Positions 1 through 64,000 of a DNA stretch of 64,000 bases are shown piece by piece; the first letter of the stretch is position 1, and each line of letters begins with the position of its first letter. The notes under the pieces were generated by a model. That model saw only the letters and a list, made by a program, of their open reading frames with translations. It made no database searches and was not told where the DNA came from. The translations under genes and the position numbers were made by a program. Source of the stretch: Bacteroidota bacterium (lineage in GTDB: Bacteria; Bacteroidota; Ignavibacteria; Ignavibacteriales; Ignavibacteriaceae); the NCBI GenBank assembly GCA_021815405.1, contig JAKAGV010000005.1:1-64000 (forward strand), given 5' to 3'.

Positions 1-285
1 GCTTTTAGAATGGCAAAGAGTGATTTAGCTAGTCGTCCGATCTTCCATCATAAACAAGAAGCAGTAAAATCGCATATACTTATTTGCTTTACGGCATTAA
101 TGATAGGGAAGTTTTTAGAGATAAATACAAAGCTTTCATTAAAACAGATTATGGATGCAATTTGGGTAATTACGGATGCTAAGTTATATGATAAGACAAC
201 AAAGAATACCTTCTCTATACGTTCCGAGTTAAATCAAAACTCCCAGGATGTTGTTCATAAAATCGATATTGCTTTGTCATACTAA
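1..285 (+). CDS. IS1634-like transposase, C-terminal fragment (cut by window edge)
   Basis: The reading frame is open from the first base, so the true N-terminus lies outside the window. The visible 94 or so residues look like the C-terminal end of an IS4/IS1634-type DDE transposase: a segment reading FRMAKSDLASRPIFHH followed by a hydrophobic helix (HILICFTALMIGKFLE) is typical of the last helices after the catalytic Glu. Catalytic residues are not visible. The repeat block that matches the other element end starts 14 bp after its stop codon, so this insertion sequence probably sits at, or interrupts, the edge of that module. Family assignment is from pattern recall only. Confidence 0.6.
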   Translation, partial: AFRMAKSDLASRPIFHHKQEAVKSHILICFTALMIGKFLEINTKLSLKQIMDAIWVITDAKLYDKTTKNTFSIRSELNQNSQDVVHKIDIALSY

Positions 286-298
286 TTGGCAGAAGTCA

Positions 299-945
299 GG
301 ACGCCACAAAGTAGTCATAATGCCGTCATACGTTCCTTTCGTGATAATACATAACAGAAAATTTATTGCACAGATTGTACAACAATTGTATCAATCATAA
401 ACATAATATTTTAAACTCCCTTTCGTTCGGGCATATTTTTCGACTCTGCACTCCGCATATGTTTTGTAGGAATTTGATTCATCAAATTTTTATTTATTAT
501 TTCGTTCCACTGACAAAAAATCCGCCCTCACTCCACTTCCACAAAAACTCAAAATGCAAGAAAACGAATATCCCACTTTGGTAAACATACTTGACATGAA
601 GACTCACCTCATCTTGACATTGTCAGCCAGATTTACATAAAAAACATTATAGTACAGAATAAATCATCTTTATCTTCCCTTGTCTTTCTGTCGACTGTCC
701 TATAATGTTGATTTATGTAAACTCGGCACGATACCTTATCACCTCATCAGCGGTCGCTACATGCGGGGTGAGGACAATTTCTGCCCGCATTCCGCTCCCG
801 TACATTTGCAGAAAGAGGCGGCGGGTCGATGACTCCGTTCAGCTCCACAAGAGTATTTGCTTTAAATTTTAATTCTCAGTTGAATGCAAATACACTTGTG
901 GAGTTTACCCCTTTGGGGCTTCGCCTGCCGCCGCCTTAAGAAAGC
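299..945. repeat. Element-end repeat, left copy (non-coding, matches 51871-52545)
   Basis: This stretch without a plausible gene closely matches 51871-52545. Shared blocks include the GCCGTCATAC segment near 321, the TTGTACAACAATTGTATCAA near-palindrome around 376, the TCCGCCCTCACTCCACT segment near 520, and the structured block at 621-935. The match starts just after the transposase stop and ends just before the coding regions diverge. It is evidence for two related mobile elements side by side. Confidence 0.85.
621..935. ncRNA. Candidate structured RNA, left copy
   Basis: Three structures can be read directly. A long hairpin has arms at 632-652 and 700-721. An H-type pseudoknot is formed by TCAC (739-742) with GTGA (768-771) and ATGCGGG (761-767) with CCCGCAT (784-790). 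A long hairpin has inner arms at 843-860 and 886-903 closed by a GGCGGCGGG/CTGCCGCCGCC stem (817-825, 925-935), around a conserved A/T-rich loop. The second copy at 52242-52540 keeps all three stems, with paired substitutions in the pseudoknot and the last hairpin. No ORF is conserved. Strand and function are unknown; the class could not be named. Confidence 0.6.
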
Positions 946-1137
946 ACATCACCAATTACTTTTTTTTCTTCAACCAGAATTTTTCTCATAAATGCTTGTG
1001 AGAAATAAATTTTCAACTTTATATTATATATTCAATCAACACTTATACTCATACAAATTCTAAACTAAATAAAATTTGTGTTGGCTTATCGCACTTTATT
1101 TATTTAAATTATTTCTTGAATTCTTAAATATTTTTTA

Positions 1138-1986
1138 ATGTCAAAATCATCTTCAATTTATTCTAACCTAAAGTTACTAATTCTTAAAGAACGATCTTTA
1201 TCTTTTGGATCTGCACTAAGGTTTGTTTTCAATTTTATTGTTGTCTATGTAATTTTTTATTTACCATTATATTTATCAATTCGTTATACGATACCCCCAG
1301 GGGCAAAATTTTCTTATTCTCAATGGTGGGGTAGCTTACTTGGTGCTTTCATACTTGTTGTGTTTACATATTTTCGCGAAAATTTACGCGATAAAAAGAA
1401 AAATAAGACCATTGAAAGCGATAAAATTATATATGATTGTATCGGTGGTGCAATCCAAGAATTACATGATATAAAATTTAATCATCACGAAGATAAAAAT
1501 GAATATCTAAGAGAAATATTGATATATATTGAAAAAGTTATTGAGTCAATTTTTAAATCTTCAAATTTAAATATTGGAACTTTATGTGTTAATTTTATGA
1601 TTAATGAAGATGGTTTTCTAAAATTGACTAAATTCGCTACAAAATTTCAAGATCGTAACAAGCCCAAGATAAAATTAGATTTGAAAGATCCTCTTCCTGG
1701 CGCTCCCGAGGCTTGGGCATTAAAAAGAGTAATATATATTAATGATATTGCGTCTGATAAATATAAGTCATATTTTACAGATGATTTCAAATTCAAAAGT
1801 TTCATTTCAATACCACTGCTTAACGATGATGCGGTTTTTGGCATAATTAATGTTGATAGTAACATAAAGGATCAATTTGTTTCAGATGATTTTATCTCAA
1901 AAAAAATAATGCCGAAAATAAATCCTATATTGTTGCTTTTTGTTTTTGCAAGCGAATTATTTAATAATAAAAAAATAGAGGCTTAG
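1138..1986 (+). CDS. Membrane-anchored GAF-domain protein
   Basis: The 282-residue product has two predicted membrane helices near residues 28-50 and 65-80, a short charged linker, then a C-terminal sensor-like domain. Residues about 120-270 have GAF-like strands, for example FISIPLLNDDAVFGIINVDS followed by a DFI helix. There is no kinase, cyclase or HTH output, so it is a bare sensor or an effector-regulating membrane protein. It starts at ATG and is followed 1 bp later by a 70-aa ORF, which suggests a two-gene operon. The pair lies between the structured block and the nuclease gene and has no counterpart in the right-end copy, so it looks like cargo of the left element. The GAF call is moderate; ligand unknown. 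Confidence 0.6.
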   Translation: MSKSSSIYSNLKLLILKERSLSFGSALRFVFNFIVVYVIFYLPLYLSIRYTIPPGAKFSYSQWWGSLLGAFILVVFTYFRENLRDKKKNKTIESDKIIYDCIGGAIQELHDIKFNHHEDKNEYLREILIYIEKVIESIFKSSNLNIGTLCVNFMINEDGFLKLTKFATKFQDRNKPKIKLDLKDPLPGAPEAWALKRVIYINDIASDKYKSYFTDDFKFKSFISIPLLNDDAVFGIINVDSNIKDQFVSDDFISKKIMPKINPILLLFVFASELFNNKKIEA

Positions 1987-1987
1987 A

Positions 1988-2200
1988 ATGTCTCAATCTA
2001 TATTATTGGACGAAAAGAATAATCTATCTCCAAAGGGTATAGTATGCCCGGAAGATAAACAGGAAAAAGAATTCGCAGCTCTATTAAAACTTTGGTTAGA
2101 AGGTCAGATTTCATATGAAAAATTAGTCGATAATATGCCCGACCAATATCAAAGTAAATGGAAAATGTTTCTGAGAAAGGTACTAAGTATATCTGCCTAA
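1988..2200 (+). CDS. Small hypothetical protein paired with the GAF protein
   Basis: A 70-residue soluble protein whose ATG follows the previous stop codon by 1 bp, so it is almost certainly co-translated with it. The sequence is charged, with a middle segment (EFAALLKLWLEGQISYEKLVD) predicted as a helix pair and a basic C-terminus. No family is recognised. A role tied to the GAF membrane protein is inferred from position only. Confidence 0.55.
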   Translation: MSQSILLDEKNNLSPKGIVCPEDKQEKEFAALLKLWLEGQISYEKLVDNMPDQYQSKWKMFLRKVLSISA

Positions 2201-2382
2201 TTTATATATAGGTTATTTTTCATTTCATACTCCTTTCTATAAAAATATATTCACTTTCAGATTGTAATCTAACTTCGTAAAATATTTTTATAATATTTTC
2301 AAACATCTGCAAATAAACCACTATCATTACTTGTTGCACTATTCAAATTCAAGACATATCTTTCCTCAAAAAAAGTACTACC

Positions 2383-2888
2383 ATGAAAAACAGAACAACA
2401 ATAATTCTTATCGTACTATTTCTTTTAATCTTCAACACCAGCAACTCCAAACACTTCCGCAGCACCTACCATATGGCTACACACTCAAATCCAAAGTCGC
2501 ACGCGTAATAGACGGCGATACATTTGTTCTATCGGATTCAACTCATGTAAGAATGCTTGGAATTAACACTCCGGAAATTGCAAGAATTAACAAGCCTGCA
2601 GAACCCTTCGCTGATTCAGCAACTCATTTTCTTAAATCATTAATCCAAGGCAAACAAGTCAAACTAACGTTTGACGAAAATACCTACGATATTTTCGGAA
2701 GAGTACTAGCCTACGTTTGGCTAACAAACATAACCGGCAAAGATTCTCTTTTCATTCAAGCCGAACTACTCAAAGCCGGCTTATGCAGAATATCTTACTA
2801 TCCCAAAAGAATGAGATACTACGATTTATTCTACAACCTTCGCCGCACAGCAATACGTAATCATTTAGGTATTTGGTTCAATGACTAA
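2383..2888 (+). pseudogene. Secreted staphylococcal-nuclease-like gene, apparently frameshifted
   Basis: The nuclease domain is clear in one frame (about 2475-2888): RVIDGDTF, then RMLGINTPE with the usual Arg and acidic residues, then DIFGRVLAYVW, as in thermonuclease (SNase) proteins. Its in-frame upstream part is not protein-like and would need a TTG start inside repeat sequence. A good signal peptide (MKNRTTIILIVLFLLIFNTS) begins with ATG at 2383 in a different frame and runs to a stop at 2506-2508. The natural product would be signal peptide plus nuclease, so a one-base indel between roughly 2440 and 2490 is implied. Either the gene is broken or the base calls are wrong here. The right-end copy of this module has no nuclease. 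Confidence 0.65.
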
Positions 2889-3189
2889 ATATATTTTAAA
2901 TATTGCATGTCATTCCGAACGAAGTGAGGAATCTCTTTCTTCATTTATTCCATCATTCCTTTCCACTCCATTATTCCAGAAGCTCCAAGCCTACGGCTTG
3001 ATCGATGAAATTGCATTGCGCAACCTCATCATCAAAAATGAATACAGAAATTTGCGAAGCAAACTTCATTTAGGAGATGCAGTTTACGAACTCTCACAAA
3101 AATACTTCCTCTCAGAATACGCCATCAACAATATTTTATTCAGAAAGCGAACAAAGAAACCAATCTCTTTCCCGGCAATCAAATTTTAA
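2881..3189 (+). CDS. Small putative HTH protein of the element end, left copy
   Basis: The 102-residue product shares about 70 C-terminal residues with the product of 52743-53006, ending in KPISFPAIKF in both. The segment YELSQKYFLSEYAINNILF has the spacing of a helix-turn-helix and is followed by a basic tail, so DNA binding is plausible. The ATG overlaps the end of the nuclease gene. Residues 10-18 (CHSERSEES) come from a dispersed intergenic repeat (CATTCCGAACGAAGTGAGGA) that has entered the reading frame; the right copy lacks it. Family not recognised; the gene is real because it is conserved in both copies. Confidence 0.7.
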   Translation: MTKYILNIACHSERSEESLSSFIPSFLSTPLFQKLQAYGLIDEIALRNLIIKNEYRNLRSKLHLGDAVYELSQKYFLSEYAINNILFRKRTKKPISFPAIKF

Positions 3190-3426
3190 TTTTGATATTC
3201 CATTACTCCAACATTCCACTATTCCATCCTTCCTACCCAGCCCTAACCCACCTCTAACAAGCCTCTGCCAAGCCTCATTCGGTCTGCCGTCTTCTTGTTT
3301 TTTCCTTCCTCTCAATTACAGTGATTTCACATTTACCCAAATTTAATTTTGCCCCGTGTTCTTAATTCATAATTCAACAACTTGTCCGCCCTTCGGCGGA
3401 TTCATAATTAAAAAAAAGGAACCCCT

Positions 3427-4113
3427 ATGGCTATCCTAAATGGTAACGTAATCGGTAACATGCGCGGTAGACTTGGCAACCTATCTGCACGTACCGTAGA
3501 TGGCAAAACCATCTTAGCAGCTCGCCCTTCCAACTTCAACGTTAACAACGATCCTCCTGTTACAGAAGTTCGTCAAAAGTTCGCGGTTACTGTTGCTTTA
3601 GCTAAAGCAATTTTGTCACTCATAACTTTAGCTTCAATCTGGAAGCTCGTTAAAGAATCTGGAATGTCTGTGTTCAACACAATCTTCAAAAGCAACTTTG
3701 CACTTTCTTCGACTGATAATCCAACCGTGAATAATATCATTACTCCCGGTGGCTTTAGTTTACCAGTCGATCAAGCCGCAGTAGCTGCAGACAAAATTAC
3801 TGCTTCCTTACTTGCACTCGATACTGAAGCAGTATTCTCGGAAGATGAAGTAAACCTGTCTGCCAATGCAGTTGTATGCTTCACAGATCCAACCAACCCG
3901 GATGATCCTGCATACCAGATCATTTCGCTCAACAAAGAAGTCGCCGGCTTCGATTTCTCCCAGGCATATGATCTTCAGATCGATTTCGATGCAAAGCAGA
4001 AGCTCATCGCTGCAAAATACACCAAAAATATTTTGCTTCTTATGGTTGCATCCAAATCCGCTGATGGTAAAGTAGTTCAGTACTCTTCTACTTCACCAAA
4101 AGCCAGCGCATAG
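3427..4113 (+). CDS. DUF6266-like protein, left copy
   Basis: A 228-residue protein beginning MAILNGNVIGNMRGRLGNLS, nearly identical in plan to the product of 53262-53948, and about 80 percent alike by eye. The glycine-rich N-terminal pattern (xxIGNxRGRLGNLxxRxVxGK) resembles DUF6266-type proteins of Bacteroidota. No signal peptide or membrane helix is seen. It has a good ribosome binding site (AAAGGAACCCCT before ATG), is monocistronic, and is followed at once by a strong terminator, so it is probably well expressed. Function unknown; a structural or particle protein is one possibility, but nothing in the sequence proves it. Confidence 0.75.
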   Translation: MAILNGNVIGNMRGRLGNLSARTVDGKTILAARPSNFNVNNDPPVTEVRQKFAVTVALAKAILSLITLASIWKLVKESGMSVFNTIFKSNFALSSTDNPTVNNIITPGGFSLPVDQAAVAADKITASLLALDTEAVFSEDEVNLSANAVVCFTDPTNPDDPAYQIISLNKEVAGFDFSQAYDLQIDFDAKQKLIAAKYTKNILLLMVASKSADGKVVQYSSTSPKASA

Positions 4114-4137
4114 TTGTTGCTCGCTTTCCTCCTTCCA

Positions 4138-4169
4138 AAAAGCTTCCTCTTTAGAGGAAGCTTTTTTAT
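4138..4169 (+). terminator. Rho-independent terminator after the DUF6266-like gene
   Basis: A perfect stem, AAGCTTCCTC / GAGGAAGCTT with a TTTA loop, is followed by a T run, 25 bp after the stop codon. The right copy has a terminator in the same place with a wholly different stem sequence. Confidence 0.9.
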
Positions 4170-4179
4170 TTCCCGGACT

Positions 4180-4970
4180 TTATCTCGTAATATAAACATT
4201 TCCCTCGCTTCCGTTTATTTGACGGCTTTGCCGTCAAACAATTCGCTCAGTTCAAAGACTTTAACGCAACACATTTTCAGTCAGTACTTAACAATTGTTA
4301 TTCTATCGAACCTCCGCTCTATTTTCGCTCTCTCCGTTCATTCCACTTCATCGCTTTTGCTTTTATACACTCCGTGCAAAGCAAAAACTGAACTCCATTT
4401 CATTCACTACATTCGCTCAACACAGCTTTCATTTATCTTAATCCTTGCGTCCTTCCACGTAGCTATGTCGTTTCTCTCCACACCTACAAATCAGAAAAAA
4501 GAAACCTCAATGCTTGTTCTGCTTTTAGTGTGCTCCGCTTTCTTTCGCACTCCGTGCTTGACTTCTCTCCACACACCTAAAAGCTTCAAGTCTATAATTT
4601 TCATGTCTTTACATATAATTCCATATTGTACGGTACTCCTGAAGTCGTACCAAGTTAAAATATATTTTGCCAGCCATACAGAAAGCTTAGTCTTTACTTT
4701 TTATCTTCATTAAGCGGGCAAGGGTATATTAAACGAAGCTGCTAAAAAGAATCAAAAGTTTTTACCATTGTCTTATTGTATTACTTTATTGTTGTCAGCA
4801 AAAACTTTCGCTCTTTTCTTAACGCATCTTCGCCCTTGCCATAAATAATCATTCTTTCTTTTCCTTCTTACTAAAACAAACTATGGATTCGCAATGCAGT
4901 ATTTAGGCTGGCAAAATATGTTTTTCGGGGTAGTCTGCCCCTACTTTTCAATAACTAAAAATGTGAGGTT
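4180..4970. other. Structured non-coding block, left copy
   Basis: About 790 bp with no credible gene: the long pyrimidine-rich open frame on the plus strand reads as low-complexity and is not kept in the other copy. It matches 54000-54760 in order but weakly in sequence. Shared landmarks are a hairpin (TTTGACGGC / GCCGTCAAA at 4218-4238), the word GTAGCTATGTC, and the GAGGTTAACATG start region of the next gene. Distant inverted repeats are visible: ATATTTTGCCAGCC near 4668 pairs with GGCTGGCAAAATAT near 4906, and GGCAAGGG near 4717 with CCCTTGCC near 4832. A long structured RNA is possible. Confidence 0.45.
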
Positions 4971-4973
4971 AAC

Positions 4974-5135
4974 ATGTCAACCAATCCTAAATCCGATCTA
5001 ATGTTCATACACAAGCAGCTTGTTAAACAAGGTTACTTATTTTTAGCTCAAATGCTGCTGCATCATTTAACAGGTACAAATAAAAACTTTGAAGTGGCAA
5101 ACTTTTTATTATCACTATACAGCTCTGAAATTTAG
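4974..5135 (+). CDS. Small conserved element-end ORF (53 aa), left copy
   Basis: ATG follows a GAGG ribosome binding site. The product contains QLVKQGYLFLAQMLLHHLTG and is homologous to the 55-aa product of 54762-54929, which supports it as coding despite its size. It is probably helical and amphipathic. It sits just before the SymE-like gene in both copies. Function unknown. Confidence 0.65.
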   Translation: MSTNPKSDLMFIHKQLVKQGYLFLAQMLLHHLTGTNKNFEVANFLLSLYSSEI

Positions 5136-5145
5136 CAGGTAAAAA

Positions 5146-5325
5146 ATGAAGGTTTACGAAAGCAGCCATCCAACTAAGCGGGACTTCAAAAAAGTCCCGC
5201 AGATCAAAATTAAAAACTATAAGCTGAAGGCTTCCGGATTTGTCATTGGTAAAGAATTTAAAGTAACCTACAGCCCCAATAAAATAATTTTAGAAATCAT
5301 TGAAGATCAAAATCTAAATTCATAA
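5146..5325 (+). CDS. SymE-like small protein, left copy
   Basis: A 59-residue protein starting 10 bp after the previous ORF. The core PQIKIKNYKLKASGF followed by IGKEFKVTYSPNKIILEII has the strand-helix-strand layout of SymE/AbrB-fold proteins (P-x-I/L-x-L ... GF-x-x-G ... V-x-V ... L/I-x-I). SymE members are RNA-associated toxins or nucleoid-binding proteins in other bacteria. A second copy at 55165-55344 is about 85 percent alike. Both lie next to the attachment site, in the position where stability genes are often found. No antisense antitoxin RNA was identified. Confidence 0.55.
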   Translation: MKVYESSHPTKRDFKKVPQIKIKNYKLKASGFVIGKEFKVTYSPNKIILEIIEDQNLNS

Positions 5326-5466
5326 GTTTTAGTATGAAAAAAGTTCAAAGCCGATTTAAAGCAACAATTTGTCTGATGAAATCACCTCAAGGTTTTAATT
5401 ACAGTGCGGCAGCTGTGAACTTTCCTAGTGGTTCATTCATCAATTATAATCTTGTTTGGACTTTGG

Positions 5467-5486
5467 AGTCCATACAAACTCCATAC
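5467..5486. promoter_or_regulatory. Putative integrase arm-type sites of the left element
   Basis: AGTCCATACAAACTCCATAC occupies the exact place, relative to the following GCTAAAAATCATCAGGACTC segment, that AGTCCCTACTCAGTCCCTAC occupies at 55495-55514. Two 9-10-mers are repeated directly in each. This fits recombinase arm sites whose sequence has diverged between the two elements. Confidence 0.45.
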
Positions 5487-5532
5487 ATTTACGCTAAAAA
5501 TCATCAGGACTCTTTGACTTCTTTAAAAACAA

Positions 5533-5563
5533 AAAGCTCGATTTCTTTTCAAAATCAAGCTTT
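5533..5563 (-). terminator. Terminator read from the tRNA remnant side
   Basis: The stem AAAGCTCGATTT / AAATCAAGCTTT has an A run on the plus strand, giving a U run on the minus-strand transcript. It lies just past the 3' end of the tRNA-Lys remnant. The intact tRNA has a different hairpin in the same position, so each element appears to bring its own tRNA terminator. Confidence 0.7.
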
Positions 5564-5567
5564 CCAA

Positions 5568-5611
5568 GTGCACCCTGCGGGACTCGAACCCGCGACCTGC
5601 TGATTAAGAGT
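5568..5611. other. attL: tRNA-Lys 3' remnant
   Basis: Forty-four bases are identical to 55596-55639, the 3' part of the tRNA-Lys gene from the anticodon loop to the discriminator base. The match stops abruptly after ...TTAAGAGT. No acceptor 5' half or D arm follows, so it is not a functional tRNA. An integrase gene starts 90 bp away. This is the classic left attachment site of an element integrated in a tRNA gene. Confidence 0.92.
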
Positions 5612-5659
5612 AATCAGGATTCTTAGTCCTTTTAGTTTTAATTGTAAACTTTTTCAGCT

Positions 5660-5679
5660 ACTCCCTACCCAGTCCCTAC
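5660..5679. promoter_or_regulatory. Putative integrase arm-type sites, integrase side
   Basis: ACTCCCTACCCAGTCCCTAC lies 48 bp inside the left attachment core, upstream of the integrase gene. The same paired CTCCCTAC/AGTCCCTAC words occur at 55495-55514, inside the other end. Paired repeats inside both ends are expected for tyrosine recombinase arm-binding sites. Confidence 0.5.
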
Positions 5680-5701
5680 CGAACATTAGGAGGTTTATCT
5701 A

Positions 5702-6718
5702 ATGTTCATTTCAAAATCCAAGAAGTCACCCTTCTTTCAACTAACCTATGAAGTTAACGGCAAGCGTACAACCGTTTCAACAAAAACAACCAATATACAA
5801 GAAGCTTATAAGTTCATGGGCACATTTCAAAACTCATCTCAAGAAGAAAAGCAGCAGGTTAAAAACATACTGCTTTCTAGTTTCCGTGACGAGTACGTCG
5901 AATATATAAGTGCCACAAAATCAAAAAGTTATTTATCATCTGTAAACCTCTCATTCAAATTGCTAATTGATTTTACAGGTGATGTTATGATTAATCGTTT
6001 AGATGTCCGCACGCTCGATAAATTTATTATTTCTACCTTTACCAGAACTCAGCGAGGCGCCAGCCTTTATTATCGCACCCTTAAAGCAGCCTTCACTAAA
6101 GCTATCTCATGGAATTATCTTTCCGAAAATCCGTTTAAAAAAATCAAGGTTCCTAAAATTTCTAAAACTTTTCCTGTCTTTATATCCTTTTCAGAACTTC
6201 AATCCATCTTAACAAATACTAAATATGATTTTTTAAGGAATCTTTATACAACCGCCTTTTATACCGGTATGCGTCGCAGTGAATTAAATAACATGAAATG
6301 GAACTGGATAGACTTTGAGCAGAACATTATTAATGTTCAGTGTTCAGATACTTTTACAACAAAAAATAAAAAGGAAAGGATTATTCCTATTGGTTCGACT
6401 CTTAGAACTCTTTTAACTAATCAATTCCCGAAAGTAATTGATTTAGATAAAAACAATTTTGTCTTTACTCGTATCCCAGGTATTAAATTAACTGAAGATT
6501 TTGTAACCAAACAATTCAAATTATCAGTTCGCGCTGCCGGTTTAGATGATAAAATCCATTTCCATACTTTGCGTCATTCATTTGCTTCAATGTTAGTTCA
6601 ACGCGGTGTTTCTCTATATGTTGTTAAAGAATTATTAGGTCATGAAGATTTGAGCACAACTCAAATTTATTCCCACTTACAAAAACAAAATTTGATGGAT
6701 GCAGTAAATTTACTTTAA
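5702..6718 (+). CDS. Tyrosine recombinase (integrase) of the 50-kb element
   Basis: A 338-residue phage-type integrase. An N-terminal SAM-like core-binding domain (about 55-140) precedes the catalytic domain. Catalytic signatures are TGMRRSELNNMKW (first Arg), HTLRHSFASMLVQ (His-x-x-Arg), LLGHEDLSTTQIYSH (second His and the Tyr nucleophile). The ATG is preceded by AGGAGG-like AGGAGGTTTATCT. It lies 90 bp from the attachment core and points into the element, so it is the likely enzyme for integration at tRNA-Lys. It resembles the second recombinase at 9764-10801 in the catalytic domain but is not a recent duplicate. Confidence 0.95.
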   Translation: MFISKSKKSPFFQLTYEVNGKRTTVSTKTTNIQEAYKFMGTFQNSSQEEKQQVKNILLSSFRDEYVEYISATKSKSYLSSVNLSFKLLIDFTGDVMINRLDVRTLDKFIISTFTRTQRGASLYYRTLKAAFTKAISWNYLSENPFKKIKVPKISKTFPVFISFSELQSILTNTKYDFLRNLYTTAFYTGMRRSELNNMKWNWIDFEQNIINVQCSDTFTTKNKKERIIPIGSTLRTLLTNQFPKVIDLDKNNFVFTRIPGIKLTEDFVTKQFKLSVRAAGLDDKIHFHTLRHSFASMLVQRGVSLYVVKELLGHEDLSTTQIYSHLQKQNLMDAVNLL

Positions 6719-6723
6719 TCCAT

Positions 6724-6954
6724 TTGGACGAGTTGGGCACTTTGGGTTTTATTTTTCGTTACAAAAAAGAAAAAATCCCGTCCAATTCGTCCAATTTCTC
6801 AGTTTCTAAAAATTCTCTTCTAAACTGTCCAACAACTCGTCCTACAAAAACTTTAAATACCGATTAAATTCAAACAATATTTCTGTTTTGGACACTTGGA
6901 CACTTTTAAATTCATTTTCAGTCCCAAATGCTAAAACAAAGTGTCCAAGTGTCC
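6724..6954. repeat. Inverted repeats between convergent genes (terminator or origin candidate)
   Basis: Two structures occur in this convergent gap. The first pairs TTGGACGAGTTGGGC near 6724 with GTCCAATTCGTCCAA near 6780. The second is a perfect 17-bp pair, GGACACTTGGACACTTT (6890-6906) with its complement at 6938-6954, which overlaps the last codons of the primase-helicase. Both are built from related TTGGAC words, and a third copy (GTCCAACAACTCGTCC) lies between. They may end transcription from both sides. Their iterated character next to a replication gene also allows an origin. Confidence 0.5.
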
Positions 6955-9276
6955 ACTTTCGTTTTTTATATCCATTAAACCGGAATTATTCCCCGTATAA
7001 CTAATAAATCTTTCACTTCCAGATTTTCTCTCAGCTACTTTTAAGTTTTTTATCCTTCCTGCTTCCTTTAACCACCGGGTAAACTTAGTCAATTTCATTT
7101 CTTCAAAGTCATCATATTCATTCTTAAAATTTTCCATTAATATTTTTCGGTTATGCTCAATACCAAAATCCAGAGCTTCAAAATATTCCGCAAACTCCTC
7201 ACAAGTCGAATCAATCAATTTTTTCTTTTCAAGATTTATATGACTACACTTAATTAATCCCCGGTTCAAATAAAACTGCATACATCCGATCATATAATTG
7301 TGAAAATTATTCCACTCTTGACCATCCCACTCATCAAAGAAGCGATGTCCAAACTCATCAATCGGTCTATGCGATTTATTATAGTGGTCCGAAAATTCAA
7401 TTACAAACTGCCGGTCAATTGTCGAATCATCAGAACCCTCAATCGTATAGTTAGTAGAAATTATAATCTTAGGCGACTCATGAAACGGAATAATAATTTC
7501 ATTCTGATTCTTCTTCTCAACCGTAATATTATCAGTAATGATTGAGAAAAGTTTGTCAAAATTGAATTTCTTAGTTACATCATTAAACTCAATAATCGCA
7601 GTATCAAGAGTAATCGACTGAAAGCTGAAGCTCTTAGAAAAATTAAAATTCCTTCCATCCAGCCTAACAGTCTTTCTAAGCTTCCCGACAGCTTGTGCAA
7701 CTAATCCCTTTCCACTTCTACCATAAGCGCCGTCACTAAGCTTCTCATCAAGGAATATTACTGCCTTTGCATTAGTTGAATCTTTATAATTATGCAGCAG
7801 ATAACCTATCGCGCTCCGAAAAGACAAAACCCTTTGCTCATCATTATTGCAAATATTCCGGACAAATCTTTCAAACTCAGATTCCTTTTTCTCGCCACTA
7901 AATCTTTTCTGAATTACTTGCTTATCCCAGATGTATCCTTCAAGCTCTTCATATCTCTTTACGGCAATTTTATTTTGTTCAACCTCGACAAAAGAATTTG
8001 AGAAGAATAAAAATCCTTTGTCCTTAGTATCGCGCAGAAACTCTAGCTGCTTTGTCTCCAGGAATTCAAGAAACCCGTTTACAAAATGCTGCGAAGCTCC
8101 CTTTATTACTGCGTCAATAACTTTTAATTTCGGCGCATCCTTAAAATATTCTTCATCCAACCGCTTCAGCCGGTCAATCACAAAATCTTTAATATTAAAA
8201 ATCTCCACCTCCCGGACAATATTTTTACTTACCTTCAGCAAAATATAACCGTGTTCTAATTGCAGCTTGCAAAAACCATTTTCCTCAAGAAACCTTTTAA
8301 AGTTCTGTTTAGAAATTTTTGTCTTATCATTCTCAATATACCAGAACTTCACAAACGGTTTTTGCCAGCCGTACTTCTCTGCAATATGGTAGACAGTACC
8401 AAGAGTAATACTTCCATTATATTTCTTCAGCAGCTCATCAAACTTTTTATTTATCTCAAACTCCGAATCATGATAAAACTGATTACTCAAACTCATCTGC
8501 AAAAAATATTTCCGTCCTTCCTCTCCAATAGTTACAAGTCCAAAACCTATTCGATACCATTCATCATAACAATTACTTGGAAGACTTGTTCCTAAAAACT
8601 CAATCGCACTTTCTAATTTTTCCTTATCAAATCCAGCCGGTTCAAAAGTCTTTTTGCCTACGGCAAGTACCTCTTTTTCTCTTTCCAAATCGCAAAATTC
8701 TTCTAAACATTCAAGCAGCACTTCCGCGCTAATCTCCTTCGGAGCTTCCTCCGGTTTGCCATACATAAAAGTATAAACATTTCCGCTTGGATGCTTCGAA
8801 TAAGGCAACACTGTTTGCGAGCTGCACCATCTCAATTCAATATGGTCGCAAAGCTCATCATCCTTCAGATTCAATCTATAAACACTTTTTTGACCGTTTA
8901 ATTTTTTATGAAACACTTCACTTTCGGAAACCTTCAGCCAGATATGGAAGCCAGTTCCGCTCCCGCTCTTAACAATCCAGGGATAAATCTCGCCCAGTCC
9001 TAAACGCTTAGCAAACATCTCAACAATCCCCGATTCGCTAACCTTATCAAAATCCAGATTCCTAATATCATTTATCCCGCATATTCCGCCAATGCCGGTT
9101 ACATTTACCCGCCCATTTGGCGGGCAGGCATTCCATCCAAGCCCGGCAACATCCTTTTCGGTTTGTTCAATCAACTGCCAATTCTCCCAGCCAATAGTCG
9201 GACGTTTGCCAATCACCGGCAAAACATTAAACCCAAATTTCTTATTATAACCTATTGCTAACTCACTAAACTTCAT
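6931..9276 (-). CDS. Primase-helicase (prim-pol, PriCT-like, SF3-like D5 helicase)
   Basis: A 781-residue replication protein. The N-terminus (about 1-200) has archaeo-eukaryotic prim-pol features: a strand ending in NLDFD as metal ligands and SGSGTGFHIWLKV as the His-containing motif. A PriCT-like helical domain follows (about 215-310, with CYDEWYRIGFGL). The C-terminal half has a helicase core with Walker A GAYGRSGKGLVAQ, Walker B-like TAIIEFNDV, and sensor PKIIISTNY followed by an Arg region (STIDRQFVIEF), as in D5-type SF3 helicases. It probably drives replication of the excised element. Nearby inverted repeats at its 3' end are candidate target sites. Confidence 0.85.
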   Translation of the reverse strand: MKFSELAIGYNKKFGFNVLPVIGKRPTIGWENWQLIEQTEKDVAGLGWNACPPNGRVNVTGIGGICGINDIRNLDFDKVSESGIVEMFAKRLGLGEIYPWIVKSGSGTGFHIWLKVSESEVFHKKLNGQKSVYRLNLKDDELCDHIELRWCSSQTVLPYSKHPSGNVYTFMYGKPEEAPKEISAEVLLECLEEFCDLEREKEVLAVGKKTFEPAGFDKEKLESAIEFLGTSLPSNCYDEWYRIGFGLVTIGEEGRKYFLQMSLSNQFYHDSEFEINKKFDELLKKYNGSITLGTVYHIAEKYGWQKPFVKFWYIENDKTKISKQNFKRFLEENGFCKLQLEHGYILLKVSKNIVREVEIFNIKDFVIDRLKRLDEEYFKDAPKLKVIDAVIKGASQHFVNGFLEFLETKQLEFLRDTKDKGFLFFSNSFVEVEQNKIAVKRYEELEGYIWDKQVIQKRFSGEKKESEFERFVRNICNNDEQRVLSFRSAIGYLLHNYKDSTNAKAVIFLDEKLSDGAYGRSGKGLVAQAVGKLRKTVRLDGRNFNFSKSFSFQSITLDTAIIEFNDVTKKFNFDKLFSIITDNITVEKKNQNEIIIPFHESPKIIISTNYTIEGSDDSTIDRQFVIEFSDHYNKSHRPIDEFGHRFFDEWDGQEWNNFHNYMIGCMQFYLNRGLIKCSHINLEKKKLIDSTCEEFAEYFEALDFGIEHNRKILMENFKNEYDDFEEMKLTKFTRWLKEAGRIKNLKVAERKSGSERFISYTGNNSGLMDIKNESGHLDTLF

Positions 9277-9375
9277 TTTATGTTCTCCTTATTCTTGAAC
9301 TAAAACATGAACTTGAATTTTTTTTAATCTGTGTAAACTTGTACTGAGCTTGTCGAAGTATCCGCATAATCAGCG

Positions 9376-9498
9376 TCATCTGTGTGCTATTGTCTTTTTG
9401 CTTCGCAATTCGTCAATCGCCCTTCGAAAATCCTGACGAAATAGCGTAGGTTTCAGCCCGTTTTTTCTTCTCAGTTCTTTTAATTTTGCCTTACCCAT
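9376..9498 (-). CDS. Very small basic ORF (40 aa)
   Basis: ATG at 9498 (minus) is preceded by AGGGGAATATAT, a fair ribosome binding site, and lies 10 bp after the gene at 9509-9751. The product starts MGKAKLKELRRKNGLKPT and is rich in Lys and Arg. Its end overlaps a dispersed intergenic repeat (ATCAGCGTCATCTGTGT), so the C-terminus may be accidental. Function unknown; coding status uncertain. Confidence 0.35.
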   Translation of the reverse strand: MGKAKLKELRRKNGLKPTLFRQDFRRAIDELRSKKTIAHR

Positions 9499-9508
9499 AT
9501 ATATTCCC

Positions 9509-9751
9509 CTACTCATAAATAAAAATCCCCTCAAAATCGATTTTCCCATTTTTCCCTGTTATAGATTTCAAAGTCTTTTTTGCAATATCCGGACGGCTAA
9601 ATTGACAAGAGAAAATCCAAAGACTATCATTCACCGCAAACCCGCATAAATGAAAACCATTTCTCCTTTTCATTTTCTTTGCTAAAAGCCTATTGTCAGT
9701 TTGAACCTTATAAAATATTTTTCCTTTTTCTTCCTGCCACAAATAAGTCAT
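9509..9751 (-). CDS. Small hypothetical protein between recombinase and primase
   Basis: An 80-residue protein 12 bp downstream of the second recombinase on the same strand. It is rich in beta-prone segments (GKIFYKVQTDNRLLAKKM, GFAVNDSLWIFSCQF) and has no membrane helix. No family is recognised. Position within the xis-int-primase strand suggests a role in element maintenance. Confidence 0.55.
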   Translation of the reverse strand: MTYLWQEEKGKIFYKVQTDNRLLAKKMKRRNGFHLCGFAVNDSLWIFSCQFSRPDIAKKTLKSITGKNGKIDFEGIFIYE

Positions 9752-9763
9752 AATAATCTCCGT

Positions 9764-10801
9764 TTATATTTTTGTGGTTATTATCCGCAGACCGGGCGAA
9801 CTCTTTTTATTTCTTGCAGTCGATTGAATTGTTAATTGTTCTGATGAATCATCAAGAGTTTTTATCGCTTCCCTCAATGAATCCAAATCTAAGTGTGAAT
9901 AAATTTCCGTAGTAGTGATAGAAGAATGCCCAAGCAGTTCTTTTATCTTATAAAGCGAAATACCTTTCTGCACCAGATTAGAGGCAAACGAATGTCTCAA
10001 TGAATGGAAATGAATTGTCTTATCAATTCCCGCTTTATTGCAAGCTGACTTAAATCTTTTTGTAAAATAATCCCCGGTAAATTTTTCACCATTGCTTTTA
10101 CAGAATACATAACTATTCCCAATTGGTATCGCCTCTAACCCTTCAATAATAGCTTGGAACAAAAAGATTACTTCATCGCAGACCGGAATAAACCTTTGCT
10201 TTCTTCCCTTTGTTTCAAAAAATTCATCTCCTACCGTTATAACTCGATTATTCAGATTTACATTCTTCCAACGCAGATTAACTATTTCATTTAATCTCAT
10301 TCCTGTATAAAATGCAAAGACAACAACGTTCCTAACTACATCATTTTCTATTTGACCGCTGATAGCAGTAAGCTGATCGCCATTTATAAACGCCGGCGCA
10401 GTCTTTTGTCTCTTAGGTAATTTTATTTTAGTGAAGTAATTTTCCTTAACATATCCCCAATCTTTAGCTTTATTAAAGGCAGCTTTCAGATTACGAAAAT
10501 AAACCACATAACCTTTTTTAACATTCAGCTGTAAGTAGATTAGAAAATTTTCGAAATCTTTTAATGAAATGCTGTGGATAGCTTTTTGAGATTTGAAATA
10601 ATTATTTAAATGATCAAAGGCTTTAACAATGGATCGATAATATGAAGAAGATTTATTATTCTGGATTAAGTTTTTATACTCATCTTCAAAAACCCTCAGT
10701 GTTACCACATCTTTTGGCTCAGAATTAAAAGACATCAGAAGCTTCAGCTTCTCAACATCCTCCAAACTCAATTTCTCCAGCAAACTTGTTAATCCTTCCA
10801 T
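9764..10801 (-). CDS. Second tyrosine recombinase
   Basis: A 345-residue phage-type integrase with a SAM-like core-binding domain (about 40-135) and a full catalytic set: TGMRLNEIVNLRW (Arg), HSLRHSFASNLVQ (His-x-x-Arg), LLGHSSITTTEIYSH (His and Tyr). It is on the strand of the excisionase-like gene, 60 bp downstream of it, and upstream of the primase-helicase. It has no obvious attachment site beside it. It may serve excision, dimer resolution of the replicating element, or be a relic of an older element captured inside. Confidence 0.93.
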   Translation of the reverse strand: MEGLTSLLEKLSLEDVEKLKLLMSFNSEPKDVVTLRVFEDEYKNLIQNNKSSSYYRSIVKAFDHLNNYFKSQKAIHSISLKDFENFLIYLQLNVKKGYVVYFRNLKAAFNKAKDWGYVKENYFTKIKLPKRQKTAPAFINGDQLTAISGQIENDVVRNVVVFAFYTGMRLNEIVNLRWKNVNLNNRVITVGDEFFETKGRKQRFIPVCDEVIFLFQAIIEGLEAIPIGNSYVFCKSNGEKFTGDYFTKRFKSACNKAGIDKTIHFHSLRHSFASNLVQKGISLYKIKELLGHSSITTTEIYSHLDLDSLREAIKTLDDSSEQLTIQSTARNKKSSPGLRIITTKI

Positions 10802-10861
10802 CTTGCTTCTCTCTCGCTTTTGAATTTTTATTCAATCCTCAATCGACAATCTTCAATCCAA

Positions 10862-11203
10862 CTATGGCGGCTCCGTTTCTTCTTCATCACCAAATAATCC
10901 CAACTGATTCTTTGACTTCGGATCTCCGATCTCTGTATTTTCTTCCTCGTTTGACAATCGACATTCTTCATTCCTAGTAATCCATGCGTCCAACTCATAC
11001 TTAAAAAAGTACAAGTATTTCCCCGATGGTTTATGAAACGGAATTTTTCTTTGGCTTGTCATTTTATATAGGTGTGAATGTGAAATGCTTAAATACTGTG
11101 CAGCTTGAACAAAATTGAGAGGCGTATCATGATTACGCTTAAATAGTTTTTCTAACTCATTAAGTTTTACCAAAACACTTGAAAGCTTAATTTCCTTTTC
11201 CAT
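10862..11203 (-). CDS. Excisionase-like HTH protein
   Basis: A 113-residue protein with a MerR/HTH_17-like domain at about 25-75: LNFVQAAQYLSISHSHLYKM, then RKIPFHKPSGKYLYFFKYEL and DAWI. This pattern is typical of excisionase-family DNA-binding proteins next to integrases. The acidic C-terminal tail (NEEENTEIGD) is of no known role. It is 60 bp upstream of the second recombinase, in the usual xis-int order, and would direct the recombinase to excision. Confidence 0.8.
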   Translation of the reverse strand: MEKEIKLSSVLVKLNELEKLFKRNHDTPLNFVQAAQYLSISHSHLYKMTSQRKIPFHKPSGKYLYFFKYELDAWITRNEECRLSNEEENTEIGDPKSKNQLGLFGDEEETEPP

Positions 11204-11304
11204 TTTACTTTCCTTCCTTCTGGATTAAGTCTATAACTTATTAACCTTAAATTGGAAAGAATCGGATAAAGAAAATATTAGTACCTCTTAGTATACTAAG
11301 GATT

Positions 11305-11859
11305 TTATTTCTGTTCTTTTATCAAATCCCTAATTTCCCTGAAAATTTGTTCTATGGCTTCAGCATCATCTTTTTTCGGTTTACCTTTCTTATTATTTAG
11401 TATGTTCTGATTTGCTATAGCCAATTGTAAATTATTAAACTGCACCCCGTTTTTATTTTTGAAATGATTTTCAATCAATGAAAACCTGTTATGATATTGT
11501 GCCCGATCAATTAATCCCGCGCTAAAAAGTAATTCAAAGAAATATATTATTTGCGACTCCGTACCTTTCCACCCAATTAATTCATTTTCTATAGGATTAC
11601 TCATTCTTTTATCGGAACACAATTTCCCAAAAGATAATTCTCTTTCTCTATATTTAATTTCATTTTCAATGAAAGTTTCAAAGGTAGGTTTCAATCCGAT
11701 GTTTTGATCTAATTCGGGCGGACGGTTTTTCCTCTCCAACAAAACAAAATTTAAATAGCTTAGCTGTTCTTTTATAGAGTAAAGCAGGTTGCAGTATTCT
11801 ATTACGCTTTCTCTATTAAAATCAAAAACGGACTCTCTCGTCCAATCGTAACGTGACAT
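11305..11859 (-). CDS. RteC-like element regulator (putative)
   Basis: The start is taken at ATG 11859 because GGAAGGGG lies 5-12 bp upstream; a longer frame exists. The 184-residue product has in its second half LIGWKGTESQIIYFFELLFSAGLI, close to the I-x-W-x-G-x(3)-x-L-x-x-L pattern of RteC-type regulators found in Bacteroidota conjugative transposons and next to their excision genes. A basic linker (KKGKPKKDD) precedes a C-terminal helix. Together with the excisionase-like gene it probably controls element excision. Confidence 0.5.
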   Translation of the reverse strand: MSRYDWTRESVFDFNRESVIEYCNLLYSIKEQLSYLNFVLLERKNRPPELDQNIGLKPTFETFIENEIKYRERELSFGKLCSDKRMSNPIENELIGWKGTESQIIYFFELLFSAGLIDRAQYHNRFSLIENHFKNKNGVQFNNLQLAIANQNILNNKKGKPKKDDAEAIEQIFREIRDLIKEQK

Positions 11860-12041
11860 ATTTTTCCCCTTCCGGGATTTTGAGTTAAAAAGCAAATGCC
11901 TTATTTTTCAATAAATATTTAACCGACTCTATAACAAAAAGGCAGTTCATGGTTATTTAGATTTCTATTTAATTCAGAAATCCGGCATCGCCGTCCCATT
12001 GGGAAAATAATATGATAAAAATACTTTTATAGAGTAGGCTA

Positions 12042-12569
12042 TTGTTACATCAATATGTGAATCATCTAACCCAAATTGATCACTCTGTTGTAAAGGCAAT
12101 CTTCCACTTCATCAACTCCGGTGCAAAAAATATAGTAACGGTTGTTCCCTTCGAAAAGAAATTCCTAACATTCAGAAATAAAATCCACGCAAACTTCCAT
12201 GAATGCAAACATTATGAAGTAAAAAACATTTTTTACTTAAACTGGTATAATATTCTTTGTGTTGAGTTTTTTATTAGAAAACATTTCAAGATTTTTGAAC
12301 ATCAGTTAAACGCTATAATAGAAAAAGTTTGCAGCAATTTTAAGACGCTCCCTGCCAATTTTCAAGGCAAAGAAGACTTCCCTGTTAATGATCCGGATTA
12401 TTTTGATAGGTTATCCGAATTAATTATTCCCAAATGCCAGGAGAACGATCCGCGTTACATGTTAACAGCAAAGGCAATAATCCTATTTCTATTTTTGGAC
12501 GGCAAATTCGGTCGCACCACTCCCGAAGATCCTCCCTCCGTCTTCAACGAACTAGAAAAATCTCCTTAG
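12042..12569 (+). CDS. Hypothetical protein, divergent from the RteC-like gene
   Basis: A 175-residue protein read from TTG at 12042; no ATG is in frame upstream after the nearest stop. It is soluble and mostly helical, rich in aromatic residues and His (FHFINSG, NFHECKHYEVKN, FIRKHFKIFEHQ). The compact C-terminal part ends in PEDPPSVFNELEKSP. No family is recognised. It is transcribed away from the recombination genes, from a shared 180-bp upstream region. Confidence 0.5.
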   Translation: MLHQYVNHLTQIDHSVVKAIFHFINSGAKNIVTVVPFEKKFLTFRNKIHANFHECKHYEVKNIFYLNWYNILCVEFFIRKHFKIFEHQLNAIIEKVCSNFKTLPANFQGKEDFPVNDPDYFDRLSELIIPKCQENDPRYMLTAKAIILFLFLDGKFGRTTPEDPPSVFNELEKSP

Positions 12570-12730
12570 TTAAGTTTTCGTTTGCATCTATGGTCATAAA
12601 ATGACCATTTCTGCATTCAATTACTCAGCCTTATTTGTGCATCTTTTGTCTTCTCGCCTTAAATAGATTTTCTCATAATATTAACGCTTCCGAATAACCT
12701 CAAATAAATTCTGTCTTTGCTCTAACCGCA

Positions 12731-12950
12731 CCTTAAAATAATTGCGTTTAAAAATTTTCTTGTAGTGAAATGTCCGTAACAAAATCTGTTTGTCCATTGG
12801 ACTCCCACGGAGAGTCCGGTTCCTACCGGGCGAGTTATTTTGTTGCAATGAAGCGGAAAGAAAATTTTAGCAATTATTTTTAAGTGCATGTTTCTTTGGG
12901 TACTTTTCTGGAGTTTATCCCGCACTTGATGCGGGGCTAAGAAAAGTACA
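12731..12950. repeat. Dispersed hairpin repeat, copy 1
   Basis: Within a 680-bp gene-free stretch. It matches 49007-49183 over most of its length (for example AATGAAGCGGAAAGAAAATT and TGCATGTTTCTTTGGGTACT). It folds on itself: an AACAAAAT ... ATTTTGTT core is extended by AAAATTTTCTT and AGAAAATTTT arms. Copy 1 has small extra hairpins (GGACTC/GAGTCC; CCCGCA/TGCGGG). A more diverged copy lies at 47988-48290. It has no coding capacity and looks like a mobile or regulatory intergenic repeat. Confidence 0.75.
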
Positions 12951-13191
12951 ATTGAAGTTGAGTTTTCATTTGCAATAGTTATCACTTTTCAATACTTACC
13001 GCAAACAAAAACTCATAAACTTTACTTTTTACAACATACCACAAACTACAAACAAATAACATTTTCTAATCTTCGGCACTATTTCTCTTTTGCCCGTCTT
13101 GGCTCGGCAAGGCGAGACAGGCTGCCGGTTTATAGTTATATTATATTTCTAAAATAATTTTCCCACTTTCAAAAATCTGCTCATAATATTT

Positions 13192-13238
13192 GGTTCTATA
13201 CTTCTGCCAATGTATATTATTGGCAGTAAAATAGAACC
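13192..13238. promoter_or_regulatory. Palindromic operator before the AbiE genes
   Basis: A nested perfect palindrome: GGTTCTAT (13192-13199) with ATAGAACC (13231-13238), and CTGCCAAT (13204-13211) with ATTGGCAG (13219-13226), both centred at 13215 and ending 9 bp before the AbiEi start codon. AbiEi antitoxins of known systems repress their own promoter by binding inverted repeats, so this is very probably the autoregulatory site. Confidence 0.8.
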
Positions 13239-13247
13239 GCTTATAAA

Positions 13248-13847
13248 ATGGAAGAAATAATTAAATATATTGCGCAGAATGGTGGGTTCGCTTCTATGAA
13301 GGATCTCAAAGAAGCTAACTTCCATACCCGCGAGATCACATCACTGGTTAAAGAAAAAATCATTGACAAAATAAAACCCGGATATTACCGGATTGCTGAT
13401 TATAGTTTCTTCAAGGATGTTAATATTAGTCTTATTACAGTTTGCCGCGCTGAACCGCAAGCCGTCATTTGCTTAATCTCTGCTCTCGATTATTATGAGA
13501 TGACCGATTTTAATCCTTCTGAAATATTTTACGCTATACCACATTCACAAAAAAGAAGGGGTATTAATAATCCGCCTGTTAAAGCTTTTTTCTTCCGGGA
13601 AAGATTTTACAATCCCGGCATTGATGTTATTAAAACAAAATACGGCAGCCTCAGAATATATAATAAAGAAAAAACAGTTTGCGATATGTTCAGATACCGC
13701 AACAAACTTGGCGAAGACCTTGCTATGCAAGCTCTTAAAAATTATCTCAAACAGAAAAAGAAAAGCATTGCCTCACTTATTAAGTATGCAGAAATATGCC
13801 AGGTGAAAACTGTTATTATGCCTATCCTAAAAGGACTTGTCTCCTAA
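13248..13847 (+). CDS. abiEi: AbiEi-family antitoxin / transcriptional regulator
   Basis: A 199-residue protein with an N-terminal winged helix (about 1-50, GGFASMKDLKEANFHTREIT) and a C-terminal domain of the AbiEi type (AVICLISALDYYEMTD, then IYNKEKTVCDMFRYRNKLG). In type IV toxin-antitoxin systems AbiEi neutralises the nucleotidyltransferase without binding it and represses the operon. Its stop codon overlaps the next ATG (TAATG), so the two are translationally coupled. The palindrome upstream fits autoregulation. Confidence 0.9.
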   Translation: MEEIIKYIAQNGGFASMKDLKEANFHTREITSLVKEKIIDKIKPGYYRIADYSFFKDVNISLITVCRAEPQAVICLISALDYYEMTDFNPSEIFYAIPHSQKRRGINNPPVKAFFFRERFYNPGIDVIKTKYGSLRIYNKEKTVCDMFRYRNKLGEDLAMQALKNYLKQKKKSIASLIKYAEICQVKTVIMPILKGLVS

Positions 13848-14740
13848 TGAAGAAAGAAATTAAAAATATAGCTGCTTCCGTAAGGTCTAGATTGATAAAT
13901 GTTGCAGACGAAAGCAAAAGAGATTATAACGCCCTGCTTCGCCTTTACTTTCAGGAACGTTTCCTTTATCGTCTCTCAATTTCACCTTACAAAACTAAGC
14001 TCATTCTAAAGGGTGCCTTACTTTTGATGATGAACGATATATCAAAATTCCGCCCGACAAAAGATATCGATTTCCTTGGTAAAGCCGTCTCCAATGAAAT
14101 GAATGGATGTAAAGAAATAATAAAAGAGATTGCTTCCATAGATGCCGCCGACGGTGTTGAATTTATTTGTGATAATATTTCTACGGAAAAAATAAAAGAA
14201 GGTGAAGATTACGAAGGCGTTAGAATTCATCTGCCCTATAAGATGGAAACTGTTAAAGGTTATTTGTCTATTGATATTGGCTTTGGCGATAAAATCACCA
14301 GTGGTCCGGTTGAAATAGAGTTTCCTATCCTTCTTGACTTTCCTTCCCCGCATATTTTTGTTTATTCCATGGAATCTGCCGTAGCAGAAAAATTTGAGGC
14401 AATTGTTAAGCTTAATTTTACAACAAGCAGAATGAAAGACTTTTTTGATTTATTATTTATTGCCGAAAGAACCGAATTTAAAAAGAGCACTCTAAAAGAA
14501 GCATTGTTGATTACCTTCAGTAATCGGGAAACAGATATTGAAGAACGTCATTTGATTTATGAAGATGCTTTCAAAAACAATACACAAAAACAAACTCAGT
14601 GGACTTCATTTCTTACTCGTAATAAATTAACTACTGAAGAAAATTTTGCTAAAGTTGTAGATAAAATAAATTCATTTATCGAGCCGGTTTTCCATGATGA
14701 TAAACAGAAATGGAACCCTAAAAAGTTTTTGTGGGAATGA
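13847..14740 (+). CDS. abiEii: AbiEii-family nucleotidyltransferase toxin
   Basis: A 297-residue protein if started at ATG 13847, which overlaps the antitoxin stop. The nucleotidyltransferase core is visible: KGALLLMMNDI, then RPTKDIDFLG with the Asp-x-Asp metal pair, and a later Asp-rich strand (YLSIDIGFGD), followed by the helical segment AVAEKFEAIVKLNFTTSRMKD in place of the usual AEK...R.KD motif. These match DUF1814/AbiEii toxins, which block growth during phage infection by modifying RNA or using GTP. All key residues appear intact. Confidence 0.9.
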   Translation: MKKEIKNIAASVRSRLINVADESKRDYNALLRLYFQERFLYRLSISPYKTKLILKGALLLMMNDISKFRPTKDIDFLGKAVSNEMNGCKEIIKEIASIDAADGVEFICDNISTEKIKEGEDYEGVRIHLPYKMETVKGYLSIDIGFGDKITSGPVEIEFPILLDFPSPHIFVYSMESAVAEKFEAIVKLNFTTSRMKDFFDLLFIAERTEFKKSTLKEALLITFSNRETDIEERHLIYEDAFKNNTQKQTQWTSFLTRNKLTTEENFAKVVDKINSFIEPVFHDDKQKWNPKKFLWE

Positions 14741-14744
14741 TCTT

Positions 14745-14849
14745 ATGATACAGCAAATGAATTCAAAACTAAACCGTCTCAAAAAATCTAATCCGGAAGC
14801 TTTCTTTTATTGGTACAAAATTTATGAACTTTCATCGAATGAAAATTAA
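14745..14849 (+). CDS. Tiny ORF after AbiEii (34 aa)
   Basis: ATG lies 4 bp after the toxin stop codon. The product contains LNRLKKSNPEAFFYWYKIYEL. The close spacing suggests co-translation, but no ribosome binding site or homologue was seen. The remaining 210 bp up to 15063 is AT-rich and shows only possible promoter sequence. Confidence 0.3.
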   Translation: MIQQMNSKLNRLKKSNPEAFFYWYKIYELSSNEN

Positions 14850-15063
14850 GACCATAAATAATCTAATAAAATGCTTATTGTTTGATAGCTTGACTTTTTT
14901 GAATAAGCTTTTCATAAAAAAATCTTCATCCCATGTAAGACATTATAAACTAATAAATTATAGCCAATTCAATTTTTACTAACTCATACTAACCATATCT
15001 CAATATATATATGATGAATCAACGTAGGATAAATAGTGTCATAATTGCAAAGGTAACTTCCTA

Positions 15064-15933
15064 ATGTTTCTTCAGTTTATTCTAAATGGCATAATAATCG
15101 GTTCTGTTTACTCCCTGGTGGGCTTAGGCTTTGCTCTGGTGTACAATACTACAAGAATATTTCACATAGCTTATGCCGTATTATATGTGTTCGCCCCCTA
15201 CATGATATTAACCTTCTTTAATAGCCTGGGTCTCCCTTTAATCCTTTCTTTTTTATTTGCAATATGCGTAACAATATTTTTAAGCATCTTAATGGAAGTT
15301 ACAGTTTATAAACCTTTGACTAAAAAGAAAAGTTCGCTAAATGTAATCTTGATTAGTTCGATCGGGGTAATGATCGTTGTAATAAATGTTATTTCTCTTT
15401 TTTATGGTAATGAAACTCAAATATTGAATCCAAATATTTCAAAAACTATAAGTTTTGGCAATATAATTTTAACCTACACACAAATTTGGCAATTGGTAAT
15501 TAGCTCTATTCTTTTAATTGCTTTTCTATCAATTTTGAAATTCTCAAAGTTCGGTATTAAAACACGTGCAATGAGGGACGATGATGAACTATGTTCGGTT
15601 CTTGGCATGGACATTTTTAAAATGCGGCTGTTGCTTTTCTCTTTAAGCGCCTTATTCGCTGCAATTGCTGGCGGACTGGTTGCTTATGATGTTGGTATGG
15701 ATCCTTATGTAGGAATGTCTATGTTATTAAATGCAGTAGTAGCTCTTATAATTGGCGGTATGGGTAGGTTTGAAGCTCCAATTATTGGCGGTTTTATAAT
15801 CGGTATTTTGCAGTCTCTCGCTGTTTGGGCTTTTTCTGCAAGATGGCAGGATGCTGTTACTTTTACATTGTTACTGCTGTTCTTATTATTTCGTCCGGAC
15901 GGAATTCTTGGCGAAAAGAGAAGATTAGTATAA
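15064..15933 (+). CDS. ABC importer permease, LivH-type
   Basis: A 289-residue integral membrane protein with about eight hydrophobic helices. It has the LivH/UrtB hallmarks: ... GLGFALVYNTTRIFHIAYA near the N-terminus, RAMRDDDELCSVLGMD in the cytoplasmic coupling loop, and NAVVALIIGGMGRFEAPIIGG near the end. It is the first gene of a complete branched-chain amino-acid type importer (permeases, two ATPases, binding protein) in order. Substrate could be an amino acid, urea or an amide. Finding a nutrient importer at the head of a mobile signalling operon is unusual. Confidence 0.9.
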   Translation: MFLQFILNGIIIGSVYSLVGLGFALVYNTTRIFHIAYAVLYVFAPYMILTFFNSLGLPLILSFLFAICVTIFLSILMEVTVYKPLTKKKSSLNVILISSIGVMIVVINVISLFYGNETQILNPNISKTISFGNIILTYTQIWQLVISSILLIAFLSILKFSKFGIKTRAMRDDDELCSVLGMDIFKMRLLLFSLSALFAAIAGGLVAYDVGMDPYVGMSMLLNAVVALIIGGMGRFEAPIIGGFIIGILQSLAVWAFSARWQDAVTFTLLLLFLLFRPDGILGEKRRLV

Positions 15934-16000
15934 GTGAAATTGATATATGTTTTCTGATTTTTTAAATATGCTGACCTCAATTATTTTGTCTTGTGCATTT

Positions 16001-16035
16001 TCCCTCGCCCTTTGGGAGAGGGTTAAGGTGAGGGC
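16001..16035. repeat. Palindromic repeat supplying a ribosome binding site
   Basis: CCCTCGCCCTTTGGGAGAGGG is an imperfect palindrome followed by TTAAGGTGAGGGC, in the style of dispersed intergenic repeats. Its GGTGAGGG end sits about 7 bp before the next ATG at 16042 and can act as its Shine-Dalgarno sequence. A similar unit precedes the gene at 49812. Confidence 0.5.
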
Positions 16036-16041
16036 TTTGTA

Positions 16042-16914
16042 ATGGACTACATCTTTCACATAATAATAATGATCAATATTTATATCATACTATCTTTAAG
16101 CACTAATTTGCTTGTCGGTATGACCAACCTTCTTTCTTTAGGTCAAGCAGCCTTCTATGGTATAGGTGCATATATTGCGGCTTTTTGTCTTATATACTTA
16201 AAATTATCATTGCTTCCTGCCTTGCTCATGGTTATGCTAATTACTGCCCTGCTAAGCCTTATTATTGCAATACCTACATTAAAGCTTAAAGGAGATTATT
16301 TTGTTTTAGCAACTTTAGGATTTCAACTTATAGTCTATACTATTTTATATAATTGGATTTCTGTTACAAAAGGTCCCTATGGTATTCCGGGCATACCTTC
16401 CCCGGTTTTATTTTATTCTATTACTATTAATGGAATAACTGGCTTTCTAATTTTAAGTTCGATATTATCAATATCTGTTGCATTAATTTTTTATGGGTTA
16501 ATTAAGTCCCCATTTGGCAGAGTGCTTAAAGGAATACGCGATGACGAAATATCTGTAATGGCGGTCGGTAGGAATGTTACTTCTTTTAAAATTTGGGCTT
16601 TTGTTATATCAAGCGGCTTTATTGGAATAGCCGGTTTTCTTTATGCTTCTTATGTTTCTTATATTGACCCCACTAGCTTTAATTTAGATGAAGCTATTTT
16701 TATTCTGGCTGCAGTAATAATTGGCGGTACTGGTAATATCAAAGGTCCTGTATTAGGTGCTGTTTTTGTAATAGTTTTACCGGAGCTTTTAAGGTTTGTC
16801 GGCATGCCTGATAGTGTTGCTTCAAATTTTAAACAAATAATTTACGGTCTTTCAATAGTAATTTTAATGAGGTTAAGACCCCAAGGTTTAGCCGGAGAAT
16901 ATGCTGTAAAATGA
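16042..16914 (+). CDS. ABC importer permease, LivM-type
   Basis: A 290-residue membrane protein with about eight helices. LivM features: NLLVGMTNLLSLGQAAFYGI at the N-terminus, KGDYFVLATLGF, the cytoplasmic coupling loop GRVLKGIRDDEISVMAVG, and IIGGTGNIKGPVLGA near the C-terminus. It follows LivH by 108 bp that holds a palindromic repeat, and overlaps the next gene by 4 bp. It would form the membrane channel as a heterodimer with the LivH-type protein. Confidence 0.9.
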   Translation: MDYIFHIIIMINIYIILSLSTNLLVGMTNLLSLGQAAFYGIGAYIAAFCLIYLKLSLLPALLMVMLITALLSLIIAIPTLKLKGDYFVLATLGFQLIVYTILYNWISVTKGPYGIPGIPSPVLFYSITINGITGFLILSSILSISVALIFYGLIKSPFGRVLKGIRDDEISVMAVGRNVTSFKIWAFVISSGFIGIAGFLYASYVSYIDPTSFNLDEAIFILAAVIIGGTGNIKGPVLGAVFVIVLPELLRFVGMPDSVASNFKQIIYGLSIVILMRLRPQGLAGEYAVK

Positions 16915-17750
16915 AAGATGATATAATACTCGAAATAGAATCTCTTAAAAGAAGTTTCGTTAGGAACATTATTAATATCCGCGGTGATAGTGAAGACGAA
17001 AGATTTTTTATAATTGATGATCTTAATCTTCGTATACCTAAAGGAAAGATAACAGCTTTAATAGGCGGTAATGGTGCGGGTAAGACTAGTTTATTTAACA
17101 TCATCTCCGGTTTTATGGTTGCAAATGAAGGCAAAATATTATTTGGAAATAACGGTAGCGATGAAAATTTATTAAGAAAAAAACCGGATATAATTGCAAA
17201 AATCGGAGTTGGCAGAATGTTCCAGGATAATCATATATTCCATAATATGACTATCCTGGAAAATATGTTGATTGCAGACGATAATAAATTTGGTGAATCA
17301 CCTTTTGTATCTTTTTTTAAGTTGAATAAAAGCTTGAACAATGAAAGATATAAAATTGAAAAGGCTAAAAATATTTTTATCAACCTCTTTGGGAATGATA
17401 ACCCTTTTTGGGATAAAAGATTTGATAAAGCAGATTCGCTCTCCTATGGTCAGCAGAGACTGCTTGGTCTTGCCAGGCTGCTTATGGGTGATTACAAGTT
17501 ATTGCTTCTCGATGAGCCTACATCCGGTGTTAATCCTGGTACTATCGAACAGATAAAAAATATTATTAAGCTATTTGTAAAAGATAATGGTATAACTGTT
17601 TTTCTTATTGAACATAATATGAAGTTTGTCCTTGATACGGCAGATTATTGTTTGTTCATGAGTCACGGAAAAATTACCGCGTCTGGGGTGCCGGAATTTG
17701 TAATAAGTAACGAAAATGTGAAAAAGACCTACATGGGGGCGTTATGTTAG
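16911..17750 (+). CDS. ABC importer ATPase, LivG-type
   Basis: A 279-residue ATPase with Walker A GGNGAGKTS, signature LSYGQQRLLGLARL, Walker B LLLLDEPTSGV and the H-loop EHNM. The LivG-type helical insert (about 120-165) is slightly longer and more charged than usual. The signature starts LSYGQ rather than LSGGQ, which is common in the LivG branch. The start overlaps livM-type and the end overlaps the next ATPase gene, so the subunits are translationally coupled. Confidence 0.9.
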   Translation: MKDDIILEIESLKRSFVRNIINIRGDSEDERFFIIDDLNLRIPKGKITALIGGNGAGKTSLFNIISGFMVANEGKILFGNNGSDENLLRKKPDIIAKIGVGRMFQDNHIFHNMTILENMLIADDNKFGESPFVSFFKLNKSLNNERYKIEKAKNIFINLFGNDNPFWDKRFDKADSLSYGQQRLLGLARLLMGDYKLLLLDEPTSGVNPGTIEQIKNIIKLFVKDNGITVFLIEHNMKFVLDTADYCLFMSHGKITASGVPEFVISNENVKKTYMGALC

Positions 17751-18463
17751 AAATTAAAAACTTAATAAGCGGTTATTCAAAAAATAATGACATCCTTAAA
17801 GGGATTGATCTAATTTTAAATGAAAATGAAGCAGTGGCTATTGTTGGTCAAAACGGTTCCGGGAAATCAACTCTCGCTAAATCAATTATGGGAATGGTGC
17901 CTTATATTAATGGTGAAATATTTTTTAATGGAAATTCACTAATTGGAAAGTCGATCCCTCAAATTGCCTCTCTTGGCATTGGCTTTTTTATGCAGGGCGG
18001 CAGAATATTTCCGAATTTAACTGTTGATGAAAATTTGGATTTTGTATGCAATGGTTTGAAAAAGAAAGATGCTGCCGAACGAAGGGAAGAAATAAAGCAA
18101 TACTTTGATTTATTGAAAGACAATTCACGAAGTAGGCTTAAAGCTTCTTACCTTAGCGGTGGCGAAAAACATCAGCTTGCTTTAGCAATGGTTTTAATGA
18201 ACAAACCGAAATTATTAATTCTTGATGAACCTTCTGCGGGCTTATCACCCTCGAATACAAAAAATCTTTTTGAAATAATAGATTCAATCAAATCCAATTT
18301 CACAAAAGCAATTTTACTAATTGAACAGAATATTACTATTGGTATAGAGATTAGTAATAGAATTCTATTATTACAAAATGGTAATAAAACTTCTGAGATC
18401 AACAGCAAAGATTTTAATTTATTAAACAAAATAGATGAATTTTTCTTTGTAAATAAAAATTAA
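17744..18463 (+). CDS. ABC importer ATPase, LivF-type
   Basis: A 239-residue ATPase with Walker A GQNGSGKST, Q-loop near FMQGGRIFPNLTV, signature LSGGEKHQLALAM, Walker B LLILDEPSAGLSP and an EQN H-loop variant (the His of the usual EHN/EQN pair is Gln, normal for LivF). It pairs with the LivG-type protein to power transport. Its stop is 8-14 bp from the start of the binding-protein gene. Confidence 0.9.
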   Translation: MLEIKNLISGYSKNNDILKGIDLILNENEAVAIVGQNGSGKSTLAKSIMGMVPYINGEIFFNGNSLIGKSIPQIASLGIGFFMQGGRIFPNLTVDENLDFVCNGLKKKDAAERREEIKQYFDLLKDNSRSRLKASYLSGGEKHQLALAMVLMNKPKLLILDEPSAGLSPSNTKNLFEIIDSIKSNFTKAILLIEQNITIGIEISNRILLLQNGNKTSEINSKDFNLLNKIDEFFFVNKN

Positions 18464-18477
18464 TTGCGGAGATGACA

Positions 18478-19602
18478 ATGAAAAGCAAATTATTAAAATC
18501 AGTATTTTTTCCTATACTATTATTCCTTGTCCCATTTTTATTGAGTAGTTGTTCTAAAAGTCCAAACGTTATTAATATTGGCGTAGTTGGTCCCTTTACA
18601 GGTGAGGGTGCAACTTATGGTGCTGCTATGAAAAGAGGAATTGAATTAGCATTAGATGAAGTTAATTCAACAGGTGGTATTCTAAATAAAAAAGTAATTG
18701 CAACGTACGAGGACGATAGACTAACCCAAAAAGATGGGATTAATGCAATCAATAAATTAATTAATGCAAACAATGTGCAAGCTATAATTGGCTCAGCTGC
18801 ATCAAAAGTAACTTTAGCAATAGCACCTTTTGCCGAAAAGGCACATGTAGTATTAATATCTTCAATTTCTACTGCTGATACAATTAAATATTCCGGCGAT
18901 TATATATTTAGAGATGTTCCGCCTAATAAGCAGCAAGGTATAACCGCGGCTAAATTTGTTTATGATGTCTTAGGCAAAACTAATGCAGCTGTATTTTATA
19001 AAAACGATGATTATGGTATTAGTCTTTCAAGTGCTTTTATTTCTGCCTTCAAAGCATTAGGAGGGAAAATACTTATTGTAGATAGTTATGCTCCTGATGC
19101 AACAGATTTTAGAGACCAACTAATTAAAATTAAATCTAAAAATCCTGACGTAATTTTTTTCCCAGGCAATTATCAAGAATCTGGTATTATTCTTAGACAG
19201 GGAAAAGAACTAAGAATTAAATCAATATTTGTTGGTGGTGATGGCTCCTATTCACCTGAACTAATCAAAATAGCAGGTATTGCAGCAGATGGAAGTTATT
19301 ATACCTTGATGTCTTTACCTCCGGATACCGCCAAATCATTTTTAAATTTTAAAGCTGCATATTATAAAAAATATAATGAAACACCTGATGTTTATTCTGT
19401 ATATTCTTATGATGCCGCTATGGTTATTCTCAAAGCCATTGAAAAAGCCGGTGAATATAACGGTGAAAAAATAAAAGATGAATTATACAAGATTGATTAT
19501 CATGGTGTTACTGGTGATATAAAATTTGATAGCTATGGCGAAGTGAATAAAGACTATTCAGTTTACCTTGTGAAAAATGGCTCTTTTGTTTTATATAAAT
19601 AA
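18478..19602 (+). CDS. Periplasmic binding lipoprotein, LivK/UrtA-type
   Basis: The ATG at 18478 is preferred over 18472 because GGAG lies 7 bp upstream. A lipoprotein signal ends in LLSSC (Cys25 acylated). The mature protein is a type I periplasmic binding fold: NIGVVGPFTGEGATYGAAMKRG, NEVNSTGGILNKK-like segment DEVNSTGGILNKK, and AIIGSAASKVT for ligand contacts. It would deliver a small amino-acid-like ligand to the LivHM channel. In this operon it could equally act as a receptor that senses an external cue. Confidence 0.88.
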   Translation: MKSKLLKSVFFPILLFLVPFLLSSCSKSPNVINIGVVGPFTGEGATYGAAMKRGIELALDEVNSTGGILNKKVIATYEDDRLTQKDGINAINKLINANNVQAIIGSAASKVTLAIAPFAEKAHVVLISSISTADTIKYSGDYIFRDVPPNKQQGITAAKFVYDVLGKTNAAVFYKNDDYGISLSSAFISAFKALGGKILIVDSYAPDATDFRDQLIKIKSKNPDVIFFPGNYQESGIILRQGKELRIKSIFVGGDGSYSPELIKIAGIAADGSYYTLMSLPPDTAKSFLNFKAAYYKKYNETPDVYSVYSYDAAMVILKAIEKAGEYNGEKIKDELYKIDYHGVTGDIKFDSYGEVNKDYSVYLVKNGSFVLYK

Positions 19603-19653
19603 ATCTTCTCATTTGTAAAATGATGAATTTGGGATGAATTAAAGAGGTTTTTT

Positions 19654-20511
19654 ATGAACAATATTTTAGACTTAATTTTACACAGAGCTTCTTTGAAGAA
19701 AAGAACAATTGGTATTGGAATTCTGCCGCAAAATCTAGCTGAGTCGAAAAAGTATTTGTATGCACAAGAATTTGCTGATGTTATACCGTGTTCAACATAT
19801 AATGAATTACTTAATTTATTATACACAAATAAAGTTGAGGGTATCGTTAGAGGGGAACTTGACTCATCATACGAACTTTTTAATGAACTTGGTATTAAGT
19901 ATAATTTTAAAAAAGATTTCCGTGTTTCGATAATTAAGGATGTAAATGGTAAAATTTTCTTTTTTGGCCCAACTTCTGTTAGATGGAATCATTGTCTTGA
20001 AGATAAAAAGCAATATGTTCTAAGAGTTGTCGAACATATAAAAGGATTTGGTATTCGTGAAAAAGATATAAAGATTGCGCTCCTTTTACCAATGCATCAA
20101 AATGATATAACAGAATTAAAAGCTGTTAAAAGTATGGTGGACAAAGACTCTCTTACACAGCTTAAATTTTTAGAAAAAGCTAGCATTGAAAATGGAGAGT
20201 TGGTAAATTATTTAGCTAAAACTGGATTAAATGTAAAAGATTATGATAATCGGATAGAGAGAGCTATTGAAGAGAATGTTACTTTCATAGTTCCTTTCAA
20301 TGGAATTTATGGTAACGCAATAAGTAGAGCGTTGTGGCTGGTAGATCGTAGAAAAATAGATTTAAAAGATAAAGCAGGCCTCATTAGTCTACAACTTTTA
20401 ACTGAAAATTATTATGATTGGGTAATAGAGAATACTGCGGCAAGTGAAGTAGATTTTTCCTATCATATTATTTCAGCCGTTGCTTGGTTAAATAGAAAAA
20501 TTAGTAATTAA
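19654..20511 (+). CDS. MtxX-like / phosphotransacetylase-fold protein
   Basis: A 285-residue soluble protein. Three segments recall MtxX (methanogenesis marker 4) and the PTA/PlsX fold: KVEGIVRGELDSS, KIFFFGPTSV, and NVTFIVPFNGIYGNAISRAL. The fold normally binds a phosphorylated or acyl substrate. The enzyme reaction of MtxX is not established, so none is assigned. It begins 51 bp after the binding-protein gene and ends 13 bp before the radical SAM gene, so it shares their operon. It is far from its usual methanogen setting. Moderate confidence; a different PTA-fold family is possible. Confidence 0.45.
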   Translation: MNNILDLILHRASLKKRTIGIGILPQNLAESKKYLYAQEFADVIPCSTYNELLNLLYTNKVEGIVRGELDSSYELFNELGIKYNFKKDFRVSIIKDVNGKIFFFGPTSVRWNHCLEDKKQYVLRVVEHIKGFGIREKDIKIALLLPMHQNDITELKAVKSMVDKDSLTQLKFLEKASIENGELVNYLAKTGLNVKDYDNRIERAIEENVTFIVPFNGIYGNAISRALWLVDRRKIDLKDKAGLISLQLLTENYYDWVIENTAASEVDFSYHIISAVAWLNRKISN

Positions 20512-20524
20512 AATAATACTTATT

Positions 20525-21712
20525 ATGATAGAATTAACAAATAAAGTTTATACAAGTAAGTTTCCCTCTAATTATGTCAATGATGTAAATGGGTGGGGAT
20601 TTTCATCAGAAGTTATTAAGAACAATATTGGTAAACTTTTAACCTTGGATATTGAATTTGGAGTTACGTGTTCTCTTAATTGTCCTCATTGCTTTAGAAA
20701 AAATAATTTTATGAATAAAAGTTCTGAATTGCATGATGAACAATTAAGTAAAGAATTATCCTTTTCTGAATTAAAAAATACACTTCTTGAAGCAAAAAGT
20801 CTTGGTCTAAAATCAGTCAAGTTTTTGGGTAAAGGAGAACCATTCGAATCCGATAGGTTATTGGATTTATTAGAATTCCTTAATCAGAATGATATAATCC
20901 CCTTAATATTTACAAAGGGTCATATTATTGGAGACGACGATTTAGTAAAAAAATATTTCTCAAAAAATGGTATAACCAATGGCTCTCAATTATTAAAATT
21001 ATTAAAAAAATATAATACTAGCATTCTTTTAGGCTTTAATTCATTCGATAAGAATATCCAGAATAGAATGGTAGGCGATGGTCATATGATCTACTCAAAT
21101 AAACAAACATATTTTGAAGTTAGAAATAATACTTTAAAACTTTTAATTGAAGAAGGTTTTAATCAAGGAAATCCAACCAGGCTTTGTCTCGCTACGAATC
21201 CTGTTACGAAAGAAAACATCCATGAGATATTTAATATATATAAATGGGGTCGCGAAAGGAATATTTATGTGATAGTTACGCCTTCAATGATTAGTGGCAG
21301 AGCACAAAGAAATTATTTTTGGAAAGATATAACACCATCGCCGGAACAATTAATTGAACTATATACAAAGATATATATTTATAATATCGAACATAGCATT
21401 CAATCTCTTGAACAAATTGAAGAAGAAGGAATTTCAAGTTACGCAGGTGGTCATCCCTGCAATCAAATTTCAGTAGGGATGTACTTAACGATTAACGGAA
21501 AGGCATTCAGATGTCCTGGAGATGAGGTTTCTTATTTTGGTAGTGTTAGGCAAAAATCTTTGAAAGATATCTGGGAACATTCTGAAAATTATGGACGGTG
21601 TGGTTCATTCAATTGCGGATGCCCCCCAAAATGGGGTAAGTCAATTCCAAATAATCTCTTTACTCAGGTGTTAGTGAATCTTAAAAAATATTGTGGTTTG
21701 AATAATGGGTAA
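20525..21712 (+). CDS. Radical SAM protein with SPASM-like C-terminus
   Basis: A 395-residue enzyme. Cys49, Cys53 and Cys56 (TCSLNCPHCFRK) form the 4Fe-4S site of radical SAM enzymes, and KFLGKGEPF is the GGE-like SAM motif. C-terminal Cys residues (HPCNQ, FRCPGDE, RCGSFNCGCPP) fit a SPASM-type auxiliary cluster, with a late LYLTINGKAF-like strand usual in that class. SPASM enzymes often modify peptides or proteins. No short precursor peptide is obvious here, so the substrate may be a protein of the same operon. The stop overlaps the next gene start by 8 bp. Confidence 0.85.
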   Translation: MIELTNKVYTSKFPSNYVNDVNGWGFSSEVIKNNIGKLLTLDIEFGVTCSLNCPHCFRKNNFMNKSSELHDEQLSKELSFSELKNTLLEAKSLGLKSVKFLGKGEPFESDRLLDLLEFLNQNDIIPLIFTKGHIIGDDDLVKKYFSKNGITNGSQLLKLLKKYNTSILLGFNSFDKNIQNRMVGDGHMIYSNKQTYFEVRNNTLKLLIEEGFNQGNPTRLCLATNPVTKENIHEIFNIYKWGRERNIYVIVTPSMISGRAQRNYFWKDITPSPEQLIELYTKIYIYNIEHSIQSLEQIEEEGISSYAGGHPCNQISVGMYLTINGKAFRCPGDEVSYFGSVRQKSLKDIWEHSENYGRCGSFNCGCPPKWGKSIPNNLFTQVLVNLKKYCGLNNG

Positions 21713-24700
21713 TATCAAAATTAACTCAAAGGATATTAAGCTTGAAAATGTACTTAATAATATTATTGATGAACTTTATAGTTTGTTTATTGCACATTCT
21801 AAGTACTCATTAATTTCTTCAAAGAATATAAAAAGAAGGAACATTTTTATATGGCTGTTTGACTATAACAAATTTTCTGATAGTTTAATACACTGGAAAA
21901 TTTTTCCATATCAAACAAACGAAGTAACACTTGAAAGTTTTGAAATAACTTTGAAAGATTCAGTCATTAAAGGGGGCAATGGCACGATTGGATATGTTCT
22001 GAAAACTGGAAAGACGGAATTGGTCAATAACACATTTCTTGATCCTAGAGGAACCGTATCATTTGAGGATGAAGTTATTTCAAATTGTTCATGGGCTGGT
22101 ATTCCTTTCCCTTTGAATTCCAAGGATAACGAAGTACAATGTATCCTCTCTTTTTTTTATCAAGATTTTGATTTTTTTAATCTCAAGTATAAAAAGGAAA
22201 TAATTGAAGTATTATCTAAAAAGTTAAAACCATTTGAGGAAAAAATTTTATTATTTAACCAAATCAAAAAGCTAGATGATATTAATGCAATAGTCCTAAA
22301 ACCCCAAAAGTCTAAAACGTATTTCGAAGTATTAAATGTACTTAATGAAGTATTGAGCACAAATTCTAAGTTTTATTACACGGGAATTATTTCTATAAAC
22401 AAGGATAAAAGTTATAAACTTGATAATATTTTATTTGACACACATTCAATTGAAAATAAATTAAAAGACACTATAAACTGGTGTTCAATTTCAAAAAACA
22501 AATGTGTGGCTAAGTGTTTTGAAAATGAAATCCATAAGATTAATAGTTGCTCTGAATGCGCTGCATTTGATGGTTTTTACGATCATTGCGAAATTTGGGA
22601 AAATTACTTTAAATATTTACATCCTTTATTTCCTTACTCAATAAATTTTGATAGTCTAAAATTTATTTATTATTTATCAAATCCCTTAAATGAGATAGAA
22701 ACGAAACTATTCTATGAATTTAACAAATGGTTTTATGATTCAATTTTAAAGGAAATCAATAGCCTCAATCAATTTATAAATACTGTAGATAATAAAGCAA
22801 CATCATTCAAACTGAAAAAGAGATTAGTTGAAACAGAGCTCTTAATATTTCAGCTTTTAATCAAGGCTCTTTATGCTAAAGAGTTTGATTCTGAAGATGA
22901 AAAGAAAATGCGAAAATATTTTATATTTTTATCAAAAACATTTTCTGTAATCAAATCAGATAATAGCAATCCTAAATCCATTCTAATAGAAGAAAATTAT
23001 GATAAAATAATCGGTGAGTTAAATCCAGGGATAAAAAAAATTATTAGTGAAACAAAGTTCTCTTATTATATTATAGCTACTGAATTTTGGGAAACGTACA
23101 CAGATGCTATAAGAATTGAGAAAATAAATAATAAGCAAAAAATGAATTTAACGCGGAATTATGTTAAAAACATAGAAAATCATTCAAATATCAGCGTTAT
23201 AAAAAGAGCAATTCAAGAAGAGTTGGTTAAGGAAGGGCTTGGGAATGAAATTTTTCAAAATTATACCCCGCTTTTTTTTGCAGACTTAAATCAGAAGAAA
23301 ATAATTCCATATTGGGACAACAACACTAATTCGATAAAAATTGACTCTAAGAAAATATATTGGAGCAAAAATGATTTAAATTATTTACAAAGTTTAATAA
23401 TTAACTCGGGAAATTTTTCTAATGTGATTTACAAAAATATTAAGAATCAATTTAGTCAAATCAGTCATAACAATATATACCAACCCTTTTTTAGTAATTC
23501 ATTTATTAAGGTTGATCAGAATAAATTTTTATATCCTTATGATAATTTTGATGCATTAACTATAGGTGAGAAATGTATTATTGCTGGAACAGAAGGAAAT
23601 GAAAATATAAATGACATGATAAAGAAATATGCTGAAATTTTGCGCTATAAAATTGAATTAATTGAAAATGAGAAAGAAAGGAAAAAACATGCTTTAAATT
23701 CAGCAATCGCTGCGATCATGTCAAGAAATATGAGTCATAATGTAGGCAGCCATATTTCTTATAGATCAACAAACATAAAAATAAAAGAGAGAATTAAGGA
23801 ATTATGCGGTAACGATTTTATTTTTAATCCAGAAGTAATCGACTGGCTTGATTTTATGGCAGAAAAATTAGATAAATATGAAATATATCGTAATGAATAT
23901 TTATCTGACTATGATCAGGCTCCAAGAAATATTTATTTTTATAAAGATGTTGTTTTGCCATTTTGCGAAAACACATTTGTAATGGATAGTATAGCAGCCA
24001 GTGAGAATGCGAATTATATTAATGGATATGAAAATCGTTTGAGCATAAGATGCAAAATTAATAGTGAAGAGATAAATGCCGAGTATCCGAATTTAAGTAG
24101 TTTAATCCCATCCAAGGTACACGGTAATGATATTAGTTATCCTTATAATTTTCCCTATTTAATTAAGAATAAGGATTTTAACGAAGGAACCCCAACAAAA
24201 AATTCTCTTGAATCTGGATTTAACTTTAAAAAAATTATTGGTAAGGATATAGAAATTGCTGTGCATAGTGAACAAGCTATTTATTCTATCCTTGAAAATT
24301 TTATAAGAAATAGCGCCAAACATAATAAAGATAAAATTAATTCAGAAGGTCTTATCATTACTTTGGATTTACGTGAAGAAGAAAATGATTTTTATTCTTT
24401 GTATTTATATGATAATGTTTCTCAAGAGAAACCTATAAAATTGTATAATTATGATTCGAACAATCCGGGAATTTTCCAAAGGATAGAACAAAGTCTTTTA
24501 TCTGATGGTAAAACTATGAGAGAGAATTTGGGGTTTGCAGATATGAAAATTAACAGCTTCCTTTTATATCATGGAGCTGATGAAATAAAAGACAGTAGGC
24601 TTTCTGAAAATTTTAATCTTGTTAATATTTACCAAAGTAATAATGATAATTCCTTTAGCATAATTGATCAAAATACAAAATTTGATTCACCGGAAATTGA

Positions 24701-25937
24701 ATATAGGTTTGGGTATAAAATTAGACTTTCAAAAGCACGAAAAATATTATGGATAGGTGCTTTAGAAAGTGGTTATAGCATAAATGAATTATCTAAGAAT
24801 GGACTTATCAAGTTAGATTCTCTTGATTCTATAAATAACTTAAACAAATCCGGTCTTGCTTCGTTTCAATTTGTTGTTTTCAACAATACTTTTGATTATA
24901 GAAAATATTTGTTAAGTGAAGTAAAATTTCCGGGTAGGGTAATAATAATCGGGAATGTCGATTATATAACTCAAAAACCAAATATAGTAACATTTGGGAA
25001 AAAATCTGATTTTAATAATAAAACCGTTGATCAGATACTTGAGTTATGTTGGGAAATCTGGCTTAAAAAGAGAGTGGGAAAACAAATTTTTTTATATGTC
25101 CATTTTGAAGATGATAATTTTTCAAATCAATGGAATAATATTTCATTAGATAATAATTTTAAATTTGTAACTGTTGACTCTCTTTCAACTGAAGTACAAT
25201 TGAATCAACAAGATTTCAATATTGTTTATTCTCATCATGGTAATGCCTTTAAAGATGATGGGGGAAAATTAACTGTACGACAAAACAATTATGAAGAAGT
25301 TTTTAATTTTTATACTGAAAACAGTATTATTTCTTTCGATAAGGGGTCGGCAGATTATGCCGATTTAGCATATCCAAAGGGAAATCTTAAACAACGGGTA
25401 TATGAATTAATGGACGCGGCTTCCACAAATATATTTGTGCTTGATGAACGCATTGCTGCAAGTGCCCAAAAAGAATATACTGGTTTTAAACCTAAGGGGA
25501 AAAATATTCCTATTTCTAATAATTGGTTGATGTATGCTGCGGGTAAAGTTTTCGTTTTTTCTGAAATACAAACCGAAGGAAATATTTTCTCCGTAACAGG
25601 TAATTTGACGTTTAATTTAAGTCTTTGTATTAACCAAGATATCAGTGTATGTTCAAAAATGCCTCATTTAACCGACATAGACAAATTAAGAAAAGATATT
25701 ATTATTATTCATCGTACTTTTTTAGATAAATCTCGTTCTGGTGTAGATACAAATAAGTTTTTAGAGCTATTGCGCTCGTACTTTGGTACAGTAATTATTA
25801 CTTCTGGTGGTGGATATCCGCATAATATTAAAATTGAAACAAAGTTTATCCCATTTTCTCTAATTGAACAGTGTATCGGGGCAAGGCTTTCTAAAATCAA
25901 ATTGAACTCAATCACACAAGCGAGGACAAAATTATGA
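21705..25937 (+). CDS. Large histidine kinase-like sensor protein
   Basis: A 1410-residue protein. Residues about 60-165 look GAF-like (GGNGTIGYVLKTGKTE, then CSWAGIPFPL). A Cys-rich patch lies near 260-295 (CSISKNKC, CSECAAFDGFYDHC). The phosphorylation helix has MSRNMSHNVGSHISY with His678. The ATP-binding domain starts with the N-box ENFIRNSAKHNK at about 864, with a later short G-box-like GFADMKINSF. A degenerate receiver-like stretch follows (about 1008-1085), and then a 300-residue C-terminal region of unknown fold ending with GTVIITSGGGYPHN. No membrane helix is seen, so it senses cytoplasmic or protein-borne signals. It overlaps both neighbours and should phosphorylate the receivers downstream. 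Confidence 0.8.
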   Translation: MGNIKINSKDIKLENVLNNIIDELYSLFIAHSKYSLISSKNIKRRNIFIWLFDYNKFSDSLIHWKIFPYQTNEVTLESFEITLKDSVIKGGNGTIGYVLKTGKTELVNNTFLDPRGTVSFEDEVISNCSWAGIPFPLNSKDNEVQCILSFFYQDFDFFNLKYKKEIIEVLSKKLKPFEEKILLFNQIKKLDDINAIVLKPQKSKTYFEVLNVLNEVLSTNSKFYYTGIISINKDKSYKLDNILFDTHSIENKLKDTINWCSISKNKCVAKCFENEIHKINSCSECAAFDGFYDHCEIWENYFKYLHPLFPYSINFDSLKFIYYLSNPLNEIETKLFYEFNKWFYDSILKEINSLNQFINTVDNKATSFKLKKRLVETELLIFQLLIKALYAKEFDSEDEKKMRKYFIFLSKTFSVIKSDNSNPKSILIEENYDKIIGELNPGIKKIISETKFSYYIIATEFWETYTDAIRIEKINNKQKMNLTRNYVKNIENHSNISVIKRAIQEELVKEGLGNEIFQNYTPLFFADLNQKKIIPYWDNNTNSIKIDSKKIYWSKNDLNYLQSLIINSGNFSNVIYKNIKNQFSQISHNNIYQPFFSNSFIKVDQNKFLYPYDNFDALTIGEKCIIAGTEGNENINDMIKKYAEILRYKIELIENEKERKKHALNSAIAAIMSRNMSHNVGSHISYRSTNIKIKERIKELCGNDFIFNPEVIDWLDFMAEKLDKYEIYRNEYLSDYDQAPRNIYFYKDVVLPFCENTFVMDSIAASENANYINGYENRLSIRCKINSEEINAEYPNLSSLIPSKVHGNDISYPYNFPYLIKNKDFNEGTPTKNSLESGFNFKKIIGKDIEIAVHSEQAIYSILENFIRNSAKHNKDKINSEGLIITLDLREEENDFYSLYLYDNVSQEKPIKLYNYDSNNPGIFQRIEQSLLSDGKTMRENLGFADMKINSFLLYHGADEIKDSRLSENFNLVNIYQSNNDNSFSIIDQNTKFDSPEIEYRFGYKIRLSKARKILWIGALESGYSINELSKNGLIKLDSLDSINNLNKSGLASFQFVVFNNTFDYRKYLLSEVKFPGRVIIIGNVDYITQKPNIVTFGKKSDFNNKTVDQILELCWEIWLKKRVGKQIFLYVHFEDDNFSNQWNNISLDNNFKFVTVDSLSTEVQLNQQDFNIVYSHHGNAFKDDGGKLTVRQNNYEEVFNFYTENSIISFDKGSADYADLAYPKGNLKQRVYELMDAASTNIFVLDERIAASAQKEYTGFKPKGKNIPISNNWLMYAAGKVFVFSEIQTEGNIFSVTGNLTFNLSLCINQDISVCSKMPHLTDIDKLRKDIIIIHRTFLDKSRSGVDTNKFLELLRSYFGTVIITSGGGYPHNIKIETKFIPFSLIEQCIGARLSKIKLNSITQARTKL

Positions 25938-26584
25938 AGCAGATTATTATTATTTCGGCTATTCATAGAAAGGAATATAACATTTATTCTACGAATGAAT
26001 TTGAAATAATTGGTCCTTTCAAAACAAAGGGACACAAATTACTTTTACTGAATGGTCAAAAAACAAGTGCTTCTACTAATCAAGAGATTGTAGAAAATAT
26101 AATAACTAAGATTAATGACATTGAAAGCGGAACTTACGATGAAACAATTATTGCATTTCACTTCACTTCAGATATAAGTGAACTGTTGAGGGAAAAATTG
26201 GTAGAGGATAAATATGGCAAAGTAATTATTAAAAAATATGGATCAGGAGGAAATCATGATAATGAACCACTATATAAAGATTATTTATTGAAACTTGGTG
26301 AGGAATTTAAAAATAATGGGAATAATATTGATAGGATCGACGAATTAATAATAGGACTATATAATTATTTTAACGGAGATTCTATTTTCGAAGCCAAACT
26401 CAACCTTCTTCACCAATGTTTAACACCCCAAGGTGCTAAGGAAGCTACAAATACAGAATGGCTTCAAGGAGAAGCAAAAACAAAATTTGAAGCTCTTACA
26501 AAAATTGATGGTGACGATCCTTTTGCCAAAGGATATATAGACGCATTAACATCTTTACGCGATGAATTACTAAAAGAATATTAA
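25934..26584 (+). CDS. Hypothetical protein in the kinase operon
   Basis: A 216-residue soluble protein whose ATG overlaps the kinase stop (ATGA type). The first 110 residues alternate strands and helices (MKQIIIISAIHRKEY, then DETIIAFHFTSDISELL), suggesting a Rossmann-like fold, and the rest is helical. No family is recognised. Translational coupling to the kinase points to a dedicated partner. Confidence 0.6.
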   Translation: MKQIIIISAIHRKEYNIYSTNEFEIIGPFKTKGHKLLLLNGQKTSASTNQEIVENIITKINDIESGTYDETIIAFHFTSDISELLREKLVEDKYGKVIIKKYGSGGNHDNEPLYKDYLLKLGEEFKNNGNNIDRIDELIIGLYNYFNGDSIFEAKLNLLHQCLTPQGAKEATNTEWLQGEAKTKFEALTKIDGDDPFAKGYIDALTSLRDELLKEY

Positions 26585-26644
26585 TTAATAAAAAAAGGTT
26601 TACGCAAATGATTTTTATTTCTACAACTTACAAACGGGCATTAG

Positions 26645-27412
26645 TTGAACAAATTATTTGTTTACCCCCAGCAATACATTGTTAATTGGCTTTCTGCAAT
26701 AGGTGGAATTCAATTATTAAATTTTTCTTGTTTGGATGGTAGTCAACAAACCATTCCAATTGTAATACCTTTATGGCTGCCTCAAAATCAATATATTTAT
26801 TCCAATGGTTTTAAAACTGCACAAAGCATAAGGCTCAAAAACTACTCTAATCCAATCCTCATTTTTACATTTCATAAACCTGATAATTCTTATAAACAAG
26901 ATGAAATTGGTATTTCAAAAACCCAAGGGACTTATTCTATTCAATTACCTTGTATGCGGGAAAAAATAACTGAAGATATTTCGACTGCCGTGCAAATTGA
27001 AAATAATGAACTTCAACTGCTGAGGGGAAAAATCTTTGCCAAAAACTTTGATGTAATTTTACGTCGACTAAAGCACGGCGGTCCGAATGATTTTGTTAAT
27101 AATGTTACTGGTCCTTTAAGAGCTGCTTGTGTTATTGCAAAATTAAAACCCGGGAATATTTATGTAGTTAATCGGCAGATAATAAAAATAAAGAATTATT
27201 TCATCTCATCCGGTTTGTCGGATTTTATCGAAGTTGATTCCTTTGTTTCATTTGCTAAAGTGGAAGATAAAACTCTAGTCGCGTCAATCGATTTTTTCAA
27301 TGAACTTAAATTATTTGCTTCACTAATCAATAACGGTAAAATAATTTTAGATGATTGCATCAATGCTATTGATAGTCTTAACCAAAAAATTAGTTTTTTT
27401 AAAGATATATGA
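26645..27412 (+). CDS. Hypothetical protein before the receiver-ATPase
   Basis: A 255-residue protein read from TTG at 26645. The first ATG in the region (26608) is in another frame and stops after 25 codons, so the true start is uncertain and a frameshift there cannot be excluded. The product begins with VYPQQYIVNWLSAIGGIQLL and has a mixed strand-helix pattern; a middle segment reads FDVILRRLKHGGPNDFVNNV. No family is recognised. It overlaps the next ATG by 4 bp. Confidence 0.55.
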   Translation: MNKLFVYPQQYIVNWLSAIGGIQLLNFSCLDGSQQTIPIVIPLWLPQNQYIYSNGFKTAQSIRLKNYSNPILIFTFHKPDNSYKQDEIGISKTQGTYSIQLPCMREKITEDISTAVQIENNELQLLRGKIFAKNFDVILRRLKHGGPNDFVNNVTGPLRAACVIAKLKPGNIYVVNRQIIKIKNYFISSGLSDFIEVDSFVSFAKVEDKTLVASIDFFNELKLFASLINNGKIILDDCINAIDSLNQKISFFKDI

Positions 27413-30138
27413 ACAACACAAACAATTATTCAGTACTTTTTATTGACGATCAAAGCGAAAATTATCTTTTAACTTTGGAGATCGCAGCTTATTCTTTTGG
27501 CTACCAAATTTACGCAGAGAATAGTGTTCTTGAAGGTTTGGAATTTCTTAATAGGTATGCTGGTGTAATTGATGCCGTTATACTCGATGTTAAATTTCCT
27601 AAGGGTGAGCTGCAAGGTAATGAAGGGCTGGAGAAGATAAAATTAAAATATAAGTACCTTCCTGTAATTATGCTTACCGATAGTGATTCAGCCGCTGATT
27701 TAGACTTAGTTGTAGAATGTATGAAAAAAGGCGCTTTCAATTATGTAGGTAAACGGACTTTAAACCCGGTATATCTATTTCAGGTAATTCATTCTGCAGT
27801 TGAAAACAATAAATCCGTTAAAAGGACACTTGCAGTACCTGACAAAGCTGAAAAAGAAGAAAAACATTTCGTAGTTAAAACAAAATGTAATTACTTAAGA
27901 TTTACTACCTCGGCTATTTTTGGCTATGAACTCGTTTCCGTCAACAAACCGGTTAATGATTCGGAAGCTGAAATATTGAAAAACTCAGCTCTTGAGTGGC
28001 ACAAAAATCTTTTGAGAACTTTGCACAATGTTTATAGAGATGAAGTCCATATAAATTTGAAATATTTGGCTAAAGAGAAAAAGGTTAAGTGCTATATCAT
28101 ATTCACTTGTTATGCCGTAAATGAGACCGAACTAAATCTTTTGCTTGCTAATATTCACCATGATTTGCATCCTTTTTTCTCATCGCTATTGGACAATAAA
28201 TATAGCCCATATTTATTTGCTGAGATGAAAGATGAAGCTGCGCTTCGTAATACTATTGAAATTCCATCCAAATATAAGTGCTCGGTTTTTTATAGGGAAC
28301 CTGTTAAAGTAAAACCAACAAAGGGTTTTGGCTTCGCTCAAAATTCTTTTTTTTCTGAAGAATCAAACATTGGTAATGCTTTTTATGAAAGTATTCCAAT
28401 TTCAACTGAATTATCATACGACAATGAATTATTCAAAGCGCTGCTTAATCAAAAGGAATTTGCTGAAATAGATATCCAATTAATCCCTAAGCATTTATTA
28501 AAGCAAGAAATTGATTTTATTAGAAATACAGCCGGCAATATTTATAATATTGAGATTGATAACCCGAACTTAAATGAAGAAGTCAAGAAATTATATGCTG
28601 AACAACTGGTTAATTTCATTACCCCGCCGAATGAAAGATTTTTAATTAGTGTATTACTGAAAAGAGCAAGCTCCAATTGGGAGGCACAGCTAAGAACAGC
28701 TATTAAAAATTATTTCTTTGGTCCTAAAATAGATGTTAAATTCAAATTGCCTAAGCCGGAAAAGCTATTACGTTTTTCCACTTCTGAAAATAATGATAAT
28801 AATCTTCCATTCTGTTATTCACTCGATGATGCAGTACAAGCGTTTCGTTTACCGGTACCGGCATTAAACGATTTACCCGGTATCGAGGAAAAAATTCATG
28901 TCTTTCAACACTTGCCGGATAATCTTGCCTCCGAAGGAATTCTTATGGGAACAAAAAAGACCGTGCTCGGGGAACTTGAAATAAAAATTAGCAAAGATTC
29001 CGTTGCAAGGCATGTTTATATCATGGGTCAAACCGGTACTGGCAAATCTACTCTTATGAAAACGATGATTGCTGATTGCCTTGAAAAGAATGAAGGCTTT
29101 ACTGTGATTGATCCGCATGGCGACCTATTTGATGACGTCTTAAAGATGATACCCAAAAATAAAAAAAGTAAGTTGTTAGTTTTGAATCCTACTGATCAGA
29201 TCAATTCCCTAAAATTTAATCCTCTTTATTACAATGTGCAATTACCTCAAGCAAAATCATTAGTAATTAATGAATTACTTAGAGCTTTCTCTACATTATA
29301 TGATATGAAGCTTGTTGGTGGTCCTATGTTTGAAACTTATTTTAAAAATGGTCTGCTTTTAATCCTGGATGAAGGAGTTCAAAAAGAATTCGGTAATGGC
29401 ACATTGAGAGATTTTATTAAAATTTTTAACAATGAAGAATTTAGAGAAAAGAGGCTTGCTAAGTGTTGTGAGGAGTCGGTAAACGACTTTTGGAAAACAG
29501 CACGAGAAGTTACTGGGGAAATATCTCTTAAAAATATTGGTGCATATATAACTAGCAAAGTTAACCGCTTTGTTGATGATTATTATTTATCGCCTATTTT
29601 AACCAGTAAAGGGAAAAATATTGACTTTAGAAAGCTGATTGATGAAGGCGGCATATTATTAGTTCGGATTGATAAAGGTCTAATTGGAACGGATAATTCA
29701 AGTCTTCTCGGTCAAATATTATTAAGCAATATTTTTCTTGCCGGTATGTCAAGAACCGATATTAATAAGGAAACTAGAAAGCCGCATTATATTTTTATCG
29801 ATGAATTTCAAAACTTTGTAAAAGGCGATGTTGGCACAGCGTTGTCTGAAGTTAGGAAGTATGGGCTTAATTTAATTTTAGCTAATCAAACCCTTGGTCA
29901 GTTACTTACAGACAACACGGATAAATCTGATGACTATGTACTCCAATCGTTAGTGGGTAATGTTGGCAGCCTGGTATTTTTCCGTCCCGGGATAAATGAT
30001 TACGAAAAGATAAAACATTATTTGGAGCCTGAATTTCGTAGAGAGGATGTATTAAAATTACCTAACTTTAATTGTATTGCAAGGTTAATGATAGATAATG
30101 TGCCTTCTGATCCGTTTGTCTTTCAAACAAAGAATTAG
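27409..30138 (+). CDS. Receiver domain fused to HerA/VirD4-like ATPase
   Basis: A 909-residue fusion. Residues 7-125 are a complete response-regulator receiver: acidic pair Asp13-Asp14, phosphoacceptor Asp60 (VILDVKFP), Thr90 (MLTDSD) and Lys115 (YVGKRT). A long linker domain of unknown fold (about 135-500) leads to a motor of the HerA/FtsK/VirD4 class: Walker A GQTGTGKST (near 540), the family strand VIDPHGDL, Walker B YIFIDEFQNF and the following RKYGLNLILANQTLGQL. Such motors pump DNA or proteins. A phosphorylation-controlled version fused to a receiver is unusual. It stands between the kinase and two other receiver proteins and is a likely effector of the operon. Confidence 0.88.
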   Translation: MNNTNNYSVLFIDDQSENYLLTLEIAAYSFGYQIYAENSVLEGLEFLNRYAGVIDAVILDVKFPKGELQGNEGLEKIKLKYKYLPVIMLTDSDSAADLDLVVECMKKGAFNYVGKRTLNPVYLFQVIHSAVENNKSVKRTLAVPDKAEKEEKHFVVKTKCNYLRFTTSAIFGYELVSVNKPVNDSEAEILKNSALEWHKNLLRTLHNVYRDEVHINLKYLAKEKKVKCYIIFTCYAVNETELNLLLANIHHDLHPFFSSLLDNKYSPYLFAEMKDEAALRNTIEIPSKYKCSVFYREPVKVKPTKGFGFAQNSFFSEESNIGNAFYESIPISTELSYDNELFKALLNQKEFAEIDIQLIPKHLLKQEIDFIRNTAGNIYNIEIDNPNLNEEVKKLYAEQLVNFITPPNERFLISVLLKRASSNWEAQLRTAIKNYFFGPKIDVKFKLPKPEKLLRFSTSENNDNNLPFCYSLDDAVQAFRLPVPALNDLPGIEEKIHVFQHLPDNLASEGILMGTKKTVLGELEIKISKDSVARHVYIMGQTGTGKSTLMKTMIADCLEKNEGFTVIDPHGDLFDDVLKMIPKNKKSKLLVLNPTDQINSLKFNPLYYNVQLPQAKSLVINELLRAFSTLYDMKLVGGPMFETYFKNGLLLILDEGVQKEFGNGTLRDFIKIFNNEEFREKRLAKCCEESVNDFWKTAREVTGEISLKNIGAYITSKVNRFVDDYYLSPILTSKGKNIDFRKLIDEGGILLVRIDKGLIGTDNSSLLGQILLSNIFLAGMSRTDINKETRKPHYIFIDEFQNFVKGDVGTALSEVRKYGLNLILANQTLGQLLTDNTDKSDDYVLQSLVGNVGSLVFFRPGINDYEKIKHYLEPEFRREDVLKLPNFNCIARLMIDNVPSDPFVFQTKN

Positions 30139-30172
30139 AAAATTTTTATTCATTTTAAAATAAGGTTATTGT

Positions 30173-30877
30173 ATGGGATGCGACATTTTTTGGAATGCAA
30201 AAGAACCTGATATTCAAAAGCAGCGGCAATGCTCGCTTTTTCTCCATGCATTTTTTGAAACACAAAAATGGGATTATGATATTTATAATCACGAAACCAA
30301 AGGATTATTTCTAAGATTAGATGGTCAAGAAGAAATGCCTCCTCATACTTTAAATTTAGTAGGCGTAACTTCATATTTATATTCAAAAGAAAATATGAAA
30401 ATCTTTCCAGATACGGCAGAACGTCAATTGTCTTTTGTATTTGATAATACTCCAATGATTATTAATAGTCAACGAAATGACTTAATTACTGTAGAGAGAA
30501 TTAATGATTTTAATATTCCCAAATATCAAAGCTATAAAGAATCTTTTAAACCATTTTCAGAAAATAAAAACATAGAATTCTTTGGCATGTATAGAACAGG
30601 CGGCTATGATCGTGTAATTGATTATGCTTTTAACATTATTGTATTGTTTTATTTGGTTAAATCTATGTTCATATCGGCACTCAATGTCGGTGATGATTAC
30701 AGCACTTGGGATTCGGTAAATAATTGGGCAAATGAAAAGGGGTATGATAAAGCGTTGTTATCTTCTTCAGAAAAATGGAAAGCGATTGAAGATATGACGG
30801 CGACATGTTTCAAAAACAAATTTCAAAGGCAGCATATTACACCTGAGCTACAATCATTTTGGAATGTGGATATCTAA
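30173..30877 (+). CDS. Hypothetical protein between receiver genes
   Basis: A 234-residue protein starting 34 bp after the ATPase gene. The N-terminal half is strand-rich (MGCDIFWNAKEP, TKGLFLRLDG), and a hydrophobic helix lies near 150-175 (YAFNIIVLFYLVKSMFISAL), which may be a buried helix or a membrane helix. The C-terminus is Trp-rich and charged. No family is recognised. Its place in the operon suggests it works with the ATPase. Confidence 0.6.
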   Translation: MGCDIFWNAKEPDIQKQRQCSLFLHAFFETQKWDYDIYNHETKGLFLRLDGQEEMPPHTLNLVGVTSYLYSKENMKIFPDTAERQLSFVFDNTPMIINSQRNDLITVERINDFNIPKYQSYKESFKPFSENKNIEFFGMYRTGGYDRVIDYAFNIIVLFYLVKSMFISALNVGDDYSTWDSVNNWANEKGYDKALLSSSEKWKAIEDMTATCFKNKFQRQHITPELQSFWNVDI

Positions 30878-30899
30878 ATAAAACAATAGAGATATTTTT

Positions 30900-33155
30900 A
30901 TGAGTTCAAATATTAAACAAATAGTAAGCGGCATTACAAAATTTACAAATACAATTTTCACTAAGCATGAACCGGCTGAATTACCTGAAGAAATTATCGA
31001 AGATAAGCCTAAAGAAAAAATCTCCCTGCTGATAATTGATGATAATAAAGATTTTGCTTATGCTCTTAAAGAACAAATTGGCAGTCTAATAGAACCGATC
31101 ATAACTCTTTCTATATTTTTACCTGACATAATTAAACAAATTTCATTAATTGATGATTCAAAGAAAATTGATGCCATATATATAAGCGCTGATTTAATAT
31201 TTGATAGTAATTCAAATCGTTCTTCTGCCTCTGGATTAGAAATTCTTAAACATATTCGTTTAACGGAACATTTAGGACAAAGGCGATTGCTTCCTATTAT
31301 TGTTGGTATGTGGAAAGAGCCTTATAATTACATCCATTCTAATATTGATAATAATATCCTTTTTTCGCCTGGCTGTATTGCCTTTCGTTTGCCTCAAGGA
31401 ATTGATGAAATAATAAATTCATATAAAAAATGCCGGGCATTATCTTCTGAAGATTTGTATAAAGTTTTGTTCCCATTTTTCCAGTTCACATTTAATGACC
31501 GTTCATTAAGTCAGCATGATCTTAGGAATAAAATTGGTGCATTAAAATTGCTTGACGAAATTGAAGATAAAGGATCTGAGCAGGATCCTTTCCTTGAAGA
31601 ATATAATAAGTTCAAAGACTCTTCACTTTGGTATAAAAAAGTCAAATTCATCAAGAATACGGCGTTAAACAATGATGGCGAGAATAATCATGATGTTATA
31701 GCTTTAGATGATTTCAGAGCAAAAATGACTAATAAACGAGTTTTGTACATTGATGATGAACATAGGTTAGGTTGGTCCTATGCCCTATACAAGCTTATTA
31801 AAGGGGATATTGATAGCAAGATATTCTTAAAGCCCGACCATATTATTTCAACCAATAAAAATGATTTTATATGTATTGATTCATTTGAATCGGCGAAGCA
31901 GTTTTTAGAGCAGCAGCATAATAATCTTAATACTTTATTAGAAACATGGTCTAAAAATGAAGTTCAACTTACTGATGCTGAGCAGAGACAAAGGGATGCT
32001 GCCGTAAAAATCGGAAATATTCAGAATAAACTTGACTCAGCAAAAAAAGAATCTGAAAATAGTAAATCCAGACTTGATATCGCTGAAAAGAATTATTTAT
32101 CGTCATGCCAAAAATTTAAAACTGACGCGCCTAATTTTGAACTCGATGTAGCAACACATTTTGAAAATAAAGAAATGGAAATTGAAGACCAGCCGTTTCA
32201 AAAGGCAATTCGCGGTCTATCCGATTTACTTAAGCAATACAACGCGGCAAATGATAGCAGGCTCAAAGCATTGAGCCAATTCAATTTAACAAAATCTCTG
32301 TATGACGAAATAGTTACTGAATATAAAATGATAAAAGCAAACTTTGATGCTGCAAATATTGAAGTAATTAACTGCAAAAAACAATTTGAAGAAGTTTCAA
32401 TTGAATTAGATCAATTTTTCAAATTAGACCTTGTTATACTTGATTTAAGGCTAAAAAAAGATACTTCTGCTAACCTCGGTACTGAAATTCTTAACTCTGT
32501 AAAACGCTTAAACCCTGCTATCCCGGTCATTATATTTACAGGCGTGGATACAGCTATAACAAATGAAAAGACTGCGGATCTCGGTGCCGATGGTTATTGG
32601 GTAAAATCAGAATCAACTGCCGATGACCTTAAATATCTAATTTCAACAAGCACTAAAAATAAGTCAGATTTAATTACTTTATGGTTACAAATAATCAAGG
32701 TCCACTCAAAGAATAATATTTATTATAATTATTTTTCTTCCGGAAATAATAAAATTCTCGAAGGGAGACTGGAACAAAATTATATTGAAAAAAAATATAT
32801 CGAAAACTGGCTTATCGAAAGTTTTTGGTTGCTATTACATCAGCCTAGTGCATTCGAGAGTAATTTTTCTGATTTTGATTCTTTTAGTAAAATAATCTTA
32901 AATATTGGTTTAATCCAGGAGGTTTGTTTTAAAGATATTCGCGACTCTCTTTGGGCAAAGTTAGTTTCTGAAAATAAAATTGGTAAACAAGAAGATGTTT
33001 TACGAAAGCTTCGAAACAAAATTGCTCATCCTTGGGATAATAAATCACATAACAAGCTAAGCGAAAGACCTAACATAGATGAGGTCTTAATTAACATTGA
33101 TACTACATTTAATAGATTATTTAAACGCGAAGCGTCAATACATGGAAATATTTAA
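30900..33155 (+). CDS. Double receiver protein with a coiled-coil insert
   Basis: A 751-residue protein. A first receiver-like domain lies at about 40-170 (LLIIDDNKDF with Asp47-Asp48). A second starts at VLYIDDEH (Asp285-Asp286), but its fold is split by about 150 residues of heptad-rich coiled coil (about 345-500). The rest of the domain then resumes with phosphoacceptor Asp515 (LVILDLRLKK), a Thr in VIIFTGVD and a Lys in GYWVKSES. The C-terminal 150 residues are helical with a basic patch (RKLRNKIAHPWDNKS) like HEPN-type helical bundles. No DNA-binding domain is seen. The inserted coiled coil could relay phosphorylation into assembly. Confidence 0.8.
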   Translation: MSSNIKQIVSGITKFTNTIFTKHEPAELPEEIIEDKPKEKISLLIIDDNKDFAYALKEQIGSLIEPIITLSIFLPDIIKQISLIDDSKKIDAIYISADLIFDSNSNRSSASGLEILKHIRLTEHLGQRRLLPIIVGMWKEPYNYIHSNIDNNILFSPGCIAFRLPQGIDEIINSYKKCRALSSEDLYKVLFPFFQFTFNDRSLSQHDLRNKIGALKLLDEIEDKGSEQDPFLEEYNKFKDSSLWYKKVKFIKNTALNNDGENNHDVIALDDFRAKMTNKRVLYIDDEHRLGWSYALYKLIKGDIDSKIFLKPDHIISTNKNDFICIDSFESAKQFLEQQHNNLNTLLETWSKNEVQLTDAEQRQRDAAVKIGNIQNKLDSAKKESENSKSRLDIAEKNYLSSCQKFKTDAPNFELDVATHFENKEMEIEDQPFQKAIRGLSDLLKQYNAANDSRLKALSQFNLTKSLYDEIVTEYKMIKANFDAANIEVINCKKQFEEVSIELDQFFKLDLVILDLRLKKDTSANLGTEILNSVKRLNPAIPVIIFTGVDTAITNEKTADLGADGYWVKSESTADDLKYLISTSTKNKSDLITLWLQIIKVHSKNNIYYNYFSSGNNKILEGRLEQNYIEKKYIENWLIESFWLLLHQPSAFESNFSDFDSFSKIILNIGLIQEVCFKDIRDSLWAKLVSENKIGKQEDVLRKLRNKIAHPWDNKSHNKLSERPNIDEVLINIDTTFNRLFKREASIHGNI

Positions 33156-33188
33156 TCTAATTATTGTTAATTATTTTGAAAGTATAAA

Positions 33189-33350
33189 TTGATAATTAAG
33201 TATATTCAGGATAATAAATATATACATGGTTCGGCAACGAAAAATGATTATAAATCAAATAAGATTAAGCCGGCAAATGAAGAAGCAGCTAAGCAATTTT
33301 TTGAGAAAACACTTAAACTTATTTCCGAATTAAAGATTGAGACAATTTAA
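33189..33350 (+). CDS. Small ORF (53 aa) between receiver genes
   Basis: A 53-residue frame from TTG at 33189 to a stop 2 bp before the next ATG. The product contains YIHGSATKNDYKSNKIKPAN and an amphipathic C-terminal helix (EAAKQFFEKTLKLISELKIE). No homologue or good ribosome binding site was identified. Its placement in the gap suggests a real gene. Confidence 0.35.
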   Translation: MIIKYIQDNKYIHGSATKNDYKSNKIKPANEEAAKQFFEKTLKLISELKIETI

Positions 33351-33351
33351 C

Positions 33352-35700
33352 ATGAACGAAAAAGAAAAAATATTGGTTTTTTGGCAAGAGCCTATACCTG
33401 CATTTTTACCCGATTATTTTGTCGAATCTAATATTCATTTAAGTCTATGTGAATTTTCTGAGAATGCAATACAAAGAATTAACAAAAATTATGATGGGAT
33501 ACTAATTTTATGTGAGTTGAACCGAAACGATAAAAATGAATCTATCAATATGCGGGATCTTTATGGAATTAAATTAGCACAATCATTACGGTTAAAGGGA
33601 ATAACTGCTCCAATTCTATTTACCTCCTTCTTATCCCGGAAGCAAGTTTATAATAACAAGCCTGAGCGTGAGATTATAAATACTATTGGGCATGATTTTA
33701 TTCAACTACCGGTTCACATCAATAAATTTATTGGGTCCGTAAAAAAAATAAAACCTCTAACCGATCTAGAGCTATATGATATTCAAAATTCATATTGTCG
33801 TAAAGATGGAATGATTCGAGAATTAACACACCGATTGAGTAACATAAAATATTTTGATTTTAAAATAAAAAGTAAAGAGGAAATTAAACTTGATATTGAG
33901 AAAGCTGTTTATAGTATTGCAGATTTATATAATGAAAATCCTAATATATTTTTAAACGGACTTTGGAATAAGCATTGTGAGGTAAATGAGAAAAATATAA
34001 ACGAAGTTATCAGTAAAATAGGGGCATATGGTGAAGATATAATTCGTGAAAAATCTCCGGTTTCAATTTCGGATGTTACTTCAAATAATAAAAGATGGGA
34101 ATTACTTTGGCTTGATGATGAAGCAAGCAGTGATCATAAGCTGATGTCTTATCTTAAAGAGAAACATGTAAAAGCTATTTTATGCTCTTCAGGTGAGGTT
34201 GCAGTAAAATATCTTGAGGAAGATTTTAGAAAAGACAATAAGGTAGGTGTTGTTCTAACTGATTACAGATTATATGAAATTGTAAATGAAGTTAAAGTAC
34301 ATCAAAAAATTCAAGGTTATACTTTTCTAAAAAATATTGCTGATAGCGGAAAAATGATTCGACTTGCTGCTTTATCCGCATTACCTAGAAAATTCTTGTT
34401 ACACAGTTTTAAGAATTTTAACATCAGAACTGAAATTTTCTCAAAGCGTGATTATCTCGAAGATGACAATACTATTAGAGTACTTTGTGATGAGCTAATT
34501 GAAATTGGAAATGAAAATGAGGAAGCAATCTTGCGTTTACCGCGTATTACTTCTGAATATTGGAAATTCTTTGAACCTTTCTATGCTTATCATCGCAACT
34601 CTAATGACTATTATAATAATGAAAATTACATTTCTGAAAAATCAAAAATATATTGCGAAGGTTTAATTCAAAACGATCATGAATATAAATTTCAACTAAC
34701 TGGTTATACGGTTGCATTGGGTAGGGATATGCCAACTACCGAAGCCAGAGAGAAAAATAATTCTAAGCTTAAAGATCAAAAAAGGAAAGGCGGAAAGAAA
34801 TACTCGATTGAAGAAAAGCTTTCAACATATAAAGACCCTTCCAAGGGAAAATATTTTGATGAGTTCATTAATAAAATGATATGTCGGAGGGTAGCTATAT
34901 GGTATACACAACATAATCCTTCTTACTCTTTAAGAGATGTTCATAGGATACTAAAAGGGAAGAATTACTTAGGTACCGAAACCGACCTCGCTGCCAAGAA
35001 TCAAATAAATACAAATCTTGCACTTAAATTATCAGAATTTCCATGGAATATGACTATTGAGGAGAAAAATTGGTTAGTTTATGAAATGAAAATGATTGGG
35101 ATTAATGAAAAGGAAAAGCAAGAAGACACTTTATTAGCATTTTTTTCTAACCAAATAGTTGGATGGTTAGAGCAACACGAAGAATTTTCAAAACTCTTTA
35201 GTAATAAAAGAATAAATACATTTGGTGAAGTAAGAAAAATTTTGAATCAAGTTGCAGTAAATATCCATGAACATCTTGGTATATTGGATTCATTGCTTAG
35301 TCTTGTAACGGCGTGTAAAACTGAGATATATAAAATTGCCCCTGCCGAAGAATATAGAACTGAAACTGTTCTATCATTTGAAAAATATCTTGAACTTTTA
35401 GTTAACAGGTTAAGAAGAATTAAAAAATTACCTGTTATCTCATCCTTAGCCAGCGATGATTGGGAAGAATTAAAATCAAGAATAACTAAAGAAGCCCTGA
35501 AGAAGCTTACTTCTATAAATGATAGACAAACCTTAGAAAGTATTGCTTGGCTCTTTTTTTACGAACTTAAGGAGAATAATAAAACATTCAGCAATGATAA
35601 TATTTATTTAAGCGAGTTATTTAAAGAATTTAACAAACAAAAATTCATTAACCCTTATATCGTTGGTGATGATGATTTGAAGATTTACCCCCAAAGTTGA
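33352..35700 (+). CDS. Double receiver-like protein with unknown C-terminal region
   Basis: ATG at 33352 is preferred; a TTG start 15 bp upstream overlaps the small ORF. The 782-residue product has a degenerate N-terminal receiver-like domain (about 5-135, lacking the acidic pair) and a second receiver with Asp255-Asp256 (LWLDDEAS), phosphoacceptor Asp304 (VVLTDYRL), AALSAL and a Lys in FSKRDYL. The remaining 400 residues are charged and helical (KKYSIEEKLSTYKD, RVAIWYTQHNPSYSLRDVHR) with no named domain. It ends the long signalling run and is followed by a 220-bp gap that probably holds a promoter for the next run. Confidence 0.75.
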   Translation: MNEKEKILVFWQEPIPAFLPDYFVESNIHLSLCEFSENAIQRINKNYDGILILCELNRNDKNESINMRDLYGIKLAQSLRLKGITAPILFTSFLSRKQVYNNKPEREIINTIGHDFIQLPVHINKFIGSVKKIKPLTDLELYDIQNSYCRKDGMIRELTHRLSNIKYFDFKIKSKEEIKLDIEKAVYSIADLYNENPNIFLNGLWNKHCEVNEKNINEVISKIGAYGEDIIREKSPVSISDVTSNNKRWELLWLDDEASSDHKLMSYLKEKHVKAILCSSGEVAVKYLEEDFRKDNKVGVVLTDYRLYEIVNEVKVHQKIQGYTFLKNIADSGKMIRLAALSALPRKFLLHSFKNFNIRTEIFSKRDYLEDDNTIRVLCDELIEIGNENEEAILRLPRITSEYWKFFEPFYAYHRNSNDYYNNENYISEKSKIYCEGLIQNDHEYKFQLTGYTVALGRDMPTTEAREKNNSKLKDQKRKGGKKYSIEEKLSTYKDPSKGKYFDEFINKMICRRVAIWYTQHNPSYSLRDVHRILKGKNYLGTETDLAAKNQINTNLALKLSEFPWNMTIEEKNWLVYEMKMIGINEKEKQEDTLLAFFSNQIVGWLEQHEEFSKLFSNKRINTFGEVRKILNQVAVNIHEHLGILDSLLSLVTACKTEIYKIAPAEEYRTETVLSFEKYLELLVNRLRRIKKLPVISSLASDDWEELKSRITKEALKKLTSINDRQTLESIAWLFFYELKENNKTFSNDNIYLSELFKEFNKQKFINPYIVGDDDLKIYPQS

Positions 35701-35922
35701 AATTATCAACCTGAAGATGATGACGAATTCTGAGCAGAAAAATTATACTGTCCCAAGTATCTTAATGCTCTACTAACCTTTTCTAACCTTATTTCACCAC
35801 ATCATATATAATTCATTCATTAGTTAACTGTTTTCTATAAATTCATATAATCTTACAAACTAATACTAACTATTTCCGATTGAATTGTTGTAAGGTTAAA
35901 ATAAAACTAAAAAAGGTTCTAT

Positions 35923-36255
35923 ATGTCATCTCTTAAACAAAATGAAATTCAATCTAAAATAAAAAAACTCCAAAATTATTTGTTTGAAAGTGAACTTACT
36001 TTGCCATTATTCGTTCGCTTTAGGACCCAGAAACAGAATTACATTTTCCAGGTAAACAAAATTATTGCTGATGATTCTTGTGGAGTTTCTATTTATAACG
36101 GTAATCCTGGTATTCCTATAAAACAATTCTTATGGGAAGAAATTACCGGAATCGATGCACTGTCGGACAGTAAAAGAAAACCTTTTTTTCTAAACGATCT
36201 TAACGAATCCGGCAAAAACAACCTAATAGAAGAAATGAATACTAACTATGCATAA
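35923..36255 (+). CDS. Small hypothetical protein at the head of the ubiquitin-like run
   Basis: A 110-residue protein, ATG preceded by AAAAAGGTTCTAT. It is predicted as helix, then strands (LPLFVRFRTQKQNYIFQVNK), then a short helix. No membrane segment. It opens the second same-strand run and ends 51 bp before the DUF932-like gene. No family is recognised. Confidence 0.55.
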   Translation: MSSLKQNEIQSKIKKLQNYLFESELTLPLFVRFRTQKQNYIFQVNKIIADDSCGVSIYNGNPGIPIKQFLWEEITGIDALSDSKRKPFFLNDLNESGKNNLIEEMNTNYA

Positions 36256-36306
36256 CTCATTTACGTTCTATATATGAGTGACAAAATAATTATAAATACA
36301 AATTAA

Positions 36307-37293
36307 ATGAATTCCATTACAAACATAAAGACCCCATATTTCAAAGTCTCTGCAATTGAGGAAGCGAATGAAGTTGTAAAAACTGTTCGGACTCAGGATA
36401 TATATGCCGAACCCAACAACATCCGCTTTTTACCGAGCGGTTGCCTTGAAGCGAATAACCACAGATTACCTCTTGCGGACATAGGCTTCCTAACTTTATG
36501 TCATTATCTCAATATACCTGTACAATACGGGTTGCGGATACCTATTGATTTGTTGACGACAAACGTTAACCGTTTGCTCAAAGAATCAAACAAAGAAATT
36601 CTTATTCGTGCTCAACTGTGGCCCGGGATGAAGCTAATGGCAATTACTTGTGTAACAAACGGGAAATACAGGGCATTCCCTTATAGAAATTTACTAAGCT
36701 CGCTTAGCTCCGTGCAAAAGGATTTAGAATATAACGTCGAAAGAATTATTATTTCGCCTTCGCTATTTCGTGCTGAGTTTACTATTGGTAAGGAATTGGA
36801 CGTTTTGCCTAATGATTTCTATAAGTTCGGGAGTGAAATAATTGCAAGTGAAAATGCCATGTTCCCATCTGTCTCAATTCGTTCTTATGTATTCAGGTTG
36901 GTTTGTACAAATGGATTAATATTACCGGATGTATACGATCATTTCTCTTTCAAGCCCATGCAAAACGTGCAAACTAATGATTTGACTTGTCTTTTAGGGA
37001 GCGCAATAAAAAGCACATGGAGCTCTTCCAAGAATATTAAGGAAGTTCTTAATTCGGTTGCTCAAAAAAAATTGAGCGAAGGTCACAGCTTTTGGTTATA
37101 CCAGCATATCCGGAATAAAGTACCGGCAGATACTCTGAAAAATTTTCAACCGGAGGTTTTAAGCAATAAAACATATTACGATGTACTCAACGAAGTAACT
37201 GCTCAATCGCATAATACCGTGAATATAATGCAGCAGCGCTATTTTCAATTACTCGGCGGTGAATTATTAAAATTACTTATAACTAAAAACTAA
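36307..37293 (+). CDS. DUF932-like protein
   Basis: A 328-residue soluble protein with the outline of plasmid and phage DUF932 proteins: an N-terminal region rich in strands, a catalytic-looking core around RAFPYRNLLSSL, and YVFRLVCTNGLILPD, similar to the CTNG motif common in that family. DUF932 proteins often travel with ThiF/E1-like and small modifier genes on plasmids (the PRTRC cassette), which fits this neighbourhood. Their biochemical role is not established. Confidence 0.5.
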   Translation: MNSITNIKTPYFKVSAIEEANEVVKTVRTQDIYAEPNNIRFLPSGCLEANNHRLPLADIGFLTLCHYLNIPVQYGLRIPIDLLTTNVNRLLKESNKEILIRAQLWPGMKLMAITCVTNGKYRAFPYRNLLSSLSSVQKDLEYNVERIIISPSLFRAEFTIGKELDVLPNDFYKFGSEIIASENAMFPSVSIRSYVFRLVCTNGLILPDVYDHFSFKPMQNVQTNDLTCLLGSAIKSTWSSSKNIKEVLNSVAQKKLSEGHSFWLYQHIRNKVPADTLKNFQPEVLSNKTYYDVLNEVTAQSHNTVNIMQQRYFQLLGGELLKLLITKN

Positions 37294-37325
37294 AAAAAGT
37301 GAATGGATGGAATGAGGTATACAAA

Positions 37326-38720
37326 ATGAAAAATTTTACAAAGTGCTTAGCCATTATAACTTTAATATTGTTTTTATATCCCGCAGCATCCATATGCCTG
37401 CAGTCAACTGATGTAAAAACGATAAACGGGCAGTCATCGCTTTATAGTCAAATTGATTCCGTGAATTCGTCTCGCCAAGTCTTCAATATTTATGACATTG
37501 ATGTTAGTAAATCAATGCTAAAAGATGGAATGTTTAGCTCTGCAAAATCGGCTCTAATTAATCATGTTAAAGAACTCCCTATCGGCATTCATGTCATCAT
37601 TGTAAAATTTGGATTGATGGCTGATGTAATCGTTAATAAAGAAATTAAAAACCAATCGGACAGGAATGATATCATCGAATCTATTCAGTGGCTTTCAGCA
37701 AATGAGAATTATACGCAATTTGATGAAATGGTGAAACAAACTAAACTTTTATGCTATGAGATTCAAAATCATTATAGTAATCCGCGAATAAAAGTTACTG
37801 TTATATCAGACGGTATTTCATCGCCGGATAAATCAATCGGTAAAACAGAATACAATCTTCAATCTATTGTTGCACAAACTTTGCCTTTACAAAATGGATT
37901 AAATGTTTATTTCATAAAATTAACTGCTGTTGATGTTCCTGCTGTAAATTTAGCATCTTCAGATAATAGCGGATTAAAAACACTTCTTATTCAGCCGAAG
38001 AATATTAATTCTGCTCTGGAGCAGATTGATAAAGATAATCGAATAAAAATAAATCATACAGATAAGAAAAGAATAACTAAAAGCTCAGATAATAATTCTT
38101 CTTATATGATTTATATAATTATATCTGCCTTCATTTTAATTCTTGTCATATTATTTGTACCTAAATCTTTAAAAAGTATTAAAATCTTTAGAGAACAACA
38201 AAAGCAGTTTAAAAATCGGATTAATAAGTTAACTTCCAATTCACCTTCTAATAATTCGTTCACAACTGAATATCTGAAGATTACCGAATTAAATAAAAAT
38301 TCGGAAGATAAAGAGAATAAAATCAGCCAGGAGAAATATTTTAAGCTTATCAATGGTTCAAGAATACTTGTAGGCAGTGATCCGTTAAAATGTGTTTTCA
38401 TTCCCAACTGTCAGCAAGTGCCGGCAGTTTTATTATCGGTGAAAATTAATGGAAACAAAATATTTCTATACAATGAAACTAAAGAACCTCTTACAATAAA
38501 TCAAAAGAAGTTAAGACCAAAGCATTTCTTCCAATATTCCGTTAAGGATGATATCTCTTTAGACTATAAAGGTATTGTTAGAATTGACCTTCTTGTAACC
38601 AGAGTATCTTCTCATAAGAAAAGGGAATCTGAGCAAGTTAAGAGAATTAGAGAATTAGCAAACATTAATCTAAATAAGACGAAAAATACTGAGTCAAAGC
38701 CTGTTAAAGGAGGGTTTTAA
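37326..38720 (+). CDS. Membrane-anchored vWA-domain protein
   Basis: The start is set at ATG 37326, which has GAGG about 10 bp upstream and opens a signal peptide (KCLAIITLILFLYPAASICL). Residues about 50-220 form a vWA domain with MIDAS residues DVSKS (59-63), Thr in NYTQFDE and Asp in VISDGISSP. A membrane helix (MIYIIISAFILILVILF, about 260-277) follows, then a 170-residue cytoplasmic tail with a beta-rich, possibly FHA-like part (GSRILVGSDPLKCVF). It could bind a partner outside the inner membrane and signal to the cytoplasmic machine. The next gene starts 1 bp after its stop. Confidence 0.8.
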   Translation: MKNFTKCLAIITLILFLYPAASICLQSTDVKTINGQSSLYSQIDSVNSSRQVFNIYDIDVSKSMLKDGMFSSAKSALINHVKELPIGIHVIIVKFGLMADVIVNKEIKNQSDRNDIIESIQWLSANENYTQFDEMVKQTKLLCYEIQNHYSNPRIKVTVISDGISSPDKSIGKTEYNLQSIVAQTLPLQNGLNVYFIKLTAVDVPAVNLASSDNSGLKTLLIQPKNINSALEQIDKDNRIKINHTDKKRITKSSDNNSSYMIYIIISAFILILVILFVPKSLKSIKIFREQQKQFKNRINKLTSNSPSNNSFTTEYLKITELNKNSEDKENKISQEKYFKLINGSRILVGSDPLKCVFIPNCQQVPAVLLSVKINGNKIFLYNETKEPLTINQKKLRPKHFFQYSVKDDISLDYKGIVRIDLLVTRVSSHKKRESEQVKRIRELANINLNKTKNTESKPVKGGF

Positions 38721-38721
38721 A

Positions 38722-41655
38722 ATGAATTATAATATAAATAAGAGAAAGATAATACATCATAATGTCGGAATATTTACTAATGGTTCCAATCAGAAGGATA
38801 TTGTATTACTTGTTCAATATAAGAACCGTGAGCTTGGTGTAGATAATGTTTTTATAAATTCCTTTGATACTGACGATACTATCATTTTTAATAATCTTCC
38901 GCAGCCTACTAATCCTGAGTTGCAAGGGAAAGGGTTTGCTACAGGTACTTTTCAACTGCTTAAACCGATTGGTACAAACACTGTCACTAAAATTAAAGAA
39001 GGTTTCTATCCTGGTAGGGCGGGATTTGGATCATTAAAGCAGCTTGGGATTGGTGGATCAGGTACAAAAGGAGTTGGGCAATCTCCCATGTCGGGTGCTG
39101 CCGCTTATGAATTCAATAAAGAGTTTTTAGAAACTCGTGTTGAAGAGGGTCTCAAAAGTTTTACCGAAAAAAGACATACAGATGCAGACACCGAGGGACA
39201 GCAAATTGTGAATGTTTGCATTAATCATGAATACGGCGGATCATCTGCTGGCGGCAGAGAAAAGTTCAATCTTATAAAAAGAGACAGCCATAAAAAATTA
39301 GGACTTGATGAATCCAATATAGAACTAATTATAGTTCCTGATACTGCGGATACCAAAGATTGGCTGCAGACCGCTTCCATATGTTTTAGCGGGATAGCTG
39401 AAATTAGTGCAGCAGCAACCGGTAAATTTTATATTATAAGTCAGCTTGCTTCAGACAGTGAACCCAGAATTTATTCTGTACCGCAAGGAAGAATTATTTT
39501 CATAGCAAATAATAATGATGCATTACATAAACCTCTGTCAACCGATAGAATGCGGCAATCTTCATTAATAGCAAATTTTGTTCATCTTTTTAGTTCAAGC
39601 GATTTTGGTTCACAGCTTATGAAAGAGTTAATTGATTTTGATGATGATGCCGAAACACAAACTATTAATGGCGAACCGCGTTGTGGAAAATCTCTCGGTA
39701 TGAGCTTTATTACATTGAACAGGGAGAGATTGATTAGACACCATGTTGCCAGAATAGAAGAACTTATATGCAATAGTCTCATGCAGGAAAAAACTAATGA
39801 TGAAATCAGCGCTCTTGCACAAGTGTTTTTCCGGCAATTGCGGTTACTTGAGGGAGAAAGCTTCAATCAGCATTCCGATACATTGCTGAAATACCCTCAC
39901 AATAATGGTTCAATAAAATTTGTTAGCCTTATAGCACGTAGTAGACAATTAATTACCCAAAATCTCAATGGTCATTCCGGTATTGAAGCTATAAAAGCAG
40001 CAAAAGCTTCTTTTCAACACTCTACTGAAATACTCCAGGAGTTTATCCCGGTAATTGGTGATAATGTCATTAATAGGAGGCAGGAATTAATAAACGAATT
40101 TGATAACAGACTTATAACAATTATTAAAAATAATGAGTTGGGTTTCCGCACCGCACTGGACTTTTGTGAAATTGTAACTGTGATGAATACGCAAGAAAAA
40201 AATTCTATTTCCGATGAAATAGTTGAATTGGAACATGAGCTTGAACAGCAGCATCAAGCGGTAAAACAATTTCAAGAAGAGTTATTTCCTCAGGTTGAAG
40301 GAAAGGGTCTTATATGGAGAACATTTAACCGTGATTATATTCGTCAAGTGGCTTCAAACGGATGTAATGCTGTGGCAAACTCTACTGAAATTGATTTAAG
40401 ACTTCAGGCGAAGCAGCAAGTATTACAAATATGTGATGAGTTAAATAAACATATAGCTGAGCGTATATCCGAACTTATTGAGATGTTAACTATTATTGAT
40501 AATTATCGTGTTTCCCAAAAGGAAATAGTAGACTATGAAGAAAATCTGGACGAAATATATGTTTGCCCTAACGGTCACTCTTTGATTACCAGGGATAATA
40601 TAACCGAATATTATGAAAGAGCACTTGCAACTGCTGTGGGTAAAGAGTTCGCTGAAGCTGAAAAGCAAATAGTAAACAATTCCCTTCATGTCTTTCATTC
40701 AAGACTTGAAAATCCATTTGATTTGAAAGAAAATCCGGAATGCTTTGAAGTACTCTCTGAGGTAGCCTTTGATAGGCTTAAAACTTTCATCAATAATTTA
40801 AATGTTTTCGATGAGCTTTTAAGGATAAGAAATATTGGAAGCGAAAGCTTGCGCAGCTACCTATTGGAACGTGCACGGGAGGCAGAACCGGCTCTAAGAC
40901 TTAAAGATAATGACATTCACGATAATCCGCAGCATTATATCAATATTATCGGAATTAAGGATGGAGCTTCAAATCCTATCGTAACTGAATTAAATACTTA
41001 CGGTACTCAACGACATCCGTATACTGCTATCGACACACAGGATCCTGATTCTATAGTTTTACTTTCACTTCGTTCTACTTTTCCCGTTTCTGATATGATT
41101 CCCTTTGATAATTGGAAGAAAGCATATTTTGAGACTGCTAAGGGAATGAAAGAAGAAAGATTTCATCGCGCTATGTGGAGACGATTTATTCCCTTACCGG
41201 GAAATAAATTAACATTATCTGATGTAAGAAGATATTTGGCGATGGCTTTTGTTATTGGCAGAGTTAGCTGTAGAACCCGTACTGAAGGTACAATACTTCA
41301 ATATTCTGAATTTGATATTACTCGTCCCAATGAAATCGAAGGTTGCAGAATAATTTCATTAGGAGGAAATATCCAAAATATATTAACATATTTCCAACAG
41401 CATTACGACCTGCTGGTTGAAATATTTTCCCTTTACTATGAGATAAATTATCAATTAAAAGGTCCTGAATTTATTGACAAAAAGCTTCTTGAACTTCAAT
41501 CTTTTGATGTCGAAGATAAATCTAGTCTTAACGGCTTGGTCCGTTCTTTAGTCGATGACGATACTATAGAAGAATTGTTTAAACAATTAGATTGGCTGGT
41601 TGATCAAACAACACCGCAGGCAATGTATTATTTCTCAAATAATAATCATAGCTAA
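38722..41655 (+). CDS. Large protein with possible tubulin-like domain
   Basis: A 977-residue protein with a very strong ribosome binding site (AAAGGAGGG). The N-terminal half contains glycine-rich loops (GIGGSGTKGVGQ at about 113; VNVCINHEYGGSSAGG near 165-178) in the order expected for tubulin-like proteins (PF13809-type), where GGTGSG binds GTP. The loop here is altered and the identification is tentative. A long helical middle section (about 330-650, including VELEHELEQQHQAVKQFQEE) suggests a coiled coil. It sits between the vWA and E2-like genes. If tubulin-like, it may polymerise or act as a nucleotide switch. Confidence 0.45.
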   Translation: MNYNINKRKIIHHNVGIFTNGSNQKDIVLLVQYKNRELGVDNVFINSFDTDDTIIFNNLPQPTNPELQGKGFATGTFQLLKPIGTNTVTKIKEGFYPGRAGFGSLKQLGIGGSGTKGVGQSPMSGAAAYEFNKEFLETRVEEGLKSFTEKRHTDADTEGQQIVNVCINHEYGGSSAGGREKFNLIKRDSHKKLGLDESNIELIIVPDTADTKDWLQTASICFSGIAEISAAATGKFYIISQLASDSEPRIYSVPQGRIIFIANNNDALHKPLSTDRMRQSSLIANFVHLFSSSDFGSQLMKELIDFDDDAETQTINGEPRCGKSLGMSFITLNRERLIRHHVARIEELICNSLMQEKTNDEISALAQVFFRQLRLLEGESFNQHSDTLLKYPHNNGSIKFVSLIARSRQLITQNLNGHSGIEAIKAAKASFQHSTEILQEFIPVIGDNVINRRQELINEFDNRLITIIKNNELGFRTALDFCEIVTVMNTQEKNSISDEIVELEHELEQQHQAVKQFQEELFPQVEGKGLIWRTFNRDYIRQVASNGCNAVANSTEIDLRLQAKQQVLQICDELNKHIAERISELIEMLTIIDNYRVSQKEIVDYEENLDEIYVCPNGHSLITRDNITEYYERALATAVGKEFAEAEKQIVNNSLHVFHSRLENPFDLKENPECFEVLSEVAFDRLKTFINNLNVFDELLRIRNIGSESLRSYLLERAREAEPALRLKDNDIHDNPQHYINIIGIKDGASNPIVTELNTYGTQRHPYTAIDTQDPDSIVLLSLRSTFPVSDMIPFDNWKKAYFETAKGMKEERFHRAMWRRFIPLPGNKLTLSDVRRYLAMAFVIGRVSCRTRTEGTILQYSEFDITRPNEIEGCRIISLGGNIQNILTYFQQHYDLLVEIFSLYYEINYQLKGPEFIDKKLLELQSFDVEDKSSLNGLVRSLVDDDTIEELFKQLDWLVDQTTPQAMYYFSNNNHS

Positions 41656-41659
41656 GAAT

Positions 41660-41968
41660 ATGATATTTATAACGGTAGTGTTATTGATAATAATCTTTTT
41701 TTCTTTAATTGCTTTCTTTATACGGATAGAAGGTAGTGAAATATCCGGTAGATCTCGAGGCATTGTTAAAAGGAAAAGCACCGAACTTAAACCTGGCAGA
41801 AATAGAGAAAAAATGTTATTTGCCAAAATATCAAAAGGAACAGCATTACGACACAACGGTAATGTTGTTTATGAACAGCCGTTGGATATCGCTCAAAATG
41901 GAAATAACAATGTGTTACCGCCTCCTGAGGAAATTCAAGGCATCAACAATGGAAACGAAATAATTTAA
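41660..41968 (+). CDS. Small single-pass membrane protein
   Basis: ATG at 41660 follows the previous stop by 4 bp. The 102-residue product has one N-terminal membrane helix (VVLLIIIFFSLIAFFI) and a basic, flexible cytoplasmic or periplasmic tail ending PPPEEIQGINNGNEII. No family is recognised. It could anchor the machine to the membrane with the vWA protein. Confidence 0.6.
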   Translation: MIFITVVLLIIIFFSLIAFFIRIEGSEISGRSRGIVKRKSTELKPGRNREKMLFAKISKGTALRHNGNVVYEQPLDIAQNGNNNVLPPPEEIQGINNGNEII

Positions 41969-41980
41969 CAGGAGCTTATT

Positions 41981-42430
41981 ATGAACGTAAAACAATTTAA
42001 CAATGATTTACGGATTCTGGAGCGTGAATTTAACCAGTCCGATAAATTCGGTAGGACCATCAAGCGAAACGTAAACTGGAAACCAAACGGAGATGGGAGC
42101 TATACTGTTTTTGTTCAAGGTGTAACACTTCCTGATAATGCTAATATGCCTAAGACAAATATCAAAATATATGCACCGGTAAATCTTTATGATTCTGCCG
42201 GCGGAAATAGAAAGTATTTTTATTCCAACATCTGGGTTGACCCGGGTATCAAAATCCGGCATCCAAATTCAGGCAAGTGGGGTAATTTGCCCCGGTTGTT
42301 TAAGCGAGACAGTGACGGCTTTGCTTACCTTTGCGTTCACCCGGATACGATTCAAGGTAACGAAAATATCCTTTTTTTTATTGCAACATTAAAAGTCTTT
42401 ATAAAAAACGCCGATCCTGACGTATGGTAA
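41981..42430 (+). CDS. Prokaryotic E2-like conjugating protein (putative)
   Basis: A 149-residue protein with an AGGAG ribosome binding site. Strands and landmarks fit the UBC/E2 fold: a strand with YTVFVQGVTLP, then IKIYAPVNLYDSAGG, a PN motif in RHPNSGKWG (His94-Pro95-Asn96) and Cys118 in GFAYLCVHPD, the position of the E2 active-site Cys. The HPN-to-Cys spacing (24 residues) is longer than in eukaryotic E2s but occurs in prokaryotic variants. It lies directly before the modifier and the JAB-E1 genes, the usual grouping for prokaryotic ubiquitin-like systems. Confidence 0.6.
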   Translation: MNVKQFNNDLRILEREFNQSDKFGRTIKRNVNWKPNGDGSYTVFVQGVTLPDNANMPKTNIKIYAPVNLYDSAGGNRKYFYSNIWVDPGIKIRHPNSGKWGNLPRLFKRDSDGFAYLCVHPDTIQGNENILFFIATLKVFIKNADPDVW

Positions 42431-42479
42431 AACAATATTAATTAACTAATACAAAAACTTAACTACAAGGAGTAACATC

Positions 42480-42680
42480 ATGGGAAAAGTAACTGTAAAC
42501 AACAAAGAGCTTGTAGCTCCGGCAAAAGAAATAAAAGTCAAGGAGCTAAAAGATTTAGCAGATCTGCCGGATAATTCAAAGCTATATGATAAAGATGGAA
42601 ATCTGCTTGATGATGAGCAAGTTGTACCTGCACAGGATGCCAAATATGGAAGTGTGCAAGAATGGGAAAGAGGATGTTAA
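42480..42680 (+). CDS. Ubiquitin-like modifier (Multiubiq-like) ending in Gly-Cys
   Basis: A 66-residue protein with an AAGGAG ribosome binding site. The order KVTVNNKELVAP, then KELKDLADLPDNSKLYDKDG matches the single repeat of Multiubiq domains (IN-x-x-x-y-x-x-P ... G-x-E-L-x-x-L-x-x-L-P ...). It is one domain, not a tandem array. The chain ends ...VQEWERGC, so the expected Gly-Gly tail is Gly65-Cys66 with no further residue. A neighbouring JAB-type protease may therefore act only to remove the modifier, and activation of a Cys-ended tail needs testing. A hairpin region of 170 bp separates it from the JAB-E1 gene. Confidence 0.6.
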   Translation: MGKVTVNNKELVAPAKEIKVKELKDLADLPDNSKLYDKDGNLLDDEQVVPAQDAKYGSVQEWERGC

Positions 42681-42705
42681 CTTTCAACAGATTCCTTTCC
42701 ATTTA

Positions 42706-42825
42706 ATAGTGCAAGCTGACTGAAATGTAATTTTCAAATTAATAACCTGTGGAAATCTTTTTGAATCCGTTTAATCAGTGTTACATTTTTCTAAAGATAA
42801 CTACTTTCAGTTAGCTTCTTAAAAT
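42706..42825. promoter_or_regulatory. Hairpin region between modifier and JAB-E1 genes
   Basis: AAGCTGACTGAAA near 42712 pairs with TTTCAGTTAGCTT near 42806, and an ATGTAA / TTACAT pair lies inside. The 170-bp gap also holds a copy of the dispersed ATCCGTTTAATCAG repeat. The hairpin may attenuate transcription and set a high modifier to enzyme ratio; no T run is present. Confidence 0.4.
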
Positions 42826-42852
42826 AGTGAATCAATAATTTGGAAAAAAATT

Positions 42853-44289
42853 ATGAAGACTAATATACTGGTATACCCTGAAGATTTATGGCTTGAGCAG
42901 GAACAGCATATCGCTGCTGTAGGTATTGAATCAATGGCATTTGGTTTTATTGGAATTAATATCTGTAATGATAAAAATGAATATCTTGTCTTTGATAATT
43001 ACCTTCCTGTTGATGATGAATTTTCCAAAAGAAGTATTGCCGGCATTTCTTTAAAGGTAGATTCAGTTTGTGCTATTCTTAAAAAAGTAAAACAGAGTTC
43101 CGGGCTTGCTGATGTTCATACGCATCCATCAGGATTGAGTCATTTTAGTTCGGTTGACAATTGTGGACACCAAATTCAAATGCAGAATGTATTTGATTTT
43201 TCACCTGATGGTGTTCTAATTCGTGTTGTAAAAGAGCGTAATAATTTCCGTGCTGAAGTTACTAATAAAGAGTTGCAGCCGGAATTTGAGCCAATAGATA
43301 TTATTAAGATAATCGGCGATAAAGGCTTTCATTTTATTTACCCGGTAAACAGCAGAGTTAAGAAGGAAGTCATAAATTCAAATATACTTGAGCAGCATAA
43401 ACGAACTTTGGAATTCTATAAGCAGGATGCCCTCTCGGCTATACGGAAATCAACTATCGGAATTATAGGTACTGGCGGGAATGGTGCTGCAATAATCAAT
43501 ACGCTTAAGTTCTTTCCCTTTAAGAAATGGGTATTGGTTGATAGAGATATAATTGAAGAACATAATTCAAATAGATTCTTTGGTTATAATTACGGTGATG
43601 CAGGTAAACAAAAGGTCGATATACTTAAAAGAGAGCTTCATCGTTTTGATCCTGCTATTGAAGTTGAAACAATCAATTCTAACTTTCCTGATGAAATTTC
43701 TGTCAAAGCACTCAAAGGCTGTGACATTCTTGTTGTTTCCCCGGATAACAATCTAGTCAGATATGCGGCATCTCAGTTTGCTATGAGATATTTAAAGCCT
43801 CTGCTGGAATTGGGTTCCGGTATTACAATGAAAAATGATCATATTACTGCTATTGGTTCCCAGGTCCGTTTCCAAATACCCTCAGGCAATGGTAAATGTA
43901 TTGTTTGTAACGGGCTTGATGTCAAAAGGTTGGAATCCGAAGAAATCAACGAGTATAAAAGAAATATAGGTTACATAACGGATACTGATGAAAGTCCCGG
44001 TTCTGTTGTTACAATTAATTCTATTGCGGCTTCTCTCGCTACCCATATACTTTTAGATTATTTCGGAAATTACATTCAACGTGATTCAATTCCTACATAT
44101 TTATCCTACGATGAAAAGAATCTAACATTAACAGATTTGTCCTCTGTATTCAAAAAGAATCCAGTATGCACAATTTGCGGCAGATATAGTGATAGTCTAT
44201 TTGGCAAAGGCGATATTCTTCCACCTAACCTTGAGGTCTTAGAGTGTGAAGAAGCCTCAGAAAATTTAATAGGCGGAGAACAGCTATGA
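42853..44289 (+). CDS. JAB (JAMM) protease - E1-like fusion
   Basis: A 478-residue fusion. The N-terminal JAB/MPN domain has Glu26 (GIESMAFGF) and the complete JAMM motif His89-x-His91-x(7)-Ser99-x(2)-Asp102 (VHTHPSGLSHFSSVDN), so the zinc deubiquitinase site is intact. From about 195 an E1/ThiF domain follows: nucleotide loop IIGTGGNGAAIINTL, VLVDRDIIEEHNSNR, and paired zinc cysteines KCIVC and CTICG. E1 activates the modifier tail by adenylation, and JAB removes or trims it. Fusing both is known in prokaryotic ubiquitin-like systems. The E1 catalytic Cys was not identified with confidence. Confidence 0.85.
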   Translation: MKTNILVYPEDLWLEQEQHIAAVGIESMAFGFIGINICNDKNEYLVFDNYLPVDDEFSKRSIAGISLKVDSVCAILKKVKQSSGLADVHTHPSGLSHFSSVDNCGHQIQMQNVFDFSPDGVLIRVVKERNNFRAEVTNKELQPEFEPIDIIKIIGDKGFHFIYPVNSRVKKEVINSNILEQHKRTLEFYKQDALSAIRKSTIGIIGTGGNGAAIINTLKFFPFKKWVLVDRDIIEEHNSNRFFGYNYGDAGKQKVDILKRELHRFDPAIEVETINSNFPDEISVKALKGCDILVVSPDNNLVRYAASQFAMRYLKPLLELGSGITMKNDHITAIGSQVRFQIPSGNGKCIVCNGLDVKRLESEEINEYKRNIGYITDTDESPGSVVTINSIAASLATHILLDYFGNYIQRDSIPTYLSYDEKNLTLTDLSSVFKKNPVCTICGRYSDSLFGKGDILPPNLEVLECEEASENLIGGEQL

Positions 44290-45575
44290 CGACATTTAAT
44301 AGGCAAAACTTAGCCAACCAAATTATACATGATATTGAGCGTCAAGGTCATTCTATAGTTGAAAAGGTTCAAATTAATAATAGGTTTTATAATAAAGACT
44401 CATGTTCAATTTGTTTTATCATTCAACAAAATGAGTACTATTCATTCATTGAACCTGATGTCAAGTATAATGGTAACGATAAGCTTGTTTCTTCTGTATT
44501 CACGCCGGAAATTAAAAAAGGCTGGCGGCAATTACTGATACCTCCATCAAACGATATTAATTATATCTTAGCTAATGTATTAAGCTTACTTGGAGTAGAT
44601 AACAAAGAACCTGTTGTGATATGGATGGAACAATTACGCAATAATGCCAATAAACTAAATTCAAATGCTCAACCTGTACATACCCGGTCTATTAAAGCAG
44701 ATAAACAGATAGATGAAATTGGGAAAAACAAAATTTCAATAGGCGAGGATCTTGTTAAGCTCGCAGAAGAAGGAAAGCTTGATGAGCCGTTTGGAAGGGA
44801 TGATATTATAGACTCCATTATTCAAGTCGTTTCCAAATCTAAAAAGAATTCATGCATTTTGCTCGGTGAACCTGGTGTTGGAAAGACGGCTGTCATCGAA
44901 GGACTTGCTATAAGAATTTATAAGCAAACAGTGCCGCCTACTTTACTTGATAAGCGAATATATTCAATCAACATGGGATACCTTGCTGCCGAATCTGAGT
45001 ACTACAATCAATTATTATCACGAATCAAATCTATTATAAACGAAGCTAAACGGGATGACCGGGTTATATTATTTATCGATGAAGCGCACATGCTTGCCGA
45101 TCCAAAGCATGATGTCTCTCAGATTTTAAAAGCTGATTTAGGAAGAAACCTACGTGTTATTGCAGCCACTACCAATAAAGAATATCAGAAGTACATTGCA
45201 CCTGATGAAGCCTTTGCAAGAAGGTTTCAGCGCATACCGGTTCCTGAATTAAGCCCCGAAGTTTGTCTCCAAGTATTGCAAAAAGCCAAAACAAAATATG
45301 AAAAGCACCATAACATAAATATTCCGGACGAACTTCTTCCTTGGATTATCAAATCAAGTATACGGTATGTTAAAGATAGAGTCCTTCCTGATAAAGCCTT
45401 GGATTTATTAGATGAGTCCTCTGCAAGACTAAAGCTTGCTGCTCTGAAAAAACAAAATGTAGTTGAAGAAGCTGCTGATATTAATAAACAAATTCAAAAT
45501 GCTATTGCACTTGGAGATTACAAGGAAGCAAGAAGACTCTACAACATACAGCATAATTTTACTGCAGAGAATTAA
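44286..45575 (+). CDS. ClpA/B-type AAA protein, first module (NBD1)
   Basis: A 429-residue protein starting inside the JAB-E1 stop. Residues 1-130 are a novel N-domain, not the Clp_N repeat. The AAA module (about 165-400) has Walker A GEPGVGKTA (194-202), Walker B VILFIDEAHM (about 260), sensor and Arg finger in AATTNKEYQKYIAPDEAF with ARRFQRI, and a short segment in place of the ClpB middle domain (RLKLAALKKQ to the end). It stops where ClpB would continue into NBD2, which is instead the next gene. Together they form one split unfoldase. Confidence 0.85.
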   Translation: MTTFNRQNLANQIIHDIERQGHSIVEKVQINNRFYNKDSCSICFIIQQNEYYSFIEPDVKYNGNDKLVSSVFTPEIKKGWRQLLIPPSNDINYILANVLSLLGVDNKEPVVIWMEQLRNNANKLNSNAQPVHTRSIKADKQIDEIGKNKISIGEDLVKLAEEGKLDEPFGRDDIIDSIIQVVSKSKKNSCILLGEPGVGKTAVIEGLAIRIYKQTVPPTLLDKRIYSINMGYLAAESEYYNQLLSRIKSIINEAKRDDRVILFIDEAHMLADPKHDVSQILKADLGRNLRVIAATTNKEYQKYIAPDEAFARRFQRIPVPELSPEVCLQVLQKAKTKYEKHHNINIPDELLPWIIKSSIRYVKDRVLPDKALDLLDESSARLKLAALKKQNVVEEAADINKQIQNAIALGDYKEARRLYNIQHNFTAEN

Positions 45576-45591
45576 TCAAGAGGTAAATATA

Positions 45592-46692
45592 ATGAATGAT
45601 ATACCCGCTCTTACAAAAAAAGAAGTAGTCGAAGTACTTGCAAGCTGGACCGGAATTCCTATTGATCGCCTGGACTCAAATTTTGCCAAAGAGGGAAACC
45701 TTAACCAGCTTGAAGAGAAATTAAAATCGGAAATATTTGGACAGAGTTATGCTATTGATGCTGCATGCAAAGCTCTCAAAAGAAGATTCATATTATCCGA
45801 GGCTTCGCAGAATGAGATGCGGCTGATTTCAACACTTATGTTTGTTGGAAGCTCTGGATGTGGTAAAACTGATTTAGCATTGCAGATTGCTGACAACTGT
45901 TTCGGTTCTGAAAAGAACTTAATACGCATCGATTGCGGCAATTATTCTGAAGAGCATAGCATTGCAAAATTAATTGGTTCCCCTCCGGGTTATGTAGGTT
46001 ACGCCGAGGGCGGGCAGCTTACGAATGCATTGAGGAAAAAATCATACGGAGTCATCTTGTTTGATGAAATTGAAAAAGCAAACCCCAAAGTAATTACTAA
46101 TATTCTAGTTCAGCTCGCTTCAAATGGTACTGTCACCGATGGAAATACAGGAAGTCTTATTGATGCGACAAATACAATTTTAATTTTGACATCCAACTTA
46201 GGTACATCATTTGAAAACGAACATAAGAAAGATATAGGCTTTACTTCGGAAAACATAAATATAAAAGATGAAAAACGTGAAAAGATACTTAGAGAAATTC
46301 ATAACTTTCTGCCAAATGAGATTATAGGTCGTATTGATGAAATTATAATTTTTAATGAACTTGATGAAGATTCAGTAAAAGCTATATGGAAGAAAGAAGT
46401 TAAAAAGCTCGAAGAAAAGCTAACCGGCTCTTCAGTAATTGGTAAACAGCTCAATGAAGTGCAAATTGAAATTAGTGAACTAGCGGAACAAATATTCATA
46501 TCAAAAGCAATGACAGGTATTGCTACACAAGGTGCACGTGCAGTTCAGCGAATATTTAATCGTTGGATTACCGATCAAATTACAGAAATGAAAGTCGAAA
46601 AAAGCATTCCCGGAAACGGTTCATACAAAATTGTTATAGATATAAATGATAATGAAGCTTTAACCTATACAGTAGTTTTGCAAGATCAGTAA
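45592..46692 (+). CDS. ClpA/B-type AAA protein, second module (NBD2)
   Basis: ATG at 45592 has AGAGG upstream; a longer frame overlapping the previous gene is not favoured. The 366-residue product begins with the ClpB-like linker motif (EVLASWTGIPIDRL), then Walker A GSSGCGKTD (86-94), the substrate pore loop GYVGYAEGG (about 133-141), Walker B GVILFDEIEKA and a C-terminal small domain with GARAVQRIFNRW. The pore tyrosine is kept, so it should thread and unfold proteins. No IGF/ClpP loop was noticed, so a link to a peptidase is not supported. Confidence 0.88.
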   Translation: MNDIPALTKKEVVEVLASWTGIPIDRLDSNFAKEGNLNQLEEKLKSEIFGQSYAIDAACKALKRRFILSEASQNEMRLISTLMFVGSSGCGKTDLALQIADNCFGSEKNLIRIDCGNYSEEHSIAKLIGSPPGYVGYAEGGQLTNALRKKSYGVILFDEIEKANPKVITNILVQLASNGTVTDGNTGSLIDATNTILILTSNLGTSFENEHKKDIGFTSENINIKDEKREKILREIHNFLPNEIIGRIDEIIIFNELDEDSVKAIWKKEVKKLEEKLTGSSVIGKQLNEVQIEISELAEQIFISKAMTGIATQGARAVQRIFNRWITDQITEMKVEKSIPGNGSYKIVIDINDNEALTYTVVLQDQ

Positions 46693-46726
46693 ATATTTTA
46701 TTATATAAGAATCTATTGTTTAAATT

Positions 46727-46939
46727 ATGTCGCAAACCTTAACAATACTTTTAATATTTTTCAGCTTTATTTTTATAGTAAGTAAAACTCTAAGAAAAAT
46801 TTTATTGTTTTTACTCAAATGGATAATTAAGCTTATAATAATTTTCGTAATAATTTTTCTAATTTTTTACTATCATTTAGAAATACTTAATTTCTTAAAT
46901 ACAACAATACATAATCTCCAAAAAATATTTCATCACTAA
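46727..46939 (+). CDS. Small two-helix membrane protein
   Basis: A 70-residue, highly hydrophobic protein with two membrane helices (ILLIFFSFIFIV and IIIFVIIFLIFYYH) and a basic turn between. It lies 34 bp after the split unfoldase. It may be the last gene of the run. Composition is so simple that chance coding cannot be excluded. The 358 bp that follow (46940-47297) show no gene and no strong structure. Confidence 0.45.
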   Translation: MSQTLTILLIFFSFIFIVSKTLRKILLFLLKWIIKLIIIFVIIFLIFYYHLEILNFLNTTIHNLQKIFHH

Positions 46940-47297
46940 TTTTATCTATTATTCTTAAATCAAGTACATCCTTAGATTTTTGTTTTTATGCTTAGTGTAA
47001 TCAGGCCTGCTGACGGCTTATTATTTATTTCCGAAATATTTTTTAAACCCAAAAATTATTAAACTTAATTCTTAAAAGGGTAAATGAATTATTTATGGAA
47101 TATTTTTAATAATTATGAATACATTATATTTAGCCAAGAGAACTCCGAATATTTCTAGAAATATTCTTAAAGGATGTCTGCTGATTTTTATATCTCCATT
47201 TATACTTTTATTCTCTTTTCGGTTTTCTTAAAAGGCTGTGCAGCTCTATTGGGTGGGTGTTAGATAATCCTAAAATTCTGTAGATGAAAGGAATCTT

Positions 47298-47624
47298 ATG
47301 AATTACAATGATGCTTTAAATATTTATACTGCGATCAAAGATACTTCTCTTCTTAAATTGAAATCAGACTTAATCAAATCAGCAGTAAGATATTCACGCT
47401 TGAGAGTAGAATGGCGATTAATTGATCTTGAAGGACGTAAAAATTTAAATCAGGAAAGAACCTTTGCTCACAATGCCTTTATCGATTCATGTAACATACT
47501 CAGTAGTGAAATGGCTAAAGTCGGTGAAAATAATAAATGGCGTGTACTACTTGGAAACGAAAGAGAAACAATCGGCGATTTCGCATGCTTCCTCAATTGC
47601 ATTTTAGGAATTGAAGCACGCTAA
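47298..47624 (+). CDS. Hypothetical protein before the lysis-like cassette
   Basis: A 108-residue soluble helical protein with a fair ribosome binding site (GAAAGGAATCTT). Charged helices include KLKSDLIKSAVRYSRLRVEW and NAFIDSCNILSSEM. No family is recognised. It may belong with the lysis-like genes that follow. Confidence 0.5.
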   Translation: MNYNDALNIYTAIKDTSLLKLKSDLIKSAVRYSRLRVEWRLIDLEGRKNLNQERTFAHNAFIDSCNILSSEMAKVGENNKWRVLLGNERETIGDFACFLNCILGIEAR

Positions 47625-47720
47625 TCTTTTTGAGGTCATTGAGCATGCCGAAATGCTTCCTCCCTTCTACAGTGCTTCTAATACTCTTTTCCTTTTTCTT
47701 ACCCCTCAAAAAAAATTATC

Positions 47721-47993
47721 ATGCAACCAATACAAAAAAACTTGTCCGTCCTTTGGCGGATACTTTCACTTTTTAAGCAAATTATCTCCGATAGTAAAAG
47801 CGCTCCAAGTTCAGCAAGAATCGCAATGCTTATCATAGTCCTCTGGTTCATCGCAGACTGGCTAATGGAATTCCACTCAAAAGGAATTTACACATTAACC
47901 TGGGAAAAGCTCACGCTTTTATCTTCAGCCCTCGGCTTAAAAGCCGTCCAGAATTTTTCAGAAAACTCCAACAACAACTCCTCCGCGCCTTAA
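47721..47993 (+). CDS. Holin-like small membrane protein
   Basis: A 90-residue protein with a hydrophobic helix (IAMLIIVLWFIADWLMEF), a second weaker one (LTLLSSALGLKAVQNF) and a charged tail, in the size range of phage holins. The ending GLKAVQNFSE is typical of this small phage family by recall. It precedes the GH108 muramidase. Holin assignment is from context. Confidence 0.5.
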   Translation: MQPIQKNLSVLWRILSLFKQIISDSKSAPSSARIAMLIIVLWFIADWLMEFHSKGIYTLTWEKLTLLSSALGLKAVQNFSENSNNNSSAP

Positions 47994-48290
47994 AAGAATT
48001 GCGCCTACCCAGCATCAGCCGGGAAAAAAGGAAATCTTGTTACGATAGAAATTAAAATTTAAGGAATAGCCTGCAAATCGCACCTAAAAAGAAATTCGTA
48101 AAGAAATTATACTGAAAGACATTATTTAAAATTTATTGATAAGACGAAAAGAAAAATCTGTTTGAAGGAGCAGAGCGACTGAGTTATTTTTCTTTATATG
48201 AAAAGAGAGGATTTCAAATACAAAGTATAATTTTAGAATTTCTTTTTCAGTGCATGTTCTTCTGTTTCTTTTCTTGCGTCAAAAAAAGAT
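47988..48290. repeat. Dispersed hairpin repeat, diverged copy
   Basis: This gap before the muramidase gene begins with the same CCTTAAAAGAATTGCGCC as the copy at 49007 and ends with an AGTGCATGTTCTTCTG segment and the remains of its terminal hairpin. The middle is diverged and contains no gene. Confidence 0.55.
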
Positions 48291-48392
48291 AATGTATTTG
48301 TACAAAAGTACAGGGAAACATTCCTTTACTAAATCTACAGTGCGTCCCAAACCCTGCACCCCTTTCTTTGCCGCAAAAAGATAGTAATAATT

Positions 48393-48977
48393 ATGAAACT
48401 CGATTTCCAAATTTCCTTCGACAAAGCCCTTCCATCTGAAGGCTTGATTAGCAATAACAAATCCGATCACCGCGGCTTCACATACAAAGACATTTCCCGT
48501 GTCAAACATCCTGCATGGCCAGGCTGGGAAATAATCGGCAGCATTTATCGTAGCACAGACATTCAGTCTGTGCATCTACTTAATAAGAACACAGCTTTGC
48601 AAAACGAAGTCAAAGAATTTTACCGCACTGAATTCTGGAACAAGATCAAAGGAGATATTCTTCCCTCTCAACTAATCGCAGATGAGTTATTCGAAAGCTC
48701 AATTAATCTTGGCGTGCCGGTTGCTTCAGAATTCCTGCAATTGACAATCAACCTTCTCAACAGAAACGGAAACCTATACTCTGACATTAAAGTTGATGGA
48801 ATAATCGGCAACCAAACACTATCGGCACTAAACAAATGTATTTCAGCCAACGGCGAAAAAATTGCCTTCAATCTGCTCAACTTTTACCAGGCAAAACGTT
48901 ACATAGAAATTATGGAGCGTGACCGCACTCAAGAAATCTTCATCGGCTGGTTCTCCTGCATCGATATAATCAAATAA
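48393..48977 (+). CDS. GH108-type N-acetylmuramidase (endolysin-like)
   Basis: A 194-residue enzyme without signal peptide. Near the N-terminus FDKALPSEGLISNN gives the catalytic Glu, followed by a DHRGFTYKDISR segment in the place of the usual GGxTxxGI stretch. Later helices (FYRTEFWNKIKGDILPSQLI, FESSINLGVPVASEFLQL) and the C-terminal peptidoglycan-binding-like VDGIIGNQTLSALNK match phage GH108/zliS lysozymes. It would cleave the cell wall if given access through a holin. It sits between the holin-like gene and a membrane protein that could serve as a spanin. Confidence 0.85.
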   Translation: MKLDFQISFDKALPSEGLISNNKSDHRGFTYKDISRVKHPAWPGWEIIGSIYRSTDIQSVHLLNKNTALQNEVKEFYRTEFWNKIKGDILPSQLIADELFESSINLGVPVASEFLQLTINLLNRNGNLYSDIKVDGIIGNQTLSALNKCISANGEKIAFNLLNFYQAKRYIEIMERDRTQEIFIGWFSCIDIIK

Positions 48978-49006
48978 CTTATTGTTTTTGCCTTTGTGCT
49001 CTTGCA

Positions 49007-49183
49007 CCTTAAAAGAATTGCGCCCGGAAATTTTATTGTAGCGTAATGTCCGCAACAAAATCTGCCTGAGTCCGGTTCCTACCGGACGAGTTATTTTGTT
49101 GCAATGAAGCGGAAAGAAAATTTTAGCAATTATTTTAAAGTGCATGTTTCTTTGGGTACTTTTCTTACGCTAAGAAAAGTACA
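49007..49183. repeat. Dispersed hairpin repeat, copy 2
   Basis: Matches 12731-12950 with the same inverted arms (AAATTTTATTG / AGAAAATTTT, AACAAAAT / ATTTTGTT) but with a shorter inner part. It ends in a small hairpin, ACTTTTCTTACGCTAAGAAAAGT. The same unit occurs upstream of the AbiE genes and here between lysis-like genes. Confidence 0.75.
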
Positions 49184-49259
49184 TATAAAATCCTTTCTCA
49201 ATTCTACATTACATCCCAAAATTTCCATCCCTTTCTTTGCTTCAAAAAAAATAAAACTC

Positions 49260-49757
49260 ATGAACCAAAAAATTATTTATATCGTAAGCACAATCATTGC
49301 AATATCTGTCCTCTTTGTCCTATTCCGTCCTATAAAAAATACCACTCAGAATGAAGAGACAAAAACCGAAACAACCTATTCCACCGGGAAGACAGAGCAA
49401 CTATACAAAAAAGGCAAAGATTCTATTACAACAAAAACAAAATCTATCCACAACAAAATTATTCTTCATCTCTCTGCAGCAGATTCAACTTACAAATACT
49501 CAATTGCCGATAGCAGCTGCAATCTATCATTAAACATTCAGCCGGCTTCAGACGGAAATCTTTCAATGGATTATTTCCTTAATCTAACTTCAAAAGAATT
49601 GGTTCGGATCGACACAATTTATCAGCTTCGTGTCGACACACTAAAAATCAAACAAACAATTTCAGAAAGAATAGATCCGCCCTTTTACAACACCTTTTTA
49701 TTCGGCGCTGTTATAACGGGTACAGTTATTTTATTACTAACAATCTTAATTAGATAA
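49260..49757 (+). CDS. Membrane protein of the lysis-like cassette
   Basis: ATG at 49260 is chosen because the upstream frame runs through repeat sequence. The 165-residue product has an N-terminal membrane helix (IIYIVSTIIAISVLFVLF), a long hydrophilic region (about 30-135), and a C-terminal membrane helix (FLFGAVITGTVILLLTILIR). Two anchors with a periplasmic loop could span the envelope as a spanin does, but no family was recognised. Confidence 0.5.
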   Translation: MNQKIIYIVSTIIAISVLFVLFRPIKNTTQNEETKTETTYSTGKTEQLYKKGKDSITTKTKSIHNKIILHLSAADSTYKYSIADSSCNLSLNIQPASDGNLSMDYFLNLTSKELVRIDTIYQLRVDTLKIKQTISERIDPPFYNTFLFGAVITGTVILLLTILIR

Positions 49758-49760
49758 AAG

Positions 49761-49806
49761 TCCCTCTCCTTACTAAGGAGAAGGTCGGCTTAAGCCGGGA
49801 TGAGGT
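49761..49806. repeat. Palindromic repeat supplying a ribosome binding site
   Basis: TCCCTCTCCTTACTAAGGAG plus AAGGTCGGCTTAAGCCGG and GGATGAGG form two small hairpins. The GATGAGG end is 6 bp before the ATG at 49812, as at 16001-16035. Confidence 0.45.
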
Positions 49807-49811
49807 AAAAA

Positions 49812-50048
49812 ATGCCTAAAGACGAAAAAATAAAACTAGCAATCGAATTAATAAAATTTTTCTTGTACATCGTTACACTTATTATTTCAATCGCCTTCGC
49901 CTTCAACTCAATGGACAAACGCATCTCCATTATCGAATCCGAAATGAAATACAAAGTCAACACAACACTTCTCTTAGAAAAGCTCGATCAAGTCAAAGAC
50001 GAAATCAACAAAAAGATCGAATCCGAAATCTCTAAAGTTAAAAAATAA
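49812..50048 (+). CDS. Small membrane-anchored coiled-coil protein
   Basis: A 78-residue protein with one membrane helix (FFLYIVTLIISIAFAF) and a C-terminal coiled coil (LLEKLDQVKDEINKKIESEI). This layout is common among small phage proteins. The 466 bp after it hold a near-perfect palindrome (AGAATTTGATTCATCAAATTCT, 22 bp near 50062, split here only for reading) and pyrimidine-rich sequence like the structured blocks, with no clear gene. Confidence 0.5.
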   Translation: MPKDEKIKLAIELIKFFLYIVTLIISIAFAFNSMDKRISIIESEMKYKVNTTLLLEKLDQVKDEINKKIESEISKVKK

Positions 50049-50515
50049 TTCTTATGTAAGAATTTGATTCATCAAATTCTATAAACATAATAACTATCTG
50101 CCCAGATACACTTTTAACTTCTATTTTTTAATTGCCTATGTCCGTTGCTCCTGCTGCTTCCCTTCGCTAAGTCGAATCGCCTTAGCTCGCTCATTGCACT
50201 TAAGCCCTCGCTTATTCACGAAGTCCTAAGCTCGTTCTTAAGCTGTCGCAACTATTCTTATCGCCAATATAACTATTTTAATTTCTCAATTCCGACCTCA
50301 AATAAATCGCGCCTGTCCCAGCGTAGTTCCGGTTTATCAGAACGAAGCGGGATTAAAAAATTTTACGTAATGAAGCGCCTGCCCGGCTCTGACGGGACAA
50401 AAAACAAAGAAAAATATCTTTTACTAAGAAACCTCCTTAGTTAAAGGAAACTCATTTCCTTTAACTATTCCAAAACTTTAGTTAAATTAGCAATAAGCAT
50501 TATAAGGTATTAGGT

Positions 50516-51649
50516 ATGGACATCAAGCAGTTCAAAGCCGGCTCTTGGATTCAACAATCCCGCTATAAGAGCTTCAGCCCTTCAAAAATAAATATTGAAT
50601 GGATAGTCAGCGATCCTCAAATTAACCAGCTTCTTGAAGAAGCAAACCTTAAGCTTGGTGAATTGAACGCTATTTCTGCAATTGTTCCGGATGTCAATCT
50701 ATTTATCAAAATGCATGTCTTAAAAGAAGCAGTCACATCCAATAAAATAGAGGGTACTCGGACTAATATTGAAGAAGCTGTTTTACCCGAAAGAGATATT
50801 GAGCCCGAGAAAATAAATGATTGGGAAGAAGTTCAGAACTATGTTAAAGCGATGAATGACGCAATTGATAAATTAAAAAAACTCCCGATATCAACTCGCT
50901 TAATTAAACAAGTTCACAAAATATTGTTAACCAGTGTACGCGGTCAGCATAAACATCCCGGTGAGTTTCGTTCAAGTCAAAATTGGATTGGCGGCGCAGC
51001 AATTCAAGATGCTGTTTTTGTTCCGCCAGTTCACACAGAGCTTAATAATTTACTTTCTGACCTGGAAAAATTTATTAACAATACTCAAATCAAAGTTCCG
51101 CATCTAATTAAAATTGCTATAGTACATTACCAGTTTGAAACCATACATCCGTTTCTCGATGGCAATGGCAGAGTAGGGCGCCTACTTATTACTTTATATC
51201 TCGTAAGTAATGGTCTTCTTTCCAAACCCGCATTATATCTTTCTGACTTCTTTGAAAAAAATAGACAGCTCTATTACGATAATCTTTCCAATGTCCATTC
51301 AAAAAACAACCTTGAACAATGGATAAAATTTTTCTTAGTAGCGGTTATAGAAACATCTAAAAATTCAATCGAAACATTTAATCATATACTGCTTCTAAGG
51401 AAGGAAATTGAAGAAAAAGATATTCTTAAACTCAATAAAAAAATAACATTGGCAAAGAAGTTTCTAAATTATTTATACTCGCAGCCTATTGTTGCTCTAC
51501 AAGATGTTATTGATGAATTAAAAATTACTAAGCCTACAGCTAATGCAATAATTACTGATTTCGTTAATTTAAATATTTTAAAAGAAACAACCGGGAAGAA
51601 AAGAAATAGAATTTATACATTTGAAAAATATATAAGTTTATTCAAATAA
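50516..51649 (+). CDS. Fic-family protein with inhibitory helix and wHTH
   Basis: A 377-residue protein. The N-terminal Fic_N region holds TSNKIEGTRT (about 74-83), the S/T-x-x-x-E-G/N autoinhibitory motif of class II Fic enzymes. The catalytic motif is HPFLDGNGRVGR (from about 211), intact. A C-terminal winged-helix domain (about 320-377, DVIDELKITKPTANAIITDF) could bind DNA. Fic enzymes transfer AMP or other groups to hydroxyls of target proteins and remain inactive until the inhibitory helix is displaced. It is the last protein before the element-end module. Confidence 0.9.
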   Translation: MDIKQFKAGSWIQQSRYKSFSPSKINIEWIVSDPQINQLLEEANLKLGELNAISAIVPDVNLFIKMHVLKEAVTSNKIEGTRTNIEEAVLPERDIEPEKINDWEEVQNYVKAMNDAIDKLKKLPISTRLIKQVHKILLTSVRGQHKHPGEFRSSQNWIGGAAIQDAVFVPPVHTELNNLLSDLEKFINNTQIKVPHLIKIAIVHYQFETIHPFLDGNGRVGRLLITLYLVSNGLLSKPALYLSDFFEKNRQLYYDNLSNVHSKNNLEQWIKFFLVAVIETSKNSIETFNHILLLRKEIEEKDILKLNKKITLAKKFLNYLYSQPIVALQDVIDELKITKPTANAIITDFVNLNILKETTGKKRNRIYTFEKYISLFK

Positions 51650-51870
51650 TTATTTCAAAAAGTTTTTAATGATGTCGTTACGAATAACTTTTTGTTTCCC
51701 AGAATAAACATATGTTTCCCAAAGTAAACAGTCAAAATGAAATTTATCCTAACGGTTCAAAAGTATCCATATGGTCACTTAAGTTTCCAAAACATAGAAT
51801 ATCTTTTTGAACAAGTTGCACTACAAGTAGTGAACTAACTAAATCTTAAAGCGCCATAATGACGCCAAAG

Positions 51871-52545
51871 ACGCCACAAAGCAGTCATAATGCCGTCATA
51901 CTTTCCTTATGCGATAATACCTAACATAAAATTTATTGCACATATTGTACAACAATTGTATCAATCATAAGCATAATATACTATACTCACTACCGTTCGG
52001 GCATATTTTTCGCTGCTGCACTCCGCAAGGTAAAAAGAGGAAGATCAAAATAATTTATCCCTTTTTCCGTTGCTTCGTTCCACTGACAAAAAATCCGCCC
52101 TCACTCCACTAACCCAAAACACAGAAATTCAAATCTCACATTTGCATACAAACTTTACATAAGATGAACTCACCTCACCTGCCCCGCCAAATTATTTTTT
52201 GTATATGATTTAATTATTGAATATTTGGCGGGGTCTGACATTGTCAGCCAGATTTACATAAAAAACATTATAGTACAGAATAAATCATCTTTACTTTCCT
52301 TTGTCTTTCTGTCGACTGTCCTATAATGTTGATTTATGTAAACTCGGCACGAAACCTTCTCAACTCATCATCGGTCGCTCCATGCTGGTTGATGACAATT
52401 TTTGCCAGCATTCCGCTCCCTTACATTTTAAAGAACGGCGGCGGGTCGAAGACTCCGCTCAGCTCCATAAGAGTATTTGCTTTAAATTTTAATTCTCAGT
52501 TGAATGCAAATACACTTATTCCGCTTCGCCTGCCGCCGCCGTAAT
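51871..52545. repeat. Element-end repeat, right copy (non-coding)
   Basis: Matches 299-945 from the GCCACAAAG/TCATAATGCCGTCATAC words to the GCCGCCGCC stem, in the same order. The 1.1-kb region 51650-52742 has no gene; before this repeat it is AT-rich with two TTTCCCA(G/A)A words, and after it lies a dispersed ATCCGTTTAATCAGCG repeat (52609-52660). Confidence 0.85.
52242..52540. ncRNA. Candidate structured RNA, right copy
   Basis: It has the same three structures as 621-935. Pseudoknot stems are TCAA (52360-52363) with TTGA (52389-52392) and ATGCTGG (52382-52388) with CCAGCAT (52405-52411). Compared with the left copy, a C:G pair became A:T in one stem and a G:C pair became T:A in the other. 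In the last hairpin C848:G898 became T52468:A52518. The loop around 52481-52505 is unchanged. These paired changes argue that the RNA or single-stranded structure is under selection. Confidence 0.6.
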
Positions 52546-52742
52546 CCCAGAATCCCAAAATCAATTTCCTAACTTTCACTTGTCATCATTGTCCAAAACT
52601 TAATTTGAAAAAAAATCCGTGCATATCCGTTTAATCAGCGTCATCCGTGTTCCATTTTCTCAGCTTTACAAAACATCTGCAAACAAACCACTATCAATGA
52701 TTGTTGCACAATTCAAAACCGCAAAATATATTATCCGGCACC

Positions 52743-53006
52743 ATGACTAATGAAACCGAAAATATTTCAAAGCTCTTTTTAGATCCCATTTTCATTAAAC
52801 TACAATCCTATGGATTGATAGATGAAATTGCTTTACGCAATCTCATTATCAAAAACGAATACAGAGCATTGAGGCACAAACTTCACTTAGGCGATGCAGT
52901 CTATGAATTATCTCAAAAATATTTCCTTTCCGAACATGCGATCAACAACATTCTATTCCGCAAACGTAACAGAAAGCCCATTTCTTTTCCTGCAATCAAA
53001 TTCTAA
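52743..53006 (+). CDS. Small putative HTH protein of the element end, right copy
   Basis: ATG at 52743 is preferred over an upstream start in repeat sequence. The 87-residue product is homologous to the C-terminal 75 residues of the 2881-3189 product: QSYGLIDEIALRNLIIKNEY, then LGDAVYELSQKYFLSEHAIN with a helix-turn-helix look, then a basic tail. It lacks the inserted repeat found in the other copy. Function unknown; a regulator of the element end is plausible. Confidence 0.7.
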   Translation: MTNETENISKLFLDPIFIKLQSYGLIDEIALRNLIIKNEYRALRHKLHLGDAVYELSQKYFLSEHAINNILFRKRNRKPISFPAIKF

Positions 53007-53261
53007 CAGTTTATTCTTCGTTTGTCTTCCTAAATTTCAACCCCCAACCACCTACAATACTACCACAAAGTACCCCCTTTCTACTCCGCCTCTAGCAAGC
53101 CTCTGCCCCGCCTAAGTCCCGGTTCCATAATTCTTCATTTATTCGCCATTCATCAATCGAAAATCGAGATTCCAAATGCTTTCTTAACTCTACAGTGAAA
53201 CCTTGTTTTCCTTACTATATTATTGCCCCCGTATTCATTCACTAAATTTATAGGTGTTATT

Positions 53262-53948
53262 ATGGCTATCTTAAATGGAAACGTAATCGGGAACATGCGG
53301 GGAAGACTCGGTAACTTAACTGCACGGACAGTTGATGGCAAAACCATCATGGCTGCACGTCCTTCCAGCTTTAACGTTAATTACGATCCCACAGTTGTAG
53401 CAAATAGACAAAAGTTTGCCGTTACAGCAAACCTTTCCAAGAACATTTTGTCTCTCGCTACGCTTGTAGCAATCTGGAAGACTGTTAAAGGTTCCGGCAT
53501 CTCGGTGTTCAACACAATCTTCAAAAGCAACTACCCTTATTCTGCTTCTGACAAACCAACCGTGAATAACATTGTTACTCCCGGTGGATTCAGTCTCCCG
53601 GTTGATGTTGCCGCAGTAGCTGCAGATAAGGTAACAGCTTCAATCCTTGCCTTGGACACTGAAACAGTATTCGCTCCGGAAGAAGTTAATCTTTCTGCAA
53701 ACGCCATCGTTTGTTTCACAGATCCTACTAATCCGGATGGCGAAGCTTACCAGATCATTGCTCTCAACAAAGAAGTTACTGCTTTTGACTTCAACCAACC
53801 TTATGATCTTCAACTTGACTTCGATGCCAAACATAAGATTATAGCAGCTAAATACACAAAGAACATTTTGCTTCTCAGTGTTGCTTCCAAAACCGCTGAT
53901 GGTAAAGTAGTTCAGTACTCTTCTACTTCGCCAAAGGCAAGCGCATAA
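53262..53948 (+). CDS. DUF6266-like protein, right copy
   Basis: A 228-residue protein, same length as the left copy at 3427-4113. Most differences are conservative and cluster between residues 60 and 75 and in the middle. Start at ATG 53262 (GTGTTATT upstream), giving MAILNGNVIGNMRGRLGNLT as in the other copy. A terminator follows 24 bp after the stop. No function is known. Confidence 0.75.
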   Translation: MAILNGNVIGNMRGRLGNLTARTVDGKTIMAARPSSFNVNYDPTVVANRQKFAVTANLSKNILSLATLVAIWKTVKGSGISVFNTIFKSNYPYSASDKPTVNNIVTPGGFSLPVDVAAVAADKVTASILALDTETVFAPEEVNLSANAIVCFTDPTNPDGEAYQIIALNKEVTAFDFNQPYDLQLDFDAKHKIIAAKYTKNILLLSVASKTADGKVVQYSSTSPKASA

Positions 53949-53971
53949 TCGTTGCATTATTTCCTCCTTCC

Positions 53972-54000
53972 AAAGTCCCACTTCACGCGGGACTTTTTTA
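53972..54000 (+). terminator. Rho-independent terminator after the right DUF6266-like gene
   Basis: AAAGTCCC / GGGACTTT with an ACTTCACGC loop, followed by TTTTA. It occupies the same place as the terminator at 4138 but has an unrelated stem, so the terminator function but not its sequence is kept. Confidence 0.88.
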
Positions 54001-54761
54001 TTAGCAAAAAGCATATCTTTTGTAGTTCTTTCATTTCCTCCGCCCTACTTCCTTCGCTCCATTTCCTTGACGGCTATCGCCGTCAACCGCTCCACTCACT
54101 CAATAAGGCTCTCATCTAATCATTGTATTTGCGTACCATGAATGTAGCTATGTCTCTTACGTTCCATAACTACTGACTATAGATAATCCGAAGATCTTAT
54201 GTGCGGCACGGTTTTTAACTGTCACATTTATCGCCCAACAAATCCGCCAGCGTCAAAAACACGCGCCGCACTATGAAAGGTTCAGGCTCAAAAATAATTT
54301 GCTCTTTCATTTCACTACATTCTCTTCAGCTCCACTTCGCTAATGACGCTTCTTTCCGCTTACGTTCCTTCCGTTCTATTCAATCGCAAACTGTTTTCTC
54401 GTAAGGCAGAAGACAACGCAACTTGCTGCTTACTCAGCAAGCTGCTTAATACAAAATCACATGAAGACAGAATGTTTTTGGCTCGAAGACTCGTAATGCA
54501 GCAAAAAGGAAGGCAATAAAACGCATCAAAACAACTAAGCAAAAATAAATCGTCGTGGGGCGGCGTAAAGGCAAAAACAAAATACCATGTCTTTCTTATG
54601 CGCTCAGCTCCGCTTCGCTTTACTTTGGTATCCGGCGTTTTTTTTCGCCTTTACTTTTTCGCCCCCCGCCGGTTAAAACATCGACTAAGTTGTTTTGCTG
54701 CGTGTTTTTTTTATTGCGGGCAAAGCGCCCAAACTTAAAACAACTAAAAATCGAGGTTAAC
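54001..54761. other. Structured non-coding block, right copy
   Basis: About 760 bp aligned in order with 4180-4970 but strongly diverged. It keeps the TTGACGGC/GCCGTCAA hairpin (54067-54086) and the GTAGCTATGTC word. Inverted pairs visible here are GTGCGGC / GCCGCAC (near 54201 and 54266), ATGAAAG / CTTTCAT, GTAAAGGC / GCCTTTAC (near 54564 and 54649), and an AAAACGCA...CAAAACAACT / AGTTGTTTTG...TGCGT outer pair. No open frame is shared with the left block. Confidence 0.45.
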
Positions 54762-54929
54762 ATGGTAATCAAACAAAAAATGGCTCTGATGGTAATTCAT
54801 AGACAGCTTGTCAAAAAAGGTTACTTCCTTTTAGCTCAGGCTGTTCTTCATCATTTGGCTGGTATTCATAAAAACTGGTCAGATGTAAACTTTCTGCTTA
54901 GGCAGTTTAATTACTTAGAACTAATATAA
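54762..54929 (+). CDS. Small conserved element-end ORF (55 aa), right copy
   Basis: ATG follows GAGG. The product contains HRQLVKKGYFLLAQAVLHHL and is homologous to the 53-aa product at 4974-5135, with the same start region GAGGTTAACATG. Function unknown. Confidence 0.65.
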   Translation: MVIKQKMALMVIHRQLVKKGYFLLAQAVLHHLAGIHKNWSDVNFLLRQFNYLELI

Positions 54930-54970
54930 ACCAAAGGGCAGCTATTCTGCCCTTACAATTTGGAGTAACC

Positions 54971-55168
54971 ATGGATGATATAACAAAACTAATAGAAGAA
55001 TGTAAAAAGTTAAACTGGATTCCGCCGCACGATTGTAAAAAGAATCTCAGAATAATTTCTCAAACTCATTCAGTAAATTCATTTCATAATATTGTCATTG
55101 CACAAACAAAACAATGTGAAATTTGCGGTAAGAAGTTTGACGAATCAGATCCGGACGGTATAAAATGA
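54971..55168 (+). CDS. Small zinc-ribbon-like protein
   Basis: A 65-residue protein present only in this copy of the module. Its end has KQCEICGKKFDESDPDG, a Cys-x-x-Cys knuckle; an earlier Cys and His (PPHDCKK, SFHN) could complete a zinc site. It overlaps the SymE-like start by 4 bp (ATGA type), so the two are coupled. Confidence 0.5.
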   Translation: MDDITKLIEECKKLNWIPPHDCKKNLRIISQTHSVNSFHNIVIAQTKQCEICGKKFDESDPDGIK

Positions 55169-55344
55169 AAGTCTATGAAAGTAGTCATCAAACAAAGCGG
55201 GATTTCTCAAAAGTCCCGCAAATTAAAATCAAGAATTATAAGCTGACCAGGGCAGGCTTTAATATCGGCAAAGAATTTAAAGTAACCTACAGCCCTAACA
55301 AAATAGTTCTGGAAATCATTGAAGATCAGAAAGTAAATTCTTAA
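55165..55344 (+). CDS. SymE-like small protein, right copy
   Basis: A 59-residue homologue of the 5146-5325 product, with KVPQIKIKNYKLTRAGFNIG then KEFKVTYSPNKIVLEIIED. The strand order and GF-x-x-G fit SymE/AbrB-fold proteins. It ends about 250 bp before the attachment core, at the same distance as in the left copy. Confidence 0.55.
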   Translation: MKVYESSHQTKRDFSKVPQIKIKNYKLTRAGFNIGKEFKVTYSPNKIVLEIIEDQKVNS

Positions 55345-55494
55345 TTTAAACAATGAAAAAAGTTTAAAGCCATATAACAACGACAAAATGTTTAATGAAT
55401 TCATCATTAAGTTTTAAAGGTACGGCATCCTTGAACTTTCTTAATGATAATTTCATATTAATATTGTTCGGTAGAAATAAGGATAAACTGAAAA

Positions 55495-55514
55495 AGTCCC
55501 TACTCAGTCCCTAC
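55495..55514. promoter_or_regulatory. Putative integrase arm-type sites, tRNA side
   Basis: AGTCCCTACTCAGTCCCTAC, a direct repeat of AGTCCCTAC, matches the words at 5660-5679 just inside the other end. The left element has AGTCCATACAAACTCCATAC in this place. Confidence 0.5.
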
Positions 55515-55551
55515 TTTAAAGCTAAAAATCATCAGGACTCTTTGACACTCA

Positions 55552-55591
55552 CAAAACAAAAAACCCTCAAAACAATTCATTTTGAAGGTTT
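55552..55591 (-). terminator. Terminator of the tRNA-Lys gene
   Basis: The stem AAACCCTCAAAA / TTTTGAAGGTTT with an A run on the plus strand gives a U-rich end on the minus transcript. It lies inside the element, so the element supplies the terminator of its host tRNA. Confidence 0.75.
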
Positions 55592-55596
55592 CTTTG

Positions 55597-55669
55597 TGCA
55601 CCCTGCGGGACTCGAACCCGCGACCTGCTGATTAAGAGTCAGATGCTCTACCAACTGAGCTAAGGGTGC
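55597..55669 (-). tRNA. tRNA-Lys (CTT)
   Basis: On the minus strand: acceptor GCACCCT pairs with AGGGTGC, D arm GCTCAGTTGGTAGAGC, anticodon loop CTCTTAA giving anticodon CTT, T arm CGGGTTCGAGTCCCG, discriminator A. Length 73 nt, CCA not encoded. Its 3' 43 bases are duplicated at 5569-5611, so it is the integration target. Confidence 0.95.
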
Positions 55670-55774
55670 GGGGCAAAATTAATACTTTTCATTGTGCTTT
55701 CAAAACTTTTAAAATGCTTTCGGTTAGAAAAATCTTTAAATTTAATTTTTATCATAAAAAATATAAATTTTAAA

Positions 55775-56455
55775 ATGAAGCCAGGTTCAACATTTGCCGA
55801 TAGAGCAATTACATTTTTTCTAAACCTTCCAACACCAAATAACCTTCCTGGAAATATTAGCGTAATGAATCCATATCTTGATAATGGAGTCGGTGATATC
55901 GTCGAATCTTTTTATAAAAAATATTTTTTTGATAATAACAAGAGAATTTTAGCTCTCGGTATAAATCCTGGTAGATTTGGCGGTGGCATTACAGGCATCT
56001 CATTTACAGATCCGGTTGCGCTTGAAAAATTCTGCAGCATTAAGAATGGTTTTCAAAAAAAGAAAGAGATCTCCAGCGAGTTTATTTATAAGTTTATTGA
56101 AAAGTACGGCGGTACGGAAAAGTTTTATTCCAAATTTTTTATAAGCGCACTTTATCCATTGGCATTAATTAAGGATGGTCTAAATTATAATTATTATGAC
56201 GAAACAAAATTATACAAATTCTTAAAGCCATTTATTATTGAAACTGTAAAAGCTCATCTCGAGTTTGGTTTGAAAAAAGATTATGTAATCTGTCTAGGAA
56301 GAAAAAACAGTATCTACTTGGAGAAAATAAATAAAGAAAATAATTTCTTCAAGAAGATTATCGTTCTCGATCATCCTAGGTATATCATGCAGTACAAAAG
56401 GAAACACATAGATAAATATTTAACTGAATACTTGTCCGCATTTAAGTACAATTAA
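55775..56455 (+). CDS. SMUG2-like uracil-DNA glycosylase family protein
   Basis: The start is taken at ATG 55775 (MKPGSTFADRAITFF), the usual N-terminus of this family; a longer frame runs over the tRNA flank. The 226-residue product has the motif A box GINPGRFGGGITGISFTDP and, near the end, VLDHPRYIMQYKRK with the His-Pro of motif B. DUF4918/SMUG2 proteins remove uracil or related bases from DNA. First chromosomal gene right of the element. Confidence 0.75.
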   Translation: MKPGSTFADRAITFFLNLPTPNNLPGNISVMNPYLDNGVGDIVESFYKKYFFDNNKRILALGINPGRFGGGITGISFTDPVALEKFCSIKNGFQKKKEISSEFIYKFIEKYGGTEKFYSKFFISALYPLALIKDGLNYNYYDETKLYKFLKPFIIETVKAHLEFGLKKDYVICLGRKNSIYLEKINKENNFFKKIIVLDHPRYIMQYKRKHIDKYLTEYLSAFKYN

Positions 56456-56511
56456 AACTAGCTGTAAATCAATTATAACCACTCATTTACAGCAATCAAG
56501 AAGTTGATGAA

Positions 56512-57753
56512 TTAATTTTGTGATATAACTTTCACTTCTTCAATAAGTCTTTCTATTTCTTGTTCATTATTATAAATAGAAATGCCTGCTCGTATTAGAC
56601 CGCCTTTCTCCAACAAACCAAGTACTTCAACAGCACGGATAGCATAAAAATGTCCATCCCAAAGACAAAGACCTTTTACTCCCAACTTCTTGCATGCATC
56701 TGCAGATGTTATACCGTCGATTGTAAAAGATATTGTTGGAGCTCTTAACGGTTCATCAAAAGATGGTCCAAAAACTTTTACTCCCTTATTTTTTTCCAAT
56801 CCGGAGTAAAGCATTGAGGCAAGCTTGTGTTCGTAGCTGTTTATCTTTTGCATTGCATCTTTAAGTTTAGTTTGTTGATTATCTCCTTTGCTAAAAGCTG
56901 CAATATAATTAATAGCCGCATTGACGCCTGCTATTGCTGCATGATTAAGTGTTCCGGTTTCTATGCGATAAGGAGCGGACTGATTTTGAGTGCGAAGATT
57001 ATCTGGACTAAATCTTTCCAAAATATTTTCCCGGGCATATAGAATTCCTACATGAGGTCCATAAAATTTATAAGCTGAACAAATCAAAAAATCAACACCA
57101 AGCGAACTTACGTTTATCGGGAAATGCGGAGCGAAATGAACGGCATCTACCAATAGTAATGCCCCTGCTTCATAAGATAATTGTCTTATTAAGCCTATAT
57201 TGTTAACCGTTCCCAATGCGTTTGAAGCGAGACCGACAGCAACTAACCTTGTACGTTCATTAATCTTTTTTTGGAAGTCGAAGTAATCGAGTGTACCGTC
57301 CTGTTTCAGCAGAACTTCTCTTATAATAATTCCTTGTTCCCTAAGATTAAGCCAGGGTCCTCTATTGGCTTCGTGATCAAGTTGAGTTATTAAAATTTCG
57401 TCTCCTTTTTGAAGAGACCTTGCAATTGCTTTGCTTAAAGAAAAGTTCAACGTGGTCATGTTCGCGCCGAATGAAATACAACTGCTGTTTTCGGCTCCTA
57501 AAAAATTCGCGGCAGCTTGGCGGGCAGTTTCGATAATGTTGTCTGTCTCCTCAGACGTTTGAAAATTCCCGTGAGTATTGGCATTGGAATTTTTATAATA
57601 GTTTGAGATTGAGTCAATCACTGGCTGCGGAACTTGACTCCCGCCAGGTCCATCAAGATAAGCAATTGGATTGCCATTTATTTTTCTATTTAAGGAAGGA
57701 AAGTCTTTCCGATATTTAGAAAATTCATTTACTCGATCAGGTTTTTTAACCAT
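56512..57753 (-). CDS. Cysteine desulfurase-like aminotransferase (class V)
   Basis: A 413-residue PLP enzyme. VDAVHFAPHFPINV carries the Asp-x-x-His pair that contacts the cofactor, and CSAYKFYGPHVGILY has the Schiff-base Lys. The sequence ITQLDHEANRGPWL and the C-terminal AIRAVEVLGL fit the SufS-like branch known as TIGR01976, whose physiological role is unsettled. The active-site Cys loop of true desulfurases was not identified. Chromosomal. Confidence 0.85.
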   Translation of the reverse strand: MVKKPDRVNEFSKYRKDFPSLNRKINGNPIAYLDGPGGSQVPQPVIDSISNYYKNSNANTHGNFQTSEETDNIIETARQAAANFLGAENSSCISFGANMTTLNFSLSKAIARSLQKGDEILITQLDHEANRGPWLNLREQGIIIREVLLKQDGTLDYFDFQKKINERTRLVAVGLASNALGTVNNIGLIRQLSYEAGALLLVDAVHFAPHFPINVSSLGVDFLICSAYKFYGPHVGILYARENILERFSPDNLRTQNQSAPYRIETGTLNHAAIAGVNAAINYIAAFSKGDNQQTKLKDAMQKINSYEHKLASMLYSGLEKNKGVKVFGPSFDEPLRAPTISFTIDGITSADACKKLGVKGLCLWDGHFYAIRAVEVLGLLEKGGLIRAGISIYNNEQEIERLIEEVKVISQN

Positions 57754-57844
57754 AATAAAATTTCTTTCTTAATATTGTATTAAAATGATTTCCTGTACAA
57801 AACTTACTCTACAAGCACTTATAAAGGGATATAGTCTTTTTTTA

Positions 57845-58633
57845 TCAACTAATTTTATTTAGAAAGTTCAATAACGTTGTGTTAATGAATTCAGGATTTT
57901 CCATCGGAGTCATGTGGGCAGCACCAGGAACAACTACAAATTCCGAATTATTAATTTTTTCTGCCATACTTTTCATAGCGCTTGGTGGGGAAAGCTTATC
58001 CTCTTCGCCGCACATAACCAGAGTTGGAATTTTTATTCTATTTAAATATGCTGTAGTGTCGGTTCTTCCCTGCATTGCAAGCAAACAGCCCTTAATGCCA
58101 ACAGGATCAAATGTCTTGGCTCTTTCCAAAGCTGCTTTGTATGCGGGAAGATTCTTAATAGAATTTTCCATAAAGCACGTTGGAACAAATCCGTTTACAA
58201 ATTTCTGAATCCCTTCACTGTTTATCATTTTTATTCCCGCAGCACGCCGTAGTTTTGCTTCATTGTTATCTGCTTCGGCTTTAGTATCGCAAAGAATCAG
58301 CGCACTAAAATAATCTTCCATCCTTTCGACAGCTCTCAATGCAATGTACCCACCCATCGAAAGCCCGCAAAGGACCGGCTTATTGATTTTTAATTTATCT
58401 ATGATATATTTAAGGTCGTCAACAAATAATTCCATTGTGAATTGACCATCACCGACTGGTGAACTACCGAGCCCGCGGCAATCATAAGTTATACAATAAT
58501 AAAGGTTCTGTAAGGCGTTGACCTGCGGGGACCACATGTTACTATCATAGGGGAAGCCATGAACAAATAAAATAGGTTTACTCTTAGAATTGCCATGGCT
58601 AAATACGGATAAGCCGTTAATTAAAGTTTTCAT
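57845..58633 (-). CDS. Alpha/beta-fold hydrolase
   Basis: The start at ATG 58633 (MKTLINGLSVFSHGN) is preferred over a TTG 33 bp upstream. The 262-residue product has oxyanion FVHGFPYDSNMW, nucleophile elbow LCGLSMGGYIAL (Ser), Asp in VMCGEEDKLSPP and catalytic His in VPGAAHMTPMENP. It resembles RsbQ/BioH/3-oxoadipate lactonase-like esterases. Substrate unknown. Confidence 0.88.
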   Translation of the reverse strand: MKTLINGLSVFSHGNSKSKPILFVHGFPYDSNMWSPQVNALQNLYYCITYDCRGLGSSPVGDGQFTMELFVDDLKYIIDKLKINKPVLCGLSMGGYIALRAVERMEDYFSALILCDTKAEADNNEAKLRRAAGIKMINSEGIQKFVNGFVPTCFMENSIKNLPAYKAALERAKTFDPVGIKGCLLAMQGRTDTTAYLNRIKIPTLVMCGEEDKLSPPSAMKSMAEKINNSEFVVVPGAAHMTPMENPEFINTTLLNFLNKIS

Positions 58634-58686
58634 TTTTGTTAAAATTAAATATGAATTATTCCACAAATAAAATTAAGGATTAAATT

Positions 58687-59529
58687 ATGAAAAATAAATT
58701 ACTTGTTTTAGTTGCAGCCTTTGCTCTAAGTACCGGATATGCTTTCGCAGCAAAGGATACTTTAAATGTCTGGATACCGTCAGCAATAACCGGATTAAAT
58801 GTTAGCCAACTTGCCTTAAGTAACTGGACGCAAGGCGGTGAGAATTCTATAACATGGACATTAACTGCAAATATCGGGGCAAAATATATCTCAAGTGACT
58901 GGACATTTAAAAATAACATTAACGCCGCTTACGGAAGAACAAAACTTGGCGGAGGAAGTTTTAAGACTAACGACAATGATTTTTATATGGAGACGGTTTT
59001 ATCAAGGTCAATTGGCTGGGCAGTGGATCCATTCTTCGGCAACACTATCCGTACGACGATTACCGCAGGATATACTTATAACGGTAATACTGCCACAGAA
59101 ATAGCAAACTTTTTTGATCCTGGCTATGTTACCCAGAGTTTAGGATTTACCTACGATAAGCTTACCAACTTCAGTACTAGGCTTGGAATTGCTGCACAAG
59201 AAATCTTTACTAATAAATTTAGACAGTATTCAGACGATCCATCTACAACAAAAGTAGAGGCTTTCAAACTAGAAACGGGTATTCAATCTGTTACTTCAGG
59301 AAAAGTTCAGGTAATGGATAACTTGTTAGTTACAAGCAACTTGACCCTGTTTACAAGATTCAACCATCTTGATGTTTGGGACGTTCGATGGGATAATGTT
59401 TTGGTAGCAAAAGTAAATAATTACATTAATGTTAATCTCGGCTTTCTTTTAATTTACCAGAAAGATCAGTCGCCAACTGTTCAAATGAAGCAAGCACTGC
59501 AGCTTGGTATCGTCTATGCTATACTTTAA
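58687..59529 (+). CDS. DUF3078-type outer membrane protein
   Basis: A 280-residue protein with a signal peptide (LLVLVAAFALSTGYAFA). The motif LALSNWTQGGENSITW is the hallmark of DUF3078 proteins of Bacteroidota and relatives. The rest alternates amphipathic strands (WTFKNNINAAYGRTKLGG, TRLGIAAQEIFTNKF) and ends in LGIVYAIL, as expected for a small beta barrel. Function not established. Divergent from the hydrolase. Confidence 0.82.
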   Translation: MKNKLLVLVAAFALSTGYAFAAKDTLNVWIPSAITGLNVSQLALSNWTQGGENSITWTLTANIGAKYISSDWTFKNNINAAYGRTKLGGGSFKTNDNDFYMETVLSRSIGWAVDPFFGNTIRTTITAGYTYNGNTATEIANFFDPGYVTQSLGFTYDKLTNFSTRLGIAAQEIFTNKFRQYSDDPSTTKVEAFKLETGIQSVTSGKVQVMDNLLVTSNLTLFTRFNHLDVWDVRWDNVLVAKVNNYINVNLGFLLIYQKDQSPTVQMKQALQLGIVYAIL

Positions 59530-59576
59530 AAAATTATTTTTTATATTTCAATAGAAAGGTTATTTAGATTCGGACA

Positions 59577-61049
59577 ATGAAGATTGCATTTGTAAGTTCG
59601 GAAGCGGTACCGTACGCTAAAACCGGTGGTCTGGCAGATGTTGCCGGCTCTTTGCCTAAAGCTCTCGAAAGATTGGGCTGCGAGGTAAAGATGTTTATTC
59701 CGAAATATTATTCTATAAATGAAAATGAATTTAATCTTCATTATAATTGGGAGATTGGGGAAATTCCCATTAAAATTTCGAAGCATACAAGATTGGCGCA
59801 TGTTTATCAGTCCACGGTTTCAGGCTCTTCGATAGAAATTTATTTTATTGATTGCCCGCATTACTTTCACAGAGATCAACTCTACACAGATGGGTTTGAC
59901 GAAGACGAAAGGTTTATTCTTTTTAATCGCAGTGTAATTGAGACTCTCCAAAGATTAAAATGGGCTCCGGATGTGATTCATTGTAACGACTGGCAGTGCG
60001 GGCTTATTCCGTTTTACTTAAAAGAAAATTATGCCTGGGATATGCTGTTTAATAAAACGTCTACTTTGTTTACCATTCATAACATTGGCTACCAAGGAAG
60101 ATTTTCTAAACTAGCAATCAAGAAAGCAGACATTCGCGAAAACTTATTTTATCCAAATAGTTCAATTGAATATCATGGCGATTTTTCTTTCATGAAAACC
60201 GGGATAATGTATTCAGATATAATTAATACTGTAAGCAAAACATATGCGAAAGAAATTTTAACTCCGGTATTTGGTGCAGGCATGGAAGACGTGCTTCAGC
60301 AAAGGAAAGAGGATGTCTTCGGAATTTTAAACGGCATCGATTATTCGGAATGGAATCCTGAAACCGATAAATTCCTTCTCCAACATTTTTCGCCTAAGAA
60401 TTTGAGCGGCAAGCAAGAAAACAAAAAATTCCTGCTTACACAGTTTGGAATGAATTTCAATTTAGATACCCCGCTAATTGGAATTGTTTCAAGGATGGTC
60501 AGTCAAAAAGGATTTGATTTATTTGAACAAGCATCTGAGAATTTAATGAAGATGGATGCACAATGGATAATTCTTGGAAGCGGCGAGGAAAAATATGAAG
60601 AGATGTTCATGAATCTTCATCAGAAATTCCCAGAGAAAGTTGCTGTGTACATCGGCTTTAACAACGAACTTTCACATATTGTAGAAGCCGGTATTGATAT
60701 GTTCTTAATGCCTTCACTTTATGAACCATGCGGGCTTAATCAAATCTACAGCTTGAAATACGGTTCTGTTCCAATAGTAAGAAGAACCGGCGGCTTGGCA
60801 GATACGGTGCGTGACTGGTTTGAGTCAAAACAAAACGGCATAAATTCAGGTAATGGTTTTTCGTTCCATAATAATTCATCAGAAGAGCTCTGTAATACCG
60901 TTGGGAATGCTATAAAGACATTCCAAGATAAAAAGACTTGGAAAAAAATTCAGCTGAACGGAATGAAAGAAGATTTTTCATGGGATAACTCGGCAAAGAA
61001 ATATATTGATCTTTATAACCTTGCAGTTAAAAAGAAAGTCACAAGATGA
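59577..61049 (+). CDS. glgA: Glycogen synthase
   Basis: A 490-residue GT5 enzyme that extends alpha-1,4-glucan from ADP-glucose. It has the N-terminal KTGGLADVAGSLPKAL (glucose-nucleotide binding), DVIHCNDWQCGLIPF, TIHNIGYQGRF, and the C-terminal GIVSRMVSQKGFDLF and MPSLYEPCGLNQIYSLKYGSVPI with the conserved Glu. Full length for the family. Chromosomal core gene; the next ORF overlaps its stop by 4 bp. Confidence 0.97.
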   Translation: MKIAFVSSEAVPYAKTGGLADVAGSLPKALERLGCEVKMFIPKYYSINENEFNLHYNWEIGEIPIKISKHTRLAHVYQSTVSGSSIEIYFIDCPHYFHRDQLYTDGFDEDERFILFNRSVIETLQRLKWAPDVIHCNDWQCGLIPFYLKENYAWDMLFNKTSTLFTIHNIGYQGRFSKLAIKKADIRENLFYPNSSIEYHGDFSFMKTGIMYSDIINTVSKTYAKEILTPVFGAGMEDVLQQRKEDVFGILNGIDYSEWNPETDKFLLQHFSPKNLSGKQENKKFLLTQFGMNFNLDTPLIGIVSRMVSQKGFDLFEQASENLMKMDAQWIILGSGEEKYEEMFMNLHQKFPEKVAVYIGFNNELSHIVEAGIDMFLMPSLYEPCGLNQIYSLKYGSVPIVRRTGGLADTVRDWFESKQNGINSGNGFSFHNNSSEELCNTVGNAIKTFQDKKTWKKIQLNGMKEDFSWDNSAKKYIDLYNLAVKKKVTR

Positions 61050-61534
61050 ATAATAAAAATTTTGTTCATGGAAAGAATTCTCCCGAAGTAAGCAGCCTAA
61101 AATTACATGATCTTGCAGAAACGTGCGGAAAGGATTTACTAATTCAATGGGGATTTAGATTCTCTCCATTTAAAGAAAATAAACAATTACGAAAATTTTG
61201 GGAGGGAAAAGAAGATTGTCCCGACCTTATCATTGAATACAAAGGTAAAAAAGCTTTTATCAATTGGAAGGGAAAACGTCATCAGGCATGGCAGATTAAC
61301 AAACATTCAGTTACCTCTTACGAAAGATGGAAAGAAAAACTCAGACTTCCAATGTTGATCTGTTTTGCTGTTTTTGATCGAGGTGACTTCTTCAAAGATT
61401 TTCGGTTTGCAGTTCCCGGTATTCACAAGTATCTTCTTTGTCAAAGAAAAACGCAGGACTCAAATGATGTTATTGAATTTGAAAATGACCTGCCCGAATT
61501 TACCAAGGCGAATGTGTTAAAATATCTTTTATAA
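61046..61534 (+). CDS. Hypothetical protein, nuclease-like fold possible
   Basis: A 162-residue protein translationally coupled to glgA. DLIIEYKGKKAFINWKGK recalls the core of PD-(D/E)xK enzymes, but the expected E-x-K is N-W-K, so a nuclease is unproven. No membrane helix. Role unknown. Confidence 0.55.
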   Translation: MNNKNFVHGKNSPEVSSLKLHDLAETCGKDLLIQWGFRFSPFKENKQLRKFWEGKEDCPDLIIEYKGKKAFINWKGKRHQAWQINKHSVTSYERWKEKLRLPMLICFAVFDRGDFFKDFRFAVPGIHKYLLCQRKTQDSNDVIEFENDLPEFTKANVLKYLL

Positions 61535-61578
61535 CCTTAACAAAACTCTATGTCCATTCCCGAAGCAAATAATTTAAT

Positions 61579-62124
61579 ATGCTGAAGAATAAAAAAACTT
61601 TAGAGAATCTGGAAACCATCTTTAGAACCTCTAACTCTCCAGAAGAATTGTTCGATTCATTTAGAATATCGATAGAAAACAAAATTAAAGATGAAGAGCT
61701 TTATAAAATACTTCTCCGCAACAAAGCTCTTTCTATCGACGAAATTTTGATGTACACTGAGAAAATCTGCAAAGTGTTTCCGGATTTGTCTTATAATATT
61801 TTCTTTTGTGTCGGTCAATTGCTCGAATCAATTTCTTCATACGGTAAACACAACGAAAAAGCCTTTGCTTATTTTATGAAAGCCGCCGGTTCAAATCCGG
61901 GATTAAATGAGCCTTATTTATCAATAGCAAAAATGTATAACAGCGAACTCAACATTCCTAAGTTCGAAATTGTTGCAGAAGCAATTGAAGATGGTATTTC
62001 GAAAGTTGATATTAAAAGTCCGCTTTGCTTTGCCTTATCAAATCTTTACTTGGATCGCAGAGAAAAAGAAAAAGCTTTAAGTTATCAAAAGCTAGGAGAG
62101 ATTTATCAAAGGGAAGGGAAGTAA
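61579..62124 (+). CDS. TPR-like helical protein
   Basis: A 181-residue all-helical protein. The segments FAYFMKAAGSNPGLNEPYLS and LCFALSNLYLDRREKEKALSY have TPR-like spacing. Likely a scaffold or adaptor. No signal peptide. Ends convergent with the next gene, 1 bp apart. Confidence 0.6.
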   Translation: MLKNKKTLENLETIFRTSNSPEELFDSFRISIENKIKDEELYKILLRNKALSIDEILMYTEKICKVFPDLSYNIFFCVGQLLESISSYGKHNEKAFAYFMKAAGSNPGLNEPYLSIAKMYNSELNIPKFEIVAEAIEDGISKVDIKSPLCFALSNLYLDRREKEKALSYQKLGEIYQREGK

Positions 62125-62125
62125 A

Positions 62126-64000
62126 TTAATAGTAGTATCCAATTGAAAAATAGAACATAGTATCGCCCCAGCTTAAGGGATTGCCGGGAAGATTTTTTAC
62201 AAACATAAAACTTTTACCAACCGAGAAATCCGCCGGTCCAATCGGTGTATCGAATGAGAGCGAAAGACCGATTCCGTGCCTTAAATCTTTTAGCCTGATT
62301 GCTTCTTGTTCATCCCAAACGGAGCCCAAATCATATCTTGCCTTAAAATAGGTATTAAAAAATATTTTGAAAGGAAACAAATAGCGATATTCTAAAGATG
62401 CTAGAAAAATTTGTCTCCCTCTAAATTGATAATCTCGCATTCCGAAAAAAGAATATTGACCGCCAAGAGAATATTCTTCTGTTAGAGGTAAAGTTTTGTC
62501 AGCAAAGCCAATAATAAATCTTGGTGATAGAGTGTAAGAGTTTGCAATTGTAAAATAGCTTTTATAATTGAAGCTGAAATTTGTAAAACCAACATCACCG
62601 CCCCAAAATGTTTGAGCAGACTGGTATTCGCCTTTTAAATACATTCCTCTCAGCGGATATGGATATCGATCCTGTGTATCAATTGTAGAGCTGATTTTAA
62701 GACTTACGATTTTTGTAGTGTATGGACTGAATATGTCATTCTGTAGATTTTTTAATTGATCGATTTGGTACAATCCTTCGAACAGCAGGTTCCCAAATTT
62801 TTTTACCTGAGTACCAATGGAAACTGAACCGCCATAAAATATTTGGCGGTACTCCCCATTCTGCTGATAAGAAAATTTCGTTGATGTAGTTGATGGCACC
62901 AGATCATATGTGTTAACATCGTTAAATCTATAAAAAGCATTTATCTTATAAGTTAAATAAGTATCAAAAATGCGGTTGGATTTATGTACAATCTCGAATG
63001 CTCTGTTTCTTTCTCCGGCTAGCATTAGCAGTCCAAGCTCAGTACCGCTGCCAAATAAATTCTCATCTACAAGGTCAAGACTGAACTGAGCATTATATTC
63101 ATTATCAGCCCTAAAGCCTAGCCTGAGTAAACTAGATTCTTTTTCTTGAACCTGGATATAGAGAACATTTTTGCCGTTTACATTTTCTTCATTAAGATAT
63201 ACTTCATTAAATAGGTTTGTGCTTCTAAGGTTTATCAATCCTTGTTTAATCTGATTATAGTTAAAGTAGTCGCCTATCTTAACAGGAATTTCTCTGGTTA
63301 TAATTGAAGGACTGGTATATTGATTTCCGATAATTGAAATTTTGTCAATCTTTCCTTCATCAAAGAAGATATTCAAATCGCCTGTTTTTTTATTAAAGCT
63401 AATCCTTGTAATCTCCGCCAAAGAATATCCTTTTTGTCGATAAAGATTAATTGCATTAATTGCATCAGAACAAATTATTTTAGAACTGTACGGGTGTTCC
63501 AACAGATTATTAAAGCAAGAAAGGATGGTATTTTTGTTAATTAATGTAACTCCAACTACGTTAATCTCTTTTACATCCGGGTTATAAATTGGAATAAATC
63601 TTACTGTCGAATATTCCGGATATTCATTTATTTTTGCCTTAATATCCTCCAGCGAACCGTTGGAATATATCGAACATAAATCTTTTAGAATTTCAATATT
63701 GGAGACCGAATCTTCTGTTGCATATTTTTGAAGGTATGGCATTTCAAGAGACGAAGCGCTGCTGTCTATCATAACGTTTTTGATATAATATTCTTTTGTA
63801 TCAAGATTCTTTTGGAAGACGGAATCTAACTGCAGCTTAATTCTACCTATCTCCGGCAAAGCTGAATTGTAACCCTTAATAATTAATGAATCTGGATCAG
63901 AAAAATCATCTATTTGAATATCATCCAAGTCCGGAGTAATTACGGCATTAGCAAGCTTTAATTGATCTTCGTTCAGCCTTCGCATAGGAATACTAACAAC
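62126..64000 (-). CDS. Patatin-like / BamA-type outer membrane protein (5' end cut by window)
   Basis: The frame stays open past its first ATG (63985) to the window edge, so more N-terminal sequence exists outside. The visible start reads as the end of a patatin lipase domain (QLKLANAVITPDLDDIQIDD). One or more POTRA-like domains follow (about 190-290), then a BamA/surface-antigen barrel with YSLGGQYSFFGMRDYQFRG and a C-terminal aromatic strand ending FSIGYYY. This is the type Vd (PlpD-like) arrangement. Lipase catalytic residues are not in the window. Confidence 0.8.
   Translation of the reverse strand, partial: VVSIPMRRLNEDQLKLANAVITPDLDDIQIDDFSDPDSLIIKGYNSALPEIGRIKLQLDSVFQKNLDTKEYYIKNVMIDSSASSLEMPYLQKYATEDSVSNIEILKDLCSIYSNGSLEDIKAKINEYPEYSTVRFIPIYNPDVKEINVVGVTLINKNTILSCFNNLLEHPYSSKIICSDAINAINLYRQKGYSLAEITRISFNKKTGDLNIFFDEGKIDKISIIGNQYTSPSIITREIPVKIGDYFNYNQIKQGLINLRSTNLFNEVYLNEENVNGKNVLYIQVQEKESSLLRLGFRADNEYNAQFSLDLVDENLFGSGTELGLLMLAGERNRAFEIVHKSNRIFDTYLTYKINAFYRFNDVNTYDLVPSTTSTKFSYQQNGEYRQIFYGGSVSIGTQVKKFGNLLFEGLYQIDQLKNLQNDIFSPYTTKIVSLKISSTIDTQDRYPYPLRGMYLKGEYQSAQTFWGGDVGFTNFSFNYKSYFTIANSYTLSPRFIIGFADKTLPLTEEYSLGGQYSFFGMRDYQFRGRQIFLASLEYRYLFPFKIFFNTYFKARYDLGSVWDEQEAIRLKDLRHGIGLSLSFDTPIGPADFSVGKSFMFVKNLPGNPLSWGDTMFYFSIGYYY

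What the first reader, a model, noticed from the sequence alone, without database searches (positions are those of the whole stretch)
35923..46939. Ubiquitin-like conjugation operon with vWA, tubulin-like and split unfoldase genes
On one strand: DUF932-like, membrane vWA, large possibly tubulin-like, small membrane, E2-like (Cys118), Multiubiq-like modifier, JAB-E1 fusion with intact JAMM, and both halves of a ClpA/B unfoldase. Known: JAB/E1/E2/Ub-like sets occur in bacteria, some as anti-phage systems. The combination with a vWA membrane anchor, a large GTPase-like protein and a dedicated unfoldase is new to me and suggests conjugation coupled to unfolding or remodelling at the membrane.
Basis: partly seen in the sequence, partly recalled or inferred. 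Interest (0 to 1): 0.9.

Follow-up and report, generated by a model that had tools for sequence, protein, structure and literature searches.

The report
Bacterial ubiquitin-like operon with Clp unfoldase
A bacterial gene cluster appears to combine a ubiquitin-like protein-tagging kit with its own two-part protein-unfolding motor and probably membrane-linked partner genes, which, if they work together, would be a new bacterial parallel to ubiquitin-dependent protein degradation.

Summary
The operon is real: eleven same-strand genes at 35923-46939, gaps at most 51 bp except 172 bp before the JAB-E1 gene. Supported: JAB-E1 fusion with JAMM and adenylation residues, nearest solved relative Citrobacter BubCD; E2 fold for the 149-aa protein (pLDDT 80, best match Citrobacter BubB, Z 11.5); vWA with MIDAS motif; a two-gene ClpC-type unfoldase with both Walker sites, a ClpP-docking-like IGF loop and no Clp_N match, in a genome with ClpP. 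Not supported by sequence: the 66-aa modifier. Inconclusive: the tubulin-like claim for the 977-aa protein. Unusual: Bub-type E2s carry Ser-x-His (24 of 24 aligned; 85 of 87 loci by HMM) where this E2 has Cys118-x-His120. The full set was found nowhere else in what I could search. Best reading: a diverged Bub-related conjugation cassette with a dedicated ClpC-type unfoldase, probably tagging proteins for unfolding or degradation; the coupling is inferred from one locus. New variant of a known kind.

The parts
35923..36255 (+). 110-aa protein, unknown; first gene of the run
   Evidence: ORF; no Pfam match over cut-off, none in PHROGs at 0.5 (73) or NCBIfam at 10 (134)
36307..37293 (+). 328-aa protein, weakly DUF932-like
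   Evidence: PF06067 0.069; phrog_1362 2e-10 (73)
37299..38720 (+). vWA protein with MIDAS motif and hydrophobic stretches at residues 12-30 and 265-283
   Evidence: PF13519 6.7e-6; motif and hydropathy
38722..41655 (+). 977-aa protein, possibly a diverged tubulin-superfamily (FtsZl1-like) protein
   Evidence: No family match; weak core-motif match, hhalign not significant, model failed
41660..41968 (+). small protein with an N-terminal hydrophobic segment
   Evidence: Start read by eye; hydropathy
41981..42430 (+). 149-aa E2-fold protein, Cys118-x-His120
   Evidence: AF2 model, BubB best match, 0 of 200 shuffles as high
42480..42680 (+). 66-aa candidate ubiquitin-like modifier ending Gly65-Cys66
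   Evidence: Position between E2 and JAB-E1 (1); no sequence support
42853..44289 (+). JAB (JAMM) - E1 (ThiF) fusion, BubCD-like
   Evidence: PF00899 8.2e-28 (4); BubCD 3.3e-15 (72); conserved residues
44286..45575 (+). ClpC-type D1 half with unmatched N-terminal 150 residues
   Evidence: ClpC 7e-56 over residues 151-404 (110); no match for the first 150 (121)
45592..46692 (+). ClpC-type D2 half with IGF (ClpP-docking-like) loop
   Evidence: ClpC 1.2e-60 (109); ATG and AGAGG-like site before it read by eye
46727..46939 (+). 70-aa hydrophobic protein, last gene of the run
   Evidence: ORF (1); no Pfam match

Best explanation
A diverged relative of the Bub (bacterial ubiquitination-like) conjugation cassette that has its own ClpC-type unfoldase. 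Proposed cycle: the JAB domain trims the 66-aa modifier after Gly65 (inferred); the ThiF domain adenylates its C-terminus (residues shown, activity inferred); the modifier passes to Cys118 of the E2-fold protein as a thioester, at the place where Bub E2s have a serine (motif shown, chemistry inferred), then to a target. The tagged target is bound by the unique N-terminal domain of the two-chain ClpC ring (inferred), threaded, and handed to host ClpP through the IGF loop (motif and host ClpP shown, docking inferred), while the JAB domain recycles the modifier. The vWA and 977-aa proteins would hold the machine at the membrane or sense a signal there (inferred). Purpose probably defence or stress response, by analogy only. 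Taken apart: Bub-related cassette plus unfoldase about 0.8; unfolding or degradation of tagged targets about 0.35.
For: JAB-E1 homology to BubCD and conserved residues; E2 fold nearest to BubB, with 0 of 200 shuffles as high in a profile comparison; C-x-H starts 32 residues from the C-terminus, S-x-H of the 24 aligned Bub-type E2s 27-41; JAB-E1 and the Clp N half overlap by 4 bp; both AAA+ modules, GYVGY pore loop and IGF loop like ClpC; no Clp_N match; ClpP in the genome; precedent for Ubl conjugation genes with vWA and AAA+ chaperones (FtsH ternary systems, PMC7159879 section 21).
Against: No second copy of the full set was found, so the coupling rests on one locus. The modifier has no sequence support. 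The E2 model used Bub-type rows, so closeness to BubB is partly built in; the profile match covers residues 32-83 only, not the Cys, and a full-length profile alignment is poor (P 0.057); the window E2 hits no Pfam E2 family. The IGF loop is a motif, not an assay. The JAB-E1 is a very long branch (3.14 against a median 0.34), so its function may have shifted.
Confidence: 0.42

Rival explanations
1. Two neighbouring systems: a membrane module of vWA and the 977-aa protein (36307-41968), and a Bub-like cassette with a Clp unfoldase (41981-46692), which merely share an island.
For: vWA plus FtsZ-like genes form systems without ubiquitin parts (PMC2875224); 0 of 14 Chloroflexota Tubulin_2 neighbourhoods had E2, Ubl or JAB-E1 hits; the region lies between copies of a 98-nt repeat.
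Against: E2 and modifier lie 12 and 49 bp behind the membrane genes, while the largest gap (172 bp) falls inside the conjugation cassette. The neighbourhood test is insensitive: it did not detect vWA genes by phmmer either.
Confidence: 0.25
2. The modification itself is the effect, as for Bil tagging of phage structural proteins (recalled); the Clp ring only frees or refolds proteins and no ClpP-dependent degradation takes place.
For: Bil and Bub sets work without a linked unfoldase gene (no relative of the window's Clp halves under E 0.01 in the loci compared); Bub has not been shown to protect against phage (PMC13373217 passages).
Against: The unfoldase keeps the IGF loop aligned with the VGF of ClpC and the host has ClpP.
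Confidence: 0.2
3. The ThiF protein modifies a small peptide or carries sulphur, as MccB or ThiF do, and there is no protein conjugation.
For: MccB is among the best solved matches (2.4e-13); the 66-aa protein is not a recognisable Ubl.
Against: BubCD matches better (3.3e-15), a JAMM and an E2-fold protein stand beside it.
Confidence: 0.07
4. The unfoldase is one gene and its split is a sequencing or assembly indel, so 'split unfoldase' is not a feature.
For: The two frames overlap (45463-45575) and the genome is a draft of 31 contigs.
Against: The C half has its own ATG with an AGAGG-like site 16 bp after the first stop, the frame change would need +1, and the break lies in a linker.
Confidence: 0.25

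Closest known systems
Bub (bacterial ubiquitination-like) operons: BubA, BubB, BubCD; class 6e of Iyer 2006
   Same: JAB-E1 fusion homologous to BubCD; E2 fold nearest to BubB; genes adjacent
   Different: E2 is C-x-H not S-x-H and is not hit by PF14462, which hits 24 of 24 partners; modifier not recognisable; order E2-modifier-E1; added ClpC-type, vWA and 977-aa genes; no DUF6527 seen among the genes scanned
Class 6d of Iyer 2006 (Ubl, JAB, E1, E2, alpha-helical protein)
   Same: E2 with a Cys and a His downstream of it (passage)
   Different: There JAB and E1 are listed as separate proteins; no member was compared here
FtsH ternary systems with Ubl conjugation (PMC7159879 section 21)
   Same: vWA, AAA+ chaperones and a Ubl/E2/E1/JAB set in one operon
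   Different: They have MoxR and FtsH, a RING protein, an EAD1-fused Ubl and a caspase-like effector; here a ClpC-type motor and none of these was seen
FtsZl1/Tubulin_2 with vWA (PMC2875224)
   Same: About 1000-aa protein beside a vWA gene (15, 23)
   Different: No PF13809 match, degenerate loop GGSSAGG, ubiquitin parts beside it
ClpC
   Same: D1 and D2, pore loop, docking-like loop (109, 110)
   Different: Two genes, no Clp_N match

Membership tests
Bub operon | JAB (JAMM) and E1 (ThiF) fused, BubCD-like | tested here: met
   BubCD 3.3e-15 (72); residues
Bub operon | E2-fold protein like BubB | tested here: met
   Fold: Foldseek prob 1.00, Z 11.5; caveat that the rows were BubB relatives
Bub operon | E2 of Pfam Prok-E2_E with S-x-H | tested here: not met
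   24 of 25 members of A3 match PF14462, the window E2 does not; it has C-x-H
Bub operon | Multi-ubiquitin or BubA-type Ubl | tested here: inconclusive
   66-aa gene in place, no sequence match; no fold made
FtsZl1 / Tubulin_2 | PF13809 match and GGGTG(S/T)G loop | tested here: not met
   No match at E 10 in the genome; loop GGSSAGG
FtsZl1 / Tubulin_2 | Tubulin-superfamily fold | tested here: inconclusive
   AF2 pLDDT 34.8 (103); core HMM 1 of 1000 shuffles as high but 40 of 1110 real ORFs as high; hhalign 34 of 200 shuffles as high
FtsZl1 / Tubulin_2 | Adjacent vWA gene with MIDAS | tested here: met
   37299-38720 (4, 93)
ClpC unfoldase | D1 and D2 AAA+ modules with Walker A and B | tested here: met
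   93, 109, 110
ClpC unfoldase | ClpP-docking loop (VGF/IGF) | tested here: met
   IGF aligned with VGF of ClpC; docking itself not testable here
ClpC unfoldase | N-terminal Clp_N repeats, single chain | tested here: not met
   No Pfam match in the first 150 residues; two genes
PRTRC / class 6d | Separate JAB and E1, E2 with Cys and His, short Ubl | tested here: inconclusive
   C-x-H fits the text, JAB is fused to E1, no NCBIfam model matched E2 or the 66-aa protein; no member sequence was compared
FtsH ternary systems | MoxR-vWA pair with FtsH-type third component | tested here: not met
   The AAA+ genes of the run are Clp-type (4, 11)
Functional conjugation system | Covalent modifier adducts on targets | not testable with these tools
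   Needs biochemistry

The most novel reading that the evidence does not exclude
A self-contained bacterial pathway like ubiquitin-dependent degradation: a thioester (Cys) version of the Bub cascade whose tag is read by a dedicated two-chain ClpC ring that delivers tagged proteins to ClpP, organised at the membrane by a vWA protein and a highly diverged tubulin-superfamily protein.
Probability: 0.15. Interest if true: 0.92.

Novelty: new variant of a known kind. Interest (0 to 1): 0.64.

Why it matters
Bub and Bil systems conjugate ubiquitin-like proteins in bacteria; I know of none with a dedicated Clp-type unfoldase (from memory; the paper listings showed none, but the main Bub papers are not held). 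If the tag here feeds a ClpC ring, it would parallel the ubiquitin-proteasome logic with bacterial parts. It also offers a natural Ser-to-Cys exchange at the presumed E2 active site of a Bub-like cascade, which is directly testable.

Tried and rejected
Relatives of the 977-aa protein: none in 40 other relatives, in 394 other phylum genomes, in viral contigs (a 233-residue part) or in plasmids at 1e-5; one plasmid region at E 8 (24) was judged chance from its ORF layout and gave E 8e-4 then 0.016 in small local searches, where nothing else of the operon was near; genome contigs with six exact 8-residue patterns gave 29 stretches, none a relative; 46 genomes behind 48 of the 80 loci (one handle not held, two loci in one genome) gave 5 hits, the best E 0.009, which a local tblastn did not reproduce. 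Relatives of the JAB-E1: best outside the own genome 27% identity among 394 others, none at 1e-20 in 244 others, none at 1e-15 in 163 others, 6 of 169 at 1e-15 in another phylum, the top one (24% identity) being Bub-type on its 5-kb contig; a second contig was only listed. These samples overlap in part. The JAB-E1 profile in viral contigs gave 3 loci of 26-32% identity, neighbourhoods not opened further than the ORF search. E2 and vWA: no plasmid match; E2: no viral match. Window proteins against the ORFs of the fetched loci: only JAB-E1 hit clearly; single hits at 0.016-0.049 for DUF932-like, 977-aa, E2 (L042) and the Clp halves; a diverged vWA could be missed by this.

Left open or dropped: the Multiubiq label (46 of 200 shuffles as high, 78; 1409 of 5000, and 122 of 4269 real small ORFs). 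The tubulin label: core HMM 3.4 bits, 1 of 1000 shuffles as high, but 40 of 1110 real ORFs as high, 35 of them JAB-E1/ThiF proteins whose glycine loop matches, and one real ORF spans both motifs at the same score. L087, a cyanobacterial JAB-E1 with a Cys-bearing E2 candidate, joins the window in the tree, but both are long branches and the E2s are no more alike than shuffles (591 of 2000 as high). Three further long-branch loci opened wider (L163-L165) matched only by JAB-E1. That Bub modifiers end in Cys was a recollection and was dropped: the solved BubA construct ends in Gly (125). That Bub works through serine oxyesters is recalled, not read. A comparison with PRTRC was tried through plasmid ThiF hits, but the three neighbourhoods opened were Bub-type. 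VIA-align rows at Z about 8 are not taken as evidence of function.
Full report
What is there. The finding's ORFs exist as stated. From 36307 to 42680 six genes follow each other with gaps of at most 49 bp; then come a 172-bp gap, the JAB-E1 gene, the two Clp halves (4-bp overlap, 16-bp gap) and a 70-aa hydrophobic gene. The stretch lies between two copies of a 98-nt repeat, 98% identical, at 12812 and 49068 (86); the same genome has a third copy (94%) and a partial one on another contig (92), so the region may be an accessory island.

JAB-E1. The 478-aa protein has a ThiF domain (8.2e-28); Pfam's Prok-JAB is under its cut-off (0.023). In an alignment of ten JAB-E1 proteins E26, H89, H91 and G206, G209, G211, D230, N238, R241, K254, D298, R303 are the same in 10 of 10, S99 and D102 in 9 of 10. 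The best solved matches are Citrobacter BubCD (3.3e-15), then MccB (2.4e-13). In a tree of 85 rows the window's branch is 3.14 long against a median of 0.34, its highest identity 26%, and the row it joins (L087) is also long, so its place is unsure.

E2. The 149-aa protein matches no family by sequence. Folded with 24 E2-like neighbours of other JAB-E1 genes, which I chose by place and length from 82 loci, it gives pLDDT 80.4 and pTM 0.74. Foldseek's best match is BubB (9eae_C, probability 1.00, E 6.1e-3; none under 0.001), then eukaryotic E2s. VIA-align gives Z 11.5 for BubB (rmsd 3.0, 120 aligned), then UEV and E2 structures at 8.8 and below. The rows are BubB relatives (A3 finds BubB at 1.7e-30), so closeness to BubB is partly built in. 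An independent check: the window sequence against a profile of 27 such E2s scores 26.7, above all 200 shuffles (highest 19.2), over residues 32-83; forced full-length, the alignment is poor. All 24 partner E2s have Ser-x-His, and by HMM 85 of 87 loci with a Bub-type E2 match have it near the end of the ORF; the two others are a match inside a longer ORF (L058) and FSWSH (L030). The window has Cys118-Val-His120, 32 residues from its end against 27-41. In the alignment His120 meets an invariant His; the Ser stands in the column of Cys118 in 8 of 24 rows and two columns later in a gap of the window in the rest, so the equivalence is by distance to the His. Iyer 2006 describes class 6d E2s with a Cys and a conserved His after it, and class 6e with a JAB-E1 fusion and a Cys-less E2 (passages); the window mixes the two. 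L087 has a Cys-bearing E2 candidate beside a JAB-E1 fusion, without the His (138).

Modifier. The 66-aa protein sits between E2 and E1 and ends ERGC. Against 14 Bub-type Ubls it is no better than shuffles and it matches nothing else. It is a candidate by place only. If real, Gly65 would be exposed by removing one residue (inference).

Unfoldase. The N half (429 aa) matches ClpC D1 (7e-56, residues 151-404); its first 150 residues match no Pfam family (121). The C half (366 aa from ATG 45592) matches ClpC D2 (1.2e-60), keeps GYVGY and both Walker motifs, and has IGF aligned with the VGF of ClpC, the ClpP-docking loop by established knowledge. ClpP is encoded elsewhere in the genome (1.9e-81). 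The break lies in the linker; a frameshift error cannot be excluded.

Membrane side. The vWA protein has DVSKS and hydrophobic stretches at 12-30 and 265-283 (93), so its vWA part may face outward (inference). The 977-aa protein is unresolved. PF13809 was not detected at E 10 (25), AF2 on one sequence failed (pLDDT 34.8), hhalign to Tubulin_2 proteins was not significant (34 of 200 shuffles as high). A core HMM of 11 such proteins aligned the T3 and T4 region in order at 3.4 bits, reached by 1 of 1000 shuffles, but also by 40 of 1110 real ORFs, 35 of them JAB-E1/ThiF proteins, one of which spans both motifs. Neighbourhood of a vWA gene and length fit FtsZl1 systems (PMC2875224, parts 1 and 2 of 5 read; no mention of ubiquitin or Clp found in it); the loop GGSSAGG does not fit.

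Occurrence. The full set was not found in the samples searched. Rarity is likely, uniqueness is not shown. The smaller set of Ubl, E2 and JAB-E1, often with DUF6527 in annotated plasmids, is common.

Known systems. A 2026 paper names 544 Bub operons and says protection against phage is not shown (PMC13373217, passages). vWA-MoxR-FtsH systems with full Ubl conjugation are described (PMC7159879 section 21), and tubulin with vWA in GAP1-N2 systems (section 29). In the sections and passages I saw, none joins a BubCD-like enzyme to a ClpC-type motor. The main Bub papers (Ye 2026, Gong 2025) are known to me only from that paper's reference list; they are not held.

Verdict. The likeliest reading is a diverged Bub-related cassette with a private ClpC-type unfoldase, acting on tagged proteins near the membrane. 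Cassette and motor are well supported; their coupling and the role of the membrane genes are inferred from one locus. The organism was not told and I did not determine it.

Noticed in passing
window 12812-12909 and 49068-49165; contig C30 at 168433 (L144): 98-nt repeat (98% and 94% identical copies) beside a GH108/PG_binding_3 gene cassette (48393-49757) that has a paralogue on C30, near genes that look by eye like type III restriction-modification and TIR. Possible island boundary or insertion hot spot.
   Followed up: partly
window 20525-35700: Upstream run: radical SAM-SPASM protein, 1410-aa unknown, receiver plus TrwB/HerA-like ATPase (27409-30138), receiver protein with a sub-cut-off iREC match (30900-33155), 787-aa protein. 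May be a separate conflict system.
   Followed up: no
L087:5728-7992: Cyanobacterial JAB-E1 fusion preceded by a 160-aa E2-like candidate with a Cys (WYWYCVG) instead of S-x-H, upstream of genes that look by eye like a type III CRISPR set; joins the window in the tree, but both are long branches.
   Followed up: partly
window 13796-14740 and 50516-51649: AbiEii-family protein and a Fic protein on either side of the region.
   Followed up: no
window 15064-19602: Branched-chain amino-acid type ABC transporter genes and periplasmic binding protein between the flanking repeat and the operon.
   Followed up: no
L003:11269-23616: On a Bradyrhizobium plasmid a Bub-type set stands a few genes from a CBASS set with its own ThiF gene.
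   Followed up: no
L146-L159: Chloroflexota Tubulin_2 genes often stand beside other 800-1150-aa ORFs in a row; no ubiquitin-type hit in 0 of 14 stretches.
   Followed up: partly
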